From the NCBI GenBank assembly GCA_018242665.1, contig JAFEBL010000010.1:62001-126000 (forward strand): a DNA stretch of 64,000 nucleotides, given 5' to 3'. A program made the position numbers and the translations under genes. This document shows positions 1 through 64,000 of the stretch, piece after piece. Under the pieces are notes generated by a model. That model saw only the letters and a program-made list of their open reading frames with translations. It did no database searches and had not been told where the DNA came from. Source of the DNA: Nitrospira sp. GTDB lineage: Bacteria; Nitrospirota; Nitrospiria; Nitrospirales; Nitrospiraceae. The stretch's first letter is position 1. The number at the start of each line of letters is the position of its first letter.

Positions 1-129
1 AATAATACAAAATCTATATTGAATGATGCAACTATTATGTTGTAGAGTGTGCTCATGCATCTCGGACACCATATTCAGACGGGCGACATCGGCTGAGATT
101 CCCTGTGAGTACACCTGGGAGGAACCGCC

Positions 130-729
130 ATGAAAGAAGCCATCGGGGTTGATCACATCACCTTATGCGTGAAGAATCTGGCGGCCACGAAATATCTCTT
201 CACTCATATCCTTGGCTTTGAAGTCATCTGGTCGGCCCAGGATGTGGGCAGCGAAAAATCCAGCATGGATACCGTCGTCGTCCAACGGGGCGAGGCGAAA
301 ATCGCCTTGATGCAGGGCCGAAACAAGGAGCGCAAATCTCAGATCTGCGAATTCGTCGAGACCTATGGCGAAGGTGTGCAACACATCGCTCTGGAGGTCG
401 ACGATATCGAGGCGGTGTGCCGCGAATGGGAACATCACGGCGTGCGGTTCAGCGGAGACATCAAGGATGGACGGGACGGGTTCGGCCCGCTCCGGCAGCG
501 CTTCACATACCCCTTATTCCCCGGCTGCGGATTGTTTCTCGAATTGACGCAGCGGCAGCATGGGACGGAAGAATCCAAAACGTTTGTCCGCGCGACGGTC
601 GAATCGTTGTACCGGGACATCGAACGAGATCAGATCAAAGGAGTCGCCCGGACCATCATCGATTACGAAACGCTCCCGCTTCCCTTTGAAGAGGAAGTCG
701 AAGTCGCGTCGCTACGACACGCATCATAA
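130..729 (+). CDS. Half-size 4-hydroxyphenylpyruvate dioxygenase-like VOC protein
   Basis: A single vicinal-oxygen-chelate unit of 199 aa. It matches the general plan of the catalytic C-terminal half of 4-hydroxyphenylpyruvate dioxygenase, with a plausible metal triad: His9 in VDHITL, His85 in GVQHIAL and Glu138 in LFLEL. Ordinary HPPD is about 350 aa with two VOC halves, so the N-terminal half is absent. A strong ribosome site (GGGAGGAA) lies just before the ATG. It is the first gene of the run and sits 38 bp before homogentisate dioxygenase, so conversion of 4-hydroxyphenylpyruvate to homogentisate is the natural guess. It could instead be another VOC dioxygenase. Family is certain; the exact reaction is an inference from context. 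Confidence 0.75.
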   Translation: MKEAIGVDHITLCVKNLAATKYLFTHILGFEVIWSAQDVGSEKSSMDTVVVQRGEAKIALMQGRNKERKSQICEFVETYGEGVQHIALEVDDIEAVCREWEHHGVRFSGDIKDGRDGFGPLRQRFTYPLFPGCGLFLELTQRQHGTEESKTFVRATVESLYRDIERDQIKGVARTIIDYETLPLPFEEEVEVASLRHAS

Positions 730-767
730 CAACATCGAGCCGCACCTGACCTGTCAGGAGGTGTCCG

Positions 768-1883
768 ATGTATCTGGTAAAAAAAGGCACCGCTCCGAAT
801 CAAGCCCATGTGGGAATCCCCGAGGGCCTGCATGAGGAGGAGCACGGCCGCCTCGGATTCAGCGGCCCTTCTTCACACCTCTATCACACACACCCGCCCA
901 CCGCTTGGAGCCGGATCGAAGGCCCCCTCCGGCCGCGCGCCTTTACGATCGGTGAATTACCGACTCCTGATCACTACGCTGCCGACCGGCGACCACTCCT
1001 GATCTTGCAGAGCACCAATGCCCGCCTGTCTGTTTCGCGGCGAGAGACCACCATGCAGCATTTCGTGCGCAATGCCGACGGGGACGAGATCGTGTTTGTC
1101 CACAGCGGGCGAGGGACCTGGGAAACCGACTACGGCCTGCTGCGGTATGAACCGGGCGACTACCTGGTCATTCCGAAAGGCACCACCTACCGCGTCCACG
1201 TGGATCACCCGGAACAGCCGAGCCTGTTCCTGATCATTGAAACGTCGGAGCCGGTGGAGCTACCCGATCGAGGGCCACTCGGCCGGCATGCCTTGTTCGA
1301 CCCCGGGGTCATCGTGGCGCCGGAACCAGCCTCGCCTCCGGATGATGTGAACAGCCGTCGTGAATGGGAAGTGCGGATCAAACGCGATCAGGAGGACACG
1401 CGCGTTTATTACCCCTTCTATCCCATGGATGTCGCCGGATGGAAAGGCGATCTGTGGGTGGCCAAGCTGAACGTACGGGATTTTCGGCCCGTCACGAGCC
1501 CTCGCTACCACCTTCCTCCCAGCGTCCACGCTACATTTCAAGCCGGAGGGCTCCTGATTTCGACCTTTGCGCCAAGACCGCTGGAAACCGATCCAGAGGC
1601 ATTACGTGTTCCCTTCTACCACCGCAACATGGACTACGACGAAGTCCTGTTTTATCACCGGGGAGAGTTCTTCAGCCGGGCCGGCATTCAGGCGGGCATG
1701 ATGACGCTCCACCCTCAGGGCATTCATCACGGGCCACAGCCGCAAGCCATCACGGCCAGCAAGGCAAAGGAGCAGACCAATGAAGTCGCCGTGATGATCG
1801 AATCGCGCCACGCCTTTCAGGTCATGCCGGAATTGGACGCCGTTGAACTGAAGGACTACGCCATGAGTTGGAGCCAGCCATGA
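768..1883 (+). CDS. hmgA: Homogentisate 1,2-dioxygenase
   Basis: Cupin-type ring-cleaving dioxygenase of 371 aa that opens homogentisate to maleylacetoacetate in tyrosine/phenylalanine breakdown. The iron-site region is visible near the C-terminus: YHRNMDYDE (His285, probably Glu292) and GIHHGP (His321), in the order expected for the family. It is shorter than the roughly 430-aa animal enzyme but close to short bacterial forms. The start follows AGGAGGTG with a short spacer. The stop overlaps the next gene's ATG (ATGA), so it is translationally coupled to the fumarylacetoacetate hydrolase. No maleylacetoacetate isomerase is seen in the window. Confidence 0.9.
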   Translation: MYLVKKGTAPNQAHVGIPEGLHEEEHGRLGFSGPSSHLYHTHPPTAWSRIEGPLRPRAFTIGELPTPDHYAADRRPLLILQSTNARLSVSRRETTMQHFVRNADGDEIVFVHSGRGTWETDYGLLRYEPGDYLVIPKGTTYRVHVDHPEQPSLFLIIETSEPVELPDRGPLGRHALFDPGVIVAPEPASPPDDVNSRREWEVRIKRDQEDTRVYYPFYPMDVAGWKGDLWVAKLNVRDFRPVTSPRYHLPPSVHATFQAGGLLISTFAPRPLETDPEALRVPFYHRNMDYDEVLFYHRGEFFSRAGIQAGMMTLHPQGIHHGPQPQAITASKAKEQTNEVAVMIESRHAFQVMPELDAVELKDYAMSWSQP

Positions 1884-2884
1884 AACTGGTCAGTTTCGAG
1901 GTTCATACACCGGTCGGCATCTTCAGCAGAATTGGCGCGCTCCGGTCAGGATCGATCATTGATCTCAACATGGCCTATGCCCGCCTGCTCGCGGAGCAAC
2001 GGGAATCGCGGCCGCGCCGTCTCGCCGATGCTCAGGTCCCGGCCACCATGTTGGAGTTTCTGCAAGGCGGCTCCTCGGCCATGGATGCGGCCCGTCGTGC
2101 CCTCGATTTCGTGGCACAGGGGGAGGCCTCCCTCACAGGCCCGGCCGGCGAAACGATCGTCTACCACCCGGTTGATATTCATCTGACCGCGCCGCTTCCC
2201 AATCCTGCCTCGCTCCGCGATTTCATCGCCTTCGAAGACCACATTGCCGCCACGTCGAAACGGCGAGGCCAGCCGATTCCTCCCGAATGGTACAAGGCGC
2301 CCGTGTACTACAAGGGCAACCATCGGACCATCGTCGGCCCGGATCACTCCCTCCCCTGGCCGTTGAACACGCACAAGCTGGATTACGAATTGGAGCTGGC
2401 TTGCGTGATCGGACGCGACGGGATCGATGTGGCGGAACGCGATGCCACGCAGTACATCGCCGGCTACACGATCATGAACGACTTCAGCGCGAGAGACATT
2501 CAGTTTCAGGAGATGGCCTGTCGGCTCGGTCCGGCGAAGGGCAAAGATTTCGCCACCGCTATCGGCCCTTGCCTCGTCACGCCGGATGAAATTCCCGATC
2601 TGGCGTCGCTGCAGATGATTGCCCGCGTCAATGGAGAGGTTTGGTCGCAGGGCCGCTTCGGGTCGATTCATTGGTCCTTCCCGCAAATGATCGAACATGT
2701 GTCGCGGGGGGAGGCCATCTATGCCGGAGACCTGTTCGGCTCGGGAACGGTCGGCGGCGGCTGCGGCCTTGAACTCGACCGGTACCTGCAGCCGGGCGAC
2801 TGTATTGAATTGGAAATCCAACCGATCGGCGTTCTCAGGACGACGATCGCGGGACACAATCAGAGCCAGCGCGAGGAGGCATGA
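1880..2884 (+). CDS. Fumarylacetoacetate hydrolase family protein
   Basis: FAH-fold hydrolase of 334 aa, expected to split fumarylacetoacetate to fumarate and acetoacetate. The metal-binding DYELEL segment (about residues 168-173) and the family signature MNDFSARD (about 200-206) are intact. I start it at the ATG overlapping the hmgA stop (ATGA) rather than at a TTG four codons upstream. Length fits the short bacterial FAH/FAHD-type family rather than the 420-aa eukaryotic form, so a related activity on another acylpyruvate cannot be excluded. Position directly after hmgA makes the tyrosine-pathway role by far the most likely. Confidence 0.87.
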   Translation: MKLVSFEVHTPVGIFSRIGALRSGSIIDLNMAYARLLAEQRESRPRRLADAQVPATMLEFLQGGSSAMDAARRALDFVAQGEASLTGPAGETIVYHPVDIHLTAPLPNPASLRDFIAFEDHIAATSKRRGQPIPPEWYKAPVYYKGNHRTIVGPDHSLPWPLNTHKLDYELELACVIGRDGIDVAERDATQYIAGYTIMNDFSARDIQFQEMACRLGPAKGKDFATAIGPCLVTPDEIPDLASLQMIARVNGEVWSQGRFGSIHWSFPQMIEHVSRGEAIYAGDLFGSGTVGGGCGLELDRYLQPGDCIELEIQPIGVLRTTIAGHNQSQREEA

Positions 2885-3642
2885 TGCCAGTGGTCACGAA
2901 ATCTGCGGATGCCGCAATCGTGGAGACGGTTGAACGACAGCGGGCGATCTATGACGGATCGGACATCGACGCGAGGATGCAGCGCCTCATTCGCGACATC
3001 CCGCACCCCACCCTGTCGTCATGGGATATTCAGCGCCTGTTGTGCGCCTCGCGCGCGGTGTATTTCGACAGCCATGTGGAGGTGGTGTCGGGTCACCATA
3101 CTGACGTCTACCTGCGATTCGAATCCATCGGGCGTTTCCCCGACCTCGTGACGATCATCGCCTCCAACATGGCTGAGTGGATCCTGCAGACATTTCACCA
3201 CGACCCGCCCGCCGGCATCCTGACCACGTCGTCGGACGCGCGCCTGTTGGCGGCACGCACCTGCGAGATCCTAGCGGGACACCTTCCCTTGCGTACCGTG
3301 CTGACGCCGTTCAATCACGATACGGGCAAGATCGGCACGGAGATCGTCAGTGGAACCATTGAACCGGGGGAACGTGTTCTTTCACTGAACGATGTCACCA
3401 CTCGCGGCATGTGCGTGAACAAACTCGGAAAGGTCATCACCGATCATGGCGGGCAACTTGCGGGCATGATGGTGTTCGCCAGGCGGGACAGCGGACAGTT
3501 TCCGTTCATGGATGAGCTGACAGCCACCTATCCGTTTTACTTCGGCGTGGATCTCGACATGCCGCAATGGGAACCAGCTGATTGCCACGCCTGCCGGGAC
3601 GGAAAACCGTTGGTGTCCTGGAGGAATCTGCCCGCACTGTGA
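2881..3642 (+). CDS. Phosphoribosyltransferase-like protein
   Basis: A 253-aa protein with a type I phosphoribosyltransferase-like core, nearest in feel to orotate phosphoribosyltransferase. The PRPP-loop segment reads ERVLSLNDVTTRGM (Asn170-Asp171), where active enzymes usually have two adjacent acidic residues; the first is Asn here. An N-terminal extension of about 50 residues and a C-terminal tail with Cys/His (DCHACRDG) are not typical of OPRT. It overlaps the FAH stop by four bases behind GAGGAGG, so it belongs to the tyrosine operon. A second in-frame ATG follows directly and could also be the start. Whether it transfers a phosphoribosyl group or has become a ligand-binding protein cannot be told. 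Confidence 0.65.
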   Translation: MMPVVTKSADAAIVETVERQRAIYDGSDIDARMQRLIRDIPHPTLSSWDIQRLLCASRAVYFDSHVEVVSGHHTDVYLRFESIGRFPDLVTIIASNMAEWILQTFHHDPPAGILTTSSDARLLAARTCEILAGHLPLRTVLTPFNHDTGKIGTEIVSGTIEPGERVLSLNDVTTRGMCVNKLGKVITDHGGQLAGMMVFARRDSGQFPFMDELTATYPFYFGVDLDMPQWEPADCHACRDGKPLVSWRNLPAL

Positions 3643-3678
3643 CGTAATGCGGATTGCCGATCGATGAAGGAGGCAGCT

Positions 3679-4680
3679 ATGGACCAGGCCGTCATCGCAG
3701 AGGAGATCAAACGCAGCGACCTCCTGGACATGTATTTCTACCTCCGGCTGACCAGGAGCCTGGAGGACCGGATCACGGCCCTCTATCGGCAAGGCCGGAT
3801 CGTCGGCGGCGTGTATACCAGCCACGGCATGGAAGCGATCGCCGTCGGCTATGCCTCGGCCTTGCAGCCCGATGATGTCATCGCCCCCTTCCATCGCGAT
3901 ATGGGCGTCTTCCTGATTCGCGGATTTTCTCCCGGCGAAATTATCGCCCAATACCTCGGCAAACAGGCCGGGCCCACAAAAGGCAAAGACGGCAATGTGC
4001 ACATGGGCGATCTGAAACGCGGAGTGATCGGCTTCGTCAGCCATCTGGCCGACAATATGCCGGTTGCGGCCGGCGCGGCGCTGGCGTTCAAAATCCGGGG
4101 AGAGTCCCGCGTGGCCTTCGCGGGAACCGGCGATGGGGGCACGAGTCGTGGCGATTTCCATGAAGCCATGAACTTCGCGGCGGTGCGCAAACTGCCCGTC
4201 GTGTTTTTCTGCACCAACAACCAATATGCCTACTCCACGCCGATGCGCTACCAAATGGCGATCACCGATGTGGTGGAACGGGCCAAGGCCTACGGCATGC
4301 CGGGCGAGATCGTTGACGGCAATGACGTGGCGGCCGTGTATCTGGCTTCCCGCCGAGCCATTGCCAAGGCCAGGGCCGGCGAAGGGCCGACGTTTCTCGA
4401 ATTCAAAACCATGCGCATGCACGGCCATTCCGCACATGACGCGGCCACGTATGTCCCGCGTACACTGCTGGACGATTGGAAGACCAAAGACCCGATTCTA
4501 CGCACCGAACAGCTCCTCATGCAGTTGGGCTATGGGGATGAATCCTACTTTCATGAGGTGGGGGACCGCGCCAAGAAAGACGTGGATGCAGGCACCGAAT
4601 TCGCCGAGCACAGCCCGCTGCCGGATGGCCGGGAGACGCTTGTCGGCGTGTTCGCCACTCCAGACGAGGTGTTGCCATGA
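3679..4680 (+). CDS. 2-oxoacid dehydrogenase E1 component, alpha subunit
   Basis: Thiamine-diphosphate-dependent E1 alpha subunit of 333 aa. The ThDP motif begins at GTGDGGTSRGDFHEAMN and ends at the Asn pair in FFCTNN. The ATG at 3679 is chosen because AAGGAGG lies five bases before it; the ATG at 3664 would put that site inside the gene. It overlaps E1 beta by ATGA and the E2 gene follows. The sequence alone does not separate pyruvate, acetoin and branched-chain oxoacid dehydrogenase. The leucine, isoleucine and valine catabolic genes downstream favour branched-chain oxoacids. Confidence 0.85.
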   Translation: MDQAVIAEEIKRSDLLDMYFYLRLTRSLEDRITALYRQGRIVGGVYTSHGMEAIAVGYASALQPDDVIAPFHRDMGVFLIRGFSPGEIIAQYLGKQAGPTKGKDGNVHMGDLKRGVIGFVSHLADNMPVAAGAALAFKIRGESRVAFAGTGDGGTSRGDFHEAMNFAAVRKLPVVFFCTNNQYAYSTPMRYQMAITDVVERAKAYGMPGEIVDGNDVAAVYLASRRAIAKARAGEGPTFLEFKTMRMHGHSAHDAATYVPRTLLDDWKTKDPILRTEQLLMQLGYGDESYFHEVGDRAKKDVDAGTEFAEHSPLPDGRETLVGVFATPDEVLP

Positions 4681-5675
4681 CGACCGCGACCGCCACGCAG
4701 GAGACTCAGACCAGCTACGTCGATGCCATCTCGCAGGCCCTCGACGAAGAAATGAGCCGTGATGAACGGGTGTTTCTCATGGGTGAGGACATCGGCGCGT
4801 ACGGCGGCGCATTCAAAGTGACGGACGGCTTCTTGAAAAAATATGGCGAATGGCGCGTGCTGGATACCCCGCTGTCGGAATCCGGCTTCGTCGGGGCCGC
4901 CATCGGCGCAGCCATGATGGGCTTGCGCCCGGTGGTCGAAATGCAGTTCGCCGACTTCATTTCCTGCGCCTTCGATCAAATCACCGAAGTGGCCGCCAAG
5001 AATCACTACCGCTGGGGAGCCGCCGTCCCCCTCGTGATCCGGGCGCCGTTCGGCGGCGGCGTCCATGGCGGTCCGTTTCATTCGGAATGTCCGGAGGGGT
5101 GGTTCTTCCATTCGCCCGGCCTCAAGATCGTCGCGCCATCGACGCCCTACGACGCCAAGGGTCTCTTGAAAGCCGCCATCCGCGATCCCAACCCGGTCCT
5201 CTATTTCGAACACAAGTTTTTGTATCGACGGATCAAGGCGACTCTGCCGCAGGAAGAGTACATCGTTCCTCTCGGCAAAGCCGACGTGAAGCGGTCCGGC
5301 CGCGACATCTCCCTCATCACCTATGGAGCGATGGTGCATCTGGCCCTGGAGGCGGCGGAGGTGCTGCAGCAAGAAGGTATCGATCTGGACGTGGTGGATC
5401 TTCGCACGCTGATTCCGCTCGACAAGGAGACGATCTACGCCTCCGTGCGCAAGACCAGCAAGGCGATCATCCTCCATGAAGACAATAAGACCGGCGGCAT
5501 TGGAGCCGAGATTTCCGCGCTGCTGACCGAAGACTGTTTCGACTGTCTGGACGGGCCGATTCTTCGCATCGCCCCGCCGGACACGCCGGTGCCGTTCAGC
5601 ACGCCGTTGGAAGAATTCTTTTTGCCCAAGGTCAGCGACATCGTCGCGGGAGCCAGGAAACTGGCGGCGTACTGA
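4677..5675 (+). CDS. 2-oxoacid dehydrogenase E1 component, beta subunit
   Basis: Transketolase-type E1 beta subunit of 332 aa, partner of the alpha subunit just upstream, with which it shares an ATGA overlap. Family hallmarks visible are VFLMGEDIGAYGGAFKVT near the N-terminus, the RAPFGGGVHGGPFHSE loop, and LRTLIPLD in the C-terminal transketolase domain. Together with E1 alpha it would form an alpha2-beta2 tetramer that decarboxylates a 2-oxoacid and passes the acyl group to the lipoyl arm of E2. The gene is followed by a palindromic repeat before E2. Confidence 0.88.
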   Translation: MTTATATQETQTSYVDAISQALDEEMSRDERVFLMGEDIGAYGGAFKVTDGFLKKYGEWRVLDTPLSESGFVGAAIGAAMMGLRPVVEMQFADFISCAFDQITEVAAKNHYRWGAAVPLVIRAPFGGGVHGGPFHSECPEGWFFHSPGLKIVAPSTPYDAKGLLKAAIRDPNPVLYFEHKFLYRRIKATLPQEEYIVPLGKADVKRSGRDISLITYGAMVHLALEAAEVLQQEGIDLDVVDLRTLIPLDKETIYASVRKTSKAIILHEDNKTGGIGAEISALLTEDCFDCLDGPILRIAPPDTPVPFSTPLEEFFLPKVSDIVAGARKLAAY

Positions 5676-5690
5676 AGGGAAGCATGAAGC

Positions 5691-5786
5691 AGCGGTCAGC
5701 AACCAGCGGTCAGTACTCAGCGCTCAGCGTTCAGAAGGAACGCTTCTGAAGCTGAACGCTGACACCTGACAGCTGAGTACCTGAGG
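5691..5786. repeat. REP-like nested palindrome between E1 beta and E2
   Basis: About 96 bp built from variations of GGTCAGC / CTCAGC / CTGAACGCTGA. The centre is a perfect 8-bp arm pair, TTCAGAAG - gaacg - CTTCTGAA. Further out CAGCGTTCAG (left) answers CTGAACGCTG (right), and GTACTCAGC answers GCTGAGTAC. It lies inside an operon, so it may be a transcribed hairpin, or a remnant of a small palindromic repeat family. No second copy was seen in the window. Confidence 0.7.
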
Positions 5787-6961
5787 TGAACGTGGCTACC
5801 GATATCGTCATGCCGCAGCTTGGTGAAAGTATCTCAGAAGGCACCGTCGTCAAGTGGCTCATCCAAGCCGGCGGTGCGGTCGAAAAAGACCAACCCCTCC
5901 TGGAGGTGGAAACCGAAAAGGTGGCGCTGGATGTGCCGTCTCCGGCCACGGGATTTCTCGCGGAGGTGATGGTTCAAGAGGGTACGACGGTGCCGGTCGG
6001 CACGGTACTCGCCAGGCTTGAGACACAACCGCCTGCGGAGGGCGTGGTCAGCCGGGTCGGAGGCGTCGGTGTACGCGCGAAGCAAGGCCAAGCGCAAGGC
6101 GAACAGCACTATTCGCCGGCCGTCACGCAACTGGCGCGAGAACACGGGGTGGACCTCGCCCTGGTCGCCGGAACAGGGGAAGGCGGCCGGGTCACGAAGA
6201 AAGACCTGTTGGACTATGTGTCCACGCGACAACCGTCCAGCCACGAGCCATCCCAAACGGGTCAGGCGCAAGCCACCGCCCCTCAGCCCCGCGACACACA
6301 GGATGAGATGATTCCGATCACCCCCATGCGGAAGACCATTGCCGACCGCATGCTGCTCAGCCGCCGCACCTCCGCCCATGTCACCACATTTTTCGAAGCG
6401 GACTTCCGCGGCATCGACACATTCCGAACGGGGCGCACACTCACCTACCTGCCTTTCGTGATCAGCGCGGTCACTCGCGCCATGAAGGACCTGCCGTTGC
6501 TGAACGCCTCCTGGCGGGACCAAGGCCTCGCGATCAAAAAAGATGTCCACATCGGCATTGCGGTCGCACTCGACGAAGGTCTCCTGGTGCCCGTTATTCG
6601 CCATGCCGATCAGAAAAGGCTCACCCAATTGGCGCACGAGGTCGCCGATGTGGCGGAACGGGCCAGGAACAAACGACTGACGCCGGACGAAGTACTCGAC
6701 GGCACGTTTACCATCACCAATCACGGCGGATTCGGCAGCCTGTTCAGCACGCCGATCATTCACCAACCACAGACGGCGATTCTCGGCGTGGGGTCGGTCC
6801 AGAAGCGCCCCGTGGTGATCGACGACGCCATCGCCATCCGTCCCATGTGTTACCTGAGTCTTTCCTTCGACCATCGCATCATCGACGGGGCGACGGCCGA
6901 TCGATTCATGGCCAAGGTGAAACAGCATCTGCAACAGAGCGATTGGGAGAAATTTCTGTGA
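5786..6961 (+). CDS. Dihydrolipoamide acyltransferase (E2) of 2-oxoacid dehydrogenase
   Basis: E2 core protein of about 391 aa with the classic three-part layout. A lipoyl domain (residues 5-80) has the lipoylated Lys45 in VETEKVALDVP. A peripheral subunit-binding domain (about 110-147) contains SPAVTQLAREHGVDL. The C-terminal catalytic acyltransferase domain has the HxxxDG motif (His363-Gly368 in FDHRIIDG). Proline/alanine-rich linkers separate the parts. The start is GTG at 5786 or GTG at 5792; the purine-rich TGAGG just before could serve either. E3 is not in this window, so it must come from elsewhere. The GTGA overlap with the next gene couples it to the thiolase. Confidence 0.88.
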   Translation: MNVATDIVMPQLGESISEGTVVKWLIQAGGAVEKDQPLLEVETEKVALDVPSPATGFLAEVMVQEGTTVPVGTVLARLETQPPAEGVVSRVGGVGVRAKQGQAQGEQHYSPAVTQLAREHGVDLALVAGTGEGGRVTKKDLLDYVSTRQPSSHEPSQTGQAQATAPQPRDTQDEMIPITPMRKTIADRMLLSRRTSAHVTTFFEADFRGIDTFRTGRTLTYLPFVISAVTRAMKDLPLLNASWRDQGLAIKKDVHIGIAVALDEGLLVPVIRHADQKRLTQLAHEVADVAERARNKRLTPDEVLDGTFTITNHGGFGSLFSTPIIHQPQTAILGVGSVQKRPVVIDDAIAIRPMCYLSLSFDHRIIDGATADRFMAKVKQHLQQSDWEKFL

Positions 6962-8163
6962 CTGCCAAACCACATGCCGTCATCGTCAGCGCGGTTCGAA
7001 CGCCGATGGGGAGCTTCAACGGCGGGTTCAGCTCGATCCCTTCAACCACATTGGGAAGCATTGCCATCGCCGAGGCGCTGAAACGCATTCACCTGCGAGG
7101 GGAACAGATCGACGAGGTCTTGATGGGATGCGTACTCAGCGCTGGTCTCGGGCAGGCCCCCGCCCGGCAGGCGGCGATCGGAGCCGGGCTGCCGCACCAG
7201 GTCGGGGCCGTCACCGTGAACAAGGTCTGCGGCTCCAGCCTGCAGACGGTCATCATGGCGGCCCGGGCCATTGCCTTGGGCGACGCGCACATCGTCGTCG
7301 CCGGCGGGATGGAAAACATGACCCGGGCCCCATTCCTGTTGGAAAAAGCCAGACAAGGCTATCGGCTGGGACATGGAGAGCTGACGGACAGCCTGATCAA
7401 AGACGGACTTTGGGACGTGTACAATCAATTTCACATGGGCAATGCCGGAGAACTCTGCGCCGCCAGGTATCAGTTTTCCCGGCAGCAGGTCGACGACTTT
7501 GCCTTGGAAAGTTACAGCCGCGCGCGTGAAGCCATCACCGCCGGTTCATTCACCAGGGAGATTGTTCCGGTCGAGGTGCCCCAGAAAAAAGGCGCGCCGC
7601 TCATGGTCATGGACGATGAGGAACCGAACCGGGTCGATCTCTCAAGGCTGCGACAGTTGAAGCCCGTCTTTCAGGACGACGGAGTGCTGACGGTGGGCAA
7701 CTCCCCGTCCTGCAATGACGGCGCGGCAGCAGTGGTCGTCATGGCGGAGGAAGAGGCCCACCGGCTCGGCCTGCCCCCCATGGCGCGCATTGTGGGATAT
7801 GCCGGCGCGGCACTCGCGCCGGAATGGTTCACCATCGCGCCCGTCGAGGCGATTCGACGGCTCTTGAAACAGACGGAGTTGACGGTCGGCGACATCGATC
7901 TCTTTGAAATCAACGAAGCCTTTTCAGCCGTCTCCTTGGCAATCATGCGTGAACTCGGGTTGGATGCCAAGAAGGTCAACGTCAATGGCGGCGCGGTGGC
8001 GCTGGGCCATCCCATCGGCGCGACCGGAGCCAGAATTCTCACCACGCTGTTGTATGCGATGGAGGAACGCGATGCCCATCGCGGGCTCGCGAGTCTCTGC
8101 ATCGGCGGCGGTGAGGCGCTCGCACTGCTCGTGGAACGGCCCAGAAAAATGCAGCATCAGTGA
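6958..8163 (+). CDS. Acetyl-CoA C-acyltransferase (thiolase)
   Basis: Thiolase of 401 aa, starting at GTG in a GTGA overlap with E2. The two catalytic cysteines and the histidine are in place: Cys91 in NKVCGSS, His351 in GHPIGATG and Cys381 in CIGGGEA. It would cleave acetoacetyl-CoA, or a 2-methyl homologue, with CoA. In this cluster it can finish both the butyryl-CoA/crotonyl-CoA route from valine and the acetoacetate produced from leucine and tyrosine, once that is activated to the CoA ester. The following dehydrogenase supplies its 3-oxoacyl-CoA substrate. Confidence 0.9.
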   Translation: MTAKPHAVIVSAVRTPMGSFNGGFSSIPSTTLGSIAIAEALKRIHLRGEQIDEVLMGCVLSAGLGQAPARQAAIGAGLPHQVGAVTVNKVCGSSLQTVIMAARAIALGDAHIVVAGGMENMTRAPFLLEKARQGYRLGHGELTDSLIKDGLWDVYNQFHMGNAGELCAARYQFSRQQVDDFALESYSRAREAITAGSFTREIVPVEVPQKKGAPLMVMDDEEPNRVDLSRLRQLKPVFQDDGVLTVGNSPSCNDGAAAVVVMAEEEAHRLGLPPMARIVGYAGAALAPEWFTIAPVEAIRRLLKQTELTVGDIDLFEINEAFSAVSLAIMRELGLDAKKVNVNGGAVALGHPIGATGARILTTLLYAMEERDAHRGLASLCIGGGEALALLVERPRKMQHQ

Positions 8164-8200
8164 TCACAGAGGCGTCGCAACAGCAGGCAGGGAATTGCGC

Positions 8201-9085
8201 ATGACCATTGATGACATCACCACCATCGGCGTCGTCGGCGCAGGGCAAATGGGACGCGGCATCACCCAGGTGTTGGCGACTGCGGGCTGGAAGGTTCTGC
8301 TCGTCGATGTGACGGAAGAGGCGCTCGAGGACGCGACCAAGAAAATCTGGCAGGGCGTCACGAAGGCGGTGGAAAAAGGGGCGCTGCGAGGCGATCAGGC
8401 CGGATCGGCCATGGCCATCATCCATCCGATACGGCACATGCAACGGCTGCGGGAGGCGCAGGTCGTGATCGAAGCGATCCCCGAAGACCCGGTCATGAAA
8501 CGGGCACTCTTCGCGCAATTGGGACAGATCTGCGAGCCCTCGACCCTGTTGGCGAGCAATACCTCCTCAATTTCCATTGCAAGCCTCGGCATGGCTTCCG
8601 GCCGGCCCGACCGCGTCGTCGGCATCCATTTCATGAACCCCGTGCCGGTGATGCGATTGGTGGAAGTCGTCCGCGCCATCGGCACGTCGGAACAGACGAT
8701 GCGGCTGGCGCTCGCACTCGTGCAACGCGCAGGGAAAACCGCCGTCGTCTGCAAGGATTTCCCCGGCTTCATCGTCAATCGGGTGCTCATACCCATGATC
8801 AACGAAGCCATTTTTGCGCTGGAAGACGGCGTGGCGACGGCGGACGCCATCGACCTGGCGATGGTGGAAGGGACCAACCATCCCGTCGGTCCCCTGGCGC
8901 TGGCAGACCGGATCGGCCTGGATACCGTCCTCGCCATCTGCGAAGTGCTGCATCAGGACCTGGGGGATCCGAAATTCCGCCCCTGCCCGCTGTTGCGGAA
9001 ATATGTGGAAGCCGGCTGGTTGGGCAGGAAAAGCGGGCAGGGATTTTATCAGTACGGAGATCAGCCGGCGATGCATCTGACCTGA
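8201..9085 (+). CDS. 3-hydroxyacyl-CoA (3-hydroxybutyryl-CoA) dehydrogenase
   Basis: NAD(P)-dependent 3-hydroxyacyl-CoA dehydrogenase of 294 aa. The Rossmann motif VVGAGQMGRG is at residues 11-20. Further hallmarks are LASNTSSISI, GIHFMNPVPVM and KDFPGFIVNRVL. Size and single-domain build fit the short 3-hydroxybutyryl-CoA dehydrogenase type (Hbd/PaaH), not the multifunctional FadB. The reading frame extends far upstream into the thiolase, but the ATG at 8201 gives the normal family length. It lies 37 bp after the thiolase, a logical operon pair. Confidence 0.88.
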   Translation: MTIDDITTIGVVGAGQMGRGITQVLATAGWKVLLVDVTEEALEDATKKIWQGVTKAVEKGALRGDQAGSAMAIIHPIRHMQRLREAQVVIEAIPEDPVMKRALFAQLGQICEPSTLLASNTSSISIASLGMASGRPDRVVGIHFMNPVPVMRLVEVVRAIGTSEQTMRLALALVQRAGKTAVVCKDFPGFIVNRVLIPMINEAIFALEDGVATADAIDLAMVEGTNHPVGPLALADRIGLDTVLAICEVLHQDLGDPKFRPCPLLRKYVEAGWLGRKSGQGFYQYGDQPAMHLT

Positions 9086-9116
9086 CGTTTCCGTTCCGTG
9101 ATTGGAGGAACGCGTC

Positions 9117-10712
9117 ATGAGTGAGCGGACATCTCGATTCAAGTCCCTCTCCGGCCTCTCGATTGAACCGGTCTACCAGCCGGAGCATCTCAAAGATTGG
9201 AGTGCTGAACAGGATCTCGGCCTCCCTGGCGAATTTCCCTACACCCGTGGGATTCATCCCACCATGTACCGCAGCCGACTCTGGACCATGCGGCAATTCG
9301 CCGGGTTCGGTTCGGCGGACGACACCAACCAACGCTTTCAGTACTTACTCCATCACGGCCAAACCGGACTGAGCGTGGCCTTCGACTTGCCGACACTCAT
9401 GGGACTCGACTCGGATGATCCACGGGCGCAGGGCGAAGTGGGTCATTGCGGCGTAGCGATTTCTTCCCTCGCCGACATGGAGCGACTGTTCGACGGCATC
9501 CCGCTCGATCAGGTCACCACCTCGATGACCATCAACGGGCCGGCCATCGTGTTGTTCGCCATGTATCTCGCAGTGGCGCAGAAACGCGGCATCCCATGCT
9601 CGCAGCTCGGCGGCACCCTCCAAAATGACATCCTGAAAGAATACATCGCACAAAAAGAGTGGCTCTTTCCGCCGGAGCCCCACATGGCCTTGATTGTCGA
9701 CACGATCGCCTATTGCGCGGCTCATGTCCCGAAGTGGCATCCGATCAGCATCAGCGGGTATCACATTCGGGAAGCCGGTTCAACGGCCATTCAAGAATTG
9801 GCCTTTACCCTGTACGACGGGCTGACCTATGTCGACGCCGCAGTGAACGCGGGGCTCGATGTGGACGCATTCGCGCCGCAATTGTCGTTCTTCTTCAACG
9901 TCCACAACGACTTCTTCGAAGAGATCGCCAAGTTCCGTGCTGCTCGACGGCTGTGGGCGCGTGAAATGAAACGGCGCTATCACCCGAAAAATCCGCGTGC
10001 GCTGCAGCTCCGTTGCCATGCGCAGACCGCAGGATGCTCCCTCACCGCCCAACAGCCGATGAACAACGTCGTGCGGACCTCCCTCCAAGCATTAGCCGCG
10101 GTATTGGGCGGCACGCAATCGCTTCACACGAATTCGATGGATGAAACCCTGGCACTGCCGACAGAAGAAGCCGTGAAACTCGCCTTGAGAACCCAACAGG
10201 TCATTGCCGCCGAGAGCGAGACCGTGAATACCGTCGATCCCTTGGGCGGATCGTACTTTGTCGAGTCGTTGACGAATCGTCTGGAGGAAGGGGCGCAGGA
10301 CTATTTTCGACGGCTCGACGGCATGGGCGGCATGATTCGGGCGATTGAACGCGGGTTCCCACAGCGCGAGATTCTTGAAGCCTCCCAGCGGTATCAGCGA
10401 GAGCTCGAGCGGGGCGAGCGAAGTCTGATCGGCGTCACTGATCATGTGGAGAAGATAGAGCGGCCGATTCCGATCTTACGGATCGGGCCGGAAGTGGAAC
10501 AGGAGCAGGTCGCGCGACTGTCCGATCTGCGCAAATCGCGCGACCCCTTCCGAATGGCCGGCGCATTGGAGGAGGTACAGGAAACGGCAGCCTGTCATCA
10601 GAATCTCCTCCCCTCTCTCATCGAGGCCGTACTGGCGAAAGCGACGTTGGGAGAGATCTGCAGCGCCTTGCGCGAGGTCTACGGAACGTATCGCGAACCG
10701 GTGGTGTTGTGA
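9117..10712 (+). CDS. icmA: B12-dependent acyl-CoA mutase large subunit, predicted isobutyryl-CoA mutase
   Basis: Adenosylcobalamin-dependent acyl-CoA mutase catalytic subunit of 531 aa, a TIM barrel without its own B12 domain. Start ATG follows GGAGGAA by six bases. Two specificity positions known from methylmalonyl-CoA mutase (Tyr89 and Arg207 in the Propionibacterium enzyme) can be located by their distance from the conserved His of SGYH (His216 here): 155 residues before it is Phe61 (MRQFAGFG) and 37 before it is Gln179 (IAQKEWLF). Phe plus Gln is the isobutyryl-CoA mutase pair; Tyr/Arg would mean methylmalonyl-CoA mutase and Ile/Gln 2-hydroxyisobutyryl-CoA mutase. The B12 subunit is the second gene downstream. 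Presence of a methylcitrate cycle for propionyl-CoA agrees with this. Confidence 0.82.
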
Positions 10713-10860
10713 AGTGGCGTCAAGCAGGCCGCTTCCCGTGCTCGCGCAACGCGCGGCTCAGAAACCCTCGTTGGACGCACGCAGTTGGAAGCGCCCTGGT
10801 CGTCGCCACTGAGGCATGTTTTAACAGTGAGAAGCAGGATTATAAGAAGAGCTGTTGCAC

Positions 10861-11709
10861 ATGAAACTCGGGGCGTTTGATATCTATCCTGTGACAGACG
10901 GCCGGTTCCGGTTGGATGGCGGGGCCATGTTCGGTGTCGTCCCCAAAACGCTGTGGGAACGATGTTGTCCCGCTGATGATCTGAATCGCGTGGCGCTCAG
11001 CCTGACCTGCCTGCTGATCAATACCCACGGTAAACACGTGCTGGTGGATACCGGCCTGGGCGACAAGGAAGACGCCAAATTCCATTCGATCTTTGCAGTC
11101 GAGCGCACGCCGACGCTCCGCGCGTCCCTCGCCCAGCACGGCCTCAGCCAGGACGACATCCACCTGGTAGTGAATACGCATCTGCATTTCGACCATGCCG
11201 GAGGCAACACCGTCGTTGGGGACGCGCAGACCCTGAAGCCAACGTTTCCCAAAGCGGCCTATTGCGTCCAATTGGGAGAATATGAAGACGCAGCCCAGGC
11301 CAATGAACGGACGAGGGCCAGCTATCGCCACGACAACTTGATGCCCGTCTCACAAGCCAGGCAGTGGGAATTCATTCGCGGAGACACGGAACTCCTTCCC
11401 GGCATCACCGCGATCGTCACCCCCGGGCATACCCGATACCATCAAAGCGTGAAAATGGAGTCCGAGGGAAAGACCGCCTTTTTTCTCGGTGATCTCATCC
11501 CCACCGTCGCACATCTGCCCCTTCCCTACATCATGGGGTACGACCTTAACCCGGTCCGCACCCTAGACACGAAACGGTGGGTCCTGGAACAGGCCGTGGC
11601 GGAACATTGGCTGTTGATTTTTGAACACGACCCCTTGGTGCAAGCCGGCTATGTCAGGAAAACGGCCGAGGGACGGTACGTGTTGGAGGAGGTACGGCTA
11701 TGGCAGTAG
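10861..11709 (+). CDS. Metallo-beta-lactamase-fold hydrolase
   Basis: MBL-fold protein of 282 aa with the zinc motif HLHFDH at residues 107-112, an early LVDTGLGD strand-loop, PGHTRYHQ and FLGDLIPT, i.e. the ligand set of a two-metal hydrolase. The ATG at 10861 is preferred to a TTG two codons upstream. It lies between the two subunits of the mutase and overlaps the small-subunit gene by ten bases, so it is made together with them. Possible roles are a thioesterase or lactonase that handles dead-end acyl-CoA products. Substrate cannot be read from sequence. Confidence 0.8.
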   Translation: MKLGAFDIYPVTDGRFRLDGGAMFGVVPKTLWERCCPADDLNRVALSLTCLLINTHGKHVLVDTGLGDKEDAKFHSIFAVERTPTLRASLAQHGLSQDDIHLVVNTHLHFDHAGGNTVVGDAQTLKPTFPKAAYCVQLGEYEDAAQANERTRASYRHDNLMPVSQARQWEFIRGDTELLPGITAIVTPGHTRYHQSVKMESEGKTAFFLGDLIPTVAHLPLPYIMGYDLNPVRTLDTKRWVLEQAVAEHWLLIFEHDPLVQAGYVRKTAEGRYVLEEVRLWQ

Positions 11710-12107
11710 CAGCGGCCCCCCTACGGATACTGATCGGCAAAGTCGGGCTCGACGGACATGACCGGGGGGTCAAACTCGTGGCACGCGCCCTCAGGGATGC
11801 CGGTGTAGAGATTATCTATACCGGTCTTCACCAGACTCCGGAACAGGTGGTCGCCACCGCCATCCAGGAAGACGTGCAGGCCATCGGCCTCAGCATCCAT
11901 TCCGGGGCGCACAATTCCCTGTTCCCCCGGGTACTCCACCTCTTGCGTGAACAGGGAGCCGGAGACATCGTGCTGTTCGGCGGGGGGATCATCCCCGATG
12001 AGGATGTGCCGCGACTGAAGGCGGCCGGCGTGCAGATGTTGTTTCGACCGGCGACACCGATGCAGGAGATCGTGAATTTTGTGAAGGGGCTCCACGTCGA
12101 ACGGTAG
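11700..12107 (+). CDS. icmB: B12-binding small subunit of acyl-CoA mutase
   Basis: Cobalamin-binding domain of 135 aa. The DxHxxG motif is GLDGHDRG, where His20 would be the lower axial cobalt ligand; GLSIHSGAH and FGGGIIPDED complete the B12 fold. Stand-alone small subunits of this size pair with large subunits such as the icmA-type gene upstream. Here the pair is split by the MBL-fold gene. The start ATG lies within the end of that gene. Function as the mutase partner is well supported; the substrate depends on the large subunit. Confidence 0.85.
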   Translation: MAVAAAPLRILIGKVGLDGHDRGVKLVARALRDAGVEIIYTGLHQTPEQVVATAIQEDVQAIGLSIHSGAHNSLFPRVLHLLREQGAGDIVLFGGGIIPDEDVPRLKAAGVQMLFRPATPMQEIVNFVKGLHVER

Positions 12108-12119
12108 GAGCGATCAGTC

Positions 12120-13724
12120 ATGCGCGTACTGAACACCGCCGTGAATCGTGACTCGGCCGAATTCATCAGCAACCGTTCGCATTACGAACAGCTGTCGGCC
12201 GATGTGCGGAAACACCTGGCGCTCTCGCAGGCCGGTGGCCCGGCCGACGCAATCGCCCTGCACAAACAACGTGGCAAGCTGACGGCGCGCGAACGGATCA
12301 CGACCCTGCTCGACCCTGGTTCCCCCTGGCTCGAATTGAGCCCTCTCGCCGCCTTTGAGCTCTACGACAATCATGTGCCCTCCGCCGGAATCATCACGGG
12401 CATCGGGTTGGTGTCGGGACGATTCTGCGTCATCACTGCGAACGACGCCACCGTCAAAGGCGGTACCTATTTTCCCCTCACGATCAAAAAGCATCTGCGA
12501 GCGCAGGAAGTCGCGTTGGAGAACCGGCTGCCGGCGATTTACCTCGTCGACTCGGGCGGCGTCTTTCTTCCCATGCAGGCGGAGGTCTTTGCCGATAAGG
12601 AGCACTTCGGACGCATCTTCTTCAATCAGGCTCGCATGTCTGCGGCCGGCATCCCGCAGATTGCCGTCGTCATGGGCATGTGCACAGCAGGCGGCGCCTA
12701 TGTCCCGGCGATGTGCGACGAAAACATCATCGTCAAAGGCACCGGCACCATCTACTTAGCCGGACCGCCACTCGTGAAGGCGGCCACCGGCGAGGAGGTC
12801 ACCACCGAGGAGTTAGGCGGAGCCGATCTGCACACGCGCCTGTCCGGTGTCAGTGATCATTTGGCCGAGAACGACCTCGATGCGCTGGATCTCTGCCGTG
12901 CGTCGATCGCCACGTTGGGACGCCGGCCGCCGAAGGGTCGTCGGGAACCTATCGAAGAGCCGCGCTATCCGGCCGAGGATCTGTATGGAATCATTCCCCG
13001 CAATCCCCGCCAGCCATGGGAGGTCCGCGAGCTCATCGCACGGCTCGTGGATGGCAGCCGCTTCCACGAATTCAAGGCGCGATACGGTTCCACGCTGGTC
13101 TGCGGCTTCGCCCATTGGATGGGTCATCTCATCGGCATGGTCGCCAACAACGGCGTGCTGCTGCCGGAGTCGTCGCTGAAGGGCGCGCATTTCGTCCAGC
13201 TCTGTTCGCAGCGCCGGATTCCCCTGCTGTTTCTCCAGAACATTACCGGCTTCATGGTCGGCAAGGAGTACGAGAGCCGAGGGATCATTAAGGACGGAGC
13301 CAAGATGGTGCAAGCGGTGGCGACGGCGGACGTGCCGAAATTCACCCTCGTCGTCGGAGCCTCGCACGGCGCCGGTAATTACGCCATGTGCGGCCGCGCC
13401 TACGGACCCCGGTTTCTCTTTACCTGGCCCAACGCGAGAATTTCAGTGATGGGCGCACAACAGGCGGCCCAAGTCCTCGTCACGGTGAAGCAACAACAGC
13501 GGGCACGCGACAGCGCTCCCCTCTCCGATGACGAACGGCGGCGGATCACCGACTCCACGGTGCGACAATTTGAACAGGAAGGCAGCCCCTCCTTCAGCAG
13601 CGCCCACCTGTGGGACGACGGCATTCTTGATCCCATAGAGACACGCACGGTGCTGGGAATGTGCCTCGACATCGCGACCGCGATGCCGAGCAAAGACAGT
13701 CGGCCTCCGGTGTTTCGTATGTAG
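12120..13724 (+). CDS. mccB: Acyl-CoA carboxylase carboxyltransferase subunit, probably 3-methylcrotonyl-CoA carboxylase beta
   Basis: Biotin-dependent carboxyltransferase of 534 aa with two crotonase-like halves. Segments such as GGAYVPAMCDE, GTIYLAGPPLVKAATGEE and ELGGADLH match methylcrotonyl-CoA carboxylase beta better than propionyl- or acetyl-CoA carboxylase. It would carboxylate 3-methylcrotonyl-CoA in leucine breakdown. The next two genes are the following steps (hydratase, HMG-CoA lyase), which supports the call. No biotin carboxylase/biotin carrier alpha subunit is nearby, so the partner must be encoded elsewhere. Confidence 0.85.
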   Translation: MRVLNTAVNRDSAEFISNRSHYEQLSADVRKHLALSQAGGPADAIALHKQRGKLTARERITTLLDPGSPWLELSPLAAFELYDNHVPSAGIITGIGLVSGRFCVITANDATVKGGTYFPLTIKKHLRAQEVALENRLPAIYLVDSGGVFLPMQAEVFADKEHFGRIFFNQARMSAAGIPQIAVVMGMCTAGGAYVPAMCDENIIVKGTGTIYLAGPPLVKAATGEEVTTEELGGADLHTRLSGVSDHLAENDLDALDLCRASIATLGRRPPKGRREPIEEPRYPAEDLYGIIPRNPRQPWEVRELIARLVDGSRFHEFKARYGSTLVCGFAHWMGHLIGMVANNGVLLPESSLKGAHFVQLCSQRRIPLLFLQNITGFMVGKEYESRGIIKDGAKMVQAVATADVPKFTLVVGASHGAGNYAMCGRAYGPRFLFTWPNARISVMGAQQAAQVLVTVKQQQRARDSAPLSDDERRRITDSTVRQFEQEGSPSFSSAHLWDDGILDPIETRTVLGMCLDIATAMPSKDSRPPVFRM

Positions 13725-13750
13725 CGTAGCCCGCGATTCGAGAGGACGGT

Positions 13751-14599
13751 ATGCGTCGATTCACAACCCTCATGGTTGAATCCCATGACGACATCGCCAG
13801 GCTCACGCTCAACCGTCCACAGCGGCGCAATGCCTTCGATCACGTGATGGTGGCTGAACTCCGACAAGCATTTGAGATGCTGGAGCAGGAGCCGACGGTA
13901 AGAGGCATCGTGTTGGCCGCGGCGGGGCCCGTCTTCTGCGCCGGAGTCGATCTGCATTGGATGCAGGCAGAATCGCCCGTCTCCGAAAGCCGCGCCAGGG
14001 ATGATGCGAAACAGCTGACCCACATGCTGCGTACGGTCGATGACTGTCCATGCCCGGTCATCGCCAGAGTCCAGGGCTCGGCCTTCGGGGGCGGACTCGG
14101 CCTGATGGCAGCCAGCGATGTCGTGGTGTCAGTCGACGATGCCACCTTCGCCCTGAGCGAAACAAAACTCGGATTGGTCCCGGCGGTGATCGCACCACTT
14201 CTGCTACGGAAAGCCGGCACCTCGTTTCTTCGGCGCTATGGCTTGACCGGCGAGATGTTCGACGCATCGACGGCGCAGCGGTTTCTCCTGGTGCATGACA
14301 TCGTTCCAGAGCACCGGCTTGACGACCGGATCGCCGAATTGACGGGGGCACTGAGGCAACTGGCTCCTCAAGCAGTCAGAGACAGCAAAGCCCTCTTTCG
14401 CCGGATGTCGTCACTGTCCGAACAGGACTGCTGGTCACTCGGCGTGGAAGCCAACGCGCGCGCCCGTCGTGGGCCGGAAGCCGCGGAGGGATTCTCAGCA
14501 TTCATGGACAAGCGATTACCGTCATGGGCTCGCGTCCCAGATCCGCACATCGAAGAGGAGGCGACTCCGTTGAAGCATGACTCCCTCCGGCACACATGA
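13751..14599 (+). CDS. Enoyl-CoA hydratase, probably methylglutaconyl-CoA hydratase
   Basis: Crotonase-fold protein of 282 aa. The oxyanion-hole loop (VFCAGVDLHWM), the QGSAFGGGLGLMAASDVVV segment and SETKLGLVPAVIAP agree with methylglutaconyl-CoA hydratases of leucine catabolism. It would hydrate 3-methylglutaconyl-CoA to HMG-CoA between the carboxylase upstream and the lyase downstream. It overlaps the lyase gene by 23 bp. A short charged tail after the normal end of the fold (about 20 residues) covers that overlap. It may also serve crotonyl-CoA in the butyryl-CoA route, since no other hydratase is in the cluster. Confidence 0.83.
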   Translation: MRRFTTLMVESHDDIARLTLNRPQRRNAFDHVMVAELRQAFEMLEQEPTVRGIVLAAAGPVFCAGVDLHWMQAESPVSESRARDDAKQLTHMLRTVDDCPCPVIARVQGSAFGGGLGLMAASDVVVSVDDATFALSETKLGLVPAVIAPLLLRKAGTSFLRRYGLTGEMFDASTAQRFLLVHDIVPEHRLDDRIAELTGALRQLAPQAVRDSKALFRRMSSLSEQDCWSLGVEANARARRGPEAAEGFSAFMDKRLPSWARVPDPHIEEEATPLKHDSLRHT

Positions 14600-15524
14600 C
14601 CTTCGGCGACCGGCCGTCCGTATCATCGAGGTCGCTCCACGAGACGGCTTGCAGCACGAATCTGTCTTCCTGCCGACAGCGAGGAAGATCGCGCTGATCA
14701 ATGCCCTCTCGCGGACCGGCGTGGCGGAAATCGAAGCCGGCTCGTTTGTCTCCCCCACCGCTATTCCCCAGCTGGCGGATGCGGACGAAGTCTTCCGGAG
14801 CATCGAGCGCATTCCCGGGGTCACCTATTCGGCGCTGGTGCCCAACGAGCGAGGCCTCGAGCGGGCACGGGCCGCAGCGGTCACAAAGATTGCGTTGTTC
14901 ACAGCCGCCTCGGAGACGTTCACCCGCCACAATATCAAGGCCACGATCCACGAATCACTTATGCGGTTCAGGCCCATTGTCAGGGCAGCCGAACGTGACG
15001 GCATGCTGGTCCGGGCCTACATCTCCACGATTGCCTTCTGCCCGTATGAAGGGCCTATCGCGCCGGCGCGCGTACTGGAGGTCATGACGCAGCTGCTCGA
15101 ACTTGGCGTGAAGGAACTGTCGCTGGGCGAAACCGTCGGCAAGGCTGCTCCCGCTGATCTCCGGCGATTGTTGGACACCGTGATTCCCCACGTCGGCCCG
15201 GCCCGATTGTCGCTGCATTGTCATGACACCTATGGCATGGGAATCGCGAATGTGCTGACAGCCTGGGAGGAGTATGGCCTGACCGCGTTCGATTGTTCAG
15301 CGGGAGGCCTGGGCGGCTGCCCCTATGCGCCAGGCGCCTCGGGCAATGTGGCGACGGAAGATGTGGTCTTTGCCCTGAAAGCGTCCGGTGCGGTGGTGCC
15401 TGTCGATGAGCGGATAGTCTCGGCTTGTGCGCAACAGTTTGCGGAGGCCTTGCGGCATCCGCTCCATTCCAGGCTGTCGCAGGTGCTGCGCCGTTCCGAA
15501 CCAGAGGCGGCAATGCAGGTGTGA
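14577..15524 (+). CDS. Hydroxymethylglutaryl-CoA lyase
   Basis: HMG-CoA lyase of 315 aa, a TIM-barrel metal enzyme splitting HMG-CoA into acetyl-CoA and acetoacetate. The N-terminal EVAPRDGLQHE carries the catalytic Arg-Asp, SLGETVGKAAP is the strand-6 region, LHCHDTYGMG holds metal-binding histidines, and GGLGGCPYAPGASGN is the lyase signature with its mobile-loop cysteine. Starts inside the hydratase gene, indicating coupled translation. It closes the leucine branch. Confidence 0.9.
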   Translation: MTPSGTHDLRRPAVRIIEVAPRDGLQHESVFLPTARKIALINALSRTGVAEIEAGSFVSPTAIPQLADADEVFRSIERIPGVTYSALVPNERGLERARAAAVTKIALFTAASETFTRHNIKATIHESLMRFRPIVRAAERDGMLVRAYISTIAFCPYEGPIAPARVLEVMTQLLELGVKELSLGETVGKAAPADLRRLLDTVIPHVGPARLSLHCHDTYGMGIANVLTAWEEYGLTAFDCSAGGLGGCPYAPGASGNVATEDVVFALKASGAVVPVDERIVSACAQQFAEALRHPLHSRLSQVLRRSEPEAAMQV

Positions 15525-15555
15525 TGTGAACCACGCATGTCTGAATCGCTCTGCC

Positions 15556-16347
15556 ATGCAGCGTGAAGCCGAGACCCTGGCGGCGCAGGTGACACAAGGC
15601 ACCGTTCGGGCCATCGCCCGCGTGATCTCGCTCATCGAAAACCGGGACCCCGTCGGAACCGCAGTCCTGGCGCGCCTGACGCCTTCTCTCTGCCAGAGCG
15701 CGCTCATCGGCATCACGGGATACCCCGGCACCGGAAAGAGCACGTTGATCGATCAACTCATCAGCGCGTACCGGCGGCTCGGACAGAAGGTCGCCGTGTT
15801 GGCGGTCGATATCAGCAGTCCGGTCACCGGTGGTGCGGTGCTTGGCGATCGCATCAGAATGCAACAGCATGCCGATGATGCGATGGTCTTCATCCGGAGT
15901 ATGGCGACACGCGGGCACCAAGGCGGGCTTGCGCGCGCGACTGGTGAAGCGCTGCAGGTGCTGCAGGCCGCGGCCTATGATGTCATCCTCATCGAAACCG
16001 TCGGCGTTGGGCAGAACGAACTGGAAATCGTGCAGGTCGCCCCCATCGTGATCGCCGTGGTGGCGCCCGGGCTCGGCGACGAAATCCAAGCCATGAAGGC
16101 CGGCTTACTGGAGATCGCGGATATCGTGGTGATGAACAAAGCCGATCATGACGGGGCCGACCATACTCTGCGGGATCTGCGCGAACACTGTCGAACGGTG
16201 CTCAGCACGGTCGCGCACACAGGCGACGGCATATCAGACCTGATCGCCGCTATCGCCGAGTATCAGCGGCGCCGGGACCTCCAGGGCCCCAGTGGGAGAA
16301 AAGCTGACGCCCCTCTCGTCTCTCGAGGAGGCTCGAGCCCGAACTAG
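15556..16347 (+). CDS. MeaB/ArgK-like G-protein chaperone of B12 mutase, short form
   Basis: G3E-type P-loop GTPase of about 263 aa related to MeaB, which guards and loads cobalamin into acyl-CoA mutases. Walker A is GYPGTGKST, followed by VLAVDISSPVTGGAVLGDR, the ETVGVGQ switch and NKAD for guanine. MeaB proteins are usually 310-330 aa; here the C-terminal arm used for dimerisation is missing and the segment before HTGDGISDL is also shortened. A GTG at 15526, just after the lyase stop, is a possible earlier start (273 aa). Its presence supports a B12 mutase role for the icmA/icmB pair. Confidence 0.82.
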   Translation: MQREAETLAAQVTQGTVRAIARVISLIENRDPVGTAVLARLTPSLCQSALIGITGYPGTGKSTLIDQLISAYRRLGQKVAVLAVDISSPVTGGAVLGDRIRMQQHADDAMVFIRSMATRGHQGGLARATGEALQVLQAAAYDVILIETVGVGQNELEIVQVAPIVIAVVAPGLGDEIQAMKAGLLEIADIVVMNKADHDGADHTLRDLREHCRTVLSTVAHTGDGISDLIAAIAEYQRRRDLQGPSGRKADAPLVSRGGSSPN

Positions 16348-16359
16348 GAGATCGCGCGT

Positions 16360-17754
16360 ATGTTGGCCGACCACCTCGCACAGTACACACGGTCGCTGTG
16401 TTACGACGATCTCCCGGAGGCCGTCGTGCATGAAGTGAAGCGTCGACTCCTGGACAGTCTGGGCTGCGCATTCGGCGCCTGGAACGCTCCCCCCTGCTCC
16501 ATCGCACGGGAGATGGCCCGGTCAGTGAAGGTCCCGAACGGGGCCACCGTGTGGGGCACGGGACAGAAGACGCTGCCGGATCTGGCAACGTTCGCCAATG
16601 GCGCCATGGTCCGCTATTTGGATTTCAACGATACCTATCTGGCGAAGGAACCCGCTCACCCTTCGGACAATATCGCGGCGGTGCTCGCCGCGGGAGAAAT
16701 GGCCCATGCCTCCGGCATCCGGGTCATTCAAGCCATTGCGCTGGCCTATGAAATCCAGTGTCGGCTGTGTGATGCGGCCGCATTGCGCCCGCGAGGATGG
16801 GACCATGTGACGTACGGGCCGATCTCCTCCGCGCTCGGCGCAGCCAAAGCGATGAAACTATCGGAACCGCAAACCCGCCAGGCCATCAACCTCGCCGCGG
16901 TCGCCAACGTGGCCCTGCGGCAAACCAGAGTCGGGGACCTCTCAATGTGGAAAGCCTGCGCATTTTCCAACGCCGCCCGCAATGGCCTGTTCGCGGCCCT
17001 GCTGGCCAGGCTGGGCATGACGGGACCAGCGCCCATCTTCGAAGGAGAAAAAGGATTCATGAAACTGGTGTCCGGCCCCTTTGATCTGGCCCGGCTGGGC
17101 GGACAACCAGGCATTGACGGCGCCCCCGTACCATTTAAAATTCTCGACACGTACATCAAACACTATCCGGTTGAATACCATGCCCAGACCGCCGTCGAAG
17201 CGGCGTTGGCGCTGCGAATGGACCTGATAGAAAAAGAAGGGCCTGATGCGATTCACGCCCTGGCCGATGTGGAAGTCGGGAGCTACGAGGTGGCGACGGA
17301 CATCATCGGCCGCGATCCTGAAAAGTGGCGCCCCGCGACGAGGGAAACAGCCGACCATAGTTTTCCTTACTGCGTCGCCGCAACCCTGCTGGACGGTCGC
17401 CTGACACTCAACTCATTCAGCGCCAAGCGGCTGGCGGATCCGTCGCTGCGCACGCTCATGAGCCACATTCGCGTCACTCCCTTGCCGGAATTTGACGGCC
17501 TCTATCCCAGCCGCATGCCGACGCGGCTCACAGCCACGACCACCACAGGCGCCACGTACCGTGCACAGGTGGACCTGCCAGTGGGGCATCCAGATCGCCC
17601 GCTCTCGGATCAGCAGGTGGAAGACAAGTTCCGACGCCTGGCCTCACGACGGCTCGGTGGAACCAGGCTCGCGCGCCTCATCACGTGTGTCCGTAACCTG
17701 GAACAGGTAGAGGACATCGGCACCTTGATGCCGCTCCTGAAGGTCACCGCATGA
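16360..17754 (+). CDS. prpD: MmgE/PrpD family 2-methylcitrate dehydratase
   Basis: All-helical/beta MmgE-PrpD protein of 464 aa. Hallmarks include RLLDSLGCAFGA near the N-terminus, RYLDFNDTYLAKEPAHPSDN, the AFSNAARNGLFAALLA helix and KHYPVEYHAQTAVEAAL. It would dehydrate 2-methylcitrate to 2-methylaconitate in the methylcitrate cycle that consumes propionyl-CoA. It overlaps prpB by ATGA, and prpC comes next, so all three dedicated enzymes are together. No aconitase-type partner (AcnD/PrpF) is seen, as expected where PrpD works with a general aconitase. Confidence 0.87.
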   Translation: MLADHLAQYTRSLCYDDLPEAVVHEVKRRLLDSLGCAFGAWNAPPCSIAREMARSVKVPNGATVWGTGQKTLPDLATFANGAMVRYLDFNDTYLAKEPAHPSDNIAAVLAAGEMAHASGIRVIQAIALAYEIQCRLCDAAALRPRGWDHVTYGPISSALGAAKAMKLSEPQTRQAINLAAVANVALRQTRVGDLSMWKACAFSNAARNGLFAALLARLGMTGPAPIFEGEKGFMKLVSGPFDLARLGGQPGIDGAPVPFKILDTYIKHYPVEYHAQTAVEAALALRMDLIEKEGPDAIHALADVEVGSYEVATDIIGRDPEKWRPATRETADHSFPYCVAATLLDGRLTLNSFSAKRLADPSLRTLMSHIRVTPLPEFDGLYPSRMPTRLTATTTTGATYRAQVDLPVGHPDRPLSDQQVEDKFRRLASRRLGGTRLARLITCVRNLEQVEDIGTLMPLLKVTA

Positions 17755-18680
17755 CGAGCCAGAGATCAACCATCACCACAGGACAACGACTGCGGGAATT
17801 GTTGGAGCGGGGCACCATCGCGATCCCCGGAGCATTTAATGCGCTGACGGCCCTGCAAATTGAACGGGCTGGCTTTGAGGCGATCTATGTGTCGGGAGCC
17901 GCCGTCTGTGCCGCACGCGGTCTGCCCGACATCGGACTGATCACCCTGGAGGAGATGGCGGCAGACGCAGGCGTGATCGCCAAAGCCGTGGCAATCCCCG
18001 TCATCGTCGATGCAGACACTGGCTATGGGCCACCGTCGGTGGTCAGGGAAGCCGTGCGGCAATTCGAACGAGCCGGGTTAGCCGGCATGCAACTCGAAGA
18101 TCAAGAAGCGGCCAAGAAATGCGGCCATCTCCCGGGAAAACGCCTGGTGCCCGTCGAAGACATGGTCGCTAAACTCAGCGCCGCCGTCGAGGCACGCAGC
18201 CATCGTGACTTTCTCATTGTGGCGCGTACGGACGCGCGCGCCGTCGAAGGCCTGGAGGGGGCGATCCGCCGCGCGACAGCCTACATCGACGCCGGCGCGG
18301 ATATTCTGTTTCCAGAAGCCCTGCTGTCCACGGAGGAGTTCAGGACGTTCGCCGAAGCGATGACCGAAGCCGGCGTGCACGTGCCGCTCATGGCCAATAT
18401 GACGGAGTTCGGCCGGACCCCCTATCTGGCTGTGAAGGAATTTGCCGCTCTAGGCTATCGCGCGGTGCTTTTCCCCGTCAGTGCGCTGCGAGTCGCCGCG
18501 CACGCGATCGAATCGTTTCTGGCTGAACTGTACGGCTTGGGAACGCAGCGGGATTGGCTCGATCACATGATGCCCAGACAGAACCTCTACGACCTGCTTC
18601 GGTATGACGATCACCACGCATCGACAGGGAGGCCCCATGAACCAGGTCATGCAGGAACAACCGGCAGCAAAGGTCTCTGA
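17751..18680 (+). CDS. prpB: 2-methylisocitrate lyase
   Basis: Isocitrate-lyase superfamily enzyme of 309 aa that splits 2-methylisocitrate to pyruvate and succinate. The catalytic KKCGH motif is at residues 122-126 (Cys124), and the magnesium-binding acidic pair is in VDADTGYG (Asp87, Asp89). The N-terminal PGAFNALTALQIERAGF is typical. The last 20 residues or so run into prpC (44-bp overlap) and look like a non-conserved tail. Product pyruvate and succinate feed central metabolism. Confidence 0.9.
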   Translation: MTSQRSTITTGQRLRELLERGTIAIPGAFNALTALQIERAGFEAIYVSGAAVCAARGLPDIGLITLEEMAADAGVIAKAVAIPVIVDADTGYGPPSVVREAVRQFERAGLAGMQLEDQEAAKKCGHLPGKRLVPVEDMVAKLSAAVEARSHRDFLIVARTDARAVEGLEGAIRRATAYIDAGADILFPEALLSTEEFRTFAEAMTEAGVHVPLMANMTEFGRTPYLAVKEFAALGYRAVLFPVSALRVAAHAIESFLAELYGLGTQRDWLDHMMPRQNLYDLLRYDDHHASTGRPHEPGHAGTTGSKGL

Positions 18681-19815
18681 GCCCATCGAATACAGCCCGG
18701 GGTTGGAAGGCGTGATTGCCGGTGAATCGGAAATCTGCTTGGTCGATGAGGGCATGGCAGGCCTCCGGTATCGTGGGTATGCGATCGGTGACTTGGCGGA
18801 GCACAGCAGTTTCGAAGAAGTGGCCCATCTGTTGCTGGTCGGACGATTACCGACCGGCATGGAGCTGCGCAGATGGTCCGAACAGATAGAGCACAATCGG
18901 CATGTGCCGGCGCCGGTGGAGCGCTTCATCGAGACGTTGCATCCGGGATTGCACCAGATGGACGTCTTGCGGACCGGCATGTCCCTGCTGGGCCTGACGG
19001 ATCCCGACGCGCAGGATGGATCACCGGAGGGAGTCCTTCGCAAATCGATCCGGCTGTTAGGCCAAATTCCCTGTCTCGTTGCCGAATGCCACCGGGCCAT
19101 GGCAGGCCGGCAGCCGGTGACGCGCGACCACTCGGGCGGATATGCGGAACATCTGCTGCGCCTCATCGTGGGACAGCGGGAAGGCAAGGCCGGCGCCGCC
19201 ATGACACAAGCCTTGAACGTGTCGCTGATCCTCTATGCAGAGCACGAGTTCAACGCGTCCACGTTTTCCGCCCGGGTCACGGCCTCTACGCTGGCGGATC
19301 TGCACGGCGCCCTGACGGCAGCCGTGGCGACGCTCAAAGGTCCGCTCCATGGAGGCGCCAATGAAGCCGTGGCTTCGATGCTGCTCGAAATCGATCGACC
19401 AGCGCAGGCGGAGTCCTGGGTGCGCGACGTGCTCGCCCGGAAACAACGCGTGATGGGCTTCGGCCATCGTGTCCTGAAACAAGGCGACGCCCGTTCGACG
19501 ATCATCCAACGCCATGCGGAACAGCTCAGTGAACTCTGCCACAATCGCCGCTGGTACGACATCGCCTCGACCATCGACCGCATCATGCTGGAGGAAACGG
19601 GGCTCCGCCCAAACCTCGATTTCTACACCGCCGTCGCCTATCTCGTGATGGGGATTCCGCGCCAATTGTCCACGCCGCTGTTCGTCTGTTCCCGCATCAC
19701 CGGGTGGTGTGCCCATGTCATGGAGCAACAGCGACACAACCGTCTCATCCGACCGCGGGCCAGATATATCGGCCCCTCGCCGAGGACCTATGAACCTCTT
19801 CACCGGCGCGTCTGA
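18637..19815 (+). CDS. prpC: 2-methylcitrate synthase / citrate synthase family
   Basis: Citrate-synthase fold of 392 aa. Catalytic elements visible are GPLHGGANEAV (His), GFGHRVLKQGDAR (His and Arg) and a C-terminal Asp in the NLDFYTAVAYLVMG segment. The ATG at 18637 is preceded by GGGAGGC and yields the usual length of dimeric type I-like enzymes. Context with prpD and prpB indicates condensation of propionyl-CoA with oxaloacetate. Such enzymes often also make citrate, so a dual role is possible. Confidence 0.87.
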   Translation: MNQVMQEQPAAKVSEPIEYSPGLEGVIAGESEICLVDEGMAGLRYRGYAIGDLAEHSSFEEVAHLLLVGRLPTGMELRRWSEQIEHNRHVPAPVERFIETLHPGLHQMDVLRTGMSLLGLTDPDAQDGSPEGVLRKSIRLLGQIPCLVAECHRAMAGRQPVTRDHSGGYAEHLLRLIVGQREGKAGAAMTQALNVSLILYAEHEFNASTFSARVTASTLADLHGALTAAVATLKGPLHGGANEAVASMLLEIDRPAQAESWVRDVLARKQRVMGFGHRVLKQGDARSTIIQRHAEQLSELCHNRRWYDIASTIDRIMLEETGLRPNLDFYTAVAYLVMGIPRQLSTPLFVCSRITGWCAHVMEQQRHNRLIRPRARYIGPSPRTYEPLHRRV

Positions 19816-21508
19816 TGCCATCGACCGGGCTCGTGCCCTCCCCGGGCCCACGGCAGAACTTCCTTGGGTGTCATTTGCCGAGTTCTTCCGCTCGCGCGTC
19901 TACGATCCGCAGTTGGTCACGAGGAATTTTCTCACCTATTGCGACGACGAGCGCCGACTGCGCCGCACCTACACCTATGCCGAGATGGGCGCCACCGTCG
20001 ATCGCCTGGCGACGGTGCTGCACACGACGCTCGGCCTCACGCGCGGCGACCGGATCGCGACCTTCCTCTTCAACGACGACCTCACCGTCCTCCTGTACTT
20101 TGCGGCGTGGCTACTGGGGATCGCCGTCGTGCCGGTCAATATCGAAGAAGCCACCGAGAGGAAGCGGTACATCCTGGAACATGCCGACGTCTCGGCCGCG
20201 TTTTGCTGGAAGAATGTCTATCCCGAAATCAAGGATCTTCAAGCGACGCTGCCGACACTACGCGAGGTCGTCTCCGTCGGCGAGGGCGGCCTGCATGATC
20301 TGCGCAGACCGGCGGCGGCAAGAACGCCTGTTCACAACGGGGCCTCGGGGCCCTGCCCCTCGACCTCGCAAGTGGATGACCCGGCCCTCATCGTGTACAC
20401 GTCCGGCACGACCGGCCAGCCGAAAGGCGTGGTGCTCACAGCGGCGAATCTCCTGTTTGACGCCGATGCCATCGCAGCCGGGCATGGGTTTGGTCTTACC
20501 GATCGGCTGATGTGCGTGTTGCCGGTACACCATGTCAATGGCATCGTCGTGACTCTGGTCACGCCGCTGTTCTGCAAAGGCAGCGTGGTGCTTAATCGGA
20601 AGTTCAAGACCGGCAGTTTCTGGCGGCGGCTCCACGAGGAAGCTGCCACGTCCGTGAGCGTCGTCCCCACGCTGCTGGAGTTTCTCCTGGATGCCGACGA
20701 GGATCTCACCAGCTACCGGCTGGAGCGTTTCCGCGGCCCCATCTGCGGGGCCGGCCCCTTGCTGAAAGAGACGGCCCTTCGATTCGAAGACCGGTTCGAC
20801 CATCCGATCCATCACGGGTACGGCCTGTCGGAGACGACCTGCTATTCCTCCTTCCTGCCCACTGATCTCACCCGGGATCAGCATCGCCACTGGCTCGCGG
20901 ACTATGAGTTTCCCTCGGTCGGCGTGGCGTTGCGTCACAACCTCATGGCCATTTTGAGTGATCGAGGGCAGCCCGTTCCCCAGGGAATGCGCGGCGAAAT
21001 TTGCATCCGCGGACGCACCCTCTGCGCCGGGTATTTCCGACGCGATGACGCGAACGAGGCGGCGTTTCAATGGGGCTGGTTTCGGTCGGGAGATGAAGGG
21101 TTCTACCGAATGGATGAGCGAAGCAGGCCGTTTTTTTTCATTTCGGGGCGATTGAAGGAACTCATCATTCGGGGCGGGGTCAACATCTCGCCGTTGGAGA
21201 TCGACGATGTCTTGAAGCGGCATCACGGCGTGAAGTTCGCCATGGCGGTCCCGTTCGAGCACCGCTACTACGGCGAAGAAATCGCCGCCTACATTGTTCC
21301 GCATCAACTCACGGCGCCCCCGACCGAGGCGGAACTGCTGGCGCATTGCCGCAGCGGGTTGCCGTTCGCCAAGCAACCCAAAGTCGTGCTCTTCGGCGAG
21401 GATGTTCCCTATACCGCCACCGGAAAACCCAAGCGACTGGAATTGAAAGCCAGGCTGGCCTCCGCCCTGGCGCAGTATCGTGACAGACAGTTCAAAGATC
21501 AGGCCTGA
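19790..21508 (+). CDS. AMP-forming acyl-CoA synthetase
   Basis: ANL-superfamily ligase of 572 aa. The phosphate-binding loop is YTSGTTGQPKGV, the core motif is HGYGLSETT, and the hinge region near the C-terminus is GWFRSGDEGFYR followed by FISGRLKELIIRGG; the catalytic Lys is expected in TATGKPKRLE. It starts inside the end of prpC (ATG at 19790 after GAGGA). It would activate a carboxylic acid with ATP and CoA. Candidates are acetoacetate from Tyr/Leu breakdown or a branched short-chain acid. Sequence does not choose between them. Confidence 0.83.
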   Translation: MNLFTGASDAIDRARALPGPTAELPWVSFAEFFRSRVYDPQLVTRNFLTYCDDERRLRRTYTYAEMGATVDRLATVLHTTLGLTRGDRIATFLFNDDLTVLLYFAAWLLGIAVVPVNIEEATERKRYILEHADVSAAFCWKNVYPEIKDLQATLPTLREVVSVGEGGLHDLRRPAAARTPVHNGASGPCPSTSQVDDPALIVYTSGTTGQPKGVVLTAANLLFDADAIAAGHGFGLTDRLMCVLPVHHVNGIVVTLVTPLFCKGSVVLNRKFKTGSFWRRLHEEAATSVSVVPTLLEFLLDADEDLTSYRLERFRGPICGAGPLLKETALRFEDRFDHPIHHGYGLSETTCYSSFLPTDLTRDQHRHWLADYEFPSVGVALRHNLMAILSDRGQPVPQGMRGEICIRGRTLCAGYFRRDDANEAAFQWGWFRSGDEGFYRMDERSRPFFFISGRLKELIIRGGVNISPLEIDDVLKRHHGVKFAMAVPFEHRYYGEEIAAYIVPHQLTAPPTEAELLAHCRSGLPFAKQPKVVLFGEDVPYTATGKPKRLELKARLASALAQYRDRQFKDQA

Positions 21509-21529
21509 ACATGACGGGTGAGGCGCGAC

Positions 21530-23443
21530 ATGAGCACCCTCTTCGCAGGATTCGAACGGATCGAAGAAGCGCGTGAGCGATTTGCGGGCACGAGTTTTCT
21601 GGCGGGACTGTACGACGGGAAGCCCGACTTTACGCTGCTGCTCACCCCGCCGCAGCCACCGGAGGAGAAGGCCGCCGGCGATGCCTTTTGCCAGCAGATT
21701 GACACGTTTTTGCGGCATGAGGTGGATGCCGATGCCATCGAACGCCAGGCAAAAATTCCCGAGTCCGTCATTCAGGGGCTCTTCAAGCTCGGGGCGTTCG
21801 GGATGAAGATTCCGAAGGAATACGGCGGCCTGGGCTTCTCCTATACCAACTACGGCCGCGTCCTGACCGTGATCGCCAGTTGGAGCAACATTCTCGCGCT
21901 GACCGTGGCGGTGCCGCAATCCATCGGGATCGCCATGCCGATTCTTCTCTTCGGCAGTGAGGACCAGAAACGCAAGTATCTCCCCCTGGTCGCGCGGGAA
22001 GCGATCTCCGCCTTCGCTCTTACGGAGCCGATGACCGGTTCCGATGCCGCGCATGTCCGAACGGAAGCGGTGCTCGATCGAACCGGGAGCCACTTCCTAG
22101 TCAACGGCGAGAAACTCTGGTGTACCAACGGGCCGATCGCCCGCTACGTCACGCTCATCGCCCGCGTGCCGGCGAAGCGAGTGGTGAGAGACGGACGCAT
22201 CGAATGGATACCAGCCCACGAGGGGCAGGGAGCCGATGACCGGGTCCATACCGCGTTCATTCTCGATATGTCTGCGCCGGGTCTGCTCGTGCGGCAACGG
22301 TGCGAATTTGAAGGCTGCCGCGGCATTGAGAACGCTCACATTACGTTGAAGAATGTGGCGATCCCGGTCGAAAACGTGATCGGCGAGGTGGGAAAGGGAT
22401 TGAAGTATGCGCTCACGATTCTGAATGTCGGACGCGGGGTGAGCATTCCGGCCATTTGTCTCGGGATGGCGAAACAGGCCTGGCACCCGACCTTGGATCG
22501 GGCCAATACACGCATCACCTTTCAGAAACCGCTGGCCGAACGCCAAACCCAGCAGATTCGTCTCGGCGATATGGCCGGACACCTGTTTGCCATGGAAGCC
22601 CTGGCCATGCTGGTGTGGCGACTCGCCGATCAACACCGGCACGACATTCGGATCGAAGCCGCCGTCGCCAAAGTCTTTTGTTCCGAGCACACAATTCGGT
22701 TCCTCCGTGATGCCCAGATTCTCTTTGGCGGCATGGGATACGAAACGGCAGACTCCAAGCGCCTGCGGGGAGAACCGGCATTCGGGATTGAACAACTCGT
22801 GCGCGACGCGGAGATGTACCGGATCGGTGAAGGTGCGACGGATATTCTCCGGCCGTTCGTCGTGCGGGAAGGCTTGAGCCATCACCTCGATCGCGCCAGG
22901 GCGCTGTACGCCGGCGACCTGTCCATCATCGACCAGTTGCGGCAATCCCTGAAATTGGCCGGTTTCTATCTCCCCTGGTATCTGAAGCAATGGCTGAAAC
23001 GGCCGCTGCCGGCCTCGCCTGAATTTGCGCACCCTCAGGTGCGGGCCGTCGCAGCCGATGTCGAACGCGCCAGCCGGCGGTTGGCCCGCGATATCTTCCG
23101 GGCGATGGTGCGATTTCAAGCAGCCTTCCAGGACGAACAACGGCTCCAGAACCGGATCGAATCGGTCGGCGAAGATCTGTTTGCCATGCTGGCGACCGTC
23201 CTCTACGCCGAAGAACAAACCAGGTTGGAGGGACGGACGACGGTGTGGGAATTGGCGGACGCGTTTTGTGCCTGCGCCAAGCGGCGCGTGAGCAGCCGGC
23301 TCGCAGAATTTCACGACCGCGGGGACGATGTGACGGCGATGACCGGCGTCCAGGCGCTCAAGGGATACTATCCGAGCTTGTCGTCGGGGATTGTGCAGCG
23401 TGGCTTGGAAGACTACCGCCCTCACTCACAGCCGAAACGCTAG
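21530..23443 (+). CDS. Acyl-CoA dehydrogenase, long form
   Basis: FAD-dependent acyl-CoA dehydrogenase of 637 aa. The N-terminal helical, middle beta (SAFALTEPMTGSDAAH) and C-terminal helical domains are present, with the region of the catalytic glutamate at EMYRIGEGATDI. About 200 residues follow the standard fold, as in very-long-chain/ACAD9-like forms. As the only acyl-CoA dehydrogenase in the cluster it may oxidise isovaleryl-, 2-methylbutyryl- or butyryl-CoA, or work with others elsewhere. The stop codon shares the four bases CTAG with the convergent mscS-type gene. Confidence 0.85.
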   Translation: MSTLFAGFERIEEARERFAGTSFLAGLYDGKPDFTLLLTPPQPPEEKAAGDAFCQQIDTFLRHEVDADAIERQAKIPESVIQGLFKLGAFGMKIPKEYGGLGFSYTNYGRVLTVIASWSNILALTVAVPQSIGIAMPILLFGSEDQKRKYLPLVAREAISAFALTEPMTGSDAAHVRTEAVLDRTGSHFLVNGEKLWCTNGPIARYVTLIARVPAKRVVRDGRIEWIPAHEGQGADDRVHTAFILDMSAPGLLVRQRCEFEGCRGIENAHITLKNVAIPVENVIGEVGKGLKYALTILNVGRGVSIPAICLGMAKQAWHPTLDRANTRITFQKPLAERQTQQIRLGDMAGHLFAMEALAMLVWRLADQHRHDIRIEAAVAKVFCSEHTIRFLRDAQILFGGMGYETADSKRLRGEPAFGIEQLVRDAEMYRIGEGATDILRPFVVREGLSHHLDRARALYAGDLSIIDQLRQSLKLAGFYLPWYLKQWLKRPLPASPEFAHPQVRAVAADVERASRRLARDIFRAMVRFQAAFQDEQRLQNRIESVGEDLFAMLATVLYAEEQTRLEGRTTVWELADAFCACAKRRVSSRLAEFHDRGDDVTAMTGVQALKGYYPSLSSGIVQRGLEDYRPHSQPKR

Positions 23444-24369
23444 GGCGTGGGCAAGCCTCCACCGGCCACCACTTCAACTTTGAAGGGCGGATGAGCCTCC
23501 CCCATCAGCAGGGTGCGCGTGGGAAAAGGAATGTCGATACCCTGGGCATCGAAGGCCTTCTTGAGACGGCGGCGGTATTCGCGCCCGATTTTCCATTGCT
23601 CGGCCGGTTTCGTTTTGATGCGCGCGCGAATGGTCACGGCGCTGTCGGCAAAATTTTCGACTCCCACGATTTCAATCGGCTCGATGATCAGCGCGCCGAA
23701 CGCCTGGTCCTGGCGCAACCCTTCGCCCACCGCTCGCATCACCTCGACCACCCGGTCCGTATCCTCCCGATAGCCCACGCCCATATCCAAGACAAACGCC
23801 GACCAGTCTTTGGTCATATTGGACAAGGTGGTGATGTTGCCATTGTGAAAAATGTGGACCACGCCGGAGAAATCGCGCAACGAGATGGTCCGGAAGGTAA
23901 TGGTTTCGATCTGCCCGCCGGTCCCGTTGATCACCGCCACATCTCCCAGCTGGACGTGATCTTCCAGAATGATGAAGAAGCCGCTGATCACATCGCGCAC
24001 CAGATTTTGCGCGCCGAAGCCGACGGCGAGGCCCAGAATCCCGGCGCCGGCCAAAATCGGGGCGATATCCAATCCCACCAACTGCAGCGATTCAATGATG
24101 ATGATCGCCCAAATCGCCGACTGGGCGATGGTCCGCAAAATCCCAATCAAGGTGGCGGCCCGTTTGGCGGCGGTTCCGGATTCCTGGTCATCCTTGTCGC
24201 TGGCCACAATCATCACCCGTTCGAGCTGATGCAAGCCAAGGCGCACGAACCGGATGGCCACATACCCGACCGCCAAGACCACCCCGATCCGCAAACTGGC
24301 AATCCCCACGGCCGCCGACATCGTCACGAGCCAGGCCAGGATCGCGTCCAATGAGATTCCGGTCATCAT
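23440..24369 (-). CDS. MscS-family mechanosensitive channel
   Basis: Small-conductance mechanosensitive channel of 309 aa. Three membrane segments lie in the first 150 residues; the pore helix region is GAGILGLAVGFGAQNLVRD, followed by FIILEDHVQLGDVAVI of the beta domain. The C-terminal alpha-beta domain follows. The start at 24369 sits five bases after GGAGG; the longer TTG start would overlap that site. It protects cells from osmotic downshock by releasing solutes. It converges on the catabolic operon with overlapping stop codons. Confidence 0.9.
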   Translation of the reverse strand: MMTGISLDAILAWLVTMSAAVGIASLRIGVVLAVGYVAIRFVRLGLHQLERVMIVASDKDDQESGTAAKRAATLIGILRTIAQSAIWAIIIIESLQLVGLDIAPILAGAGILGLAVGFGAQNLVRDVISGFFIILEDHVQLGDVAVINGTGGQIETITFRTISLRDFSGVVHIFHNGNITTLSNMTKDWSAFVLDMGVGYREDTDRVVEVMRAVGEGLRQDQAFGALIIEPIEIVGVENFADSAVTIRARIKTKPAEQWKIGREYRRRLKKAFDAQGIDIPFPTRTLLMGEAHPPFKVEVVAGGGLPTP

Positions 24370-24634
24370 GCAAGCCTCCAATTTATGAGCGCGACCGGCG
24401 CGCTGCTGCCATCACAGGACGACGAAGATCAGAGTTCCGGCCGACTGTAGTGCGACGCGGCTACTGGTGAAAAAAATGGCCGGAACATTCGGCTTAGCGT
24501 CATACCACCCCCAGACGATTCTGTCCAAGGCCCAGTCCCATGGCCGTCCAGGTTTCGTCAGGCAATCGGTAGACACTTCGGGGGCATTTCAGTTATTATC
24601 CGCGTTCTCTTCTTCACACGACCGATCGTGCAGT

Positions 24635-24710
24635 GGCGGTGTAGCTCAGTTGGTAGAGCAGCGGACTCATAAGCCGCGGGTCACCCGTTCAATCCGGGTC
24701 ACCGCCACCA
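24635..24710 (+). tRNA. tRNA-Met(CAU), elongator
   Basis: A 76-base cloverleaf: 7-bp acceptor pair GGCGGTG/CACCGCC, D-arm GCTC/GAGC, anticodon loop CTCATAA, T-arm ACCCG/CGGGT with TTCAATC loop, and an encoded CCA. Anticodon CAU could be elongator Met, initiator or Ile2. The normal G1-C72 pair argues against initiator, and G4/G5 in the acceptor (not the C4/C5 recognised by TilS in the well-studied Ile2) argues for Met. The last anticodon-stem pair is an A-G mismatch. Confidence 0.88.
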
Positions 24711-24776
24711 AATAAATCCCCAGCGAATCGCTTAAGTCTCTCCCCTTCGGATGCATGTGAGGCCCTCCTTCTACAT

Positions 24777-25538
24777 CTACCGAACCGCGAGTTTGCTCAT
24801 ATCGATTTTCACGCTGATCGCTCCACCGAGGTCGCCTTCTTTGCCGCCTTCCTTGGAATAGCCGGAAATATCCCGCTCGCCTTTTGGTTCTCCGTGGCAG
24901 CTCAAACAATTCTTGTCATAAAAGAGCGGGACGAGCACCCGCACACTGTTTCCAGCATCCACCTTACTGACGATGGTTTCCCTATTGCCTTGGAACGAGG
25001 CCCCGCTGAGTTCCTTCATCTGTTCGGCCTCAAAGAGGTCGGGTTTATTGTTGGCGTTGCGAATCAAGTGCTCCGGCGCCGTCTGCTTGACATACACCCC
25101 GGACCACTTCTGAAATCGCGCCGCAGTCTCCGTGCCGAAGGTGGCAGGAATAAGTCCCTTGTACTTCAGCCCTTTCATGTTGAGCACAGGCTGATAGCTC
25201 TCGACGGTTTTCTTGCTTTCCACCATGAGCCGTTCCAGCAGTCGTTTCGCCAAGGTCGGCACATTGGCATTGGGTAGATCATCCACATTGTGGCCGGTGC
25301 GCTCTTTAAAAATGGCGGTGGTCTGAGCGGCAAACAATTCCGGAGTAAAGGCCGTGTGCGCCTGTGACGGATCATTGATCAATGCTTGATTGTGTCCGAT
25401 CGCCACCCGTCCGGAATCCAGCAAGATGGCCAACAGCCGTGCGGTCTCCGACAAGTCGGATTCGGTGTTGTCCGCCGCCACGCTGACACTCTGTGTCAGG
25501 CACCACAATGCGACGAAACACAATAGGTATGCGCGCAT
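24777..25538 (-). CDS. Periplasmic single-haem DUF3365 (Tll0287-like) protein
   Basis: Exported protein of 253 aa with a clear signal peptide ending near SVAA. The C-terminal part carries one c-type haem site, CLSCH (Cys211, Cys214, His215), within VLVPLFYDKNCLSCHGEP, as in DUF3365/Tll0287-like proteins thought to sense redox state or bind haem. The start ATG follows GGGGGA. It stands alone, between the tRNA and the LexA-like unit. Role is likely a redox sensor or small electron carrier; partner unknown. Confidence 0.8.
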   Translation of the reverse strand: MRAYLLCFVALWCLTQSVSVAADNTESDLSETARLLAILLDSGRVAIGHNQALINDPSQAHTAFTPELFAAQTTAIFKERTGHNVDDLPNANVPTLAKRLLERLMVESKKTVESYQPVLNMKGLKYKGLIPATFGTETAARFQKWSGVYVKQTAPEHLIRNANNKPDLFEAEQMKELSGASFQGNRETIVSKVDAGNSVRVLVPLFYDKNCLSCHGEPKGERDISGYSKEGGKEGDLGGAISVKIDMSKLAVR

Positions 25539-26001
25539 AGTCCCCCTTTCGTGCCGTATCAGGCCCTGTTGGTGTACTGCCCCACACCTCTGATGATCAC
25601 TTCTATATTGAACAGCATGCCGAACAAGCTCTACGTAGCCCTGGCATCCTGGTTACAACGACGAGCAGCATGAGCGCGCCTCAACATCATATGGATATCG
25701 CTCGGCCTGAACAATAGGACCGTTTCGAGGAATTCTCTCCTGATGTGGCGGCTCAACAGTGAGCAAGCCGGCGCACAGGCTCAGTTCGACGGGGGGTATT
25801 CTTTGTAATTCTTAGGTCGAGGGGAAAGCTGGCTTACCGGAAAGATTCTGTCAACGTACGGGTAGCGATTCAGATCAGCAGTACCGGAAGCGACAGACCG
25901 GCCGCCGGGGATCAGGGAGAGCCCGGAGAGAGGTGGTCGGCCGAAAGGCCTTTTTAGGGAAAGATGGCGATTGCGGCACGACCACCGCGCCCTATCTTCC
26001 T
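25539..26001. other. Intergenic stretch without a convincing gene
   Basis: About 460 bases between the haem protein and the zinc-ribbon gene, both read leftward. Short frames here look like chance. It includes a GGCC-GAAA-GGCC hairpin followed by five T (25939-25955, + strand) that would need a + strand transcript to matter; none is seen. The promoter of the haem-protein gene should lie in its left part. Confidence 0.5.
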
Positions 26002-26184
26002 TCAACCGCAGCAGCCGGATTCAAATTGCCGGCGCTGGTAGGCGAAAACCAGGCAGCGGATGCAGACCTCCCGTACGGTCTTCGTCTGCGAGTCAGACAG
26101 GGGCGTTCTGCGCAGCACATGCTGCCCGCAATCGGCACAACAACCGGCTGTCGCGGCATCCCTATCAAAAGAGACAGACATCAT
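26002..26184 (-). CDS. Small zinc-ribbon protein
   Basis: A 60-aa protein with two CxxC pairs (CADC and CIRC) about 22 residues apart, typical of a zinc ribbon. A GGAGGG ribosome site is nine bases before the ATG. The start overlaps the end of the coiled-coil gene by 20 bp, placing it third in the unit that begins with the LexA-like repressor. No known family recognised; it could bind DNA, RNA or a protein partner. Confidence 0.65.
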   Translation of the reverse strand: MMSVSFDRDAATAGCCADCGQHVLRRTPLSDSQTKTVREVCIRCLVFAYQRRQFESGCCG

Positions 26185-26410
26185 GGCGTTGGACCCTCCT
26201 ATTTTCTCGAACGGGTTGCGTGGTGATCGTATGGGACTTCATTCCACTCAGAAGAGTGCGTAACCGGGAACTTCCGCTCCATCCTTGCGTCATGCCTTTG
26301 GTCAGTTGTAACTCACGTTGCAATTCCCCGATCCGTCCGTTCAGCCGGACAATCATGCGTTCGAGTTCATCCACCCGTTCGACCATCAGATGTTGCTGCT
26401 GCGTCATCAT
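26165..26410 (-). CDS. Small coiled-coil protein
   Basis: An 81-aa protein; residues about 5-40 (VERVDELERMIVRLNGRIGE and on) form a heptad-like amphipathic helix, the rest is basic and probably flexible. AAGGAGGG precedes the ATG at 26410, and it begins 15 bases after the repressor stop, so the two genes are co-transcribed. Function unknown; the coil suggests self-association or binding to a partner. Confidence 0.65.
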   Translation of the reverse strand: MMTQQQHLMVERVDELERMIVRLNGRIGELQRELQLTKGMTQGWSGSSRLRTLLSGMKSHTITTQPVRENRRVQRHDVCLF

Positions 26411-26424
26411 GTGCCCTCCTTGGA

Positions 26425-26976
26425 TTAGGCGTTGTCGCAATGTCGGATCACCCCGACGAGGACCCCTTCGATGGCGAATTCATCCGTGGGTGCCACCAGC
26501 AAGGGTTTCATCGAGGCGTTGGCGGGATGAAGTTCGATGGACCGCTCCCGCTTGAAGTAGGTTTTAATGGTGGCTTGCCCATTGACGAGGGCGACGACCG
26601 TCTGACCGTTCCGCGCAGTGGATTGTTTCCGAACCACAACCAGATCGCCCGGCAGAATGCCATCCTCGATCATGGACTCGCCCTTCACCCGAAGCGCGAA
26701 GGTCTCTCCCGCCCGCACCATGCTGGGAGGCACATCGACCAACTCCGATTGGCTCACCGGTTCGATCGGCGCCCCGGCGGCGACCATTCCAGCCATCAGC
26801 ACCTGCGTGCGATTCAAGAGCTGCGTCATGGCGACCTCAACCGCTCCACTAATCCGGCGCATACCCGATTCGTAGCGAGCGACAGACACGCGAGTCGTCC
26901 GCAAGGCCTCCGCTAGCTGTTCTTGCGTGAGCGCTAACTGCTCCCGGCAACTTCGAAATTGTTTTGGCGTCATCAT
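26425..26976 (-). CDS. LexA-like self-cleaving repressor with XRE-type DNA-binding domain
   Basis: A 183-aa repressor. Residues 5-58 form an XRE/Cro-type helix-turn-helix (LTQEQLAEALRTTRVSVARY), unlike the winged helix of classical LexA. Residues 65-183 match the LexA S24 domain closely: cleavage site Ala67-Gly68 in VAAGAP, catalytic Ser101 in VKGESM and Lys138 in ATIKTY, ending IEGVLVGVIRHCD. It should therefore cut itself when RecA filaments form and act as an SOS-type repressor. There is no ribosome site before the ATG; a palindrome and promoter lie directly on it. Phage CI-type origin is possible, but no phage genes surround it. Confidence 0.85.
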   Translation of the reverse strand: MMTPKQFRSCREQLALTQEQLAEALRTTRVSVARYESGMRRISGAVEVAMTQLLNRTQVLMAGMVAAGAPIEPVSQSELVDVPPSMVRAGETFALRVKGESMIEDGILPGDLVVVRKQSTARNGQTVVALVNGQATIKTYFKRERSIELHPANASMKPLLVAPTDEFAIEGVLVGVIRHCDNA

Positions 26977-26992
26977 GTAACCAATGGTTACA
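26976..26992. promoter_or_regulatory. Palindromic operator of the LexA-like gene
   Basis: TGTAACCAATGGTTACA: perfect 7-bp arms around three bases. It begins at the first base of the start codon and covers the predicted -10, so binding of the repressor would shut its own promoter. It is neither the CTGT-N8-ACAG nor the GAAC-N4-GTTC type of LexA box. Confidence 0.7.
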
Positions 26993-27013
26993 TATGGGTC
27001 ATGGCCCTGTCAA
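26985..27013 (-). promoter_or_regulatory. Promoter of the LexA-like unit, leaderless
   Basis: On the minus strand a perfect TTGACA (27013-27008) is followed after 17 bases by TAACCA (26990-26985). A start site six to eight bases further falls at about 26977-26979, next to the ATG at 26976, which predicts an mRNA with no 5' leader. This fits the missing ribosome site. Confidence 0.55.
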
Positions 27014-27641
27014 GCGCCAGATACACATTTCTGTGACCTGCTTCCCCTTCCAGCTCACAAAGAAGCGGTAAGTTTGTGTATTTCTAGAGACTTACCTGGA
27101 TTTTGAACGCTGCCTGCCACGAGGCGACGGCAAACACGCGACCCTGCCATGACAATTTGGAGATCGGTGAGTTTGGTCTGATCAGTGAAGGGTCTCTATG
27201 GATATTGGGAGGCGCTGATAGGCTGAGGCGTGTTCAGTCCCGCACGCGGCGTATGGAAAAGGGTGCTCGAGTCTAGCGCGCGTGTGCACCCCAGCAAGAG
27301 AGCTTGCGGCTGGTGTTCCGAGAAAGTCCGAATGGATGGGATTCTCCCATCAGAAAACGGCCCCCAACCCCGTCAACAAGCATGTTGCTCAACCATGCTG
27401 CATCGATGGCAGATCGCTCCAACCGGCATCCCCATTCTGCTCGCCGGATACCGTCCACAACCTGCCCTTCGGAGAATCTCGGCCTCTTCTCGACCCCATT
27501 TTTCCTATGGTTCGGTAGTCCCCATCGGTCAAGAGAACACACGCGAATGCTTTCCATTGCCGAGCAAGGCTCCAGCCCTAGTCCGTGCCAGGCTGGACCT
27601 TGGTCGTGGTGCACATCGATCAGCAGCGGATCAGCTCCGGT
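27014..27641. other. Intergenic stretch without a convincing gene
   Basis: About 630 bases between the LexA-like promoter and the 3' end of the leftward fibre gene. Frames of 90-190 codons occur on both strands but have odd composition and no ribosome sites, so I read them as chance. Base composition is more mixed than in neighbouring genes. No clear terminator or repeat found. Confidence 0.5.
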
Positions 27642-28679
27642 TCAGTCGATCAAGGTGAGCTCGCAGGTGCGTCCCGCATTGAGAAAACTACTGTCTTGTG
27701 AAACCAACAGCGCCATACCGGCATTTGTATCGCCTTGGTCGATATTCTGGCGGTACGTTCCGTCAGTCAAAGCGCAACCCCAGACCGCGACGGCTATTTC
27801 AGTCTTACCGTTTCCAATAGTCCCTGCTGTGTCTTGGAACGAGGACTGCCAATGCTTATCGGTTGCGGAGTAATAGAACAGATAGCTTCGAGACGCGGCT
27901 GCAGTTTCACTCCCTGCCATCCACCGAGTCTTTCCCATCCGAACCTCGCAGCCGTCTGCATCGCCGCAGAGGTCGATCAAGATCTTTTCGGGGATTGGTT
28001 GTGTCTGACCGAAGGAGCGCGCTGCGGTGAGCGACATATGATACCGTGGGGAAATCTCATAGGTTTTCGTTTCTGCCTCCATGTCGCGTTGGTATACGGC
28101 CTGAGACGTCACGCCGCCATTGATCTTCGCGTTTCCCCTCACCTGTAGAGTCTCGTCAGGAGCGTCCCCCCCCTCTTGTGGGATATAACCCTTTGTCACG
28201 ATGAGGGTCGCTCCTTCAATGGCCAACTCCTTCGGCTTTGTCAGGCGCAGACGCGCATCGTAATCGGTTGTAGTCAGCCTCGCGAAATCAATGTAGGGAT
28301 TGCCCGTTCCGTTATTGCGGACTTCGATACTGGCGTTTCCGTCTACACCTCCAGCCATGGTGATCCCCGCGTTGGGGGCAGTAGATGGTTTAGATGTTTC
28401 CGGTAACACCACCTGAAAGCCTTGCGGAGTAAGACTCCCAATCCCGACGTTGCCCTTCGAGTCAATGAATAGTGCGTCGCCTTGCGCATAGAGCAGCCCA
28501 CCGCCGATAATGAGGAGCGCCAGGGGAAGGGGGCCGAGGAGACACTTGCGCAACGAGGTCGGCCATTGTGCTCGGGAGGCTTGATGCTGGGCCGCTTCTC
28601 GCTCGGCTTCCAGGGTAGTAAGCCGTTGCCGTAGCGCGGCAAGCTCCGTATACAGTTCACTCTCACGCTGTTCCTTCAT
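27642..28679 (-). CDS. Membrane-anchored fibre-like protein
   Basis: A 345-aa protein with three visible parts: an N-terminal coiled coil (residues about 5-40, rich in Glu/Arg/Leu), one membrane helix (about 50-70, LALLIIGGGLLYA), and an outer part beginning DSKGNVGIGSLTP, a motif style seen in phage tail fibres and S74-chaperone fibre proteins. The distal part carries five cysteines, some paired closely (CGDADGC). ATG at 28679 follows AAAGGAG. It is the last gene of the unknown cluster. A trimeric surface fibre is a fair guess; no enzymatic motif seen. Confidence 0.6.
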   Translation of the reverse strand: MKEQRESELYTELAALRQRLTTLEAEREAAQHQASRAQWPTSLRKCLLGPLPLALLIIGGGLLYAQGDALFIDSKGNVGIGSLTPQGFQVVLPETSKPSTAPNAGITMAGGVDGNASIEVRNNGTGNPYIDFARLTTTDYDARLRLTKPKELAIEGATLIVTKGYIPQEGGDAPDETLQVRGNAKINGGVTSQAVYQRDMEAETKTYEISPRYHMSLTAARSFGQTQPIPEKILIDLCGDADGCEVRMGKTRWMAGSETAAASRSYLFYYSATDKHWQSSFQDTAGTIGNGKTEIAVAVWGCALTDGTYRQNIDQGDTNAGMALLVSQDSSFLNAGRTCELTLID

Positions 28680-28727
28680 CGTCTCTCCTTTCAACTCAGC
28701 AGTCGTTCGTGCGTTCCGGACAGGAGC

Positions 28728-30626
28728 CTATGGGGTCTCCGGCCCCACACTCTGCATCTGTACCGTCGCGCCGATTGGCCAACGGAATTCCTTCGGCAGG
28801 CCGATACCCTGTCCCTTGAGGATCACTCGGTCGCCGGCCTGTACCCCTGGGGTGGGCGGAGCGACGACTTTGTTGGCGCTGTAGATGGTCCCCGTCCTCA
28901 GTGATGATGGCTGCAGCTCCCTGTCCTTGCTGGCCATCGGAGTAAGATCGTAGATGGCCTCATCGGAATAGCCGAGGAGCGTCCCATCGGCGGTGAACTC
29001 GCATCGAAAACCATTTCGTGGGCAGGTGTAGGGCCAATTGCCGCCATCGACAACCACCGGCATGAGCTTGTGCAGATGCATCACTTGTTTCGCCACTGGA
29101 TTGGCAACTGCGCCGGTGCGATCCCGCGTCGACTTATACCAATCGTAGCGGTTGACCCTACCGTCATGGCCCTGCACCACGAACAGCGCATTGCCATCCG
29201 GACTGAGGACTGGGGCCAGCGAAACCGTTGCGTCTTGGCTCCACAGCATGGTTGGTGCAGGACAATTCTGGATTGATGGGACACAGGGTTCGTACATGAT
29301 GGCCTGTACGATACTCGTATCGCTCGTGTTCCCCGCGACAAACACATAGTCCACAGTGGTCTCCCTGCCTCCAACCTTGATGACCTTGCTGGCCACCGCA
29401 GGTTTAAGCAATGTTTTGAGATCCGGCTTCACTTTTTTACTCTCGTCACAGGGAGCCGTTTCTGCACCACAGTGGAATATCTCGTGTACCACCGTCTCAC
29501 CTGTGGCGGTGTCCATGCGAATCAGCGCGATTTTTCTTGTCGCGTTTGTTTCTTGGATGGGAATGTCGGCAAGCGCGTAAGCATTTCGGCCATTCGCGCT
29601 GAGCGTGATGGGGCTGACCGCCGTGAACTTGAGCGTCGTACGCCAGAATTCACTCCGCGCGGCACAGCGCGAGTAATCTTTCGCGACAATGCTGCCATGG
29701 GCCTCCACGTTCTTGAAATAGAGGCTCCCATCCTGTCCCATTGCCGGCGTTTCCTCCGCGTTCACCGTGATCTGTTGCCGTCCAGCGGATGAGCATGTCT
29801 CCTGGCGCAGGTCGCAACTGTGAATCGCGTCTTTCGAGATGATCTTCATACCACCCCAAGCCGTGACGAACGCGAAGGAACCGGTGGTCACCACTGATGA
29901 GTCCGAAGCATCGAGAGGCCAACTTCGTATGCTCCCCACACCGCCGATCCGGTGAAGGCAGCTTCCCTTGTCAGCGGAGGGGCATGGGGCAACCACATAG
30001 ACGGCTCCATCGTACGAGACCGGATTGGTGAGCCTCTGGCCTTTCCACAACGGACTGGCGAAGTGTCCCACGGGCTGTTCGTATGTCCAGTCGGTGGAGT
30101 CTCTCGAGTGCGGGGGAGTCGGCAAGTCATAGGTGACGATCAGGCGAGGTCGCTCTGCAGCGGGGTCTCTATCGCCGCCGTAGTATTCCCAACTGGTGTG
30201 CGGGGATTCGGTCTGGAGCAGAAATTTGACCCTTTTATTCGGAACGCACGCCTTTGGATCCAACTCGGCAACATACGGCTTCGTCTCCTTATTCGTCTCC
30301 TTATCGGTGGCTGACCACTGCCCGACTTGCTCTTCCTTCCCTTGTGGGCTCGTCCACCGCACCTGGACGTCCTGTGAGGCGCGAGAGTCGCCTTGGTGCG
30401 GCTTAGCAACAACGCGCAACGTGCACGTTTTCACCGCAGGGTGGAATGGAAAGTCCTGGATATAGAAGGTGAGCGTCGCCTTGATGGTTGGAGCGTTAGC
30501 GGCCGCGATGGTCCATGACGGCGCTGTTTCGTCAGACAGGCTGACCCACATGCCCTCGGCTCGAAGCACGCCGGGCCACAGGAGCGCTGGGATGAAAGCG
30601 AGCACCGCAAGAAGGGTATTCTTCAT
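28728..30626 (-). CDS. Secreted beta-propeller-like protein of the unknown cluster
   Basis: A 632-aa exported protein; the signal peptide runs to about residue 24 (VLRAEG). After an N-terminal beta domain (about 25-165) come repeated strand blocks such as YDGAVYVVAP, GSFAFVTAWGG, GQDGSLYFKN and SPDGNALFVVQG, the pattern of PQQ/WD-type propellers. Many cysteines suggest disulfides. ATG at 30626 follows GAGGA; a GTG five codons earlier would be inside that site. It carries a 12-bp in-frame repeat coding KETN/KETK. It lies 17 bases after the Kelch-like gene. Family not recognised. Confidence 0.6.
   Translation of the reverse strand: MKNTLLAVLAFIPALLWPGVLRAEGMWVSLSDETAPSWTIAAANAPTIKATLTFYIQDFPFHPAVKTCTLRVVAKPHQGDSRASQDVQVRWTSPQGKEEQVGQWSATDKETNKETKPYVAELDPKACVPNKRVKFLLQTESPHTSWEYYGGDRDPAAERPRLIVTYDLPTPPHSRDSTDWTYEQPVGHFASPLWKGQRLTNPVSYDGAVYVVAPCPSADKGSCLHRIGGVGSIRSWPLDASDSSVVTTGSFAFVTAWGGMKIISKDAIHSCDLRQETCSSAGRQQITVNAEETPAMGQDGSLYFKNVEAHGSIVAKDYSRCAARSEFWRTTLKFTAVSPITLSANGRNAYALADIPIQETNATRKIALIRMDTATGETVVHEIFHCGAETAPCDESKKVKPDLKTLLKPAVASKVIKVGGRETTVDYVFVAGNTSDTSIVQAIMYEPCVPSIQNCPAPTMLWSQDATVSLAPVLSPDGNALFVVQGHDGRVNRYDWYKSTRDRTGAVANPVAKQVMHLHKLMPVVVDGGNWPYTCPRNGFRCEFTADGTLLGYSDEAIYDLTPMASKDRELQPSSLRTGTIYSANKVVAPPTPGVQAGDRVILKGQGIGLPKEFRWPIGATVQMQSVGPETP
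30280..30303. repeat. 12-bp tandem repeat, two copies, in coding sequence
   Basis: TTCGTCTCCTTA twice in a row. On the coding (minus) strand it encodes KETN then KETK, so copy number can change without a frameshift. Confidence 0.85.
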
Positions 30627-30642
30627 GGATAACGTCCTCACG

Positions 30643-32319
30643 CTAAATGGGTCTCACGTACACAAACAGGGGCGCGCCAACGACCTTACCCTGCATCGCA
30701 TGTTTATGTAAGGTCCTAAGATAGAGCCTGTTCTGTACGCCGACCACGGCGATACCATGCGGATTGTTGGTTCCGTCACCCGAAAATTCGGGGTCGGGCA
30801 ACTCGTGCCACGTATCCGATGTGCTCGTGATGCCTGACTTGTGGATCGACCACATTGCCTGCGCTATCGTCCACGAGGGGCCACCCGTTCGGTTCGTCAC
30901 GACCGTAAACAGGGTGTCTCCACAACCAGCCGCGCCTGTTCCGATTGCCTTCGCGACCACGTACCCCTCAGAACCTTTCGGTCGTAACGTCCAGGAGATC
31001 GTTTTTGATGGGGTGGTGACCCACAGATCGCCCAGGGGGTTGCCGTTTGGCGAAGACACCCCGCCGCACACCCAGATCATCTTATTGAAGTTCACCGCAC
31101 TGAATAGGCAGCGCGGCCTCCATCCTTCGGAAGACCCCTTCTTTTCGGTGCCATGCAGTGTGCTTCGATCGTTGTTATCAGTTTTGAACTCCCAGACATC
31201 CGCCAGACATGCGTAGGGCCCGAGGCCGCCCATGACCCACAGAGTGCTGTCGTCCACCACGACGCAGGCATGGCCCATGCGCTCTTTGAAACCATCGGCC
31301 CCTGTGACGGTCGCGTCCCGCCATCCTTTGGCTGGGTGCTCGAGATCGTAATAACAGATCCGCTTTGACTTCTGGTCCCAATCGACGGCGCTGCCACCGA
31401 TCAGCCACAGGCGGTTGCCAAGCCGCAGCCCAGGGCTCGATTCCATGCCGTCGGGCACCGCGTCGTTCACAGTTTTCCAGCTCGTCAGACCATCCGTCGA
31501 CTTGCACAACACCGCCTGCCGGCCAGTCTTCTCGTCCGCTCGCACAAAAATCGCGTACAGGGCGTCATCGCACTTGCCTCCCGAATCAAAGAGGACGGAG
31601 GGAAATGCCTGCCGGCCAAGCGGGTACAGTTTGTGCCAACCCGTTGTGAGCACGTTCACTGCGGCCTGTCGTCTTTTCCCATTGACCGTGAGCGTGTAGG
31701 TTCCGGTCCTATCAAGCGACTCCGTGAATGGAGATTTAGCCGACGCCACCCTCTGCCCCAATGGAGTTTGCAGACTCGCCTCGTGGTCACCAACCACCTC
31801 CCACGCGAGCGTCACGGTGCCACGGCCGATCATAAATGTCGGTTCGGCCGTGAAGTAGAGGATCGGATTGGACGGCGCCGTCGTCGGTTTGGCCTTCGTA
31901 ATGGGCAGCTTCCTGATGATGTTGCTGGGCAGGCTGCCTACCGTCCCGATGACAGTGATTTCAGACAGCCCTTCCTTGGCCCGGCAGAGCACATGACTGA
32001 TCTTGACGGAGACAGTTGACGAGCCCGCTACCGGAACGCCACCGTCAGGATCTCCGAGCGACCATGCCTTCATGGGTGCGGTTCCGGAATCTGCGGGTAT
32101 GCACCGAAGCGGAGCAGGCCCTGTACTGTCGAGTCTGATATCGTTTCCATCTTCGGATCGACGGAGCACGCCGGTGTCACCGACAGGCATCTCCAGTGTG
32201 AGCCACACAGGCTCGTCCCCTGTGAGCTGGATCGTGAACTCGAGTGTATTCGTTTTCTCGTAATCATCTCCGATCGTCAGAGATGCCGCCTTGGGCACGA
32301 GTGTGATGGTCATCGCCAT
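30643..32319 (-). CDS. Kelch-like propeller protein with N-terminal beta domains
   Basis: A 558-aa protein without a signal peptide. Residues 1-220 look like two Ig-type beta domains (ILYFTAEPTFMIGRGTVTLAW; TGTYTLTVNG). Residues about 225-555 hold Kelch-type blades, with the Gly-Gly signature repeated in LWLIGGSAVD, LWVMGGLGPY and IWVCGGVSSP, each followed by a DLW/DVWEF strand. Such propellers bind proteins or sugars. It begins 11 bases after the 1178-aa gene stop. It is one of three proteins in the cluster with propeller or beta-rich architecture; partner and ligand unknown. Confidence 0.65.
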   Translation of the reverse strand: MAMTITLVPKAASLTIGDDYEKTNTLEFTIQLTGDEPVWLTLEMPVGDTGVLRRSEDGNDIRLDSTGPAPLRCIPADSGTAPMKAWSLGDPDGGVPVAGSSTVSVKISHVLCRAKEGLSEITVIGTVGSLPSNIIRKLPITKAKPTTAPSNPILYFTAEPTFMIGRGTVTLAWEVVGDHEASLQTPLGQRVASAKSPFTESLDRTGTYTLTVNGKRRQAAVNVLTTGWHKLYPLGRQAFPSVLFDSGGKCDDALYAIFVRADEKTGRQAVLCKSTDGLTSWKTVNDAVPDGMESSPGLRLGNRLWLIGGSAVDWDQKSKRICYYDLEHPAKGWRDATVTGADGFKERMGHACVVVDDSTLWVMGGLGPYACLADVWEFKTDNNDRSTLHGTEKKGSSEGWRPRCLFSAVNFNKMIWVCGGVSSPNGNPLGDLWVTTPSKTISWTLRPKGSEGYVVAKAIGTGAAGCGDTLFTVVTNRTGGPSWTIAQAMWSIHKSGITSTSDTWHELPDPEFSGDGTNNPHGIAVVGVQNRLYLRTLHKHAMQGKVVGAPLFVYVRPI

Positions 32320-32330
32320 GGTCTTACCCC

Positions 32331-35300
32331 TTACGTCTGCTTGTCCGACACCGCGTCATGTTGATCCCGCTTCAGTCGCAACTTGAGCCAGCCCTCGCTG
32401 AGCGTCAGGCCCTCTGCGAAGCGCGCTCGGTCGTCGGCCTGCGTGATCGCGCGCCAATCGACAGCAGGCCGGGTTGCCCAGGACCACTGGCCGAAGGCAT
32501 CGGATGGCCGTGGCATGGTAGGCTGCGCCGTGCGCGCTTCCGGGCCGGCTCCCAACACCGGCGCCACGGCGATATAGAACTCCTTGATGAGGTCCAGTTG
32601 CTTGCTCACCTCTGCCGGTAGCTGGATGGCGTGGCGTGGAAGAATGCCGGTGGAGGCATGCACCCGGGCGCTCGCATCCATGAGCAGGGTCAGTGTCACT
32701 GGATCACCGGCACACGCCACCGAGAGCTGTTGATCATAGGTGATACGGGCGCTGTTACCAAGACGACGCGTGGCACCGTCACTGGCCACGAGGCAGGGCG
32801 CCCCGTTCTCGGGCACGTAACCGACAAGACCGTCGGCGGGCAGGGCCATGCCGCCCAACCGGACCGGCACGCGCAACGTTTCCACGCCCTCCGTCTCGAA
32901 CGTCCACGTCCCATCGGTCTTCCAATAGCCGGCAGGCAGCCCCTGCAGTTCGAGGTCCAGGGACGCGTGGACGAGGGCCAGCGGACGGCCGAGCAGCACC
33001 GCCATGGTCGGGTCCTCGAGGGGAAGCCGAGCCTCTGTCTTGCGCAGCACCAGCTCGACCATCTCCAGGAAGGCCTGCCCTTCGTCCGCACTGAACTCCG
33101 TCGCCAGCTGCACGAAGCGTTTGAGACGCTCGTTGCTAATGCCGCTGATTTGGAGGGTTGAACCGGGTCTCGGACGCCACTTGAATGTGACCGGTGAGTG
33201 GATAGTTTTTTCACCGCTCGCCGGCAGCACGCTCTCCAGCGCACCGAGCGGCTCCCCGTTCGCGCTGAACAGGGCGAAGCTCTTTTCGAGAAAATTGGGG
33301 ACCATCCATCCACAGACCGGCCCCGATGCGGATGCGTCGGCCGACTGCCACTCAACATTCAACCGCGCGGGCTGGGGCAATCTCGGGCTGAAGCTCGCAT
33401 GATATTCGCTGGGCGTGGGTGACAACTCTGCCGAGGCGATCATGGTCGCCGGTGAACCGCCTGGGCTGGAATCAATCAGCTTCCGTACCTGGCCGAAGGT
33501 ATCGACAAGATACAGGTTGACGAGCGCGAGCGCGCCGGCACGCACCGGCAAGAAGGTTCGTATGACCGGCAGGGTCGGCTGCGGGCCTTTGCCCATGGCC
33601 TCCCACATCGAGGCGTCCACCTGTGTGCTGGTCGGATTAACCGGAGGCAGGCAGAGACCCAGCGTTTGCCGAAGTAATTGATCATTGAAGCCACCCAAGG
33701 ACTGGCCTAAGACCTCCGTCTGCGTGATGCTCGTGAGGTTATCGACGTCGCGTCCAGCTGTCTCCGCAAACTCACGAAGATGCTTCGCCAGCTGCGCACC
33801 GGACAGCGGCAAGACAATCGTGGCGTCTTCGAGGTCGAGTGGAGTGCCCGCGATGTTTGGGGAAGCGCCCGGCGGAACGAGGTCGCCGGTGAGCGGGCCT
33901 GAACCGAATCGCCAGCCGTCGAGTGACGTGCTGTGCCTGTTGGCAGAATCTTCTGCGGGGGTATATGCCGACGCCCAGCGTACCTGCCACATCAGGTACA
34001 GGGGCAGCCATGGGTTGGTCTCACGGTTGGTCTCAGGGTTGGTCTCACCCCAACGGGTGACAGCCAGTGAGTCCGGCGTCTTCCCGCTCCAGGTCAGTGT
34101 CGTGAGGCCAGACTGACTAGACTGGTCAAGACTCTTCTGGAGCGCTTGAAAGAGGCGGTCGTCTGCCGTGGGGATCGCACTCGAGCAGCTTGGATCGAAG
34201 AGGAGTGCCTCGAGCGCAAGCTTCCGCGCGAGGTCGCCACACCGCACTCCCGCCACATTCGGCACAGAAAAGTATGTGTCCGCCGACCATGTCGCGCTCG
34301 TCATCCCGCTCTGGCTCACGCCTGACACCACCGCCTTCGCCGGCCGGCACCGCACGAGACTAATCGTGTTCTGATCACCGCCTGTTGCGCTGACGCGGGC
34401 AGGACCAACCAGGTTCTCTCCCTTCATGACCACGAACGGATCTTTCGGATGCAGGAACGGCGGCATCGTCGACTCGACGAGCTGCATACCAGTCTGCTGT
34501 TCAGTGAGGACCGTGCGCACACGCGCCTTGCACCGGTCGACCTCCTGCTGATATTGCGGAAGTCCGTGCACGGCCTGGTTCAGTTTTTCCTGAGCCAACG
34601 TCACAGGCGCCAGGCCTGGCCGACGCGGCGGCGGACCGGTCTGCATCCTGGCCCACGTGACCCAGCAGGCAAACAGTTGCGAACGCAACGACTCGATCTC
34701 CCGTGCATGCCGGTCGTACCGCTGCTGGGCCTGGTTCAGCGCATCGAGGCGCGTCAGAACGTCCGCAGACAGCGCGGGGAGAGGCTGTTGCGCCTCGGCT
34801 GAGCGGGCGATCGGCTCGATGGACCAAGAGGTGCCACCCGCCACGGCATTGAAGCCGTGCCGGTGCAGCAATTCACCGAGTTGGTAGTGGTCCGCCACCT
34901 GCGTGGCCTGCCCGTGCTGAAACGCGCAGAGGATGTGCTCAAGTCTGTTCCTGTCGGTCACGTCGGGAGACGTTGGGGCATTGCGCGCCATGAGGGCAGC
35001 CACCGCCTCGGCCGCACTGCCGCCGATCGCGACGGTTGGCGACGTTGAGCCGGCAGGTGTCGAGGGATACGTCTGCCCCGCCCCTTGCCAGGTCAGGCCC
35101 ACGACCGCTCCATGACAGAGCGTCCGCTGCGGCAGGGCTCCCGCTTCAAGATCGGGGCAGGACCACCCCAAGCCCGCTAGGCGCGCTTGACAACTGTTCA
35201 CGATATCCGATTGATCGATGGGGTGAAACGGATCCTTGGCCTGGTCTGAATACCAGCCCAGGACAAGGTAGGTGAGCTGCTGGCCTTGCGCGACACCTTC

Positions 35301-35867
35301 CATTTTGTCGTGAAACCCGAGCACACCTTTGCAGGCGGGGTAATAGGCGGCAAACGACGGATCGCCCCACCCGGACGCGGTCAGCTCGAAGCGGTAGGCG
35401 CTCTGTGTGTCCTGCCACTGTTCAAGCGGCACGGTACGTCCGACGTATTTGACCGCGAGCGACGGGCTGAAAAACAGGAACGGCGTGCCGCCGGACTGTT
35501 CCGAATCATCGACGTAGTCGCTTTCGACCACCCAAGCCTTTGAGGAGATCGTCGGATTACCGGCCGCATGGCCCAGACGCAGGACGAGCCAGCGGTTGGG
35601 GATGCATGGCTGCACGGGTGCCTTGTCGCCCTCATGACGTGCCTGCGTGAGCGCGGTCGGCAGCGCCCAATGGAGATGGATGCCCGACTCCAATTTTTGG
35701 GTCAACTTGCGGCCTTCGAACGAAAACGCATACTTGCGGTCTCGATACCAACTCTTGAGATCATCCGTCGTGCGAGGCACGGGGGCGAGGTCGTATAGCG
35801 GGTCAGCGGCAGGCTTCCCGACCACGAACGCCTGCACGTTGGTCGGCACCAAGAGGTAGTCGTTCAT
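32331..35867 (-). CDS. Large unknown protein (1178 aa)
   Basis: No recognised family. No signal peptide. It starts MNDYLLVPTNVQAFVVG and continues with mixed alpha/beta sequence; residues about 395-475 are helical and probably coiled (ESLRSQLFACWVTWARMQ; QQEVDRCKARVRTVLTEQQ), the second half is beta-rich. A 4-residue tandem repeat (ETNP/ETNR/ETNP) occurs just before a Trp-rich PWLPLYLMWQVRW block. The start codon overlaps the preceding 757-aa gene's stop (ATGA) behind GGAGG, so the two are made in step and may form a complex. The size and pairing suggest a structural or baseplate-like role, but this is only a guess. Confidence 0.6.
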   Translation of the reverse strand: MNDYLLVPTNVQAFVVGKPAADPLYDLAPVPRTTDDLKSWYRDRKYAFSFEGRKLTQKLESGIHLHWALPTALTQARHEGDKAPVQPCIPNRWLVLRLGHAAGNPTISSKAWVVESDYVDDSEQSGGTPFLFFSPSLAVKYVGRTVPLEQWQDTQSAYRFELTASGWGDPSFAAYYPACKGVLGFHDKMEGVAQGQQLTYLVLGWYSDQAKDPFHPIDQSDIVNSCQARLAGLGWSCPDLEAGALPQRTLCHGAVVGLTWQGAGQTYPSTPAGSTSPTVAIGGSAAEAVAALMARNAPTSPDVTDRNRLEHILCAFQHGQATQVADHYQLGELLHRHGFNAVAGGTSWSIEPIARSAEAQQPLPALSADVLTRLDALNQAQQRYDRHAREIESLRSQLFACWVTWARMQTGPPPRRPGLAPVTLAQEKLNQAVHGLPQYQQEVDRCKARVRTVLTEQQTGMQLVESTMPPFLHPKDPFVVMKGENLVGPARVSATGGDQNTISLVRCRPAKAVVSGVSQSGMTSATWSADTYFSVPNVAGVRCGDLARKLALEALLFDPSCSSAIPTADDRLFQALQKSLDQSSQSGLTTLTWSGKTPDSLAVTRWGETNPETNRETNPWLPLYLMWQVRWASAYTPAEDSANRHSTSLDGWRFGSGPLTGDLVPPGASPNIAGTPLDLEDATIVLPLSGAQLAKHLREFAETAGRDVDNLTSITQTEVLGQSLGGFNDQLLRQTLGLCLPPVNPTSTQVDASMWEAMGKGPQPTLPVIRTFLPVRAGALALVNLYLVDTFGQVRKLIDSSPGGSPATMIASAELSPTPSEYHASFSPRLPQPARLNVEWQSADASASGPVCGWMVPNFLEKSFALFSANGEPLGALESVLPASGEKTIHSPVTFKWRPRPGSTLQISGISNERLKRFVQLATEFSADEGQAFLEMVELVLRKTEARLPLEDPTMAVLLGRPLALVHASLDLELQGLPAGYWKTDGTWTFETEGVETLRVPVRLGGMALPADGLVGYVPENGAPCLVASDGATRRLGNSARITYDQQLSVACAGDPVTLTLLMDASARVHASTGILPRHAIQLPAEVSKQLDLIKEFYIAVAPVLGAGPEARTAQPTMPRPSDAFGQWSWATRPAVDWRAITQADDRARFAEGLTLSEGWLKLRLKRDQHDAVSDKQT
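34013..34048. repeat. 12-bp tandem repeat, three copies, in coding sequence
   Basis: GGTTGGTCTCAC/G three times without gaps. On the coding strand it gives an ETNP/ETNR-type four-residue repeat in the 1178-aa protein. In-frame unit length allows expansion or loss without breaking the gene. Confidence 0.85.
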
Positions 35868-38137
35868 ACCGTCCTCCTCCCTCCCGACACCTCAGCGTCC
35901 CGCGTATCAGGAGCCGTGAAGATCACCTTCGCAGGCGACTCGATCATCTCGACGGCAAATTCGGCGGACGTGAAGACATCCGTGTTCGCCAGCTGTTGCT
36001 TGTCGACCAATTTCTTGCGAATCTCTTCCGCCAATTCGGACACCTTGACGACCCGCATGCCTCTGTTGTCCTTCGGGACCTGAACCGGTCCGTCGAGCCC
36101 GGCACCACGGGACACGGCGTCCCCCTTGATGGTTCGCAGCTGAGTCTTCTGATGCCCGCCGCCTTGCTTGCTCGCCGCGCCGAAATGGATGGCCTCCGCC
36201 GGCTGCGCAACCTCGATCTTGGTGACCTGGCCGTTGTACAGGCACAGCAGAATGTCAGGAGCCAGGCGGTCCATGCGTAAAATCTGTAGCGGATCGAGTG
36301 TGTTGCCGGCCGAGTCCACCCCAGTGGCCTTGGCCTCCAAACCGATCCATGCTTCCACCGCGTCTGAACGAAGCAGAAAGCCGGATAGGGGCCAGTGCAG
36401 CGCGGCCTCCGCTTGTCGGCTGGGCGGCGCCGGAGTGCTGCTCTCTGTCTCGTGAGCGCCCTCTCGGCGTTGGTCGGCCGCCTGCTTCGCGCTCGACCGG
36501 AGTTGGGATGCCAGTTTCTCCGAGACCTCGAAGAAATGCGCGCGCAACAACTGGTCCGCCAATTCGTCCGTCTCGCTGGTGCGGCCGACACTGCACGCGC
36601 CTTGCAGCAGACAATTGAGCCACTCGGGATTGAGGTAGAAGAACCGGATCGATTCCGCGGGCAACATGGCCTCGTCCGGCACGAGATACTGAAACGGCAC
36701 GCCATAGAGCAGCATGGCCTGGCCAAGCCAATTCTGCACGGTCGCCGGTATGGGAGGCGGCGAATCGGCGGACGGCTTGGAGACGGGGCCGCCAGTGCCT
36801 TGCACATACCCGGCTTTCTTCAGCGCACTCGTGTACCAATCCCGGAGGCTCTCACGCGTACTGCCCAGCTTGTCCTGAAGGGTTTTTCCCCGTTGCGCCA
36901 TGGCGCCGAGAGCCTCCGTGTTGGTCTGCCGGATCCAGCGCTGGTACTCGGTGCGGAATCGAAACAGAGCCTGGGCAAAGGCCTGATCTTGCAATGTCAA
37001 CAGCCGCCCCAACTGCCAGGCGGCGGCGAAACTAGCATCGAACATACCGGTGTCAGGATGGTAGCGCAGCGCCGCATCCGCGCAGGAGATGTCCCGATAG
37101 CTCATCGCTCGCTGGTATGACATGGGAACGAGCGGCCCTCGATACCAACTGATGGTGGTGTTCTCATTGCGCAGGTCGTGGTTGACGGGAACAAAACCCA
37201 TCGTGAAGGCGGTGTTGACGTAGGTCCCTGCCTGGCTATCCGGTTCGGACAGGCGCGGCTGGCTGAGGAGGCGCGTCGCATCAAGGCCTTTCATCAGGCT
37301 CTTGAACTCGCTGCTTCCCTGGCACGTGAAGCGCCAGGATCCAAGCACCACCAACCGGCAGCTCTGTACGCCCTGTGGCAACGTCTTCGTCTGCAGATAG
37401 TTGCTCCAGCCTTCGAGCGACACGAGGCACACCGTGTTGACGATGCCCCAATCCTTCTCGCCCTGTGCCATAGGCTGCGTCTCGGGAAACCGATTACAGA
37501 CGACGACGGAGAACGTTCCCTCCTTGAGCAGCGACCAGGTCTCCTTGTTGTCGGTTTGCACCTCGCGAACATGGGCGAGGTACTGAAGATCCTCCTTGCG
37601 CGGCATGACCGCGCTGAACACGTCGACCGGCAGATCAATGGTCTGGCACAGATCGGTCTTCGCATCGTACGGGTCCATCTGAACTGACGGGCCGAGGATG
37701 CCTCCTGCGTTCTGGTTCAACACGTCTGCCAACGGCCTCGGGACAATCGGCGGCACGCGCTTCTCAGTCGCATGGGCGAAATCGGTGTCCGTCAGCAGGA
37801 TCAACGCCAGCCACGGATCGTGGGCCTGTGTGGGATTCGAGCCGTCAATCGTTCTCTCCCAGGGCAGCGTGCAACGGTCGAAGACGATGTGTGGCAGGGT
37901 GTCGTAGAACTGGCCGATCTGGTCCGGCGCCGGATAACAGGAGTAGGCTTCTGAGCCTGTCAGCGCGTAACGCGGTCCGCCGACATGAAACGTCTCGGCT
38001 ACAGATTGTGTGGCGAGCGAGGTCTCGCCGGCCTTTAAGGTCGGCGTCACGGTGACCGTATACTCTCCCGGCGCAAGGGTTGGGAGCCAGTCGCTATAAA
38101 ACGTGATCTGTTCGGCCTTGGTTGTGTGATGTCCCAT
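35864..38137 (-). CDS. Large unknown protein (757 aa)
   Basis: No recognised family and no signal peptide. Residues about 15-50 look like an Ig/CARDB-type beta strand set (LAPGEYTVTVTPTLKAGE). The middle has blocks such as DPWLALILLTDTDF and a helical AAAWQLGRLLTLQDQAFAQA at about 380-405, then a helix-rich linker and an acidic C-terminus. It lies 10 bases after the giant beta-rich gene and overlaps the 1178-aa gene, fixing its place in the operon. Short segments (NPW/DPWL followed by LYL/LIL) loosely recall the 1178-aa protein, so distant kinship is possible. Confidence 0.6.
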   Translation of the reverse strand: MGHHTTKAEQITFYSDWLPTLAPGEYTVTVTPTLKAGETSLATQSVAETFHVGGPRYALTGSEAYSCYPAPDQIGQFYDTLPHIVFDRCTLPWERTIDGSNPTQAHDPWLALILLTDTDFAHATEKRVPPIVPRPLADVLNQNAGGILGPSVQMDPYDAKTDLCQTIDLPVDVFSAVMPRKEDLQYLAHVREVQTDNKETWSLLKEGTFSVVVCNRFPETQPMAQGEKDWGIVNTVCLVSLEGWSNYLQTKTLPQGVQSCRLVVLGSWRFTCQGSSEFKSLMKGLDATRLLSQPRLSEPDSQAGTYVNTAFTMGFVPVNHDLRNENTTISWYRGPLVPMSYQRAMSYRDISCADAALRYHPDTGMFDASFAAAWQLGRLLTLQDQAFAQALFRFRTEYQRWIRQTNTEALGAMAQRGKTLQDKLGSTRESLRDWYTSALKKAGYVQGTGGPVSKPSADSPPPIPATVQNWLGQAMLLYGVPFQYLVPDEAMLPAESIRFFYLNPEWLNCLLQGACSVGRTSETDELADQLLRAHFFEVSEKLASQLRSSAKQAADQRREGAHETESSTPAPPSRQAEAALHWPLSGFLLRSDAVEAWIGLEAKATGVDSAGNTLDPLQILRMDRLAPDILLCLYNGQVTKIEVAQPAEAIHFGAASKQGGGHQKTQLRTIKGDAVSRGAGLDGPVQVPKDNRGMRVVKVSELAEEIRKKLVDKQQLANTDVFTSAEFAVEMIESPAKVIFTAPDTRDAEVSGGRRTV

Positions 38138-38146
38138 GCAGGATCC

Positions 38147-41100
38147 TTAGAGACCTTGTCCCAGCGCAGCGCAAGTGGGCGACGCCTGGAACTGCTCACT
38201 CGGGTCGGTGATGGCGATCTCGTTCCACCGGGAGTGTCCGGACCTCGCCACGCGCGATGTGGCGTCTCGCCGTACAAGGCAATCGCGGATCTGTTTGCGT
38301 AACTCGTTCGCCACCGCCACCCGGTCGAACGCGCGATTGGTCGCAGCCGGCTTCGCCGGGGGTGTCCCCCAGGGGATCGTCTTGGGAATCGTTTCATGCT
38401 TGAATTGCGCGATGCCGAAGGGGCCCAGGGGATGGGCCGGCAGCGTGGGTTGCACCCGAAGGACCACGCCCGATGGCACGTCCGGCATCATCTCCGCCTT
38501 CGGCTGACTTGACGCCGCCGTCGCGCTCCAGAGCGCCTCGGGATAACTTTTACGCGACCATTGCACGGCCGTGAAGCTGCCCTCGACATTGCCTCCCGCG
38601 CTGGTCTTCAGACTGACCGCATGCACGGACGTGAGGCTGGTTTTGGCCATCGGCCGGATACCGAGCGTGGATGTCCCGCGTTGCTTCTGGTTGCCCAGGG
38701 TGACGTCCGTGCACGGCACGACCGAATCCGTTTCGATCATCAATTCGTGGGGATTGGCGATCCGATACGTCCTTTCGACGCCCTGCGTATCCTTCTTCAC
38801 CTCACGCACCAGCCCTTCGGTGATGCGGATGGTATTCAAGGACGCGTAGTACACTCCTGTCACAGTCTTCGCAGGCGGCGGCAGGAAGGCTTTCTGGAAG
38901 TCGTCCCACCCCAACGCCGGAGGCGGCGCGCTTTTGGTGTTGCCGAATTCAACCGTGAACGAGAGAATCCAGAGCGTCACCGTCGCGGTGCCGGCAAATG
39001 GAGGCCCCCAGATGTGCAATCTTGCAGCAATCTCCAGTTTGAATGTCCGAAAACTCCGATAGATGATCGCAATGCCCATTCCGATTTTGGCGTCGTAGCG
39101 GAAGGGCGCCCAGGCGATGAGAAAATCCGCATAGGCGAGGAATGCCGCAGTGAGATTCCCACTCTCGAACACCGCCGCCAGCTTGAGCCCGGCCATGAGG
39201 CAGGAAGGCGTCAGGGCGAGGTAGGCTTCGCCCACGATCGTCAGCTCCTTGGAGAGCTGCGCACGAATGCCCACGCGCGGCACGACTGGATAGTGTGGCG
39301 GCGGCAGGAACTCGGGGTGATACCCTCCCAGCGAGATGACGAAATCGCCGGCTTCCTTGGCTTTGCCGAACCACACAAAGAACGCAAAGCCGCCGGTGAG
39401 CCGAATCCGTGCATCGAAGACAAAGGAATTGTCGGTCAGCCGCCCTTCGATGCTGAACACCCCGGCATCCGGGTCGAGGACGGCACGGATTTGCAGCTCG
39501 GCATAGACCGCACAGTTGCCGGAAGCGGGCCCCGGGGGGAGGGTCAGCTTCGTCAACCCCAGCAGAGCAAACTGCAGCCGATTGCCGAAAGCGACCGAGA
39601 GCAGCGCAAACGAGTCGGCGATCTTGAAGGAGGTGAACTTCACCCCGATCGCAACCCAGTAATCTCCAGCTGAAGGCAACACGGCGTCTCGAAGCTTGGC
39701 CATCTCGAATTTGGCCGGGTTGGTCACCGCCGTGACGAGAGGGAATTCCGCGACTTGCTCCACCGGCGGCAAGGCCAGCCGCATGTTGTAGCCACCGCCC
39801 AAGGCCAGACCGGTGACGAAAAACGCGGGCGGTCCCCCCACCACCCCGACATAGGCTCCATACAAGAACAAGGAAGGCTTCTTCTCTTCCCCGACTTTGA
39901 TCGTCCCGTACGACCCCACGACGGCGATCTGAAACACTTGCGTCTTGATGAGAAGGTGGCCCTCGTACAGGTAGTCTTCGTAGGGTGCGGTCGCCTTCGT
40001 TCTCGCGAACCCGCCGGAGACGGCCAACGTCGGATTTGAGTAGGCGATGCTGAGGCCATCGAGGCCCACGCCGATCTGCGTGATCTTGCCCGGGTCCTTG
40101 GTCAGCTCCAGCGGCAGTGTCAGAGGAAAGTTGAGATTGAATCCGTGCAGGTCGAGTTCGAACCCGCCGCTCCCAAGCGACGCGTCGAGCAGCACATACA
40201 CGCGCTTGCCGCGGGAGTCATCTCGCGATTCGAAGCGGACCTTGCGGAACGTGATCGGACCGATCGTGCGCCCGACCTTGACGTTGTTCCCGCCTTCCTC
40301 TCGCTTCGGCAGGGTCTCAACACTCACCGATGAAGTCGCGTCAGGCTTGTTTGCCCGAGCAGCAGGTAAATCTCCTGTGTCGGTTCCGTTTTCCGAAGTG
40401 GCGCTTGCCTGCGCAGCGGGCTGCTCGCCGCCAAGCCGACATTCAAACGGGTAACTGAACGACGTCTGCTCGAACTCCAATGCGCCTTGGAGAAACAGCC
40501 CCTTGCTGATGGCATAAGATTTTTGATCAAGTTCCAGCTTTGCGTGCTCGCTCGACGTGAGCGACTCGTTCGCCGCCAGAATCACCAGGTTCTTGAGCGC
40601 AATGTTGTACGGGTCCAGCGCCTTGCCGAGCGCCCCCAGCTGTCGTGTGGAAAGCTTCGGCGGTTTCAGGCCGAACGCCACAATGGTGGCCGGCGGCTCC
40701 TTGCGCGACACCAACAGGAACGCGGCACTCAGTTGGTCTATAGCGCAGACCAGCGAGAGCCTGGTTTCTCGCTCCTCGATCGTCAGCGTCAGACTCGCAT
40801 TCGTGGGAATGAGCCGTTCGCCCAGCGTGGACAGATCTAACCGCCCGTCGCCGATGGCCGTGAGGTCAAGGCGCGGCTTGCCCTCCTGATATTGCCAGGT
40901 CGCGCAAAGCTCCTTCTTGGTCGTGTCCTTCGCAAACTGCAAGCGGAATTCGGCATCGCCGACGATCAACGTCCCGCCGAATTGCGCCTTCTTGGTCGTC
41001 CCGTCTATGGCAATGTCGACCGTGCAGGCCAGCATCGGACCCTCGGTGCTGAGCGGGATGTTTCCTTGGCAACGAAAAGCCATACTCTTCGTGCCCGTAT

Positions 41101-42496
41101 TGAACGACACCGACAGATGCTCAATGGTAAAACCTTCGAGCGCAGGGGGCAGGACGGCAGCCGGGTCAAATGCCCGGATCAGTTTCTTGATTTCAATCTT
41201 CTGCCCCGTGTGCCCCCTGAACTCCCAGCCCCCCTCTGACGTGGCCTGCTTTTCTGCGGAGAGCCTCAGCGTCACCACATCGGGAATGGTGAGATCAACG
41301 AGGATCCGTGCGCCGATCTTGCCTTCTGACCGTTCGAAACTAAAGTACTCGACATTCAGGTTCAGCCCATTGAACCCCCATTGCACGCTCGTTTGGCCAC
41401 TGACGCTCACGTGCCCGCCCTTTGGCACAGCCGTAAAGAGAATATTGGTCAGCGCCACGTTCGGGAAGCCGTCGGGCAGAGATAAGGAGGTGGTGCTTTG
41501 GAGTAGCTCCTGTGAAATGCTGGTGAGATTAATGGTGGTACCGACGGGGGTTTCACCCGACAATGTCCAGCCTTGGTCCCCATCGTACTCGGCAGAGAGC
41601 ACAAAGTTGGCGCCGGCCAACGTCAATTGGCCTTCCATTCCGAAACTGGTCTGTGCGGAAGACGAATTCTCCGATCCAACGTACTCGAGCCACAACGCGA
41701 GGCCCGTCAGGCCATAGGATTTGCCAGCCAACTGAAACGTCCACATCCCACCCGCATCCACGCCGAGTTCCGCCGAGAAGCTCTTCGTGGAAAAATTCCC
41801 CGCCACCTCCATGGTGGTAATAGTTAAATCTTTGTCCCCCACATCGATCCCGGCCTTCAGATTCGTCAGAAGGGCCTTCAGAGAGAGCGTTTTCTTCTCG
41901 GGCAGTCCCGCGAAGAAATTCAAATCGGGGAAAGAGAGCGTCGTCTCAATCGCCACTGCGGCAGCCCCTTCCCCGAACAACCATTGTCCGGCGATGGTGC
42001 CCTCGATTGAGCGCATCTTCGCATCGAAGGGGGCATAGATCTGCATCTCCAGCGTCGGGGCGATCGAGATGATGCCCGGGATCAGATGGATCGGAGTCTT
42101 CGTGGCGAGGGCAAGAGACACGGCCGACACTGATGGTTCAGCTAGGTTCAGTATTACGGTCAGTTCCGATAGTTGGATGCTCAACACATCTTTCAGCAGG
42201 CGGGTCATCGGCTCAGGGAGAACGGATGGCGCCGTATCGCCCCGGTTCTCGCCGACCTGAGCTGACTGAAGCAGGTTCACGATCTCTTGGAGCGAGGGAA
42301 AGTTACGGCAGGAGAGCGAGAGTTCCGGATAATAGGGATGCAACTCGGCTTGGATGGTCAACGTCTTGGAGCCAATCGTCATGGCTCCATCGAAGCCAAT
42401 CTGAACACCAAGCCCCTCTCGAACCAGTGGAAGGGTCAGACGAATACTCGTCAGATTTAGCTGAAGGCTCCCACACTGTATAGCGGCTGCTGGCAT
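38147..42496 (-). CDS. Giant beta-rich protein, main part (1449 aa) of a frameshifted gene
   Basis: Long stretches alternate hydrophobic and polar residues with repeated units of about 100-150 residues (for example LTLAGANFVLSAEYDGDQGW; GLNLNVEYFSFERSEGKIG; FELDLHGFNLNFPLTLPLEL), which suggests a very long beta-sheet or beta-solenoid protein. From memory it resembles large bacterial proteins annotated DUF6603; I cannot confirm this. The ATG at 42496 has no ribosome site. Its frame is open upstream as far as a G9 tract, where one extra base would join it to the 241-aa frame, giving about 1678 aa. So this is best read as the main part of one broken or frameshift-controlled gene. Confidence 0.7.
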   Translation of the reverse strand: MPAAAIQCGSLQLNLTSIRLTLPLVREGLGVQIGFDGAMTIGSKTLTIQAELHPYYPELSLSCRNFPSLQEIVNLLQSAQVGENRGDTAPSVLPEPMTRLLKDVLSIQLSELTVILNLAEPSVSAVSLALATKTPIHLIPGIISIAPTLEMQIYAPFDAKMRSIEGTIAGQWLFGEGAAAVAIETTLSFPDLNFFAGLPEKKTLSLKALLTNLKAGIDVGDKDLTITTMEVAGNFSTKSFSAELGVDAGGMWTFQLAGKSYGLTGLALWLEYVGSENSSSAQTSFGMEGQLTLAGANFVLSAEYDGDQGWTLSGETPVGTTINLTSISQELLQSTTSLSLPDGFPNVALTNILFTAVPKGGHVSVSGQTSVQWGFNGLNLNVEYFSFERSEGKIGARILVDLTIPDVVTLRLSAEKQATSEGGWEFRGHTGQKIEIKKLIRAFDPAAVLPPALEGFTIEHLSVSFNTGTKSMAFRCQGNIPLSTEGPMLACTVDIAIDGTTKKAQFGGTLIVGDAEFRLQFAKDTTKKELCATWQYQEGKPRLDLTAIGDGRLDLSTLGERLIPTNASLTLTIEERETRLSLVCAIDQLSAAFLLVSRKEPPATIVAFGLKPPKLSTRQLGALGKALDPYNIALKNLVILAANESLTSSEHAKLELDQKSYAISKGLFLQGALEFEQTSFSYPFECRLGGEQPAAQASATSENGTDTGDLPAARANKPDATSSVSVETLPKREEGGNNVKVGRTIGPITFRKVRFESRDDSRGKRVYVLLDASLGSGGFELDLHGFNLNFPLTLPLELTKDPGKITQIGVGLDGLSIAYSNPTLAVSGGFARTKATAPYEDYLYEGHLLIKTQVFQIAVVGSYGTIKVGEEKKPSLFLYGAYVGVVGGPPAFFVTGLALGGGYNMRLALPPVEQVAEFPLVTAVTNPAKFEMAKLRDAVLPSAGDYWVAIGVKFTSFKIADSFALLSVAFGNRLQFALLGLTKLTLPPGPASGNCAVYAELQIRAVLDPDAGVFSIEGRLTDNSFVFDARIRLTGGFAFFVWFGKAKEAGDFVISLGGYHPEFLPPPHYPVVPRVGIRAQLSKELTIVGEAYLALTPSCLMAGLKLAAVFESGNLTAAFLAYADFLIAWAPFRYDAKIGMGIAIIYRSFRTFKLEIAARLHIWGPPFAGTATVTLWILSFTVEFGNTKSAPPPALGWDDFQKAFLPPPAKTVTGVYYASLNTIRITEGLVREVKKDTQGVERTYRIANPHELMIETDSVVPCTDVTLGNQKQRGTSTLGIRPMAKTSLTSVHAVSLKTSAGGNVEGSFTAVQWSRKSYPEALWSATAASSQPKAEMMPDVPSGVVLRVQPTLPAHPLGPFGIAQFKHETIPKTIPWGTPPAKPAATNRAFDRVAVANELRKQIRDCLVRRDATSRVARSGHSRWNEIAITDPSEQFQASPTCAALGQGL

Positions 42497-43182
42497 TTGT
42501 GCGCTGAACCGGGCGTACGCACCCCTTTCCCCCGCAGAAACGAGGACTGGGATTGCGTCAGCTTCGGCAAGACGTGTCTCCCCCCCCCGTTCTGCTGCAA
42601 CAGTTCCCAGACGTAGCCGGTGAGATCGTCATCGAGCGTAGCCTCCACCTGGAAATTGAGCCCTTTTCGTACCAGGTCTTTCGGCAACGTCATCGCGTAT
42701 GTTGAGGGGTAGAATGTGCGGTCGTCCTTGGGCAGGAGGCTGTAATCTAGAGAAGAAAACAGCATCGGCTGTGCATTGAAGCGAATCGTCGAGATGATGT
42801 CCTCTAGCTCGCGGGCACCCGATTGCTTGAAGTACGAGACTGCCTCACTATCCGAAGGAATGGTCAGACGAAACACCACATGACGTTCCGGTTGAGCTAC
42901 TGCAGATGGTGAATCGAACAGACTGACGTCGACCCGGACATTTTTCCAGGGGAAGAGCTGTTGAAAACTGCCCGACCAGGTGAGCGCTGTGATAGCCTCG
43001 GTGCCGGATGGGGGCTCCGTCGAGAGCTGACAGCCCGTCACGCAGAACTCTTTCTGATGAGGGAACACCTGTTTGAGGAAGGCAAGCACACTCGCGCCCG
43101 CGACGCCTTCATCAAGCGTGACAGACTGATTCTGTTTAATCTGTGCTGTGACTGCAGCTAGCGGTTTCGGTTGCGATGCCAT
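42457..43182 (-). CDS. N-terminal part of the giant beta-rich protein (241-aa frame)
   Basis: Frame of 241 aa starting MASQPKPLAAV. Residues 1-202 look like genuine protein of the same strand-rich style as the 1449-aa part (FRLTIPSDSEAVSYF; LNFQVEATLDDDLTGYVWE). After the G-tract at NGGG the remaining 38 residues look like random out-of-frame sequence rich in Ser, Gly and Cys. It overlaps the 1449-aa frame by 40 bp. Adding one G at the tract, or a -1 ribosomal slip, fuses the two. Confidence 0.65.
   Translation of the reverse strand: MASQPKPLAAVTAQIKQNQSVTLDEGVAGASVLAFLKQVFPHQKEFCVTGCQLSTEPPSGTEAITALTWSGSFQQLFPWKNVRVDVSLFDSPSAVAQPERHVVFRLTIPSDSEAVSYFKQSGARELEDIISTIRFNAQPMLFSSLDYSLLPKDDRTFYPSTYAMTLPKDLVRKGLNFQVEATLDDDLTGYVWELLQQNGGGRHVLPKLTQSQSSFLRGKGVRTPGSAHKCQQPLYSVGAFS
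42580..42588 (-). other. G9 homopolymer at the frameshift point
   Basis: Nine C on the + strand, read as nine G in the coding strand, directly after AAC. With G9 the 241-aa frame continues to a stop at 42457. With G10 the reading passes to ETRLAEADAIPVL and on, in frame with the 1449-aa protein. With G8 a stop follows within ten codons. It is the only such long single-base run noted inside a gene of the window. Confidence 0.85.
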
Positions 43183-43326
43183 GGTCTGCTGATGTCACTC
43201 CCGTTACCGTATCGAACTGCCGAAATAGAACAACCAGGGCTGGTCTCGACCGAACCGACCACACACATCGTGGCTCACTCGTCTTTCACAATCCTCACGG
43301 TTTCATGCGACCACGCGCGTCTCGCG

Positions 43327-45078
43327 CTACTTAAAATTCTGAATCTCATCCCACTCTTGTGGAGAAAACATCTTCTGCATATCCGTGAGACTTCTCCCTT
43401 TCGACAGCGCACATAACACCAGACACACCGCGAGGTATGTTTTGAGGTCGGCTAACTCTGGTGGAAGGTTGACCGGCTGCTGCCCTGCGAGAGGAAATGC
43501 GGGTATACTCGGACTGACCCCCCACCCTGTTGTTGAGGATGGCTTAACGCTATTAATCCAGGTTACTAGGGGGGCAGCCCAAGTCTGCTGTTGGTCCAGG
43601 ATGCGCAGAAAAATCTCAAACTCTGAAGCAAACGTGGAGTTCTCCCCTACTCCTAGGCATTGGCTGAGCGATGCGATATTTTTGCGGTTCCCAGGCTGTG
43701 CGAAGTAGTTCAACAGGTCGGTGAATGTAGCACTGAAGACCCATGGTTCATCTGGATCATTTGCTGCATGAGCGGGCACCATTGTGATGGGAAACCCGTT
43801 TCCGCGTCTATCCTCAACTAGCCTTTCCCGAACTTTGTACGGCTCGTGAGAGTTGATACTGAAAACTCTCGTGATATCTGGGATCTTGTACGGAACGCCT
43901 ACGGCACAATGATATCGTTGCTGTGTGATGGGGTCCCCTTCCAGCGAAATCCGAAGGCTTGGCAGGGTGTGGTTCAACCCGTGGTGAAACGTCTCCCCGC
44001 CAATGGTGGGAGAGCTAAAGGTGACCAAGCGCATGGCGCTCCATGGCCACGCTCGTAACGTTTGCGGCATGGCCGGCCCCGTCGCATTCGGCCCATATTC
44101 CGCCCCTAACAACATCGAGCTTGCAAATTGCCCCGCCAGTGCTCCTCCCAGACTGTGCCCCGTGACATGGATATATCTTGGAGGGGCGTTGTTGCGAGCC
44201 ACGTGAATTTTGGCCAGCGCGTCCATCAGCGTTGGTAAGATGGTCTTAAGGCTCGACCGAAACCCTGTAACCACTGAACCTGTCGAGCTGATAACTGCAT
44301 CTTTCTCAACCTTCTCAGAGATCCCTAGGTCCGTTACCCAGTCGGGGTTGCCTTTTTTTTCATTTGATTCGCTTGGCCTAAGCGTCCCGCTACGACTCCC
44401 CCGAAATACGATGAAGACATCGTACACCTGCAAGGCAGTATCTACCCTGGCGAGCACATACCCCATCATGCTCCAGAGGGGAGGTTTGGATTCCGAGCCG
44501 CCGGTTCCGCCCTCGAAGCAGTACAATAAGTCCGTTGCTTGAGGAGCTTGATACGTATTTAGTCTTAGTTTTAAAGTAGTAAGGGAGGGACGAACCGCGT
44601 GGATTGGATCTACTACGATTGTAGGTTGTGCTTGCGTCGAGGTCTTATATGGCCAGGGGCACGGCCCTCCCGTATCATATCGCACCATGCGAACGTCACC
44701 GATGCGATCGGTAATCTCAACTGGCGTATTGTAGATAAGCCACCCCTCCTTCTCCCTGCGGGGCCTGGTGAAGCCGGGTCGCCAGGGGTACAGGCGATCG
44801 TATCTGGACACGATTGGATCCAGGCGTTGATTATCAGTGTTTGGCCAATTCATGCACGAACTTGGCCCACGGTAGGCGGATGGACCTGGTTGTAGCCATT
44901 GATAACCATGAACGGTTGGCAGGAAACGTTTACGCCGCCTCATCGTCTTATCTATTGGTTTTACCCCCGCCTCACGCGTCTGCTCATAGTAAGGATCCAT
45001 GGGCCAGATGAGGGTCTGAGCATGTAACTGGTAGGAAAAGATGCAGAGGTCTAACAGATACACGGGCAAGTCATACAT
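43327..45078 (-). CDS. Class 3 lipase-like alpha/beta hydrolase
   Basis: A 583-aa hydrolase with the lipase-3 pattern: the oxyanion strand VYDVFIVFRGSRSG at about 218-231, the nucleophile elbow VTGHSLGGALAG (Ser309), and TFSSPTIGG downstream, where the catalytic Asp/His should follow. No signal peptide. The first 160 residues are unusual (many Trp, Tyr and Pro; an RRRKR patch at about 47-51) and not part of the lipase fold. It is the first gene of the unknown cluster, 144 bases before the giant protein. Its base composition is clearly more AT-rich than neighbouring genes, hinting at recent acquisition. Substrate unknown; lipids or polyesters are typical. Confidence 0.8.
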   Translation of the reverse strand: MYDLPVYLLDLCIFSYQLHAQTLIWPMDPYYEQTREAGVKPIDKTMRRRKRFLPTVHGYQWLQPGPSAYRGPSSCMNWPNTDNQRLDPIVSRYDRLYPWRPGFTRPRREKEGWLIYNTPVEITDRIGDVRMVRYDTGGPCPWPYKTSTQAQPTIVVDPIHAVRPSLTTLKLRLNTYQAPQATDLLYCFEGGTGGSESKPPLWSMMGYVLARVDTALQVYDVFIVFRGSRSGTLRPSESNEKKGNPDWVTDLGISEKVEKDAVISSTGSVVTGFRSSLKTILPTLMDALAKIHVARNNAPPRYIHVTGHSLGGALAGQFASSMLLGAEYGPNATGPAMPQTLRAWPWSAMRLVTFSSPTIGGETFHHGLNHTLPSLRISLEGDPITQQRYHCAVGVPYKIPDITRVFSINSHEPYKVRERLVEDRRGNGFPITMVPAHAANDPDEPWVFSATFTDLLNYFAQPGNRKNIASLSQCLGVGENSTFASEFEIFLRILDQQQTWAAPLVTWINSVKPSSTTGWGVSPSIPAFPLAGQQPVNLPPELADLKTYLAVCLVLCALSKGRSLTDMQKMFSPQEWDEIQNFK

Positions 45079-45927
45079 GGTGAGCGTTCTCCACTTCGAA
45101 CGTTCAAGACAACTCGATCGCTCTCAACTCAAGCATATGCACGCCTATTTACGTAGCTATCATTCAGAACGGGGCGCATTGTTGTCCCTTCGGGGTTCCA
45201 AGTCAACAGAATTCTCATGGACCCTCTCTAAGTGTTCTCCACCATCATGTTTGTCTCGTGTCACCAGAGCTCAAGTCGCAGCACGTCCCGTACACGCCCG
45301 GAATGGCTCACACCCTCCAGCCATTCCCCAACGAGCTCCAATAATCGCCACTCAGATGGATTAAAACGCACATCTGTTCTTGACTATTTTGGCGCCCGTT
45401 TCTGGAGCGGATGTTGTGGCAGGAAACGCCATAATTTCGGCTAAGGCGAATTTCTTCTGTGCATAAGTCAAGAGCCATTTGGGGAAGGCCGGAAAATAAA
45501 CATGAATTCACAGGCGAATGTCGGAAATCATGGCGAGGTGTACAAATATGAATGCTAATACATACACACGGAATACGTCCCACAAGATATTGTGGTCGAT
45601 GATCAACCCATCTCTATGCTCAACAAATAGGCAACTTGGTGCGGGGCGTGGATTGCAGGCGTTATTCGCGCACGGGGGAAAGACTATCAACAGAGATATC
45701 CACAGATTTTGGGGAGAGGATTTTTTTCGCGGAATGTCTCTTTTCTTCGTTGAAACCTCGAACCCATTCCCCTAGAATCGCGCCGCGACGTCGTCCCTCT
45801 ACCACGGATTTTTGGCGCGTTCGCGAACGATACGATAGCAGGAGGCTCACTCCGAGGTTTCCTGGCAGTTCTTCCTCCTTACCGCCGGCTGCAGCGCCAG
45901 CATCACCGGCCTCTGTAGCGCCGATCT
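45079..45927. other. AT-richer intergenic stretch without a gene
   Basis: About 850 bases between the lipase gene start and the end of the first modC gene. No frame has a ribosome site and credible protein. Composition is clearly lower in GC than the rest. It should hold the promoter of the unknown cluster and the 3' region of the mod operon; no strong terminator or promoter was pinned down. Confidence 0.55.
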
Positions 45928-47022
45928 CTACTCACCTTGCCTCGAGACCAAATGGACCGCTCCGGCCTTGATCGCCGCGGTGATCACGAGCCCGGAACTC
46001 AGCTTGAACTCCTCCGCCGTCGATCGCGTGACCATCGCGACAAGTGGAAATCCACAATCCAGGGTCACCCGGGCCAACGCGCCCAACATGGTCACCGACT
46101 GAACCGTCCCGATGAGATGATTGCGGGCACTGCTCGTTGAGGCCTTTCCCTGCTCCAACACCACATCCTCCGCCCGGATGCAGGCAAACACGTCCGGGCT
46201 GATCGATTCCGCCTCAAGGGCCATGAGGCTCGTGCCGTCGACGTCGACCCGCACCATGCCGCCGGTGGCCTCCACCACCCGCCCCTTCACCACGGTTTCG
46301 ACACCAACCACTCGCGCCACGTCAGCATTGTGCGGACGGCTGAACACGTCGATCGGTGCCCCCACCTGCAAGACGTTTCCTGCGCTGATCACCGCCATGA
46401 CATCGCCCAACGTCAGCGCCTCGGCCCAATCGTGCGTGACAATAATCGACGGCAGGGCCAGCTGCTTCAGGAGCGCCCGGAGTTCATCACGCAAATGCAG
46501 TCTGGTCGGCGCATCCAATGCGGACAAGGGTTCGTCCAGCAGCAATAGCAGCGGCCGGGGCGCCACGGCTCGCGCCAGCGCGACACGCTGTTGTTGCCCC
46601 CCGGATAGTTCCCTGGGCTTGGCCTGCTCCAACCCGCGTAGTTGAAACAGCTCTATCACTTCATCGACCCGTTTCTTCCGTTCACTAGATGAGAGATGGC
46701 TCAATCCATAGGCAATGTTGCCTGCCACGGTATAGGTCGGAAATAACGCATAGTCTTGCGACATGTAGCCGATATGGCGCTCTTGAGGCGGCACACGCAC
46801 TCCCGAGGCCGTGTCCAGCCACAGCCTCGATACAAAGCGGATGGTGCCTTCCTCAGGCCATTCAAGCCCTGCGACAGATCGCAAGATGGTGGTTTTGCCC
46901 GACCCTGACGGGCCGAACAGAATCAACACCGTCGCCCCTTCGATCGAGTACTGGATCTGCGCGCGAATCGGCGCCCGACCAGGGAACGTCTTCACGAGAT
47001 GGATGGTTATTTCCGCGGCCAT
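45928..47022 (-). CDS. modC: Molybdate/tungstate ABC transporter ATPase, copy 1
   Basis: ABC ATPase of 364 aa. Walker A GPSGSGKTT, signature [14 protein letters not shown], Walker [14 protein letters not shown] and the switch His in VTHDWAE are intact. The C-terminal about 130 residues form a TOBE/Mop-type oxyanion-binding domain (SSARNHLIGTVQSV). The ATG at 47022 lies inside modB copy 1 (16-bp overlap); a GTG three codons earlier is less likely. It powers uptake of molybdate or tungstate with the permease. Closely similar to copy 2 about 2.7 kb away. Confidence 0.9.
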   Translation of the reverse strand: MAAEITIHLVKTFPGRAPIRAQIQYSIEGATVLILFGPSGSGKTTILRSVAGLEWPEEGTIRFVSRLWLDTASGVRVPPQERHIGYMSQDYALFPTYTVAGNIAYGLSHLSSSERKKRVDEVIELFQLRGLEQAKPRELSGGQQQRVALARAVAPRPLLLLLDEPLSALDAPTRLHLRDELRALLKQLALPSIIVTHDWAEALTLGDVMAVISAGNVLQVGAPIDVFSRPHNADVARVVGVETVVKGRVVEATGGMVRVDVDGTSLMALEAESISPDVFACIRAEDVVLEQGKASTSSARNHLIGTVQSVTMLGALARVTLDCGFPLVAMVTRSTAEEFKLSSGLVITAAIKAGAVHLVSRQGE

Positions 47023-47681
47023 GCTGCCCACACGTTTCGATTGACGGCATACACTACTAACAACACCGCATACGACACCACCAGCAGAAACAGCGCCGTC
47101 TTCGCTGCACCGGCATAATTCAACGCCTGTACCTCATCATAGATATCGATGGACACCGTGCGGGTGGAGCCTTCCAGGTTCCCGCCGATCATCAGCACCA
47201 CACCAAATTCCCCCATCGTATGGGCAAAACTCAGCACGGCGCCAGTCACGAGCCCCGCAGTGGATAGCGGCACGATCAATTTGAAAAACGTGCGGAGTTT
47301 CGACACCCCCAACGTCCAGGAGGCTTCAATCACCCGCCGATCGACCTGATCGAACGCCGCCGCAAACGGCTGCACTGCGAACGGCAGACTATAGAGAATC
47401 GACGCGAGGAGTAAGCCTTCGAAGGTAAAGGGCAGCGGATGGCCGACGAGGTCGGCATAGAGACGCCCAAACGGGCTGTGCGGACCGATGGCGATAAGAA
47501 TGTAGAAACCGAGCACGGTCGGCGGGAGCACCAGTGGCAACGCGACCACGGACTCGACGAGAAATTTCCAGCGCCAATGTGAAAAACTGAGCCAATAGGC
47601 GATGGGAAGGCCGACAAATAGGAGCGCCACTGCCGTCAAGCCGGCAAGCTTGCACGTGACCCAAATCGCAATCCAGTTCAC
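47007..47681 (-). CDS. modB: Molybdate ABC transporter permease, copy 1
   Basis: Inner-membrane permease of 224 aa with about five membrane helices. The conserved cytoplasmic loop EASWTLGVSKLRTFFKLIVP contacts the ATPase. It starts with GTG, as does copy 2. Of 224 residues about 24 differ from copy 2 by my count (about 89% identity). The gene runs into modC and follows a mop gene by 81 bases. No binding-protein gene is in this immediate set; ModA proteins lie further upstream. Confidence 0.9.
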   Translation of the reverse strand: MNWIAIWVTCKLAGLTAVALLFVGLPIAYWLSFSHWRWKFLVESVVALPLVLPPTVLGFYILIAIGPHSPFGRLYADLVGHPLPFTFEGLLLASILYSLPFAVQPFAAAFDQVDRRVIEASWTLGVSKLRTFFKLIVPLSTAGLVTGAVLSFAHTMGEFGVVLMIGGNLEGSTRTVSIDIYDEVQALNYAGAAKTALFLLVVSYAVLLVVYAVNRNVWAAWPRK

Positions 47682-47762
47682 ACCCCTGCCAGCCTCTCGG
47701 AGATCATTCCCGACCGGCCCATACTAGGCAGGCCGGCCGGGAAGATCAACTGCCCGCGAGGC

Positions 47763-47966
47763 TTACTTGCCGATCATCACCTCGGTCGCCTTCACGGCCA
47801 CGGTGACGCTATCGTTCACCTTCAGGCCCATGCTCTTGACCGACCCTTCGGTGATCGCCGCGACAAAATCCAAATTGCCGACCTTGACCGTCACTTCAGC
47901 CATCGCGGCGCCCTCGTTGATGCGGGTGATCGTGCCCTGAAATTGATTGCGTGCGCTCAGTTTCAT
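47763..47966 (-). CDS. mop: Molbindin (Mop), copy 1
   Basis: A 67-aa single Mop/TOBE domain (MKLSARNQFQGTITRI; SVKSMGLKVNDSVTVAVKAT), the fold that binds molybdate or tungstate in small oligomers and may store or buffer it in the cytoplasm. AAGGAG precedes the ATG. It lies 10 bases after the HTH-Mop gene. It differs at about 8 of 67 positions from copy 2. Confidence 0.9.
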   Translation of the reverse strand: MKLSARNQFQGTITRINEGAAMAEVTVKVGNLDFVAAITEGSVKSMGLKVNDSVTVAVKATEVMIGK

Positions 47967-47976
47967 GATGTGCTCC

Positions 47977-48375
47977 TTAGTTCTTCACCACCATGACTTC
48001 GGTTGCCTTGACGAGGGCGACGGCGGAATCTCCGATTCGAAGCCCCAGCGCATCAAGCGCATCCCGGGTAATCACGGCAGTGATAATATGTGGTCCGATA
48101 TCGATGTCGATTTGCGCCATAATGGCGTCTCGCTTGATCGCCATGACCCGCCCGATCAACTTGTTTCGACCGCTCACGTCTTCCGTGCCGGCCTTTTTGG
48201 TTCCAAGCCATTGATCGAGCAGCGCCCGTTTGAAGCGGTACCGTCCTCCGATTTTCGGCGCCTGAATTTTGCCGTCCCAGATGTAGCGATAAAAAGTCGG
48301 GAGCGTGAGACGCACATAGCGGGCCGCTTCCCTGGCTGTGAACACGTCTCCTTTTCCCGATGGCTTTTTCGGCAT
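47977..48375 (-). CDS. HTH-Mop molybdate-responsive regulator
   Basis: A 132-aa protein combining an excisionase/MerR-type helix-turn-helix (residues about 8-55: FTAREAARYVRLTLPTFYRY, IGGRYRFKRALLDQWL) with one C-terminal Mop domain (about 65-132). Classical ModE has a LysR-like winged helix and two Mop domains, so this is a smaller design for the same task: sensing molybdate/tungstate and controlling transport. ATG at 48375 follows AAAGGA. It heads the mop-modB-modC copy 1 set; palindromes lie just upstream. Confidence 0.85.
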   Translation of the reverse strand: MPKKPSGKGDVFTAREAARYVRLTLPTFYRYIWDGKIQAPKIGGRYRFKRALLDQWLGTKKAGTEDVSGRNKLIGRVMAIKRDAIMAQIDIDIGPHIITAVITRDALDALGLRIGDSAVALVKATEVMVVKN

Positions 48376-48398
48376 GCTGAGAGGTCCTTTACTCAGCC

Positions 48399-48431
48399 TG
48401 ATCACCACTCAAGGGGCTGATCAGCTGATCA
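48399..48431. promoter_or_regulatory. Cluster of TGATCA sites upstream of the HTH-Mop gene
   Basis: TGATCA occurs at 48399-48404 and twice within the perfect 14-bp palindrome TGATCAGCTGATCA at 48418-48431. The block lies 24-56 bases upstream of the regulator's start codon. A candidate operator for the HTH-Mop regulator or a hairpin in its leader. Confidence 0.5.
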
Positions 48432-48616
48432 TGCATTCACCTCCTTTCCCTGGCACCACGTTTCGACGTCGGCACCGGCGATCCATGCGTATCCTAGCAA
48501 GATCGAGTGAGAAGAGGAGGTGAGTGTCGTGAGAATTTATCGATAGTGCCTGTCCGTGGATGCGGTCACGCCCGAGGCGAGTTCGCACCCTGTTGTTTCA
48601 CACCCAAGTGCCACAG

Positions 48617-49711
48617 TTACGAATCCTGACGAGACACCAAATGCACGGCCCCGGCCTTGATCACGGCGATCACCGGCTGGCCTGCCCCCAACTGCAAATC
48701 CTCCACAGAGGAACGGGTCACCAACGCCACCAGGGGAAAGCCGCAGTCCAGCGTCACTCGCGCCATGGCCCCCAGCGTGGCGACCGCCGTCACCCTTCCT
48801 GCCAACTGATTGCGCGCACTACTGGCGGCGATGGGACCGCGTTCCAACGCGATATCTTCCGCCCGGATGCATACGTAGACGTCGGGGCCGCCGGCTTCTC
48901 CCTCCATGGCATTCACCACGATCCCGTTCACGTCCACACGAAACATTCCTCCCGCCGCCCACACCACCCGCCCTTTGACCACCGTCTCCACCCCCACGGC
49001 ATGCGCCACCTCCGCATTCCGCGGACGGCTGAACACCTCCAGCGGCGTGCCGATCTGCAGGACCTCTCCTCCGCTCACCACGGCCATGAGATCGCCCAGC
49101 GTCAGGGCTTCGGCCCAGTCATGCGTGACGATGATCGACGGCAAGGCCAACTGCTTGAGGAGACGACGCAGTTCATCGCGAAGATAGATGCGCGTCGGCC
49201 CGTCTAAGGCGGACAACGGTTCATCCAGCAACAACAGGAGGGGGCGCGGCGCGACGGCTCGCGCCAGCGCGACCCGCTGCTGTTGGCCGCCCGAAAGTTC
49301 TCCCGGCTTGGCATGTTCCAATCCACGCAGTTGAAACAGATCCAACACTTCGGTCACGCGCGCTTTGCGCTCCTGCGAGGACAGATGGCCGAGCCCGTAT
49401 TCGATATTACCCGCCACCGTGTAGGTGGGGAACAGCGCATAGTCCTGGGACATGTAGCCGACATGCCGTTCTTGTGGCGGCACGCGAATGCCGGCCCCCG
49501 TATCCAGCCAGATGCGGGAGACGAATCGAATCCGCCCTTCCTCCGGCCATTCGAGTCCGGCCAGGGATCGGAGAATCGTGCTCTTGCCGGCGCCAGACGG
49601 GCCGAACAGAATAAGGACGGTGGAAGCATCGACGGGGTAGCGGATCCGCGCATGAATGGGCACGCGGCCGGCATAGGCCTTGACGATGTCGAGCGCTATT
49701 TCTGCGGCCAT
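48617..49711 (-). CDS. modC: Molybdate/tungstate ABC transporter ATPase, copy 2
   Basis: ABC ATPase of 364 aa, same length and layout as copy 1: Walker [39 protein letters not shown] and a C-terminal TOBE/Mop region ([14 protein letters not shown]). Start ATG at 49711 lies within modB copy 2 with the same 16-bp overlap as copy 1. It ends the modA-lipoprotein-VOC-mop-modB-modC series. The conserved overlap shows that the modB-modC-mop block was duplicated as a unit. Confidence 0.9.
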
Positions 49712-50370
49712 GCCGCCCACACATTCCGGTTGACCGCATAGACGAGGAGCAGCACGGCATACGACACCACAAACAAGAACAACGCCGTCTCCGCGGCGCC
49801 GGTGTAGTTCAACGCCTGGACTTCATCATAGATGTCGATCGAGACGGTGCGCGTCGTGCCTTCCAGGTTGCCGCCGACCATCAAGACCACTCCAAATTCC
49901 CCCATCGTATGCGCAAAACTCAGCACGACTCCGGTGACCAGGCCTGCGGTGGACATGGGCAGGATCAACTTGAAAAACGTCGTCAGTTTGGACACGCCGA
50001 GTGTCCAGGACGCTTCGATGAGCCGCCGATCCACCTGTTCAAATGCGGCGGCAAACGGCTGCACCGCAAACGGCAGGCTGTACAGAATGGACGCGAGCAG
50101 CAACCCTTCGAAGGTAAAGGGAAGCGGATGGCCCACGAGTTCGGCATACAACCGGCCGAATGGACTCCGGGGCCCGATGGCCAACAGAATGTAAAATCCG
50201 AGCACAGTCGGCGGGAGCACCAGCGGAAGCGCCACCACCGACTCGACCATGAACTTCCAGCGCCACCGGGAAAAACTGACCCAATAGGCGATGGGCAAAC
50301 CGATGAGCAGCAGCACGAGCGCGGTGAGACCAGCCAGCTTTACCGTGACCCAAATCGCGATCCAATTCAC
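49696..50370 (-). CDS. modB: Molybdate ABC transporter permease, copy 2
   Basis: Permease of 224 aa with the EASWTLGVSKLTTFFKLILP coupling loop and conserved GEFGVVLMVGGNLEG. Begins with GTG as in copy 1. Changes relative to copy 1 are mostly conservative membrane substitutions (Leu/Val/Ile). It follows mop copy 2 by 72 bases. Confidence 0.9.
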   Translation of the reverse strand: MNWIAIWVTVKLAGLTALVLLLIGLPIAYWVSFSRWRWKFMVESVVALPLVLPPTVLGFYILLAIGPRSPFGRLYAELVGHPLPFTFEGLLLASILYSLPFAVQPFAAAFEQVDRRLIEASWTLGVSKLTTFFKLILPMSTAGLVTGVVLSFAHTMGEFGVVLMVGGNLEGTTRTVSIDIYDEVQALNYTGAAETALFLFVVSYAVLLLVYAVNRNVWAAWPQK

Positions 50371-50442
50371 GCGTCCGCCCCACTACATCATCGGCGCCAT
50401 GACTTGAACACAGCGATCAGGACATGCCGCTTCCGCCGAATC

Positions 50443-50646
50443 TTACTTTCCGATCATGACCTCGGTGGCCTTCACCGCCACAATGACCGAATCATTGGTT
50501 TTCAGCCCCATGTGCTTGACGGAGCCTTCCGTAATGGCGGCCACAAATTCAAGGTTTCCGACCTTGACCGTCACTTCAGCCATCGCCTGCCCTTCCGTAA
50601 TTTTGGTCACCGTGCCTTGAAATTGATTTCTCGCGCTCAGTTTCAT
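50443..50646 (-). CDS. mop: Molbindin (Mop), copy 2
   Basis: A 67-aa Mop domain protein nearly identical to copy 1 (MKLSARNQFQGTVTKI at the start, VAVKATEVMIGK at the end). GAAAGGAG ribosome site. It lies 66 bases after the secreted VOC gene and before modB copy 2, so molybdate buffering and transport are co-expressed. Confidence 0.9.
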   Translation of the reverse strand: MKLSARNQFQGTVTKITEGQAMAEVTVKVGNLEFVAAITEGSVKHMGLKTNDSVIVAVKATEVMIGK

Positions 50647-50712
50647 TGCCGTGCTCCTTTCCTATGAAGGTGAGGCCCTATCTCCCGAGACAGGCCGATG
50701 CCGATCGCCGCG

Positions 50713-51330
50713 TCACGGCGCTGCTGTATATTGATCAAAGCCGATGAGAAACCCCTCAGGTCCGTACACTTCGAGGCGCACGGCCTTGCGATGACCACGC
50801 GTGACCTCAGGCTTCAGTTTGAACCGCACGACCTGCTGCCGCTCTTCTTCCGACATCGTCGCGGGCAATGACCGTTCCGAGATCTGACTCAATTCGGCAT
50901 GCACGGCCCGTGCGTCCGGCACCTCAAAATTGAGTTGGACCCATCCTGTCGGCCGGGGATGTTGCACATCCTGCCGGATTACCACATGGACGTGTCGATA
51001 ACAGTAGCCGCGAATCGCATCCTTCTGGGGATGGTCGATCGTCTCCCGGCGCTCCGCCTGCAGGATCTTTTCGAAAAACAGTTCATGCCGGGCGATATCC
51101 GACGTTTCAATCTGAATGTATTCAAATTGCGCCGGCGCAGCATCTTGGCCGACCCCTCGCGCTCCCTGATCGCCACCATCCTGCAGACAGGACAGACTCG
51201 AAGACCGCTGTGTCGATGCGGTCTCACTAGACGGCAGAGCCGCATGCGATTGGGATTCCTCTCCAGCCCAGGCCGGAGCGGACAGCGCCAGGAGCCCGCA
51301 GAAGCCAAGCCACATGCGCCGCTTCCTCAT
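50713..51330 (-). CDS. Exported VOC-superfamily protein
   Basis: A 205-aa protein with a signal peptide (cleavage near APAWAGEE), a low-complexity linker to about residue 65, then one vicinal-oxygen-chelate unit (EYIQIETSDIARHELFFEKI; VQLNFEVPDARAVHAEL; VRLEVYGPEGFLIGFDQY). Export of a VOC protein is unusual, since most are cytoplasmic. It overlaps the lipoprotein gene by four bases and precedes mop copy 2. Ligand unknown; a metal- or oxyanion-related role would fit the neighbours. Confidence 0.65.
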   Translation of the reverse strand: MRKRRMWLGFCGLLALSAPAWAGEESQSHAALPSSETASTQRSSSLSCLQDGGDQGARGVGQDAAPAQFEYIQIETSDIARHELFFEKILQAERRETIDHPQKDAIRGYCYRHVHVVIRQDVQHPRPTGWVQLNFEVPDARAVHAELSQISERSLPATMSEEERQQVVRFKLKPEVTRGHRKAVRLEVYGPEGFLIGFDQYTAAP

Positions 51331-51722
51331 CCTTTGGTCCGTCCCTGCGTGGCCCCTTCAGACCCCGGTTGCCGATCGGTCCCGCTGGCCTTGCATTCGA
51401 ACTGAATGCCCCAGCGCCTGCCTCTGGACTCATCCTCAGTACCTTCGATGATGCCCATCCCGGCGCTGGTGTATCCCTTTACCTCGCCTTCACGAATCAT
51501 GCGCCACCCGGTTCCGCACTTCGCTTGAATCGCTTCCAAGGCCGGCTTCCGATAGACGGACCCCATCGGACCACCGCGGTCCTCTTTGTAACTGTAGGTC
51601 ATGATTCCGCCATGGTCGGATTCGTGGCTCATCATGACCGCCTCGGAACAGCCCGCGACAGCGATCATGAACACCGCTCCGACAGAGAGCATGACGCGAT
51701 CAACTCGGCAGCGTGAATCCAT
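51327..51722 (-). CDS. Small lipoprotein
   Basis: A 131-aa protein with a lipobox (IAVAGC) about 25 residues from the first ATG. The mature part (ALEAIQAKCGTGWRMIREGEV) looks like a compact alpha/beta surface domain. The first ATG overlaps the end of modA; an in-frame ATG at 51692 would leave only a 15-residue signal lacking positive charge, so I keep the longer form. It is part of the modA-led operon. Function unknown. Confidence 0.65.
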   Translation of the reverse strand: MDSRCRVDRVMLSVGAVFMIAVAGCSEAVMMSHESDHGGIMTYSYKEDRGGPMGSVYRKPALEAIQAKCGTGWRMIREGEVKGYTSAGMGIIEGTEDESRGRRWGIQFECKASGTDRQPGSEGATQGRTKG

Positions 51723-52500
51723 AACGAACCATAATCTCCTGTCCCCGCTCGCCCTTCATGAACTCCAGAAACTGTTTTGCGACATCCTGGTTCTTCGACT
51801 GCTTCATGATCACCGCTCCCTGCTCCAGAGGCGCATGGTGATCGGCGGGAATTTCCCAGTAGGTCCCCGCACTTTTCATGGCAGGCGCCATCGCCAGCGA
51901 CAGGGCGATGATGCCGACGTCGCAGGCCCCGGATTCGATAAACTGTGCGGCTTGAGAGATGTTCTCTCCAAGTACCAGCCGGTCCTTCACGTCGCCATAA
52001 ACCTGCCCGTGCTCCATCGCGGCAACCGCCGCCCGGCCGTACGGCGCATGTTTCGGGTTCGCGATCGCGATCTTTTTGATCGACGGTTCACGCAAGACCG
52101 TCAACCCTTTCGTCACATCGAGCGGAGAGTTCTTCGGTGCCCAGACCACGACCCGCCCGACCGCGTAACGATAAAGTGTGCCCGGTACGGTCAGCCCCGC
52201 TTCCTCCAACTTTCTGGGATAGCCGATATCGGCTGAGAAATAGAGGTCGAACGGCGCTCCCTGCTGCAGCTGAGCAAAGAAATTACCCGACGAGCCCAAC
52301 GACAACTTCACCTTATGTCCGCTTTGTTTCTCGTACTCTTCGATCACTTCCTTGATCGCGAAATTGAGATCCGAGGCGGCCGCGATGGTCACCTCGCCCG
52401 CCTGGGCCAGGGGCGCCCCGATCGCCATTCCGAGTATCAATGCCATCGCGAGGATGCAGGTCATGGCCCACAGCGGTCGCATATATTTCAACATAGACAC
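51700..52500 (-). CDS. modA: Molybdate-binding periplasmic protein ModA
   Basis: Periplasmic binding protein of about 266 aa with a signal peptide (ending near PLAQAGE). The ModA pattern is clear: TIAAASDLNFAIKEV, SLGSSGNFFAQLQQGAPFDLYFSAD and GACDVGIIALSLA. AAAGGAG lies nine bases before GTG 52500 (ATG 52494 is the other option); the ATG at 52518 lies within that site. It delivers molybdate or tungstate to the ModB/ModC pair downstream. Confidence 0.88.
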   Translation of the reverse strand: MSMLKYMRPLWAMTCILAMALILGMAIGAPLAQAGEVTIAAASDLNFAIKEVIEEYEKQSGHKVKLSLGSSGNFFAQLQQGAPFDLYFSADIGYPRKLEEAGLTVPGTLYRYAVGRVVVWAPKNSPLDVTKGLTVLREPSIKKIAIANPKHAPYGRAAVAAMEHGQVYGDVKDRLVLGENISQAAQFIESGACDVGIIALSLAMAPAMKSAGTYWEIPADHHAPLEQGAVIMKQSKNQDVAKQFLEFMKGERGQEIMVRYGFTLPS

Positions 52501-52565
52501 TGGTGGAACTCCTTTCATACCGGAACGTTTGGCACGCCATACGGCTGCGCGCGATGCCGAGGTCC

Positions 52566-52856
52566 TTATCGTGCGCTTGCCAGTGATTGATGGTCAAGAT
52601 AGAGCAGGCCGCACAAGACCGGAATACAATCCGTGCCAGATGGCTTCACCCAGGCTTCGTACCGGCCGATATGAATATCGAGGGGCATGCCGACAGCCCA
52701 GCCAGCAAAGTGGTCAGCCTCCCGTCCTACGAGCACGGAGACACGAGCCGTGCCGATCAAGAGCGACAACAACCGTCCCTCCAGATCCCTGTCGACCTCA
52801 GCAATGATGGCTTTCAGCCACACCGCAGCATCCGGGGGGAAGACATCATGATTCAT
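52566..52856 (-). CDS. Small unknown protein
   Basis: A 96-aa protein with plausible composition (LLSLLIGTARVSVLVG; DIHIGRYEAWVKPSG) and no signal peptide. It fits between porin and modA in the same direction, but no good ribosome site precedes the ATG. It could be a real small mod-region protein. No family recognised. Confidence 0.45.
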   Translation of the reverse strand: MNHDVFPPDAAVWLKAIIAEVDRDLEGRLLSLLIGTARVSVLVGREADHFAGWAVGMPLDIHIGRYEAWVKPSGTDCIPVLCGLLYLDHQSLASAR

Positions 52857-52923
52857 GAGGATGTCTCAATCGGGAGGAGAGCCCCGCCGTACATTTCCAG
52901 CAGGGCTCCCGCCGTCCTGTTCG

Positions 52924-54654
52924 TTAGAAGAAGATTTGGTACTGGACCCGGATCGCATGCTCGATCAAGGTTCCCTTGGTCACATCGAGCGGCACAGTCC
53001 CGGAACCGGGCGGCAGCGGATTGCTCCGGCCGATGGCATAGCCGCCGGTTTCAAACTGGGTATTGCTGTAGGTCAGCATGATTTGATGATCGTAGGTCCC
53101 ATTCAAGAACCAATTCAACGACGCATCCGTTTGGCGGATCAAATCGTTGGCTGAGTTCGTATCGGGATCCCAATAGGAGAATCGACCGGAGATTTCCAAC
53201 GTGCGAGGGATCAAATAGTATCCCGATTGCACATAGAATCCGGTGGCATTCCCGAAATTGTTGGGCGCGGTCGCGGTGCAGGCGACGTTCATACAAGGCA
53301 AACCTTTGTCATGCCGATTAACATTCTTATAGTAAAATTCTCCCTGCAGGGAAAAACCACGATATTTGAACACACTGTCGACGGCCCAGGTGGAATAGTC
53401 CACAATGCCGATGCCGAGCTGTCGTCCATTTCCAAAGGCCGCCAGCTGACGTCTGATATTCAAATTCGCCAAGTCCAGACCGACAAAGGCATTGTCGGAG
53501 CTGGTGTTGATGCCCGGGTTATAGGAATATCCACCGCCGATCGCAAATTGCGGCTTTTCTGAATAGGCCAGATCGCCTTCGCCGTAGCCCGGTCGCCCTA
53601 AGATATTCCAATTCAAGCGGGCGACATACAAGAGTCGATCGATATCGAAACGCGTATTGGCGTTCAAGTTACGCTGGTTGGCGGGACAACTGGCCGGTGA
53701 AGGGAATGGATTGCCGCTGGTTTGTCCTCCAGGACATCCGATGGTGGCTTGTTCTGACGCGAATGATCCGAGTCTATTGAAACTCGGGCCGGCGCCGTTG
53801 AAAATTCCAAAATAATAATTGATCGGAAACAACTCCTCATCATTCATAATCGTGATACCGATATCACGACGATCCAGACCGCTGGCGGTAAAGGCGTCCT
53901 GCACTAACGATCGGTCCGCAAACTGCATCGATGCCGTGGAGTTGATCTGCGAACGGTTGAAGTACACTTTATACTGACCGATCTGCACGTTTGCCCATTT
54001 AAAATGCGTGGACGTGAAATTCATGTCCAACAGCGAGAGCGCGCCGGGGGTTTGCGCATTTTCCGCGGTTTCCGAACGGAACTGAATATAGTATTTGAAA
54101 TCCGGATCGAACAAATGACCCATGAAGTAGAAGCGCAGGCGCCGGACGTTGAAGGAGGTCGCGTCGTTCTCCGAGCGATTGGCCCGATAGTCTCCGAATA
54201 CGCCGAGCAACTCTGGAAAGTTTTTCGCTTCTCCCGGATCTCTCCACGCATCATTCCTGATCCGCTCCGTGAAACGAAGCTGACTCCGGAATCGAATCTT
54301 CAAGAAAAACGCGTTGTCGTTAAACGACAGGTTGAACCCGCGGTCGTACCAGCCTTTAAAGCTCGGCGCCATCAACTGCGCACGCTCCTCGGAATCCTGG
54401 ACCACTTTATTGTATTCGTCCTGCGTGATCATTCCGTTCTTGACCGAACGCTCTAGCAACAGCCGCATCGAAGGATCCATGCTGTCGACAAAGACATACT
54501 TGCCGTCTTTTTCCACCAGCTTGCCCGAGTCAGCGGCGATGGCCGCGGTGGAAAAACCTGCCACCATCACGAGGAACATCATCGCGGCACACCAGATTCG
54601 CTTCGGACCGCCTGGCCCAAACTGAAGACACACAGATCTCCATGCTGCATTCAT
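52924..54654 (-). CDS. Outer-membrane porin (OprO/OprP-like)
   Basis: A 576-aa outer-membrane barrel. A long N-terminal leader with a hydrophobic core (MMFLVMVAGFSTAAIA) is followed by a short helical part and then alternating strands ending in Phe (YQIFF), as needed for barrel assembly. Segments such as RRLRFYFMGHLFDPDFKYYIQF and GQYKVYFNRSQINS resemble phosphate-selective porin O/P family proteins. Its place among molybdate-uptake genes suggests it admits an oxyanion through the outer membrane; this is an inference. Confidence 0.8.
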   Translation of the reverse strand: MNAAWRSVCLQFGPGGPKRIWCAAMMFLVMVAGFSTAAIAADSGKLVEKDGKYVFVDSMDPSMRLLLERSVKNGMITQDEYNKVVQDSEERAQLMAPSFKGWYDRGFNLSFNDNAFFLKIRFRSQLRFTERIRNDAWRDPGEAKNFPELLGVFGDYRANRSENDATSFNVRRLRFYFMGHLFDPDFKYYIQFRSETAENAQTPGALSLLDMNFTSTHFKWANVQIGQYKVYFNRSQINSTASMQFADRSLVQDAFTASGLDRRDIGITIMNDEELFPINYYFGIFNGAGPSFNRLGSFASEQATIGCPGGQTSGNPFPSPASCPANQRNLNANTRFDIDRLLYVARLNWNILGRPGYGEGDLAYSEKPQFAIGGGYSYNPGINTSSDNAFVGLDLANLNIRRQLAAFGNGRQLGIGIVDYSTWAVDSVFKYRGFSLQGEFYYKNVNRHDKGLPCMNVACTATAPNNFGNATGFYVQSGYYLIPRTLEISGRFSYWDPDTNSANDLIRQTDASLNWFLNGTYDHQIMLTYSNTQFETGGYAIGRSNPLPPGSGTVPLDVTKGTLIEHAIRVQYQIFF

Positions 54655-54735
54655 GAACGCCTCTCCTTTTTATCGTCTACGCGTCACTATCTAGGGGTTG
54701 TCCTGTCGTGGAGCTGACCGACCTACCACCGGTCA

Positions 54736-55413
54736 TTACCGTGGCGTCGCGCCGCTGGACTCTGCGGACTTGAGAAACTGGCGAAACTCAACGCCACGCA
54801 CACCCTTGTCGTCGGTGAGCCAGAACCGGCCTGGTTCGAAATAGAGGATGTAGTCCCGCGGTGTGGGGGGAGTCAGCGGATAGTTGTAATCGTAGTTATC
54901 CGACTTCCTGATGGGGATTTGATTGTGGAAGTACTCGACCGTGAGGTAGAGATACGGATCCCGAACGGCTACCCAGCCGGCCACGACGTCCCGGCCGTAC
55001 CGAGGATTGTTTCCCGGCGCCCGGAGCTCGAAGTGGGCCCGCTCGTTGCCGGACAGGTGTTGCAGGGCGTCAGCCAGGTAGGGCGCCAAGGCCTGCGCCT
55101 CATCCTCTCGAAACAACGGCTTCGGTGGAACTTCTTCCGCGAACCAACGCAACGGGAGTCGCTGCTGCTCGCGGATGGAAAATCCCTTGAGCATACTCGC
55201 CACTTCTGCCGCGGTGAGCTGAACCGGATGGGTGTAAGAACGCGCCTCAACCTCTCGTTGCACGTTCACTACCACCCGCTCGTCTTCATGCACCGTTTTG
55301 GTTGTATAGGGCAGCCTCGCGCAGCCGCCCACAGCGAGTCCCGCCGCCAGCATGATGATGGATGCGACCAGTCCCGGGCGGCGCCAACTGTTACCAATCT
55401 TCCCGTGCCTCAT
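54736..55413 (-). CDS. Lipoprotein
   Basis: A 225-aa protein with a lipobox (AVGGC) near residue 31. Mature part contains AYLADALQHLSGNERAHFEL and a strand-rich C-terminal half with YDYNYPLTPPTPRDYILYF. AAGGAGG is before the ATG at 55413. The frame extends further upstream, but those starts lack a signal peptide. Lies between ModA-like protein and porin. No family recognised; an outer-membrane partner of the porin is possible. Confidence 0.7.
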   Translation of the reverse strand: MRHGKIGNSWRRPGLVASIIMLAAGLAVGGCARLPYTTKTVHEDERVVVNVQREVEARSYTHPVQLTAAEVASMLKGFSIREQQRLPLRWFAEEVPPKPLFREDEAQALAPYLADALQHLSGNERAHFELRAPGNNPRYGRDVVAGWVAVRDPYLYLTVEYFHNQIPIRKSDNYDYNYPLTPPTPRDYILYFEPGRFWLTDDKGVRGVEFRQFLKSAESSGATPR

Positions 55414-55492
55414 TACTCCTCCTTGCAACATACCCAAACAATCATTTGTACATGTCATAAATATATGTATACTTGCACCACTCGCAAAAAAA

Positions 55493-56335
55493 CTATTGCG
55501 CCTTGCCGGTCGGAATAGCGTACCCGGCCTGGCGCACAATGGCCTGGCCTTCGGCACCCTGCACGTAGGAAAGAAATTCTTCGCAGAGCGCGCGGTTCGG
55601 GCAATATCGCTCCATGGCCATGGAATGCACCGTCTGCTGGTAGCCTTTTTCAACCACTGCCGCAACCCGCAACCGCTGCTGCTGCCTGACGGCCTCGTGA
55701 CCGTAAATGATGCCCACGTCGGCCTGGCCACTCAGAATATGGTCCACCACGCCGCGGGAATCGGTGGCCACATCCAGGCGGCCCTTCATCGACTCATGCA
55801 GCTGAAGGGACTGCAGCACATCCTGCGTCTGGACTCCCAGCCGCGTTCGCGACCTATCGGCAACCGCCAACCGCGCGTTGCCTCGGCTGACGGCGTCGAG
55901 CGATTCCGGTGCATCCACCAGGGACTCCGGCACCACCAGCACCAGTTGATCGGCGGCATAGGGCCGCTTCCCATCCGGTAGCACGTAGTATTTCCCTTCC
56001 AATCGCGTGATCAGCTCGTCTCCTCCAGGCGCCACGAGATTGATGGGGCCGGATCCAATAAAGTATCGGCCCATCATGTTGTTCTCCATCCCGGCAATGG
56101 TTTGCCGCAAACCCAATCCAGAGGCAAAGAACAACTGCACCTTGACTCCGGCGTGGCGTCGTTCGAATCCGTCTCCCAGCTTTTCGAGCACATCTTTCAA
56201 ACTCGGGGAGGCGGCGATCACAAATGTCTCTTCAGCCGAAGCAGGCGCCGGCTGCGCACCCGCGCCGAACACTACGAAGAGAATGAGAGCGAGCAACCCA
56301 CTGACACAGGTCCGAGCACACACATCACACCTCAT
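55493..56335 (-). CDS. ModA-like periplasmic binding protein, divergent
   Basis: A 280-aa binding protein with a signal peptide (cleavage near ASAEET). The pattern follows ModA (VIAASPSLKDVLEKLGDGFE; FFASGLGLRQTIAGM; GQADVGIIYGHEA) but the ligand loops differ from the other ModA of this window, with an insertion near NMMGRYFIGSG. It could prefer another oxyanion, such as tungstate. It lies 65 bases after the HTH/binding-protein-like regulator, suggesting direct control. Confidence 0.8.
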   Translation of the reverse strand: MRCDVCARTCVSGLLALILFVVFGAGAQPAPASAEETFVIAASPSLKDVLEKLGDGFERRHAGVKVQLFFASGLGLRQTIAGMENNMMGRYFIGSGPINLVAPGGDELITRLEGKYYVLPDGKRPYAADQLVLVVPESLVDAPESLDAVSRGNARLAVADRSRTRLGVQTQDVLQSLQLHESMKGRLDVATDSRGVVDHILSGQADVGIIYGHEAVRQQQRLRVAAVVEKGYQQTVHSMAMERYCPNRALCEEFLSYVQGAEGQAIVRQAGYAIPTGKAQ

Positions 56336-56400
56336 GGATTCCCTCGCCTGAAAATAAAGTGTCCATATTTCTGCATGTATGGCGGCACAACCTTTTCTCC

Positions 56401-57594
56401 TTACCCGGCCCGCAGACTCCGCACCTTCCCCGTCTCGGTCATGTCGTATCCGCCCAATGCCTCGACTTCTGTTCTGAACTGGCGGCTGGCAATCGCGTCA
56501 AGCAGGTGCGAGAGGCCGGGGTGCGTCGACAGATAACGCTTCGGCAGCACCAGGTCATAGCGGGCCTGTTGCAAGGGCACAAAATCCAGGCCGAAGATTT
56601 GGGCGGCTGACCGGACGCCGATGCCAGCATCGCCTTGCCCGTCGGCAATATGCCGCGCCACCTCAAAATGCGAGCTGACCGCCAGGCCGTACCCCTTTAC
56701 CGTAGCACTGTCGATGCCCAGTGCTTGCAGACGCTGGTCCAGCAACATCCTGGCGGCAGCGCCTTCTTCACGATTGATCAACGTCACATGTGCCTTGGTC
56801 AGATCTTCCACCCCGCAAATCCGCTTGGGGTTCCCCGCTCGCACAATCAGCCCTTCTTCCCAGGCGGCAAACGTCACCACAATATAATCGTCGCCTTGGA
56901 GATGCCGCCGCAGATACGGCAGATTGGATTCGCCTGTTTTGGCGTCGAGAATATGCAATCCGGCCATGTGCACTTCTTTGCGCTTGAGCGCCTCGAGCGC
57001 CGCCGCACTGCCCATCGACCACCCCACGACCGTGGAGGTATCTTTGTGCCGGTGAAGATATTCGCTCGCCAGGTTGATAGCCGGATCACAGCCAGCCACT
57101 GCAATTTCCCGCTCGACAATTTGGCGTTCACGGAGCAGCCGGACGAGCACGCGACGATCTGATTTGGCTGAACGCGCCCCGGATCCGGCCTTGCCGATGA
57201 TCAGACCATCGGCGGGAACGGTATAGTTGAGCATTTCACCCAGCGCCGCCACCGGACGAACCACGAAACGATCCTCGATCTTCGCCACCTTGACTCTGGT
57301 TCGCGGCTGAACCGCTGAGACGGCCAGCCCGGGCCAAACCCAATCGCCTTCGATTAGCTCGCCTGTGGTTTTGAGGCTGAAGATGTCTTCCACGTGGCAG
57401 CCCAACACGCTGGCCAGTCGCAGGGCGACCGCCGTGGTCGGAAGGTATTGATCTGCCTCGATGGCGCACACGGCTTGACGAGTAATTAACGCGCCATCGG
57501 CAAGCTGGCCTTGCGAAAGACCTTTGGCCATTCGTAAGGCGCGAAGGGAGTTGACAACGTTGGAAGGCGGTTCTGCTTTACTTTTTTCACTCAT
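56401..57594 (-). CDS. XRE-type regulator with molybdate-binding-like (PBP) domain
   Basis: A 397-aa regulator. Residues about 13-68 form an XRE helix-turn-helix (RMAKGLSQGQLADGALITRQ). Residues about 185-385 match the periplasmic-binding-protein-like domain found fused to HTH domains and to MoeA (VAGCDPAINLASEYLHRHKD; LINREEGAAARMLLDQRL; GQGDAGIGVRSAAQIF). Such proteins sense molybdate or Mo cofactor supply. It stands directly upstream of the divergent ModA. An independent second molybdenum-type regulator beside the HTH-Mop protein. Confidence 0.82.
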   Translation of the reverse strand: MSEKSKAEPPSNVVNSLRALRMAKGLSQGQLADGALITRQAVCAIEADQYLPTTAVALRLASVLGCHVEDIFSLKTTGELIEGDWVWPGLAVSAVQPRTRVKVAKIEDRFVVRPVAALGEMLNYTVPADGLIIGKAGSGARSAKSDRRVLVRLLRERQIVEREIAVAGCDPAINLASEYLHRHKDTSTVVGWSMGSAAALEALKRKEVHMAGLHILDAKTGESNLPYLRRHLQGDDYIVVTFAAWEEGLIVRAGNPKRICGVEDLTKAHVTLINREEGAAARMLLDQRLQALGIDSATVKGYGLAVSSHFEVARHIADGQGDAGIGVRSAAQIFGLDFVPLQQARYDLVLPKRYLSTHPGLSHLLDAIASRQFRTEVEALGGYDMTETGKVRSLRAG

Positions 57595-57821
57595 AACGCC
57601 TCGCGGGTGATATCATGATAGATTACAGGGTGTCAACTACAATGATTTCCAATTTGTAAACAATATACGACAGCGCGCACAAAAAATGACGACGGAGAAA
57701 CCCGACAGGCGAATGCGTGAACGCAGGAAGACATCCGTACACATGTTCTTCAACAGTCCGACCAACGCCTACATATAACATGAGTGCGCCAACGTGATCG
57801 GCCATCAAAGATCGCGAGCGC

Positions 57822-58217
57822 TTACTTCGAGGCGGATCTGCCGACCTGCGCCGTGGCTTTCCACCCCGTGATCGTGCCGTCAAGTTCCCGGTAATACCGT
57901 ACCGTCACTTCTCCGAGCCGCAGATCCTGTGCTGGGACATGAAACTGAGCGGCGGCTCGCTTCAACAGTAGAGCATGATACGAAGAAGCCGGCGGAGCCG
58001 ACGTCAGAGCCAGCGGCAATTCCTGCCCTCCCTCGCCATCAGCCGACGGGCAATAGGCACCCCGGCAGCCCTCGATTCCACCGAGCACGACGATCCCGGC
58101 TTCCTGCAAATCTGGCGTGCCCGCAGTCCCCGGATACATCGTTGGTTTTGAGAGCCCACAGCCGCCGAGAACGATCATGACCGCAGCAGCAATCGATCCT
58201 ACTACCTTTGCATACAT
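57822..58217 (-). CDS. Small lipoprotein
   Basis: A 131-aa protein; lipobox LGGC at about residue 20, AAAGGA before the ATG at 58217. The mature part has an early CRGAYC pair and a C-terminal strand set (VRYYRELDGTITGWKATAQ). No family recognised. It stands alone, with 226 bases to the regulator gene downstream and about 520 bases of empty sequence upstream. Confidence 0.65.
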   Translation of the reverse strand: MYAKVVGSIAAAVMIVLGGCGLSKPTMYPGTAGTPDLQEAGIVVLGGIEGCRGAYCPSADGEGGQELPLALTSAPPASSYHALLLKRAAAQFHVPAQDLRLGEVTVRYYRELDGTITGWKATAQVGRSASK

Positions 58218-58740
58218 TCGAACGCGTCCTTTCCGATTGACTATCACCCCAGAATCGACCATTCCTGCGCAGCAGCCGCAGAAGATAGCAGCGACGGCCG
58301 GTCTCGACCGCTCGCGCTTTCCAACTCTTGTGCGAGCAGTCGCTCGGGTTCGCTCATGTATCCTGTTCGGCGCTTCACTGTCAACGATTGCACCGACTCC
58401 CGATTCCCATGCGTGGTCCGCCCCTCCTCTAATGGAGGAAACTGGTTCTGCATGTCCATTCGACAAGGAGAGAAGAGGGCGGGAGGGTAAGCAGACCAGT
58501 GGACAAGGCGATTCTCGGCAATGGAAAGACAAGCGCGGGCAAGAGTCCACGAAGCAGTCAACAGAACGGCTACATTTCAATTCATCGTCAGGATGCAGCG
58601 GAGCAGAAACTATAGAGGTGGACGGCCGGGACCTCACGCTGAATTGTGTCAGCGCTCCCGACCATCCACCGGTTCACATTGGAACCATCCTCGATACACC
58701 ACCGACATCGGTCATTCCGATAGAAACGCCGGCGCTTCAC
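58218..58740. other. Intergenic stretch without a convincing gene
   Basis: About 520 bases between two leftward genes. Long + and minus frames cross it but are antisense extensions with unlikely composition. The promoter of the small lipoprotein should lie at the left end. Nothing else recognised. Confidence 0.5.
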
Positions 58741-59193
58741 TCACCGGAACACCACCTTCTTGATCCCCGACACCGGCACAAGCACTTCACCGAACTCCGA
58801 GAGGCCTTTGAAACTCCCCGCGATCGCCAATTGAAACTCTCCACTTTTTCCGTTCGCCAGCAGGATCACGACCGTGCGCGAACCCTCGTTCGGCCCAGCA
58901 CTGAACTCAATCTGCTTGATCGTGGTGAATTTCACCTGCACGACCGCCGCGCCGCGCTTCACGGGCAACGTGTCGAGCTCATGAGGAATGAACGAGGTCT
59001 CATTGAGTTTTTCTTCATAATAAAACACGGTGCGTTGGAGCTCTGTCTCGATATTCTTCTCGTCGGTGGCTACCACATGGAACCCCTGCGGCTCTTTCGG
59101 TTCGGCCAATGCCGCCACAACACCGAGCATAAGCATCATCAGCACCGCGGCCCATCGCAACAGACCGATCTCCCATGATTGCTGCGTCATCAT
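58741..59193 (-). CDS. Exported protein paired with TonB-dependent receptor
   Basis: A 150-aa protein with a signal peptide or anchor (residues about 12-30, LLRWAAVLMMLMLGVVAALA). The rest is strand-rich (VVQVKFTTIKQIEFS; GSRTVVILLANGKSGEFQLA; LVPVSGIKKVVFR). It follows the receptor gene by 28 bases and should be co-expressed with it. No family recognised; an accessory periplasmic protein of the receptor is a reasonable guess. Confidence 0.68.
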   Translation of the reverse strand: MMTQQSWEIGLLRWAAVLMMLMLGVVAALAEPKEPQGFHVVATDEKNIETELQRTVFYYEEKLNETSFIPHELDTLPVKRGAAVVQVKFTTIKQIEFSAGPNEGSRTVVILLANGKSGEFQLAIAGSFKGLSEFGEVLVPVSGIKKVVFR

Positions 59194-59221
59194 CTCTCCC
59201 TCCTCCCGGACGTCACCTCAG

Positions 59222-61507
59222 TTAGAACTTCAATCCGACAGAGCCGGCCACGGTGAACGGCGCGCCGGGAAAATAGGCGGCGCCTCCGCCCAACCGGTCC
59301 TCAAACGCATTGATCACACCGACATACTTCTTATCGAACAGGTTCAAGAAGGCCAGACTCAGGAAGCCGTCTTTGACCCCGGGCAACGCCCGAAACAGTT
59401 TCGGATTCGAATAGGTCAAGAACAGGTCCACGACCGTGTAAGGAGCGATTTTCTCGGTGTTATCCACGTTCCCATACCGGGCACTGATGTAGCGCACGAC
59501 CGGCGAGATTTCCAAGCCGTACAACTTGTAGCTCAGGCCTCCCTTCAGCATGAATTTCGGAAAATCCGGTGTATCGTGCCCCTTCGTCGCCACCACCGCC
59601 CCTGAGGCAGCGGTCGTGTCACTGGCCATCTGCGACTTTCCATACAAGAACGACCCGTAGATGGAAAGATTCTCGATGGGCGTCGCGCCCATTTCGATCT
59701 CTCCTCCATAAGCCTTCGCATCCGCGGCACTGGTCCTGACATTGGTATTGAGCGCCGGATCGAAGACGCCCACGAGCAGATTTTCATAGTAGGTATAGAA
59801 CAGGACCGGAGCGACATAGAGCTTCTCGGTCGTATAACGCACTCCGAGATCGACATTGTGCGAGGTGGCTAACTTGACCCGATCGACAAGCGACTGGACC
59901 GTCAGTCCCGCCGCGTTGAACGCGGCCCGGCTGTTCGCAAAGATTTGCTGGAATTCAGGAAAGCCCTGTGGCTGCGCGTAGTTCTTCCCGTACGTCAGAT
60001 AGGTGGTGACCTGCTTGCTGACCGCGTAACTCACACCGGCATGCGGCAACCAGGCTTCATAGGTTTGGCCCTTGTAACTGCTCGCAGGATCCTTCGCGGG
60101 ATTCAACCCCTGCGCATCCTCAAAGCCGACATTTGGGATTCCCGCATTGTTGAATCCCGTCACCGGCGGCTCATACATATTGAAGTACCGGACTCCGGCT
60201 TCCACATGCAGCGCGCTGAATTCCTTCGTGAGCTTGACGAATGGACTATTGATGACCCCATTGCCCTCTTTCTTGGTCAACAGCCACTGCGCGAATTGCA
60301 GCTGGCCGTTCTGCAGTCGGGAATATTTCTCCGCAATGGGGAGGCTGAACTGCTCGTACCAATACCCGACCTTCAATCCTGTGTTCAAAATGGTGGTATC
60401 GTATTCGAGGACGCTGCCGTACCGGTCGAATCGATTGGTGCGCTCACGGATGGCAGGGGCGCCGAGAAAATTGACCCCTGCGACTCGCGGAGCCCATTCC
60501 CGGAAATAATAGGGCTTGATCGTGATCCGGTGGTTGTCCGCAGGCGTGATGGTGATCAACGAAAACGCATGATAGTTTGAAATTTTCTCGCGGTTGAAAT
60601 TGAAGAAGTTAATGTCCTGTCCGGCATTGTTGAGAAGCCTGGGATTGTAGTCGAGATCCCTCGCCGTGTTGAGATTTTGAATCTGCGCGAAGGTCAGTGG
60701 ACGGAACGCATTTTGAGTCGCCTCGTTGAAATCGAAAAACAGATCCGCTTTGACATAGCGCGAAAACTCCTGGCTGGCCCCAAAGGAGACATGATGCCGG
60801 TCCGACGGCGCGCCCCCGTCGCCCCGCCATTTGTCAGCCGTGGTGTAGGAGTAGGAGGCATAGAGCTTAGTGCCGGTCGCGAGCGTGCCGGAATCAATCC
60901 GGGCATAACTGCGCCTGAAGTCGAAGGCGCCGAACCCCTGCCGGACGTCAACGCCGAAGCGGTCCGACGGCCGCAATACACGCAAGTCGATATTGCCCGC
61001 GATATCCATCGCGCCCAATCCTTTATCCGGGGGAATAGCCCCCCGATAGAGCGTGATACCCGCAATATTTTCGAGGTCCAGCATATCGGGACGCGGGCCT
61101 GGCGATTCTTGCGCCCAGACCGGCACACCTTCGATGGTCATGGCGGTGCCCTTCCCCGGCTGTCCGCGGACCCGCAGATTGAAGGGCGTGCGGGTGTTCA
61201 GGCCATAGGGATCGGCTGTCTCCACCGTCACGGACGGTAACATGCGAAGGGTTTGGTACACCGATGTCTGCGCCGGGCCGCCAAGCTTTTGAATGCCTTC
61301 TTTCGTGACCGTGCTCTCCGTTCGCGGCTGGGTCGTTTTTTCTTCGATGAAGCCGCGGCTCTTCACGCCCGCCACCTCCACCTCATCCAGCGCCACCTCG
61401 GAATGAGCCTCCGGGCCTCCCGGTTCCTCAGTCTGCGCAAAACCGGTCGCGGCCACCAGGAGCCACGTCCCCACGAATATTCCCCATGCGGTGATGAATC
61501 GTCCCAT
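59222..61507 (-). CDS. TonB-dependent outer-membrane receptor
   Basis: A 761-aa receptor. Signal peptide ends near GFAQTEE. The plug domain (about 60-190) has VYQTLRMLPSVTVET, LRVRGQ and TIEGVPVW. The rest is a 22-strand-type barrel ending in Phe (VAGSVGLKF), with the ending region FLNLFDKKYVGVINAFEDR typical of siderophore/metal-complex receptors. It would import a scarce ligand with TonB energy. Substrate not determined; the nearby molybdate genes raise the possibility of a Mo- or W-complex, but iron complexes are the common case. Confidence 0.87.
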   Translation of the reverse strand: MGRFITAWGIFVGTWLLVAATGFAQTEEPGGPEAHSEVALDEVEVAGVKSRGFIEEKTTQPRTESTVTKEGIQKLGGPAQTSVYQTLRMLPSVTVETADPYGLNTRTPFNLRVRGQPGKGTAMTIEGVPVWAQESPGPRPDMLDLENIAGITLYRGAIPPDKGLGAMDIAGNIDLRVLRPSDRFGVDVRQGFGAFDFRRSYARIDSGTLATGTKLYASYSYTTADKWRGDGGAPSDRHHVSFGASQEFSRYVKADLFFDFNEATQNAFRPLTFAQIQNLNTARDLDYNPRLLNNAGQDINFFNFNREKISNYHAFSLITITPADNHRITIKPYYFREWAPRVAGVNFLGAPAIRERTNRFDRYGSVLEYDTTILNTGLKVGYWYEQFSLPIAEKYSRLQNGQLQFAQWLLTKKEGNGVINSPFVKLTKEFSALHVEAGVRYFNMYEPPVTGFNNAGIPNVGFEDAQGLNPAKDPASSYKGQTYEAWLPHAGVSYAVSKQVTTYLTYGKNYAQPQGFPEFQQIFANSRAAFNAAGLTVQSLVDRVKLATSHNVDLGVRYTTEKLYVAPVLFYTYYENLLVGVFDPALNTNVRTSAADAKAYGGEIEMGATPIENLSIYGSFLYGKSQMASDTTAASGAVVATKGHDTPDFPKFMLKGGLSYKLYGLEISPVVRYISARYGNVDNTEKIAPYTVVDLFLTYSNPKLFRALPGVKDGFLSLAFLNLFDKKYVGVINAFEDRLGGGAAYFPGAPFTVAGSVGLKF

Positions 61508-61709
61508 CCTGCGGTCTCTTTCTGACGGGCGAAGGTCCAGGTGATTCCGAAGCTGCTTCGCCGCGACGCGAAGTGTTGTAGGGCAAGACCTTCACCCTGT
61601 CCTTGACCGCTCTCAGGCGCGAATTTGATGGTCGTCAATCTCCGACATAAGTCGAACAGACCATCGGCCGTATCGGCCGGAAAAAGACCGCGCAATGACT
61701 CCATAATAC

Positions 61710-61739
61710 TTGACATGTTTTAATTTATCCTGATACGGT
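61710..61739 (+). promoter_or_regulatory. Likely promoter for the zinc-ribbon/TOBE/PEP-CTERM genes
   Basis: Perfect TTGACA at 61710-61715 and, after 18 bases, TACGGT with an extended TG just before it (61731-61739). Lies in an AT-rich patch about 50 bases ahead of the ATG at 61788. Confidence 0.45.
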
Positions 61740-61787
61740 CCCCCATCGCCGAGCAGAATGCAGGTCACAACCGAAAGGAGAGGTGTG

Positions 61788-62039
61788 ATGAACGTGCGAC
61801 GTAGCCGCTTAGCCATCGGAACCTGTCCCGGCTGCTCCGGAAATACGCTGGTGTCGAACGGAGCATTTTGGCGCTGTGAAGTCTGCCGCTATGCCGTGAC
61901 CTCCACCGCGTTGGCTGCGGACCGTGCCGCGGCAGAAGCGGTGGTGAGACACTCGTTACAAGGATTTCGTGACCGCTTCGAAACGCACACCGGCGTCGAG
62001 GAGGCCGATCTCGATGCGATCCCGGCCGGCAGCCACTAG
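61788..62039 (+). CDS. Small zinc-ribbon protein
   Basis: An 83-aa protein with two CxxC pairs (CPGC, CEVC) 15 residues apart forming a zinc ribbon in residues 11-35, then a helical tail. AAAGGAG precedes the ATG at 61788, which I prefer to the earlier in-frame ATG. It is the first + strand gene after the divergent receptor. Function unknown. Confidence 0.65.
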   Translation: MNVRRSRLAIGTCPGCSGNTLVSNGAFWRCEVCRYAVTSTALAADRAAAEAVVRHSLQGFRDRFETHTGVEEADLDAIPAGSH

Positions 62040-62069
62040 CATGCGTCTATCGCCACGCAAGGAGGGCAC

Positions 62070-62756
62070 ATGACACTCACAGCAGTTCTTCCCAAGAACA
62101 GCCAGGCCCTGACAAGCAGGGTCAAGCCGTCCATGCTCATCGTGAACAAATTAATGGGGCTGATCGTCGCATGCCGCCATCCGCATCGCCGACATGTTCA
62201 AGTGCGCACGGCCGATGGCATTCATGTGACCGTGCACGACCCCGTCCGCCCCGGACACACACGAGCCCTGTCCATCGGGCAACAGCTCTCGCTGCGCATC
62301 CCGCCGCATGCCGTCACCATCAGTCCCGAAAGACCCATCAACGCCACGGAGGAAAACGTGTGGCCCGCGCGCGTCGTCTTGCCGGCCGGTCAGGAACGAG
62401 GTTCCTTGCTGGTGGTGAAGATTATCGGACACCCCTGGACGGTGACCAGCACGCAGCAGGGATGGCCGCGGTCCCGCCCGCTTCGCGCATGGGACCGTGT
62501 CACTGTGCGGATTCGTCCCGAAGCCTGCGTGATCGATCAACGCTACCCCGACGACTCCCATCTCCGTCCGCGTCTCCTGACAGAGTCGTCCGCCCTTCCC
62601 GCCGACCTGCCTCGCACTCGGCCGGATAGACGCCCACCATATCCGGCTCTCAAGGGCAGGGAAACGCTCTCCTGTGTTCCCTGCCCCCCTTGTCCTGAGG
62701 ACCATCGCGACCCTGTACCACACACTCTCGAGCGTCACCATTCCCGCAATGAATGA
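62070..62756 (+). CDS. TOBE-like domain protein
   Basis: A 228-aa cytoplasmic protein. Residues about 25-90 and 95-165 look like two TOBE-type small barrels (HVQVRTADGIHVTVHDPV; WPARVVLPAGQERGSLLVV; WDRVTVRIRPEACVI), the fold used for molybdate sensing in ModC and Mop proteins. The last 60 residues are Pro/Arg-rich with CVPCPPCP and look disordered. AAGGAGGG precedes the ATG. Assignment to TOBE is by pattern only. It sits 12 bases before the PEP-CTERM gene. Confidence 0.55.
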   Translation: MTLTAVLPKNSQALTSRVKPSMLIVNKLMGLIVACRHPHRRHVQVRTADGIHVTVHDPVRPGHTRALSIGQQLSLRIPPHAVTISPERPINATEENVWPARVVLPAGQERGSLLVVKIIGHPWTVTSTQQGWPRSRPLRAWDRVTVRIRPEACVIDQRYPDDSHLRPRLLTESSALPADLPRTRPDRRPPYPALKGRETLSCVPCPPCPEDHRDPVPHTLERHHSRNE

Positions 62757-62768
62757 AAGGAGCCGGTC

Positions 62769-63872
62769 ATGATCCATCGACGCCGCCACCTCCGCAGCCT
62801 GACACCAGTTCTGCTCAGCCTCTTCATCAGTCTCTGGTCGGTCCCGCCCCTCCTCGCGCTGCCGATCACCGACCAGTTCTCCCTCTCCGGGCTCGTCAAC
62901 AACGTGGCGACCTTTGCGCTCGGCGATCTCCAGGCGTTTACACCGGTGACGCAGAACGTCTCCTTTCAATCCGGGGCTGGCACCGTATCCACCAGCTTCA
63001 CCGGCGTACCGCTGTATGACTTTTTGTCGAGTGCCCAGGGGGGAGGGGGGATCATCCAGAACGGCGCCGTCAAAAACGATCTCCTCCGCGACTATGTCGT
63101 CGCCACAGGCAGTGACGGGTATCGCGCGGTCTATTCCGTGGGAGAAATTCTCCCGAATTTTGGCGGCCAGAAGGATTTGATCGCCTATCAGTCCAACGGG
63201 CAACCGTTGGGAAACGACGGCTTCGCTCGCACCACTGCACCCGGTGATATCGCCGGAGGCCGTTACGTCTCGAACCTGTCTTCGCTCCAAGTCCAGTCGG
63301 CCACACCTGCCTCCCTCATCAACGGAACCGGCGGAGGCCCTTCGACGCAGTTCACCCTTACAGGACAAGTGTCGCAGCCGGGAACGTTCACGCTTTCCGC
63401 GCTGCAAGCCCTTCCGTCCGCAACCGAAACCGTGACCTATCGCGCAGGCCAATCCACGGTTACTGGCACCTTTACCGGCGTGCCGCTCTGGACCTTGCTG
63501 TCCAATGCCGGGCTCATCACCGACCCCAATATCAAGAACGATCTGTTGGGAAAGTATCTGGTGGCGACGGGCAGCGACGGGTACAAGGCCGTCATCGCAC
63601 TCGGCGAGATTTCTCCCCGATTCGGCAACAACAACAGCCTGGTCGCCTATAGCGTGAACGGGCAGGGCCTCGGCGCCGACGGATTCGCGCGACTGGTTGT
63701 CCCGGGGGATACCTTCGGCGGCCGGTATGTGTCGAATCTCATTGGCCTGGAAGTCTTCGACTCACGCGGCTCAGCTTCTGCCCCTGAGCCGGCCACCGCG
63801 TGGCTGCTCCTCGCAGGAATCCCGGCCCTCGTTCTGCTCGGACGCCGGCGACAAGACGAATTCGACGCCTAG
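62769..63872 (+). CDS. PEP-CTERM exported protein with two molybdopterin-oxidoreductase-type domains
   Basis: A 367-aa exported protein. Signal peptide ends near LLALPI. Two homologous units of about 135 residues follow (about 38-175 and 193-330), each with FTGVPLxxLLS, VATGSDGYxAV, G(Q)xLGxDGFAR and PGDxxGGRYVSNL, the pattern of proteins annotated as molybdopterin-dependent oxidoreductase domains. The C-terminus has PEP (PEPATAWLL), a membrane helix and RRRR-like basic residues (GRRRQDE), a PEP-CTERM sorting signal. There is no cysteine anywhere, so the usual Mo-ligating Cys of sulfite-oxidase enzymes is missing. AAAGGAG precedes the ATG. Confidence 0.75.
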   Translation: MIHRRRHLRSLTPVLLSLFISLWSVPPLLALPITDQFSLSGLVNNVATFALGDLQAFTPVTQNVSFQSGAGTVSTSFTGVPLYDFLSSAQGGGGIIQNGAVKNDLLRDYVVATGSDGYRAVYSVGEILPNFGGQKDLIAYQSNGQPLGNDGFARTTAPGDIAGGRYVSNLSSLQVQSATPASLINGTGGGPSTQFTLTGQVSQPGTFTLSALQALPSATETVTYRAGQSTVTGTFTGVPLWTLLSNAGLITDPNIKNDLLGKYLVATGSDGYKAVIALGEISPRFGNNNSLVAYSVNGQGLGADGFARLVVPGDTFGGRYVSNLIGLEVFDSRGSASAPEPATAWLLLAGIPALVLLGRRRQDEFDA

Positions 63873-64000
63873 GCAAAGGATTTGTCCCGCCCCCATGAAA
63901 CCAGCAGGCGGCCTATCGCATCTCGATGTGGAGGCGGGACACACAGGCGACGCGGGCTGCGAATCCACTCTGCAGACAGTGCCATGCAGGAGCACCGGCG

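Follow-up and report, generated by a model that had tools for sequence, protein, structure and literature searches.

Extracellular contractile injection systems (eCIS) and tailocins are built from particle proteins without export signals, carry exchangeable fibre or binding parts and enzymes, and spread horizontally. Polymorphic toxins (Rhs, CDI and two-partner systems) pair a constant carrier with interchangeable enzymes, the class of which goes with a linked region. Both sets of traits recur in a gene cluster of Nitrospira sp. at positions 27642–45078, minus strand, of the window, the 64,000-nucleotide stretch of contig JAFEBL010000010.1 analyzed here; a particle is in this case something that we infer from genes. 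The giant protein of the cluster is a clear member of DUF6603 (PF20248), a family without an assigned function, with a score of 443.9 bits (Pfam gathering cut-off 27; E 9e-133, residues 742–1214). The literature open to us without subscription contains no paper naming DUF6603, and nothing was found there on the four-gene context and enzyme-coupled N-terminus of the family, on combinations of the enzymes described below or on ApoB-like bacterial proteins. The cluster may be a modular enzyme carrier, in which the DUF6603 N-terminus docks an enzyme and an Ig-like protein binds the target, a reading that we judge evenly poised between right and wrong.

The eight ORFs, called as the longest ORFs, all read leftward, and their positions reproduce the gene order of the original prediction, its ATGA overlap and its 144-base gap after the lipase. 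A 583-residue class-3 lipase (43327..45078; Pfam Lipase_3, 3.7e-12) occupies what is here termed the enzyme slot. It is followed after 144 bases by the DUF6603 gene, present as a 241-residue 5’ part containing an enzyme-class-specific N-terminal region (42457..43182) and a 1449-residue remainder (38147..42496), which overlap by 40 bases; the remainder holds an N-terminal region shared by long types and then the DUF6603 core. The genes for the 757-residue (35864..38137) and 1178-residue (32331..35867) core proteins are joined by the ATGA overlap. The fourth core protein, an Ig/Kelch protein (30643..32319), precedes a secreted PQQ/BamB-like propeller (28728..30641) and a fibre protein with a coiled coil, a membrane segment and a ‘GNVGIG’ motif (27642..28694). 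The remaining intergenic gaps are 9, 11, 1 and 33 bases. A Nitrospira relative, L017, has the identical gene order and ~76% identity to the window in the 757 protein; its DUF6603 is a single 1684-residue ORF, residues 1–219 and 199–294 of which match the window in two frames (tblastn). Because this ORF is intact and the homology changes frame near 42.5 kb, the split frame that had been noticed in the giant protein is indeed a frameshift within one gene, which may be either a mutation or a sequencing error.

The cluster is an accessory island inserted at a variable site. Its flanks, a LexA-like regulator (26425–26976) and a molybdate-type permease (47007–47681), lie 20.0 kb apart in the window and only 3.06–3.50 kb apart in twelve congeners (G005, G008, G009, G011, G012, G014, G015 and G021–G025), which identifies the cluster as an insertion; the spacing is 5.6–7.1 kb in four further congeners (G006, G016, G019 and G026). 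The 757 gene is present in 3 of 29 genomes of the genus, the other two copies at 43–46% identity. The window also contains tandem, near-alike molybdate-type ABC permease/ATPase pairs (45928–47681 and 48617–50370), which are duplicated in several congeners as well.

Relatives of the cluster are widely distributed. Two 757 peptide patterns scanned against 84,980 genomes retrieved 145 relatives, and the best 80 loci were read. By profile, 74 of these 80 contain DUF6603, 70 contain the 1178 protein and 61 contain the Ig protein; DUF6603, 757 and 1178 occur together in 67, always on one strand, and 55 of these encode the Ig protein too. Most loci among the 80 that are missing a core gene are short contigs. 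The four proteins are thus co-conserved across at least eleven phyla, with carriers in Nitrospirota, Acidobacteriota, Pseudomonadota, Bacteroidota, Thermodesulfobacteriota, Cyanobacteriota, Actinomycetota, Myxococcota, Verrucomicrobiota, Chlorobiota, Bacillota and SAR324, as expected from the original prediction that they form one set. The expectation that the gene order would recur in distant genomes holds for linkage but not for a fixed order: the 1178 gene is often placed ahead of DUF6603 in Cyanobacteria and Actinomycetota, so that linkage is retained while order varies. Polyketide-synthase genes lie 3’ of the core in five loci of Hahella and Cyclobacteriaceae type (L077, L081, L085, L095 and L096, ~16400–22390), whose DUF6603 proteins are 3160–3184 residues long.

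A further check, avoiding selection by 757, used DUF6603 alone as the query in 198 Bacteroidota genomes. Ten genomes (~5%) exceed the cut-off, eight of them new, giving nine new loci. A strong 757 gene adjoins DUF6603 in six of the nine, and the other three, which belong to a divergent branch, have a weak 757-like neighbor (E 1.8e-11 to 1.7e-6). In the divergent branch (L119 3110–9755, L120 2398–12237 and L121 2341–9002), the partners of DUF6603 are a ~1075-residue protein weakly related to 757 and a third protein of large size, and L119 has a subtilase upstream.

The gene directly upstream of DUF6603 encodes, depending on the locus, a lipase, metallo-beta-lactamase (MBL), nuclease-like protein, EEP, calpain, PhoD, GIY-YIG, DUF4135 or subtilase. 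The window lipase scores 46.8 bits against a cut-off of 22 for PF01764 and has the Ser-Asp-His motifs; the Ser of TGHSLGG, the Asp of EGDPIT and the His of NSHEPY are kept in alignment in L017, L069 and L075, which also have a class-3 lipase in the slot. The MBL family fills it in 14 loci, calpain in three (L061, L068 and L086) and an Exo_endo_phos type in L057 and L072. For several loci the slot class was assigned from motifs recognized by eye, including the Exo_endo_phos type of L074 and the GHGFGG-containing class-3 lipase fragments of L077, L081, L085, L095 and L096. In six loci (L027, L031, L038, L060, L064 and L084) the slot protein conserves the motif QEWCHLxxHxDxxxxxxxNxVxGSxxxNTEQ; this His/Asn-motif family matches no known family, and we take it to be a putative nuclease. 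Nine held-out loci contain MBL twice, the His/Asn-motif family, GIY-YIG (weak, 0.0011), DUF4135 and subtilase once each, and no slot enzyme in three. A small protein sits in the slot in groups cl2 (Bacteroidota) and cl8 (a Nitrospira-like group), and since these groups and several cyanobacteria have no slot enzyme, the enzyme is not essential. Two cyanobacterial loci have an enzyme-slot gene masked with N (L055 3388–5253 and L062 3242–5113). This Nitrospira genome has a second DUF6603 gene (L100, G000:C50 1–4860), cut at the contig end, whose slot is filled by a PhoD-like phosphatase; a search of the assembly turned up no further 757 gene. Replacement of the lipase by other hydrolases in the same slot supports the earlier view that it is the assembly’s enzyme.

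The N-terminus of DUF6603 varies with the slot. At least 525 residues precede the DUF6603 domain in the enzyme loci measured and at most 408 in the small-protein loci, with no overlap (Mann-Whitney p 6e-9, without correction for relatedness). Likeness over the first 300 residues is seen in 17 of 94 within-class pairs and 4 of 231 between-class pairs, a class signal reached by none of 5000 label shuffles, as against 902 of 5000 for the DUF6603 core, to which labels are irrelevant; such counts across loci are not independent, and phylogenetically independent pairs number only three, all of which agree. The core matches across enzyme classes, and same-class matches of the first 300 residues cross phyla. 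Judged from sequence comparison, enzyme class and DUF6603 N-terminus are coupled, and the held-out sample agreed. Class specificity is imperfect, as the His/Asn-motif and calpain classes have first-300 likeness in common, and some long N-termini have no upstream enzyme (the 3223-residue protein of L115 and others). In the DUF6603 tree, the window and L017 are nested among the short, enzyme-free cl8 proteins (99% support), as L027/L084 are in the short cl2 group (95% support), which implies at least two joint gains of a long N-terminus and an enzyme. The core from the window lies closest to the short-type, enzyme-free cl8 cores (E 1e-150), but its N-terminal part resembles those of other long types, indicating a replaced module. 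Among the N-terminal parts searched, the 241-residue ORF matches only that of the L017 protein. That first-300 similarity follows enzyme class is the main evidence that the N-terminus would dock the enzyme.

An AlphaFold2 (AF2) model covering residues 480–1449 of the 1449-residue ORF (970 residues; pLDDT 73 overall, ~90 over residues 370–650) predicts one extended antiparallel meander, many of whose strands are amphipathic. Of the leading PDB matches, the beta belt of apolipoprotein B100 has the lowest rmsd (Z 15.2, rmsd 7.6 Å over 275 residues), with porins tying in Z at 12–15 Å; as modeled, the ApoB100 likeness is one that a generic open beta sheet would show. DUF6603 has no sequence relation to ApoB100, and lipid binding is conjectured from the model. 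An outer-membrane barrel is unlikely, because the protein has no signal peptide and occurs in Gram-positives. The 757 and 1178 proteins have no credible match in Pfam (as single proteins or aligned relatives), NCBIfam, PADLOC, PHROGs or PDB sequence profiles, and they are unrelated to each other by profile-profile comparison. The patterns used identify no 757 relative among viral contigs and phages. Elsewhere 757 is often encoded by two adjacent genes (~430–510 and ~280–340 residues), split near residue 410–460 (L002, L003, L015, L018, L032, L039, L067, L072, L077, L085, L091 and others), which points to repeated fusion or fission. The 1178 model (pLDDT 78, pTM 0.78) has a long helical hairpin, and PDB and viral fold libraries return for the model only generic helical hairpins (best Z 7.2), a result that is not proof of a new fold. 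In Chitinophaga (L027 and L084) 1178 is fused to the Ig protein.

The Ig-like N-terminal region of the fourth core protein (~residues 13–221) recurs in 68 loci by iterated HMM searches across all loci gathered, and is joined to diverse heads. Among 54 members these include Kelch (16), LamG (8) and phage tail collar (5), in addition to other propellers, S74, F5/8C, PLAT and B-lectin; the heads are recognition modules. The window head is a Kelch propeller (Pfam Kelch, 1.9e-13), exceeding the cut-offs of PF24681 (50.7 vs 50), Kelch_4 (39.4 vs 21.6) and Kelch_1 (30.2 vs 20.1). Sec signals are rare in the core (757, 0/97; 1178, 1/60; DUF6603, 2/75; Ig protein, 4/75) and common in the propellers (20/21). 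As previously noted, only the last two genes of the cluster have export or membrane signals, a Sec-like N-terminus in the propeller and an internal hydrophobic segment near residue 57 in the fibre protein; the lipase and core proteins have none. The propeller family is common to 21 loci, one relative (L090) matching PQQ_2 at 8.8e-11, and relatives of the fibre protein match phage families of tail fibres and collars. These two proteins are accessory, occurring in ~21 of 80 loci, and neither is seen in the Actinomycetota and Cyanobacteria loci.

A constant core, an enzyme port, a recognition port, missing Sec signals and heads of outside-binding type together give the layout of a released enzyme-carrying particle; docking, assembly, release, the target and a harmful effect are all steps that we infer. 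In such a carrier, the constant core of DUF6603, 757, 1178 and the Ig-like protein would be produced in the cytoplasm. DUF6603 would contribute a large amphipathic beta sheet, probably wrapping lipid, membrane or a partner protein, and its long N-terminal part would dock one exchangeable enzyme, here the class-3 lipase. The Ig protein would present one exchangeable binding head, here the Kelch propeller, and in a subset of lineages that includes the window, the secreted propeller and the membrane-anchored fibre would be added. Exit would most likely occur via lysis or another non-Sec route, after which the enzyme would reach the target that the assembly binds, probably another cell. Neither an export route nor a lysis gene was found, no immunity gene was identified, and no recurrent small gene was recognized beside the slot enzyme.

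The main rival to the enzyme carrier is an intracellular conflict or immunity assembly, in which the variable head senses an invader and the core releases or activates the hydrolase inside the cell. Absent Sec signals on core, head and enzyme would suit such a role; systems of this kind typically use nuclease, lipase, calpain and MBL effectors, and one Streptomyces locus is near a CATRA conflict protein. The core proteins, however, match no PADLOC model of known anti-phage defence at E 0.1, and neither an ATPase nor an NTP-dependent sensor occurs among them. Heads of the tail-collar, LamG, F5/8C and lectin kinds typically recognize ligands outside the cell, and in many loci the secreted propeller and fibre accompany the core; we consider this explanation unlikely. 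These two accessory proteins would instead be central if, as the original prediction suggested, the assembly were surface-attached, with propeller and fibre anchoring it to the envelope and the lipase acting on external lipid. They adjoin the core in the window and in relatives from Nitrospira, Acidobacteriota, desulfobacterial lineages and Bacteroidota, but only in about a quarter of loci, and core and lipase have no export signal, which makes surface attachment distinctly unlikely.

It is quite improbable that the cluster serves lipid or small-molecule metabolism, with DUF6603 carrying lipid or scaffolding granules and the slot enzymes doing the processing. The ApoB100-like amphipathic sheet and the polyketide-synthase genes downstream in Hahella and Algoriphagus-type loci are consistent with it, but calpain, GIY-YIG, subtilase, MBL and EEP have no common lipid substrate and the binding heads would be left unexplained. 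Finally, the cluster could be cargo of an eCIS: Pvc16_N is present in 29 of 50 core genomes, the Nitrospira genome has an eCIS elsewhere, and L028 has a PAAR gene next to DUF6603. Against this, 21 of the 50 core genomes have no Pvc16_N, and core clusters contain no eCIS gene seen other than this PAAR. Pvc16_N occurs in 3 of 10 DUF6603-containing Bacteroidota genomes, two of the three chosen beforehand, versus 35 of 188 others, and this candidate, which we regard as highly improbable, was dropped for lack of co-occurrence across the 198 genomes. The eCIS-like cluster of the Nitrospira genome is on another contig (L101, G000:C28 5001–25000), with sheath, tube and Pvc16-type genes followed by two proteins that are DUF4157-like by eye. 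The PAAR spike gene (L028 770–1072, Flavipsychrobacter), the sole one in the loci, is two genes upstream of DUF6603.

Returning to the enzyme carrier, we tentatively propose, as something possible but short of an even prospect, a widespread undescribed delivery particle: an ApoB-like DUF6603 belt and two unclassified partners as carrier, an N-terminal port for at least eight enzyme classes, an Ig-based exchangeable head, spread by insertion, and exit without a dedicated secretion machine. If true, it would represent a new kind of bacterial effector-carrying assembly whose modules are freely swapped in nature, found in ~5% of sampled Bacteroidota and in Nitrospira, Cyanobacteria, Actinomycetota, Acidobacteriota and others. 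DUF6603 and three more conserved protein families would gain a function, and the docking code between carrier and enzyme would be directly testable.

Such a particle would differ from each of the systems it resembles. Unlike eCIS and tailocins, the cluster lacks sheath, tube, spike, baseplate and AAA ATPase genes by Pfam, NCBIfam and PHROG scans, in agreement with the original prediction that it is not a standard injection machine; it is also unassociated with the eCIS marker in Bacteroidota, and the sheath gene of this genome is on another contig. TcA, TcB and TcC domains of the Tc toxin complex are absent by Pfam from the cluster proteins and from relatives of 757 and 1178. Unlike polymorphic toxins, the cluster has no recognized immunity gene, its carrier is unrelated by Pfam, and its enzyme is encoded by a separate gene upstream of DUF6603 rather than as a C-terminal fusion. 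To the DUF6603 family itself, the present analysis adds a four-gene context and an enzyme-coupled N-terminus.
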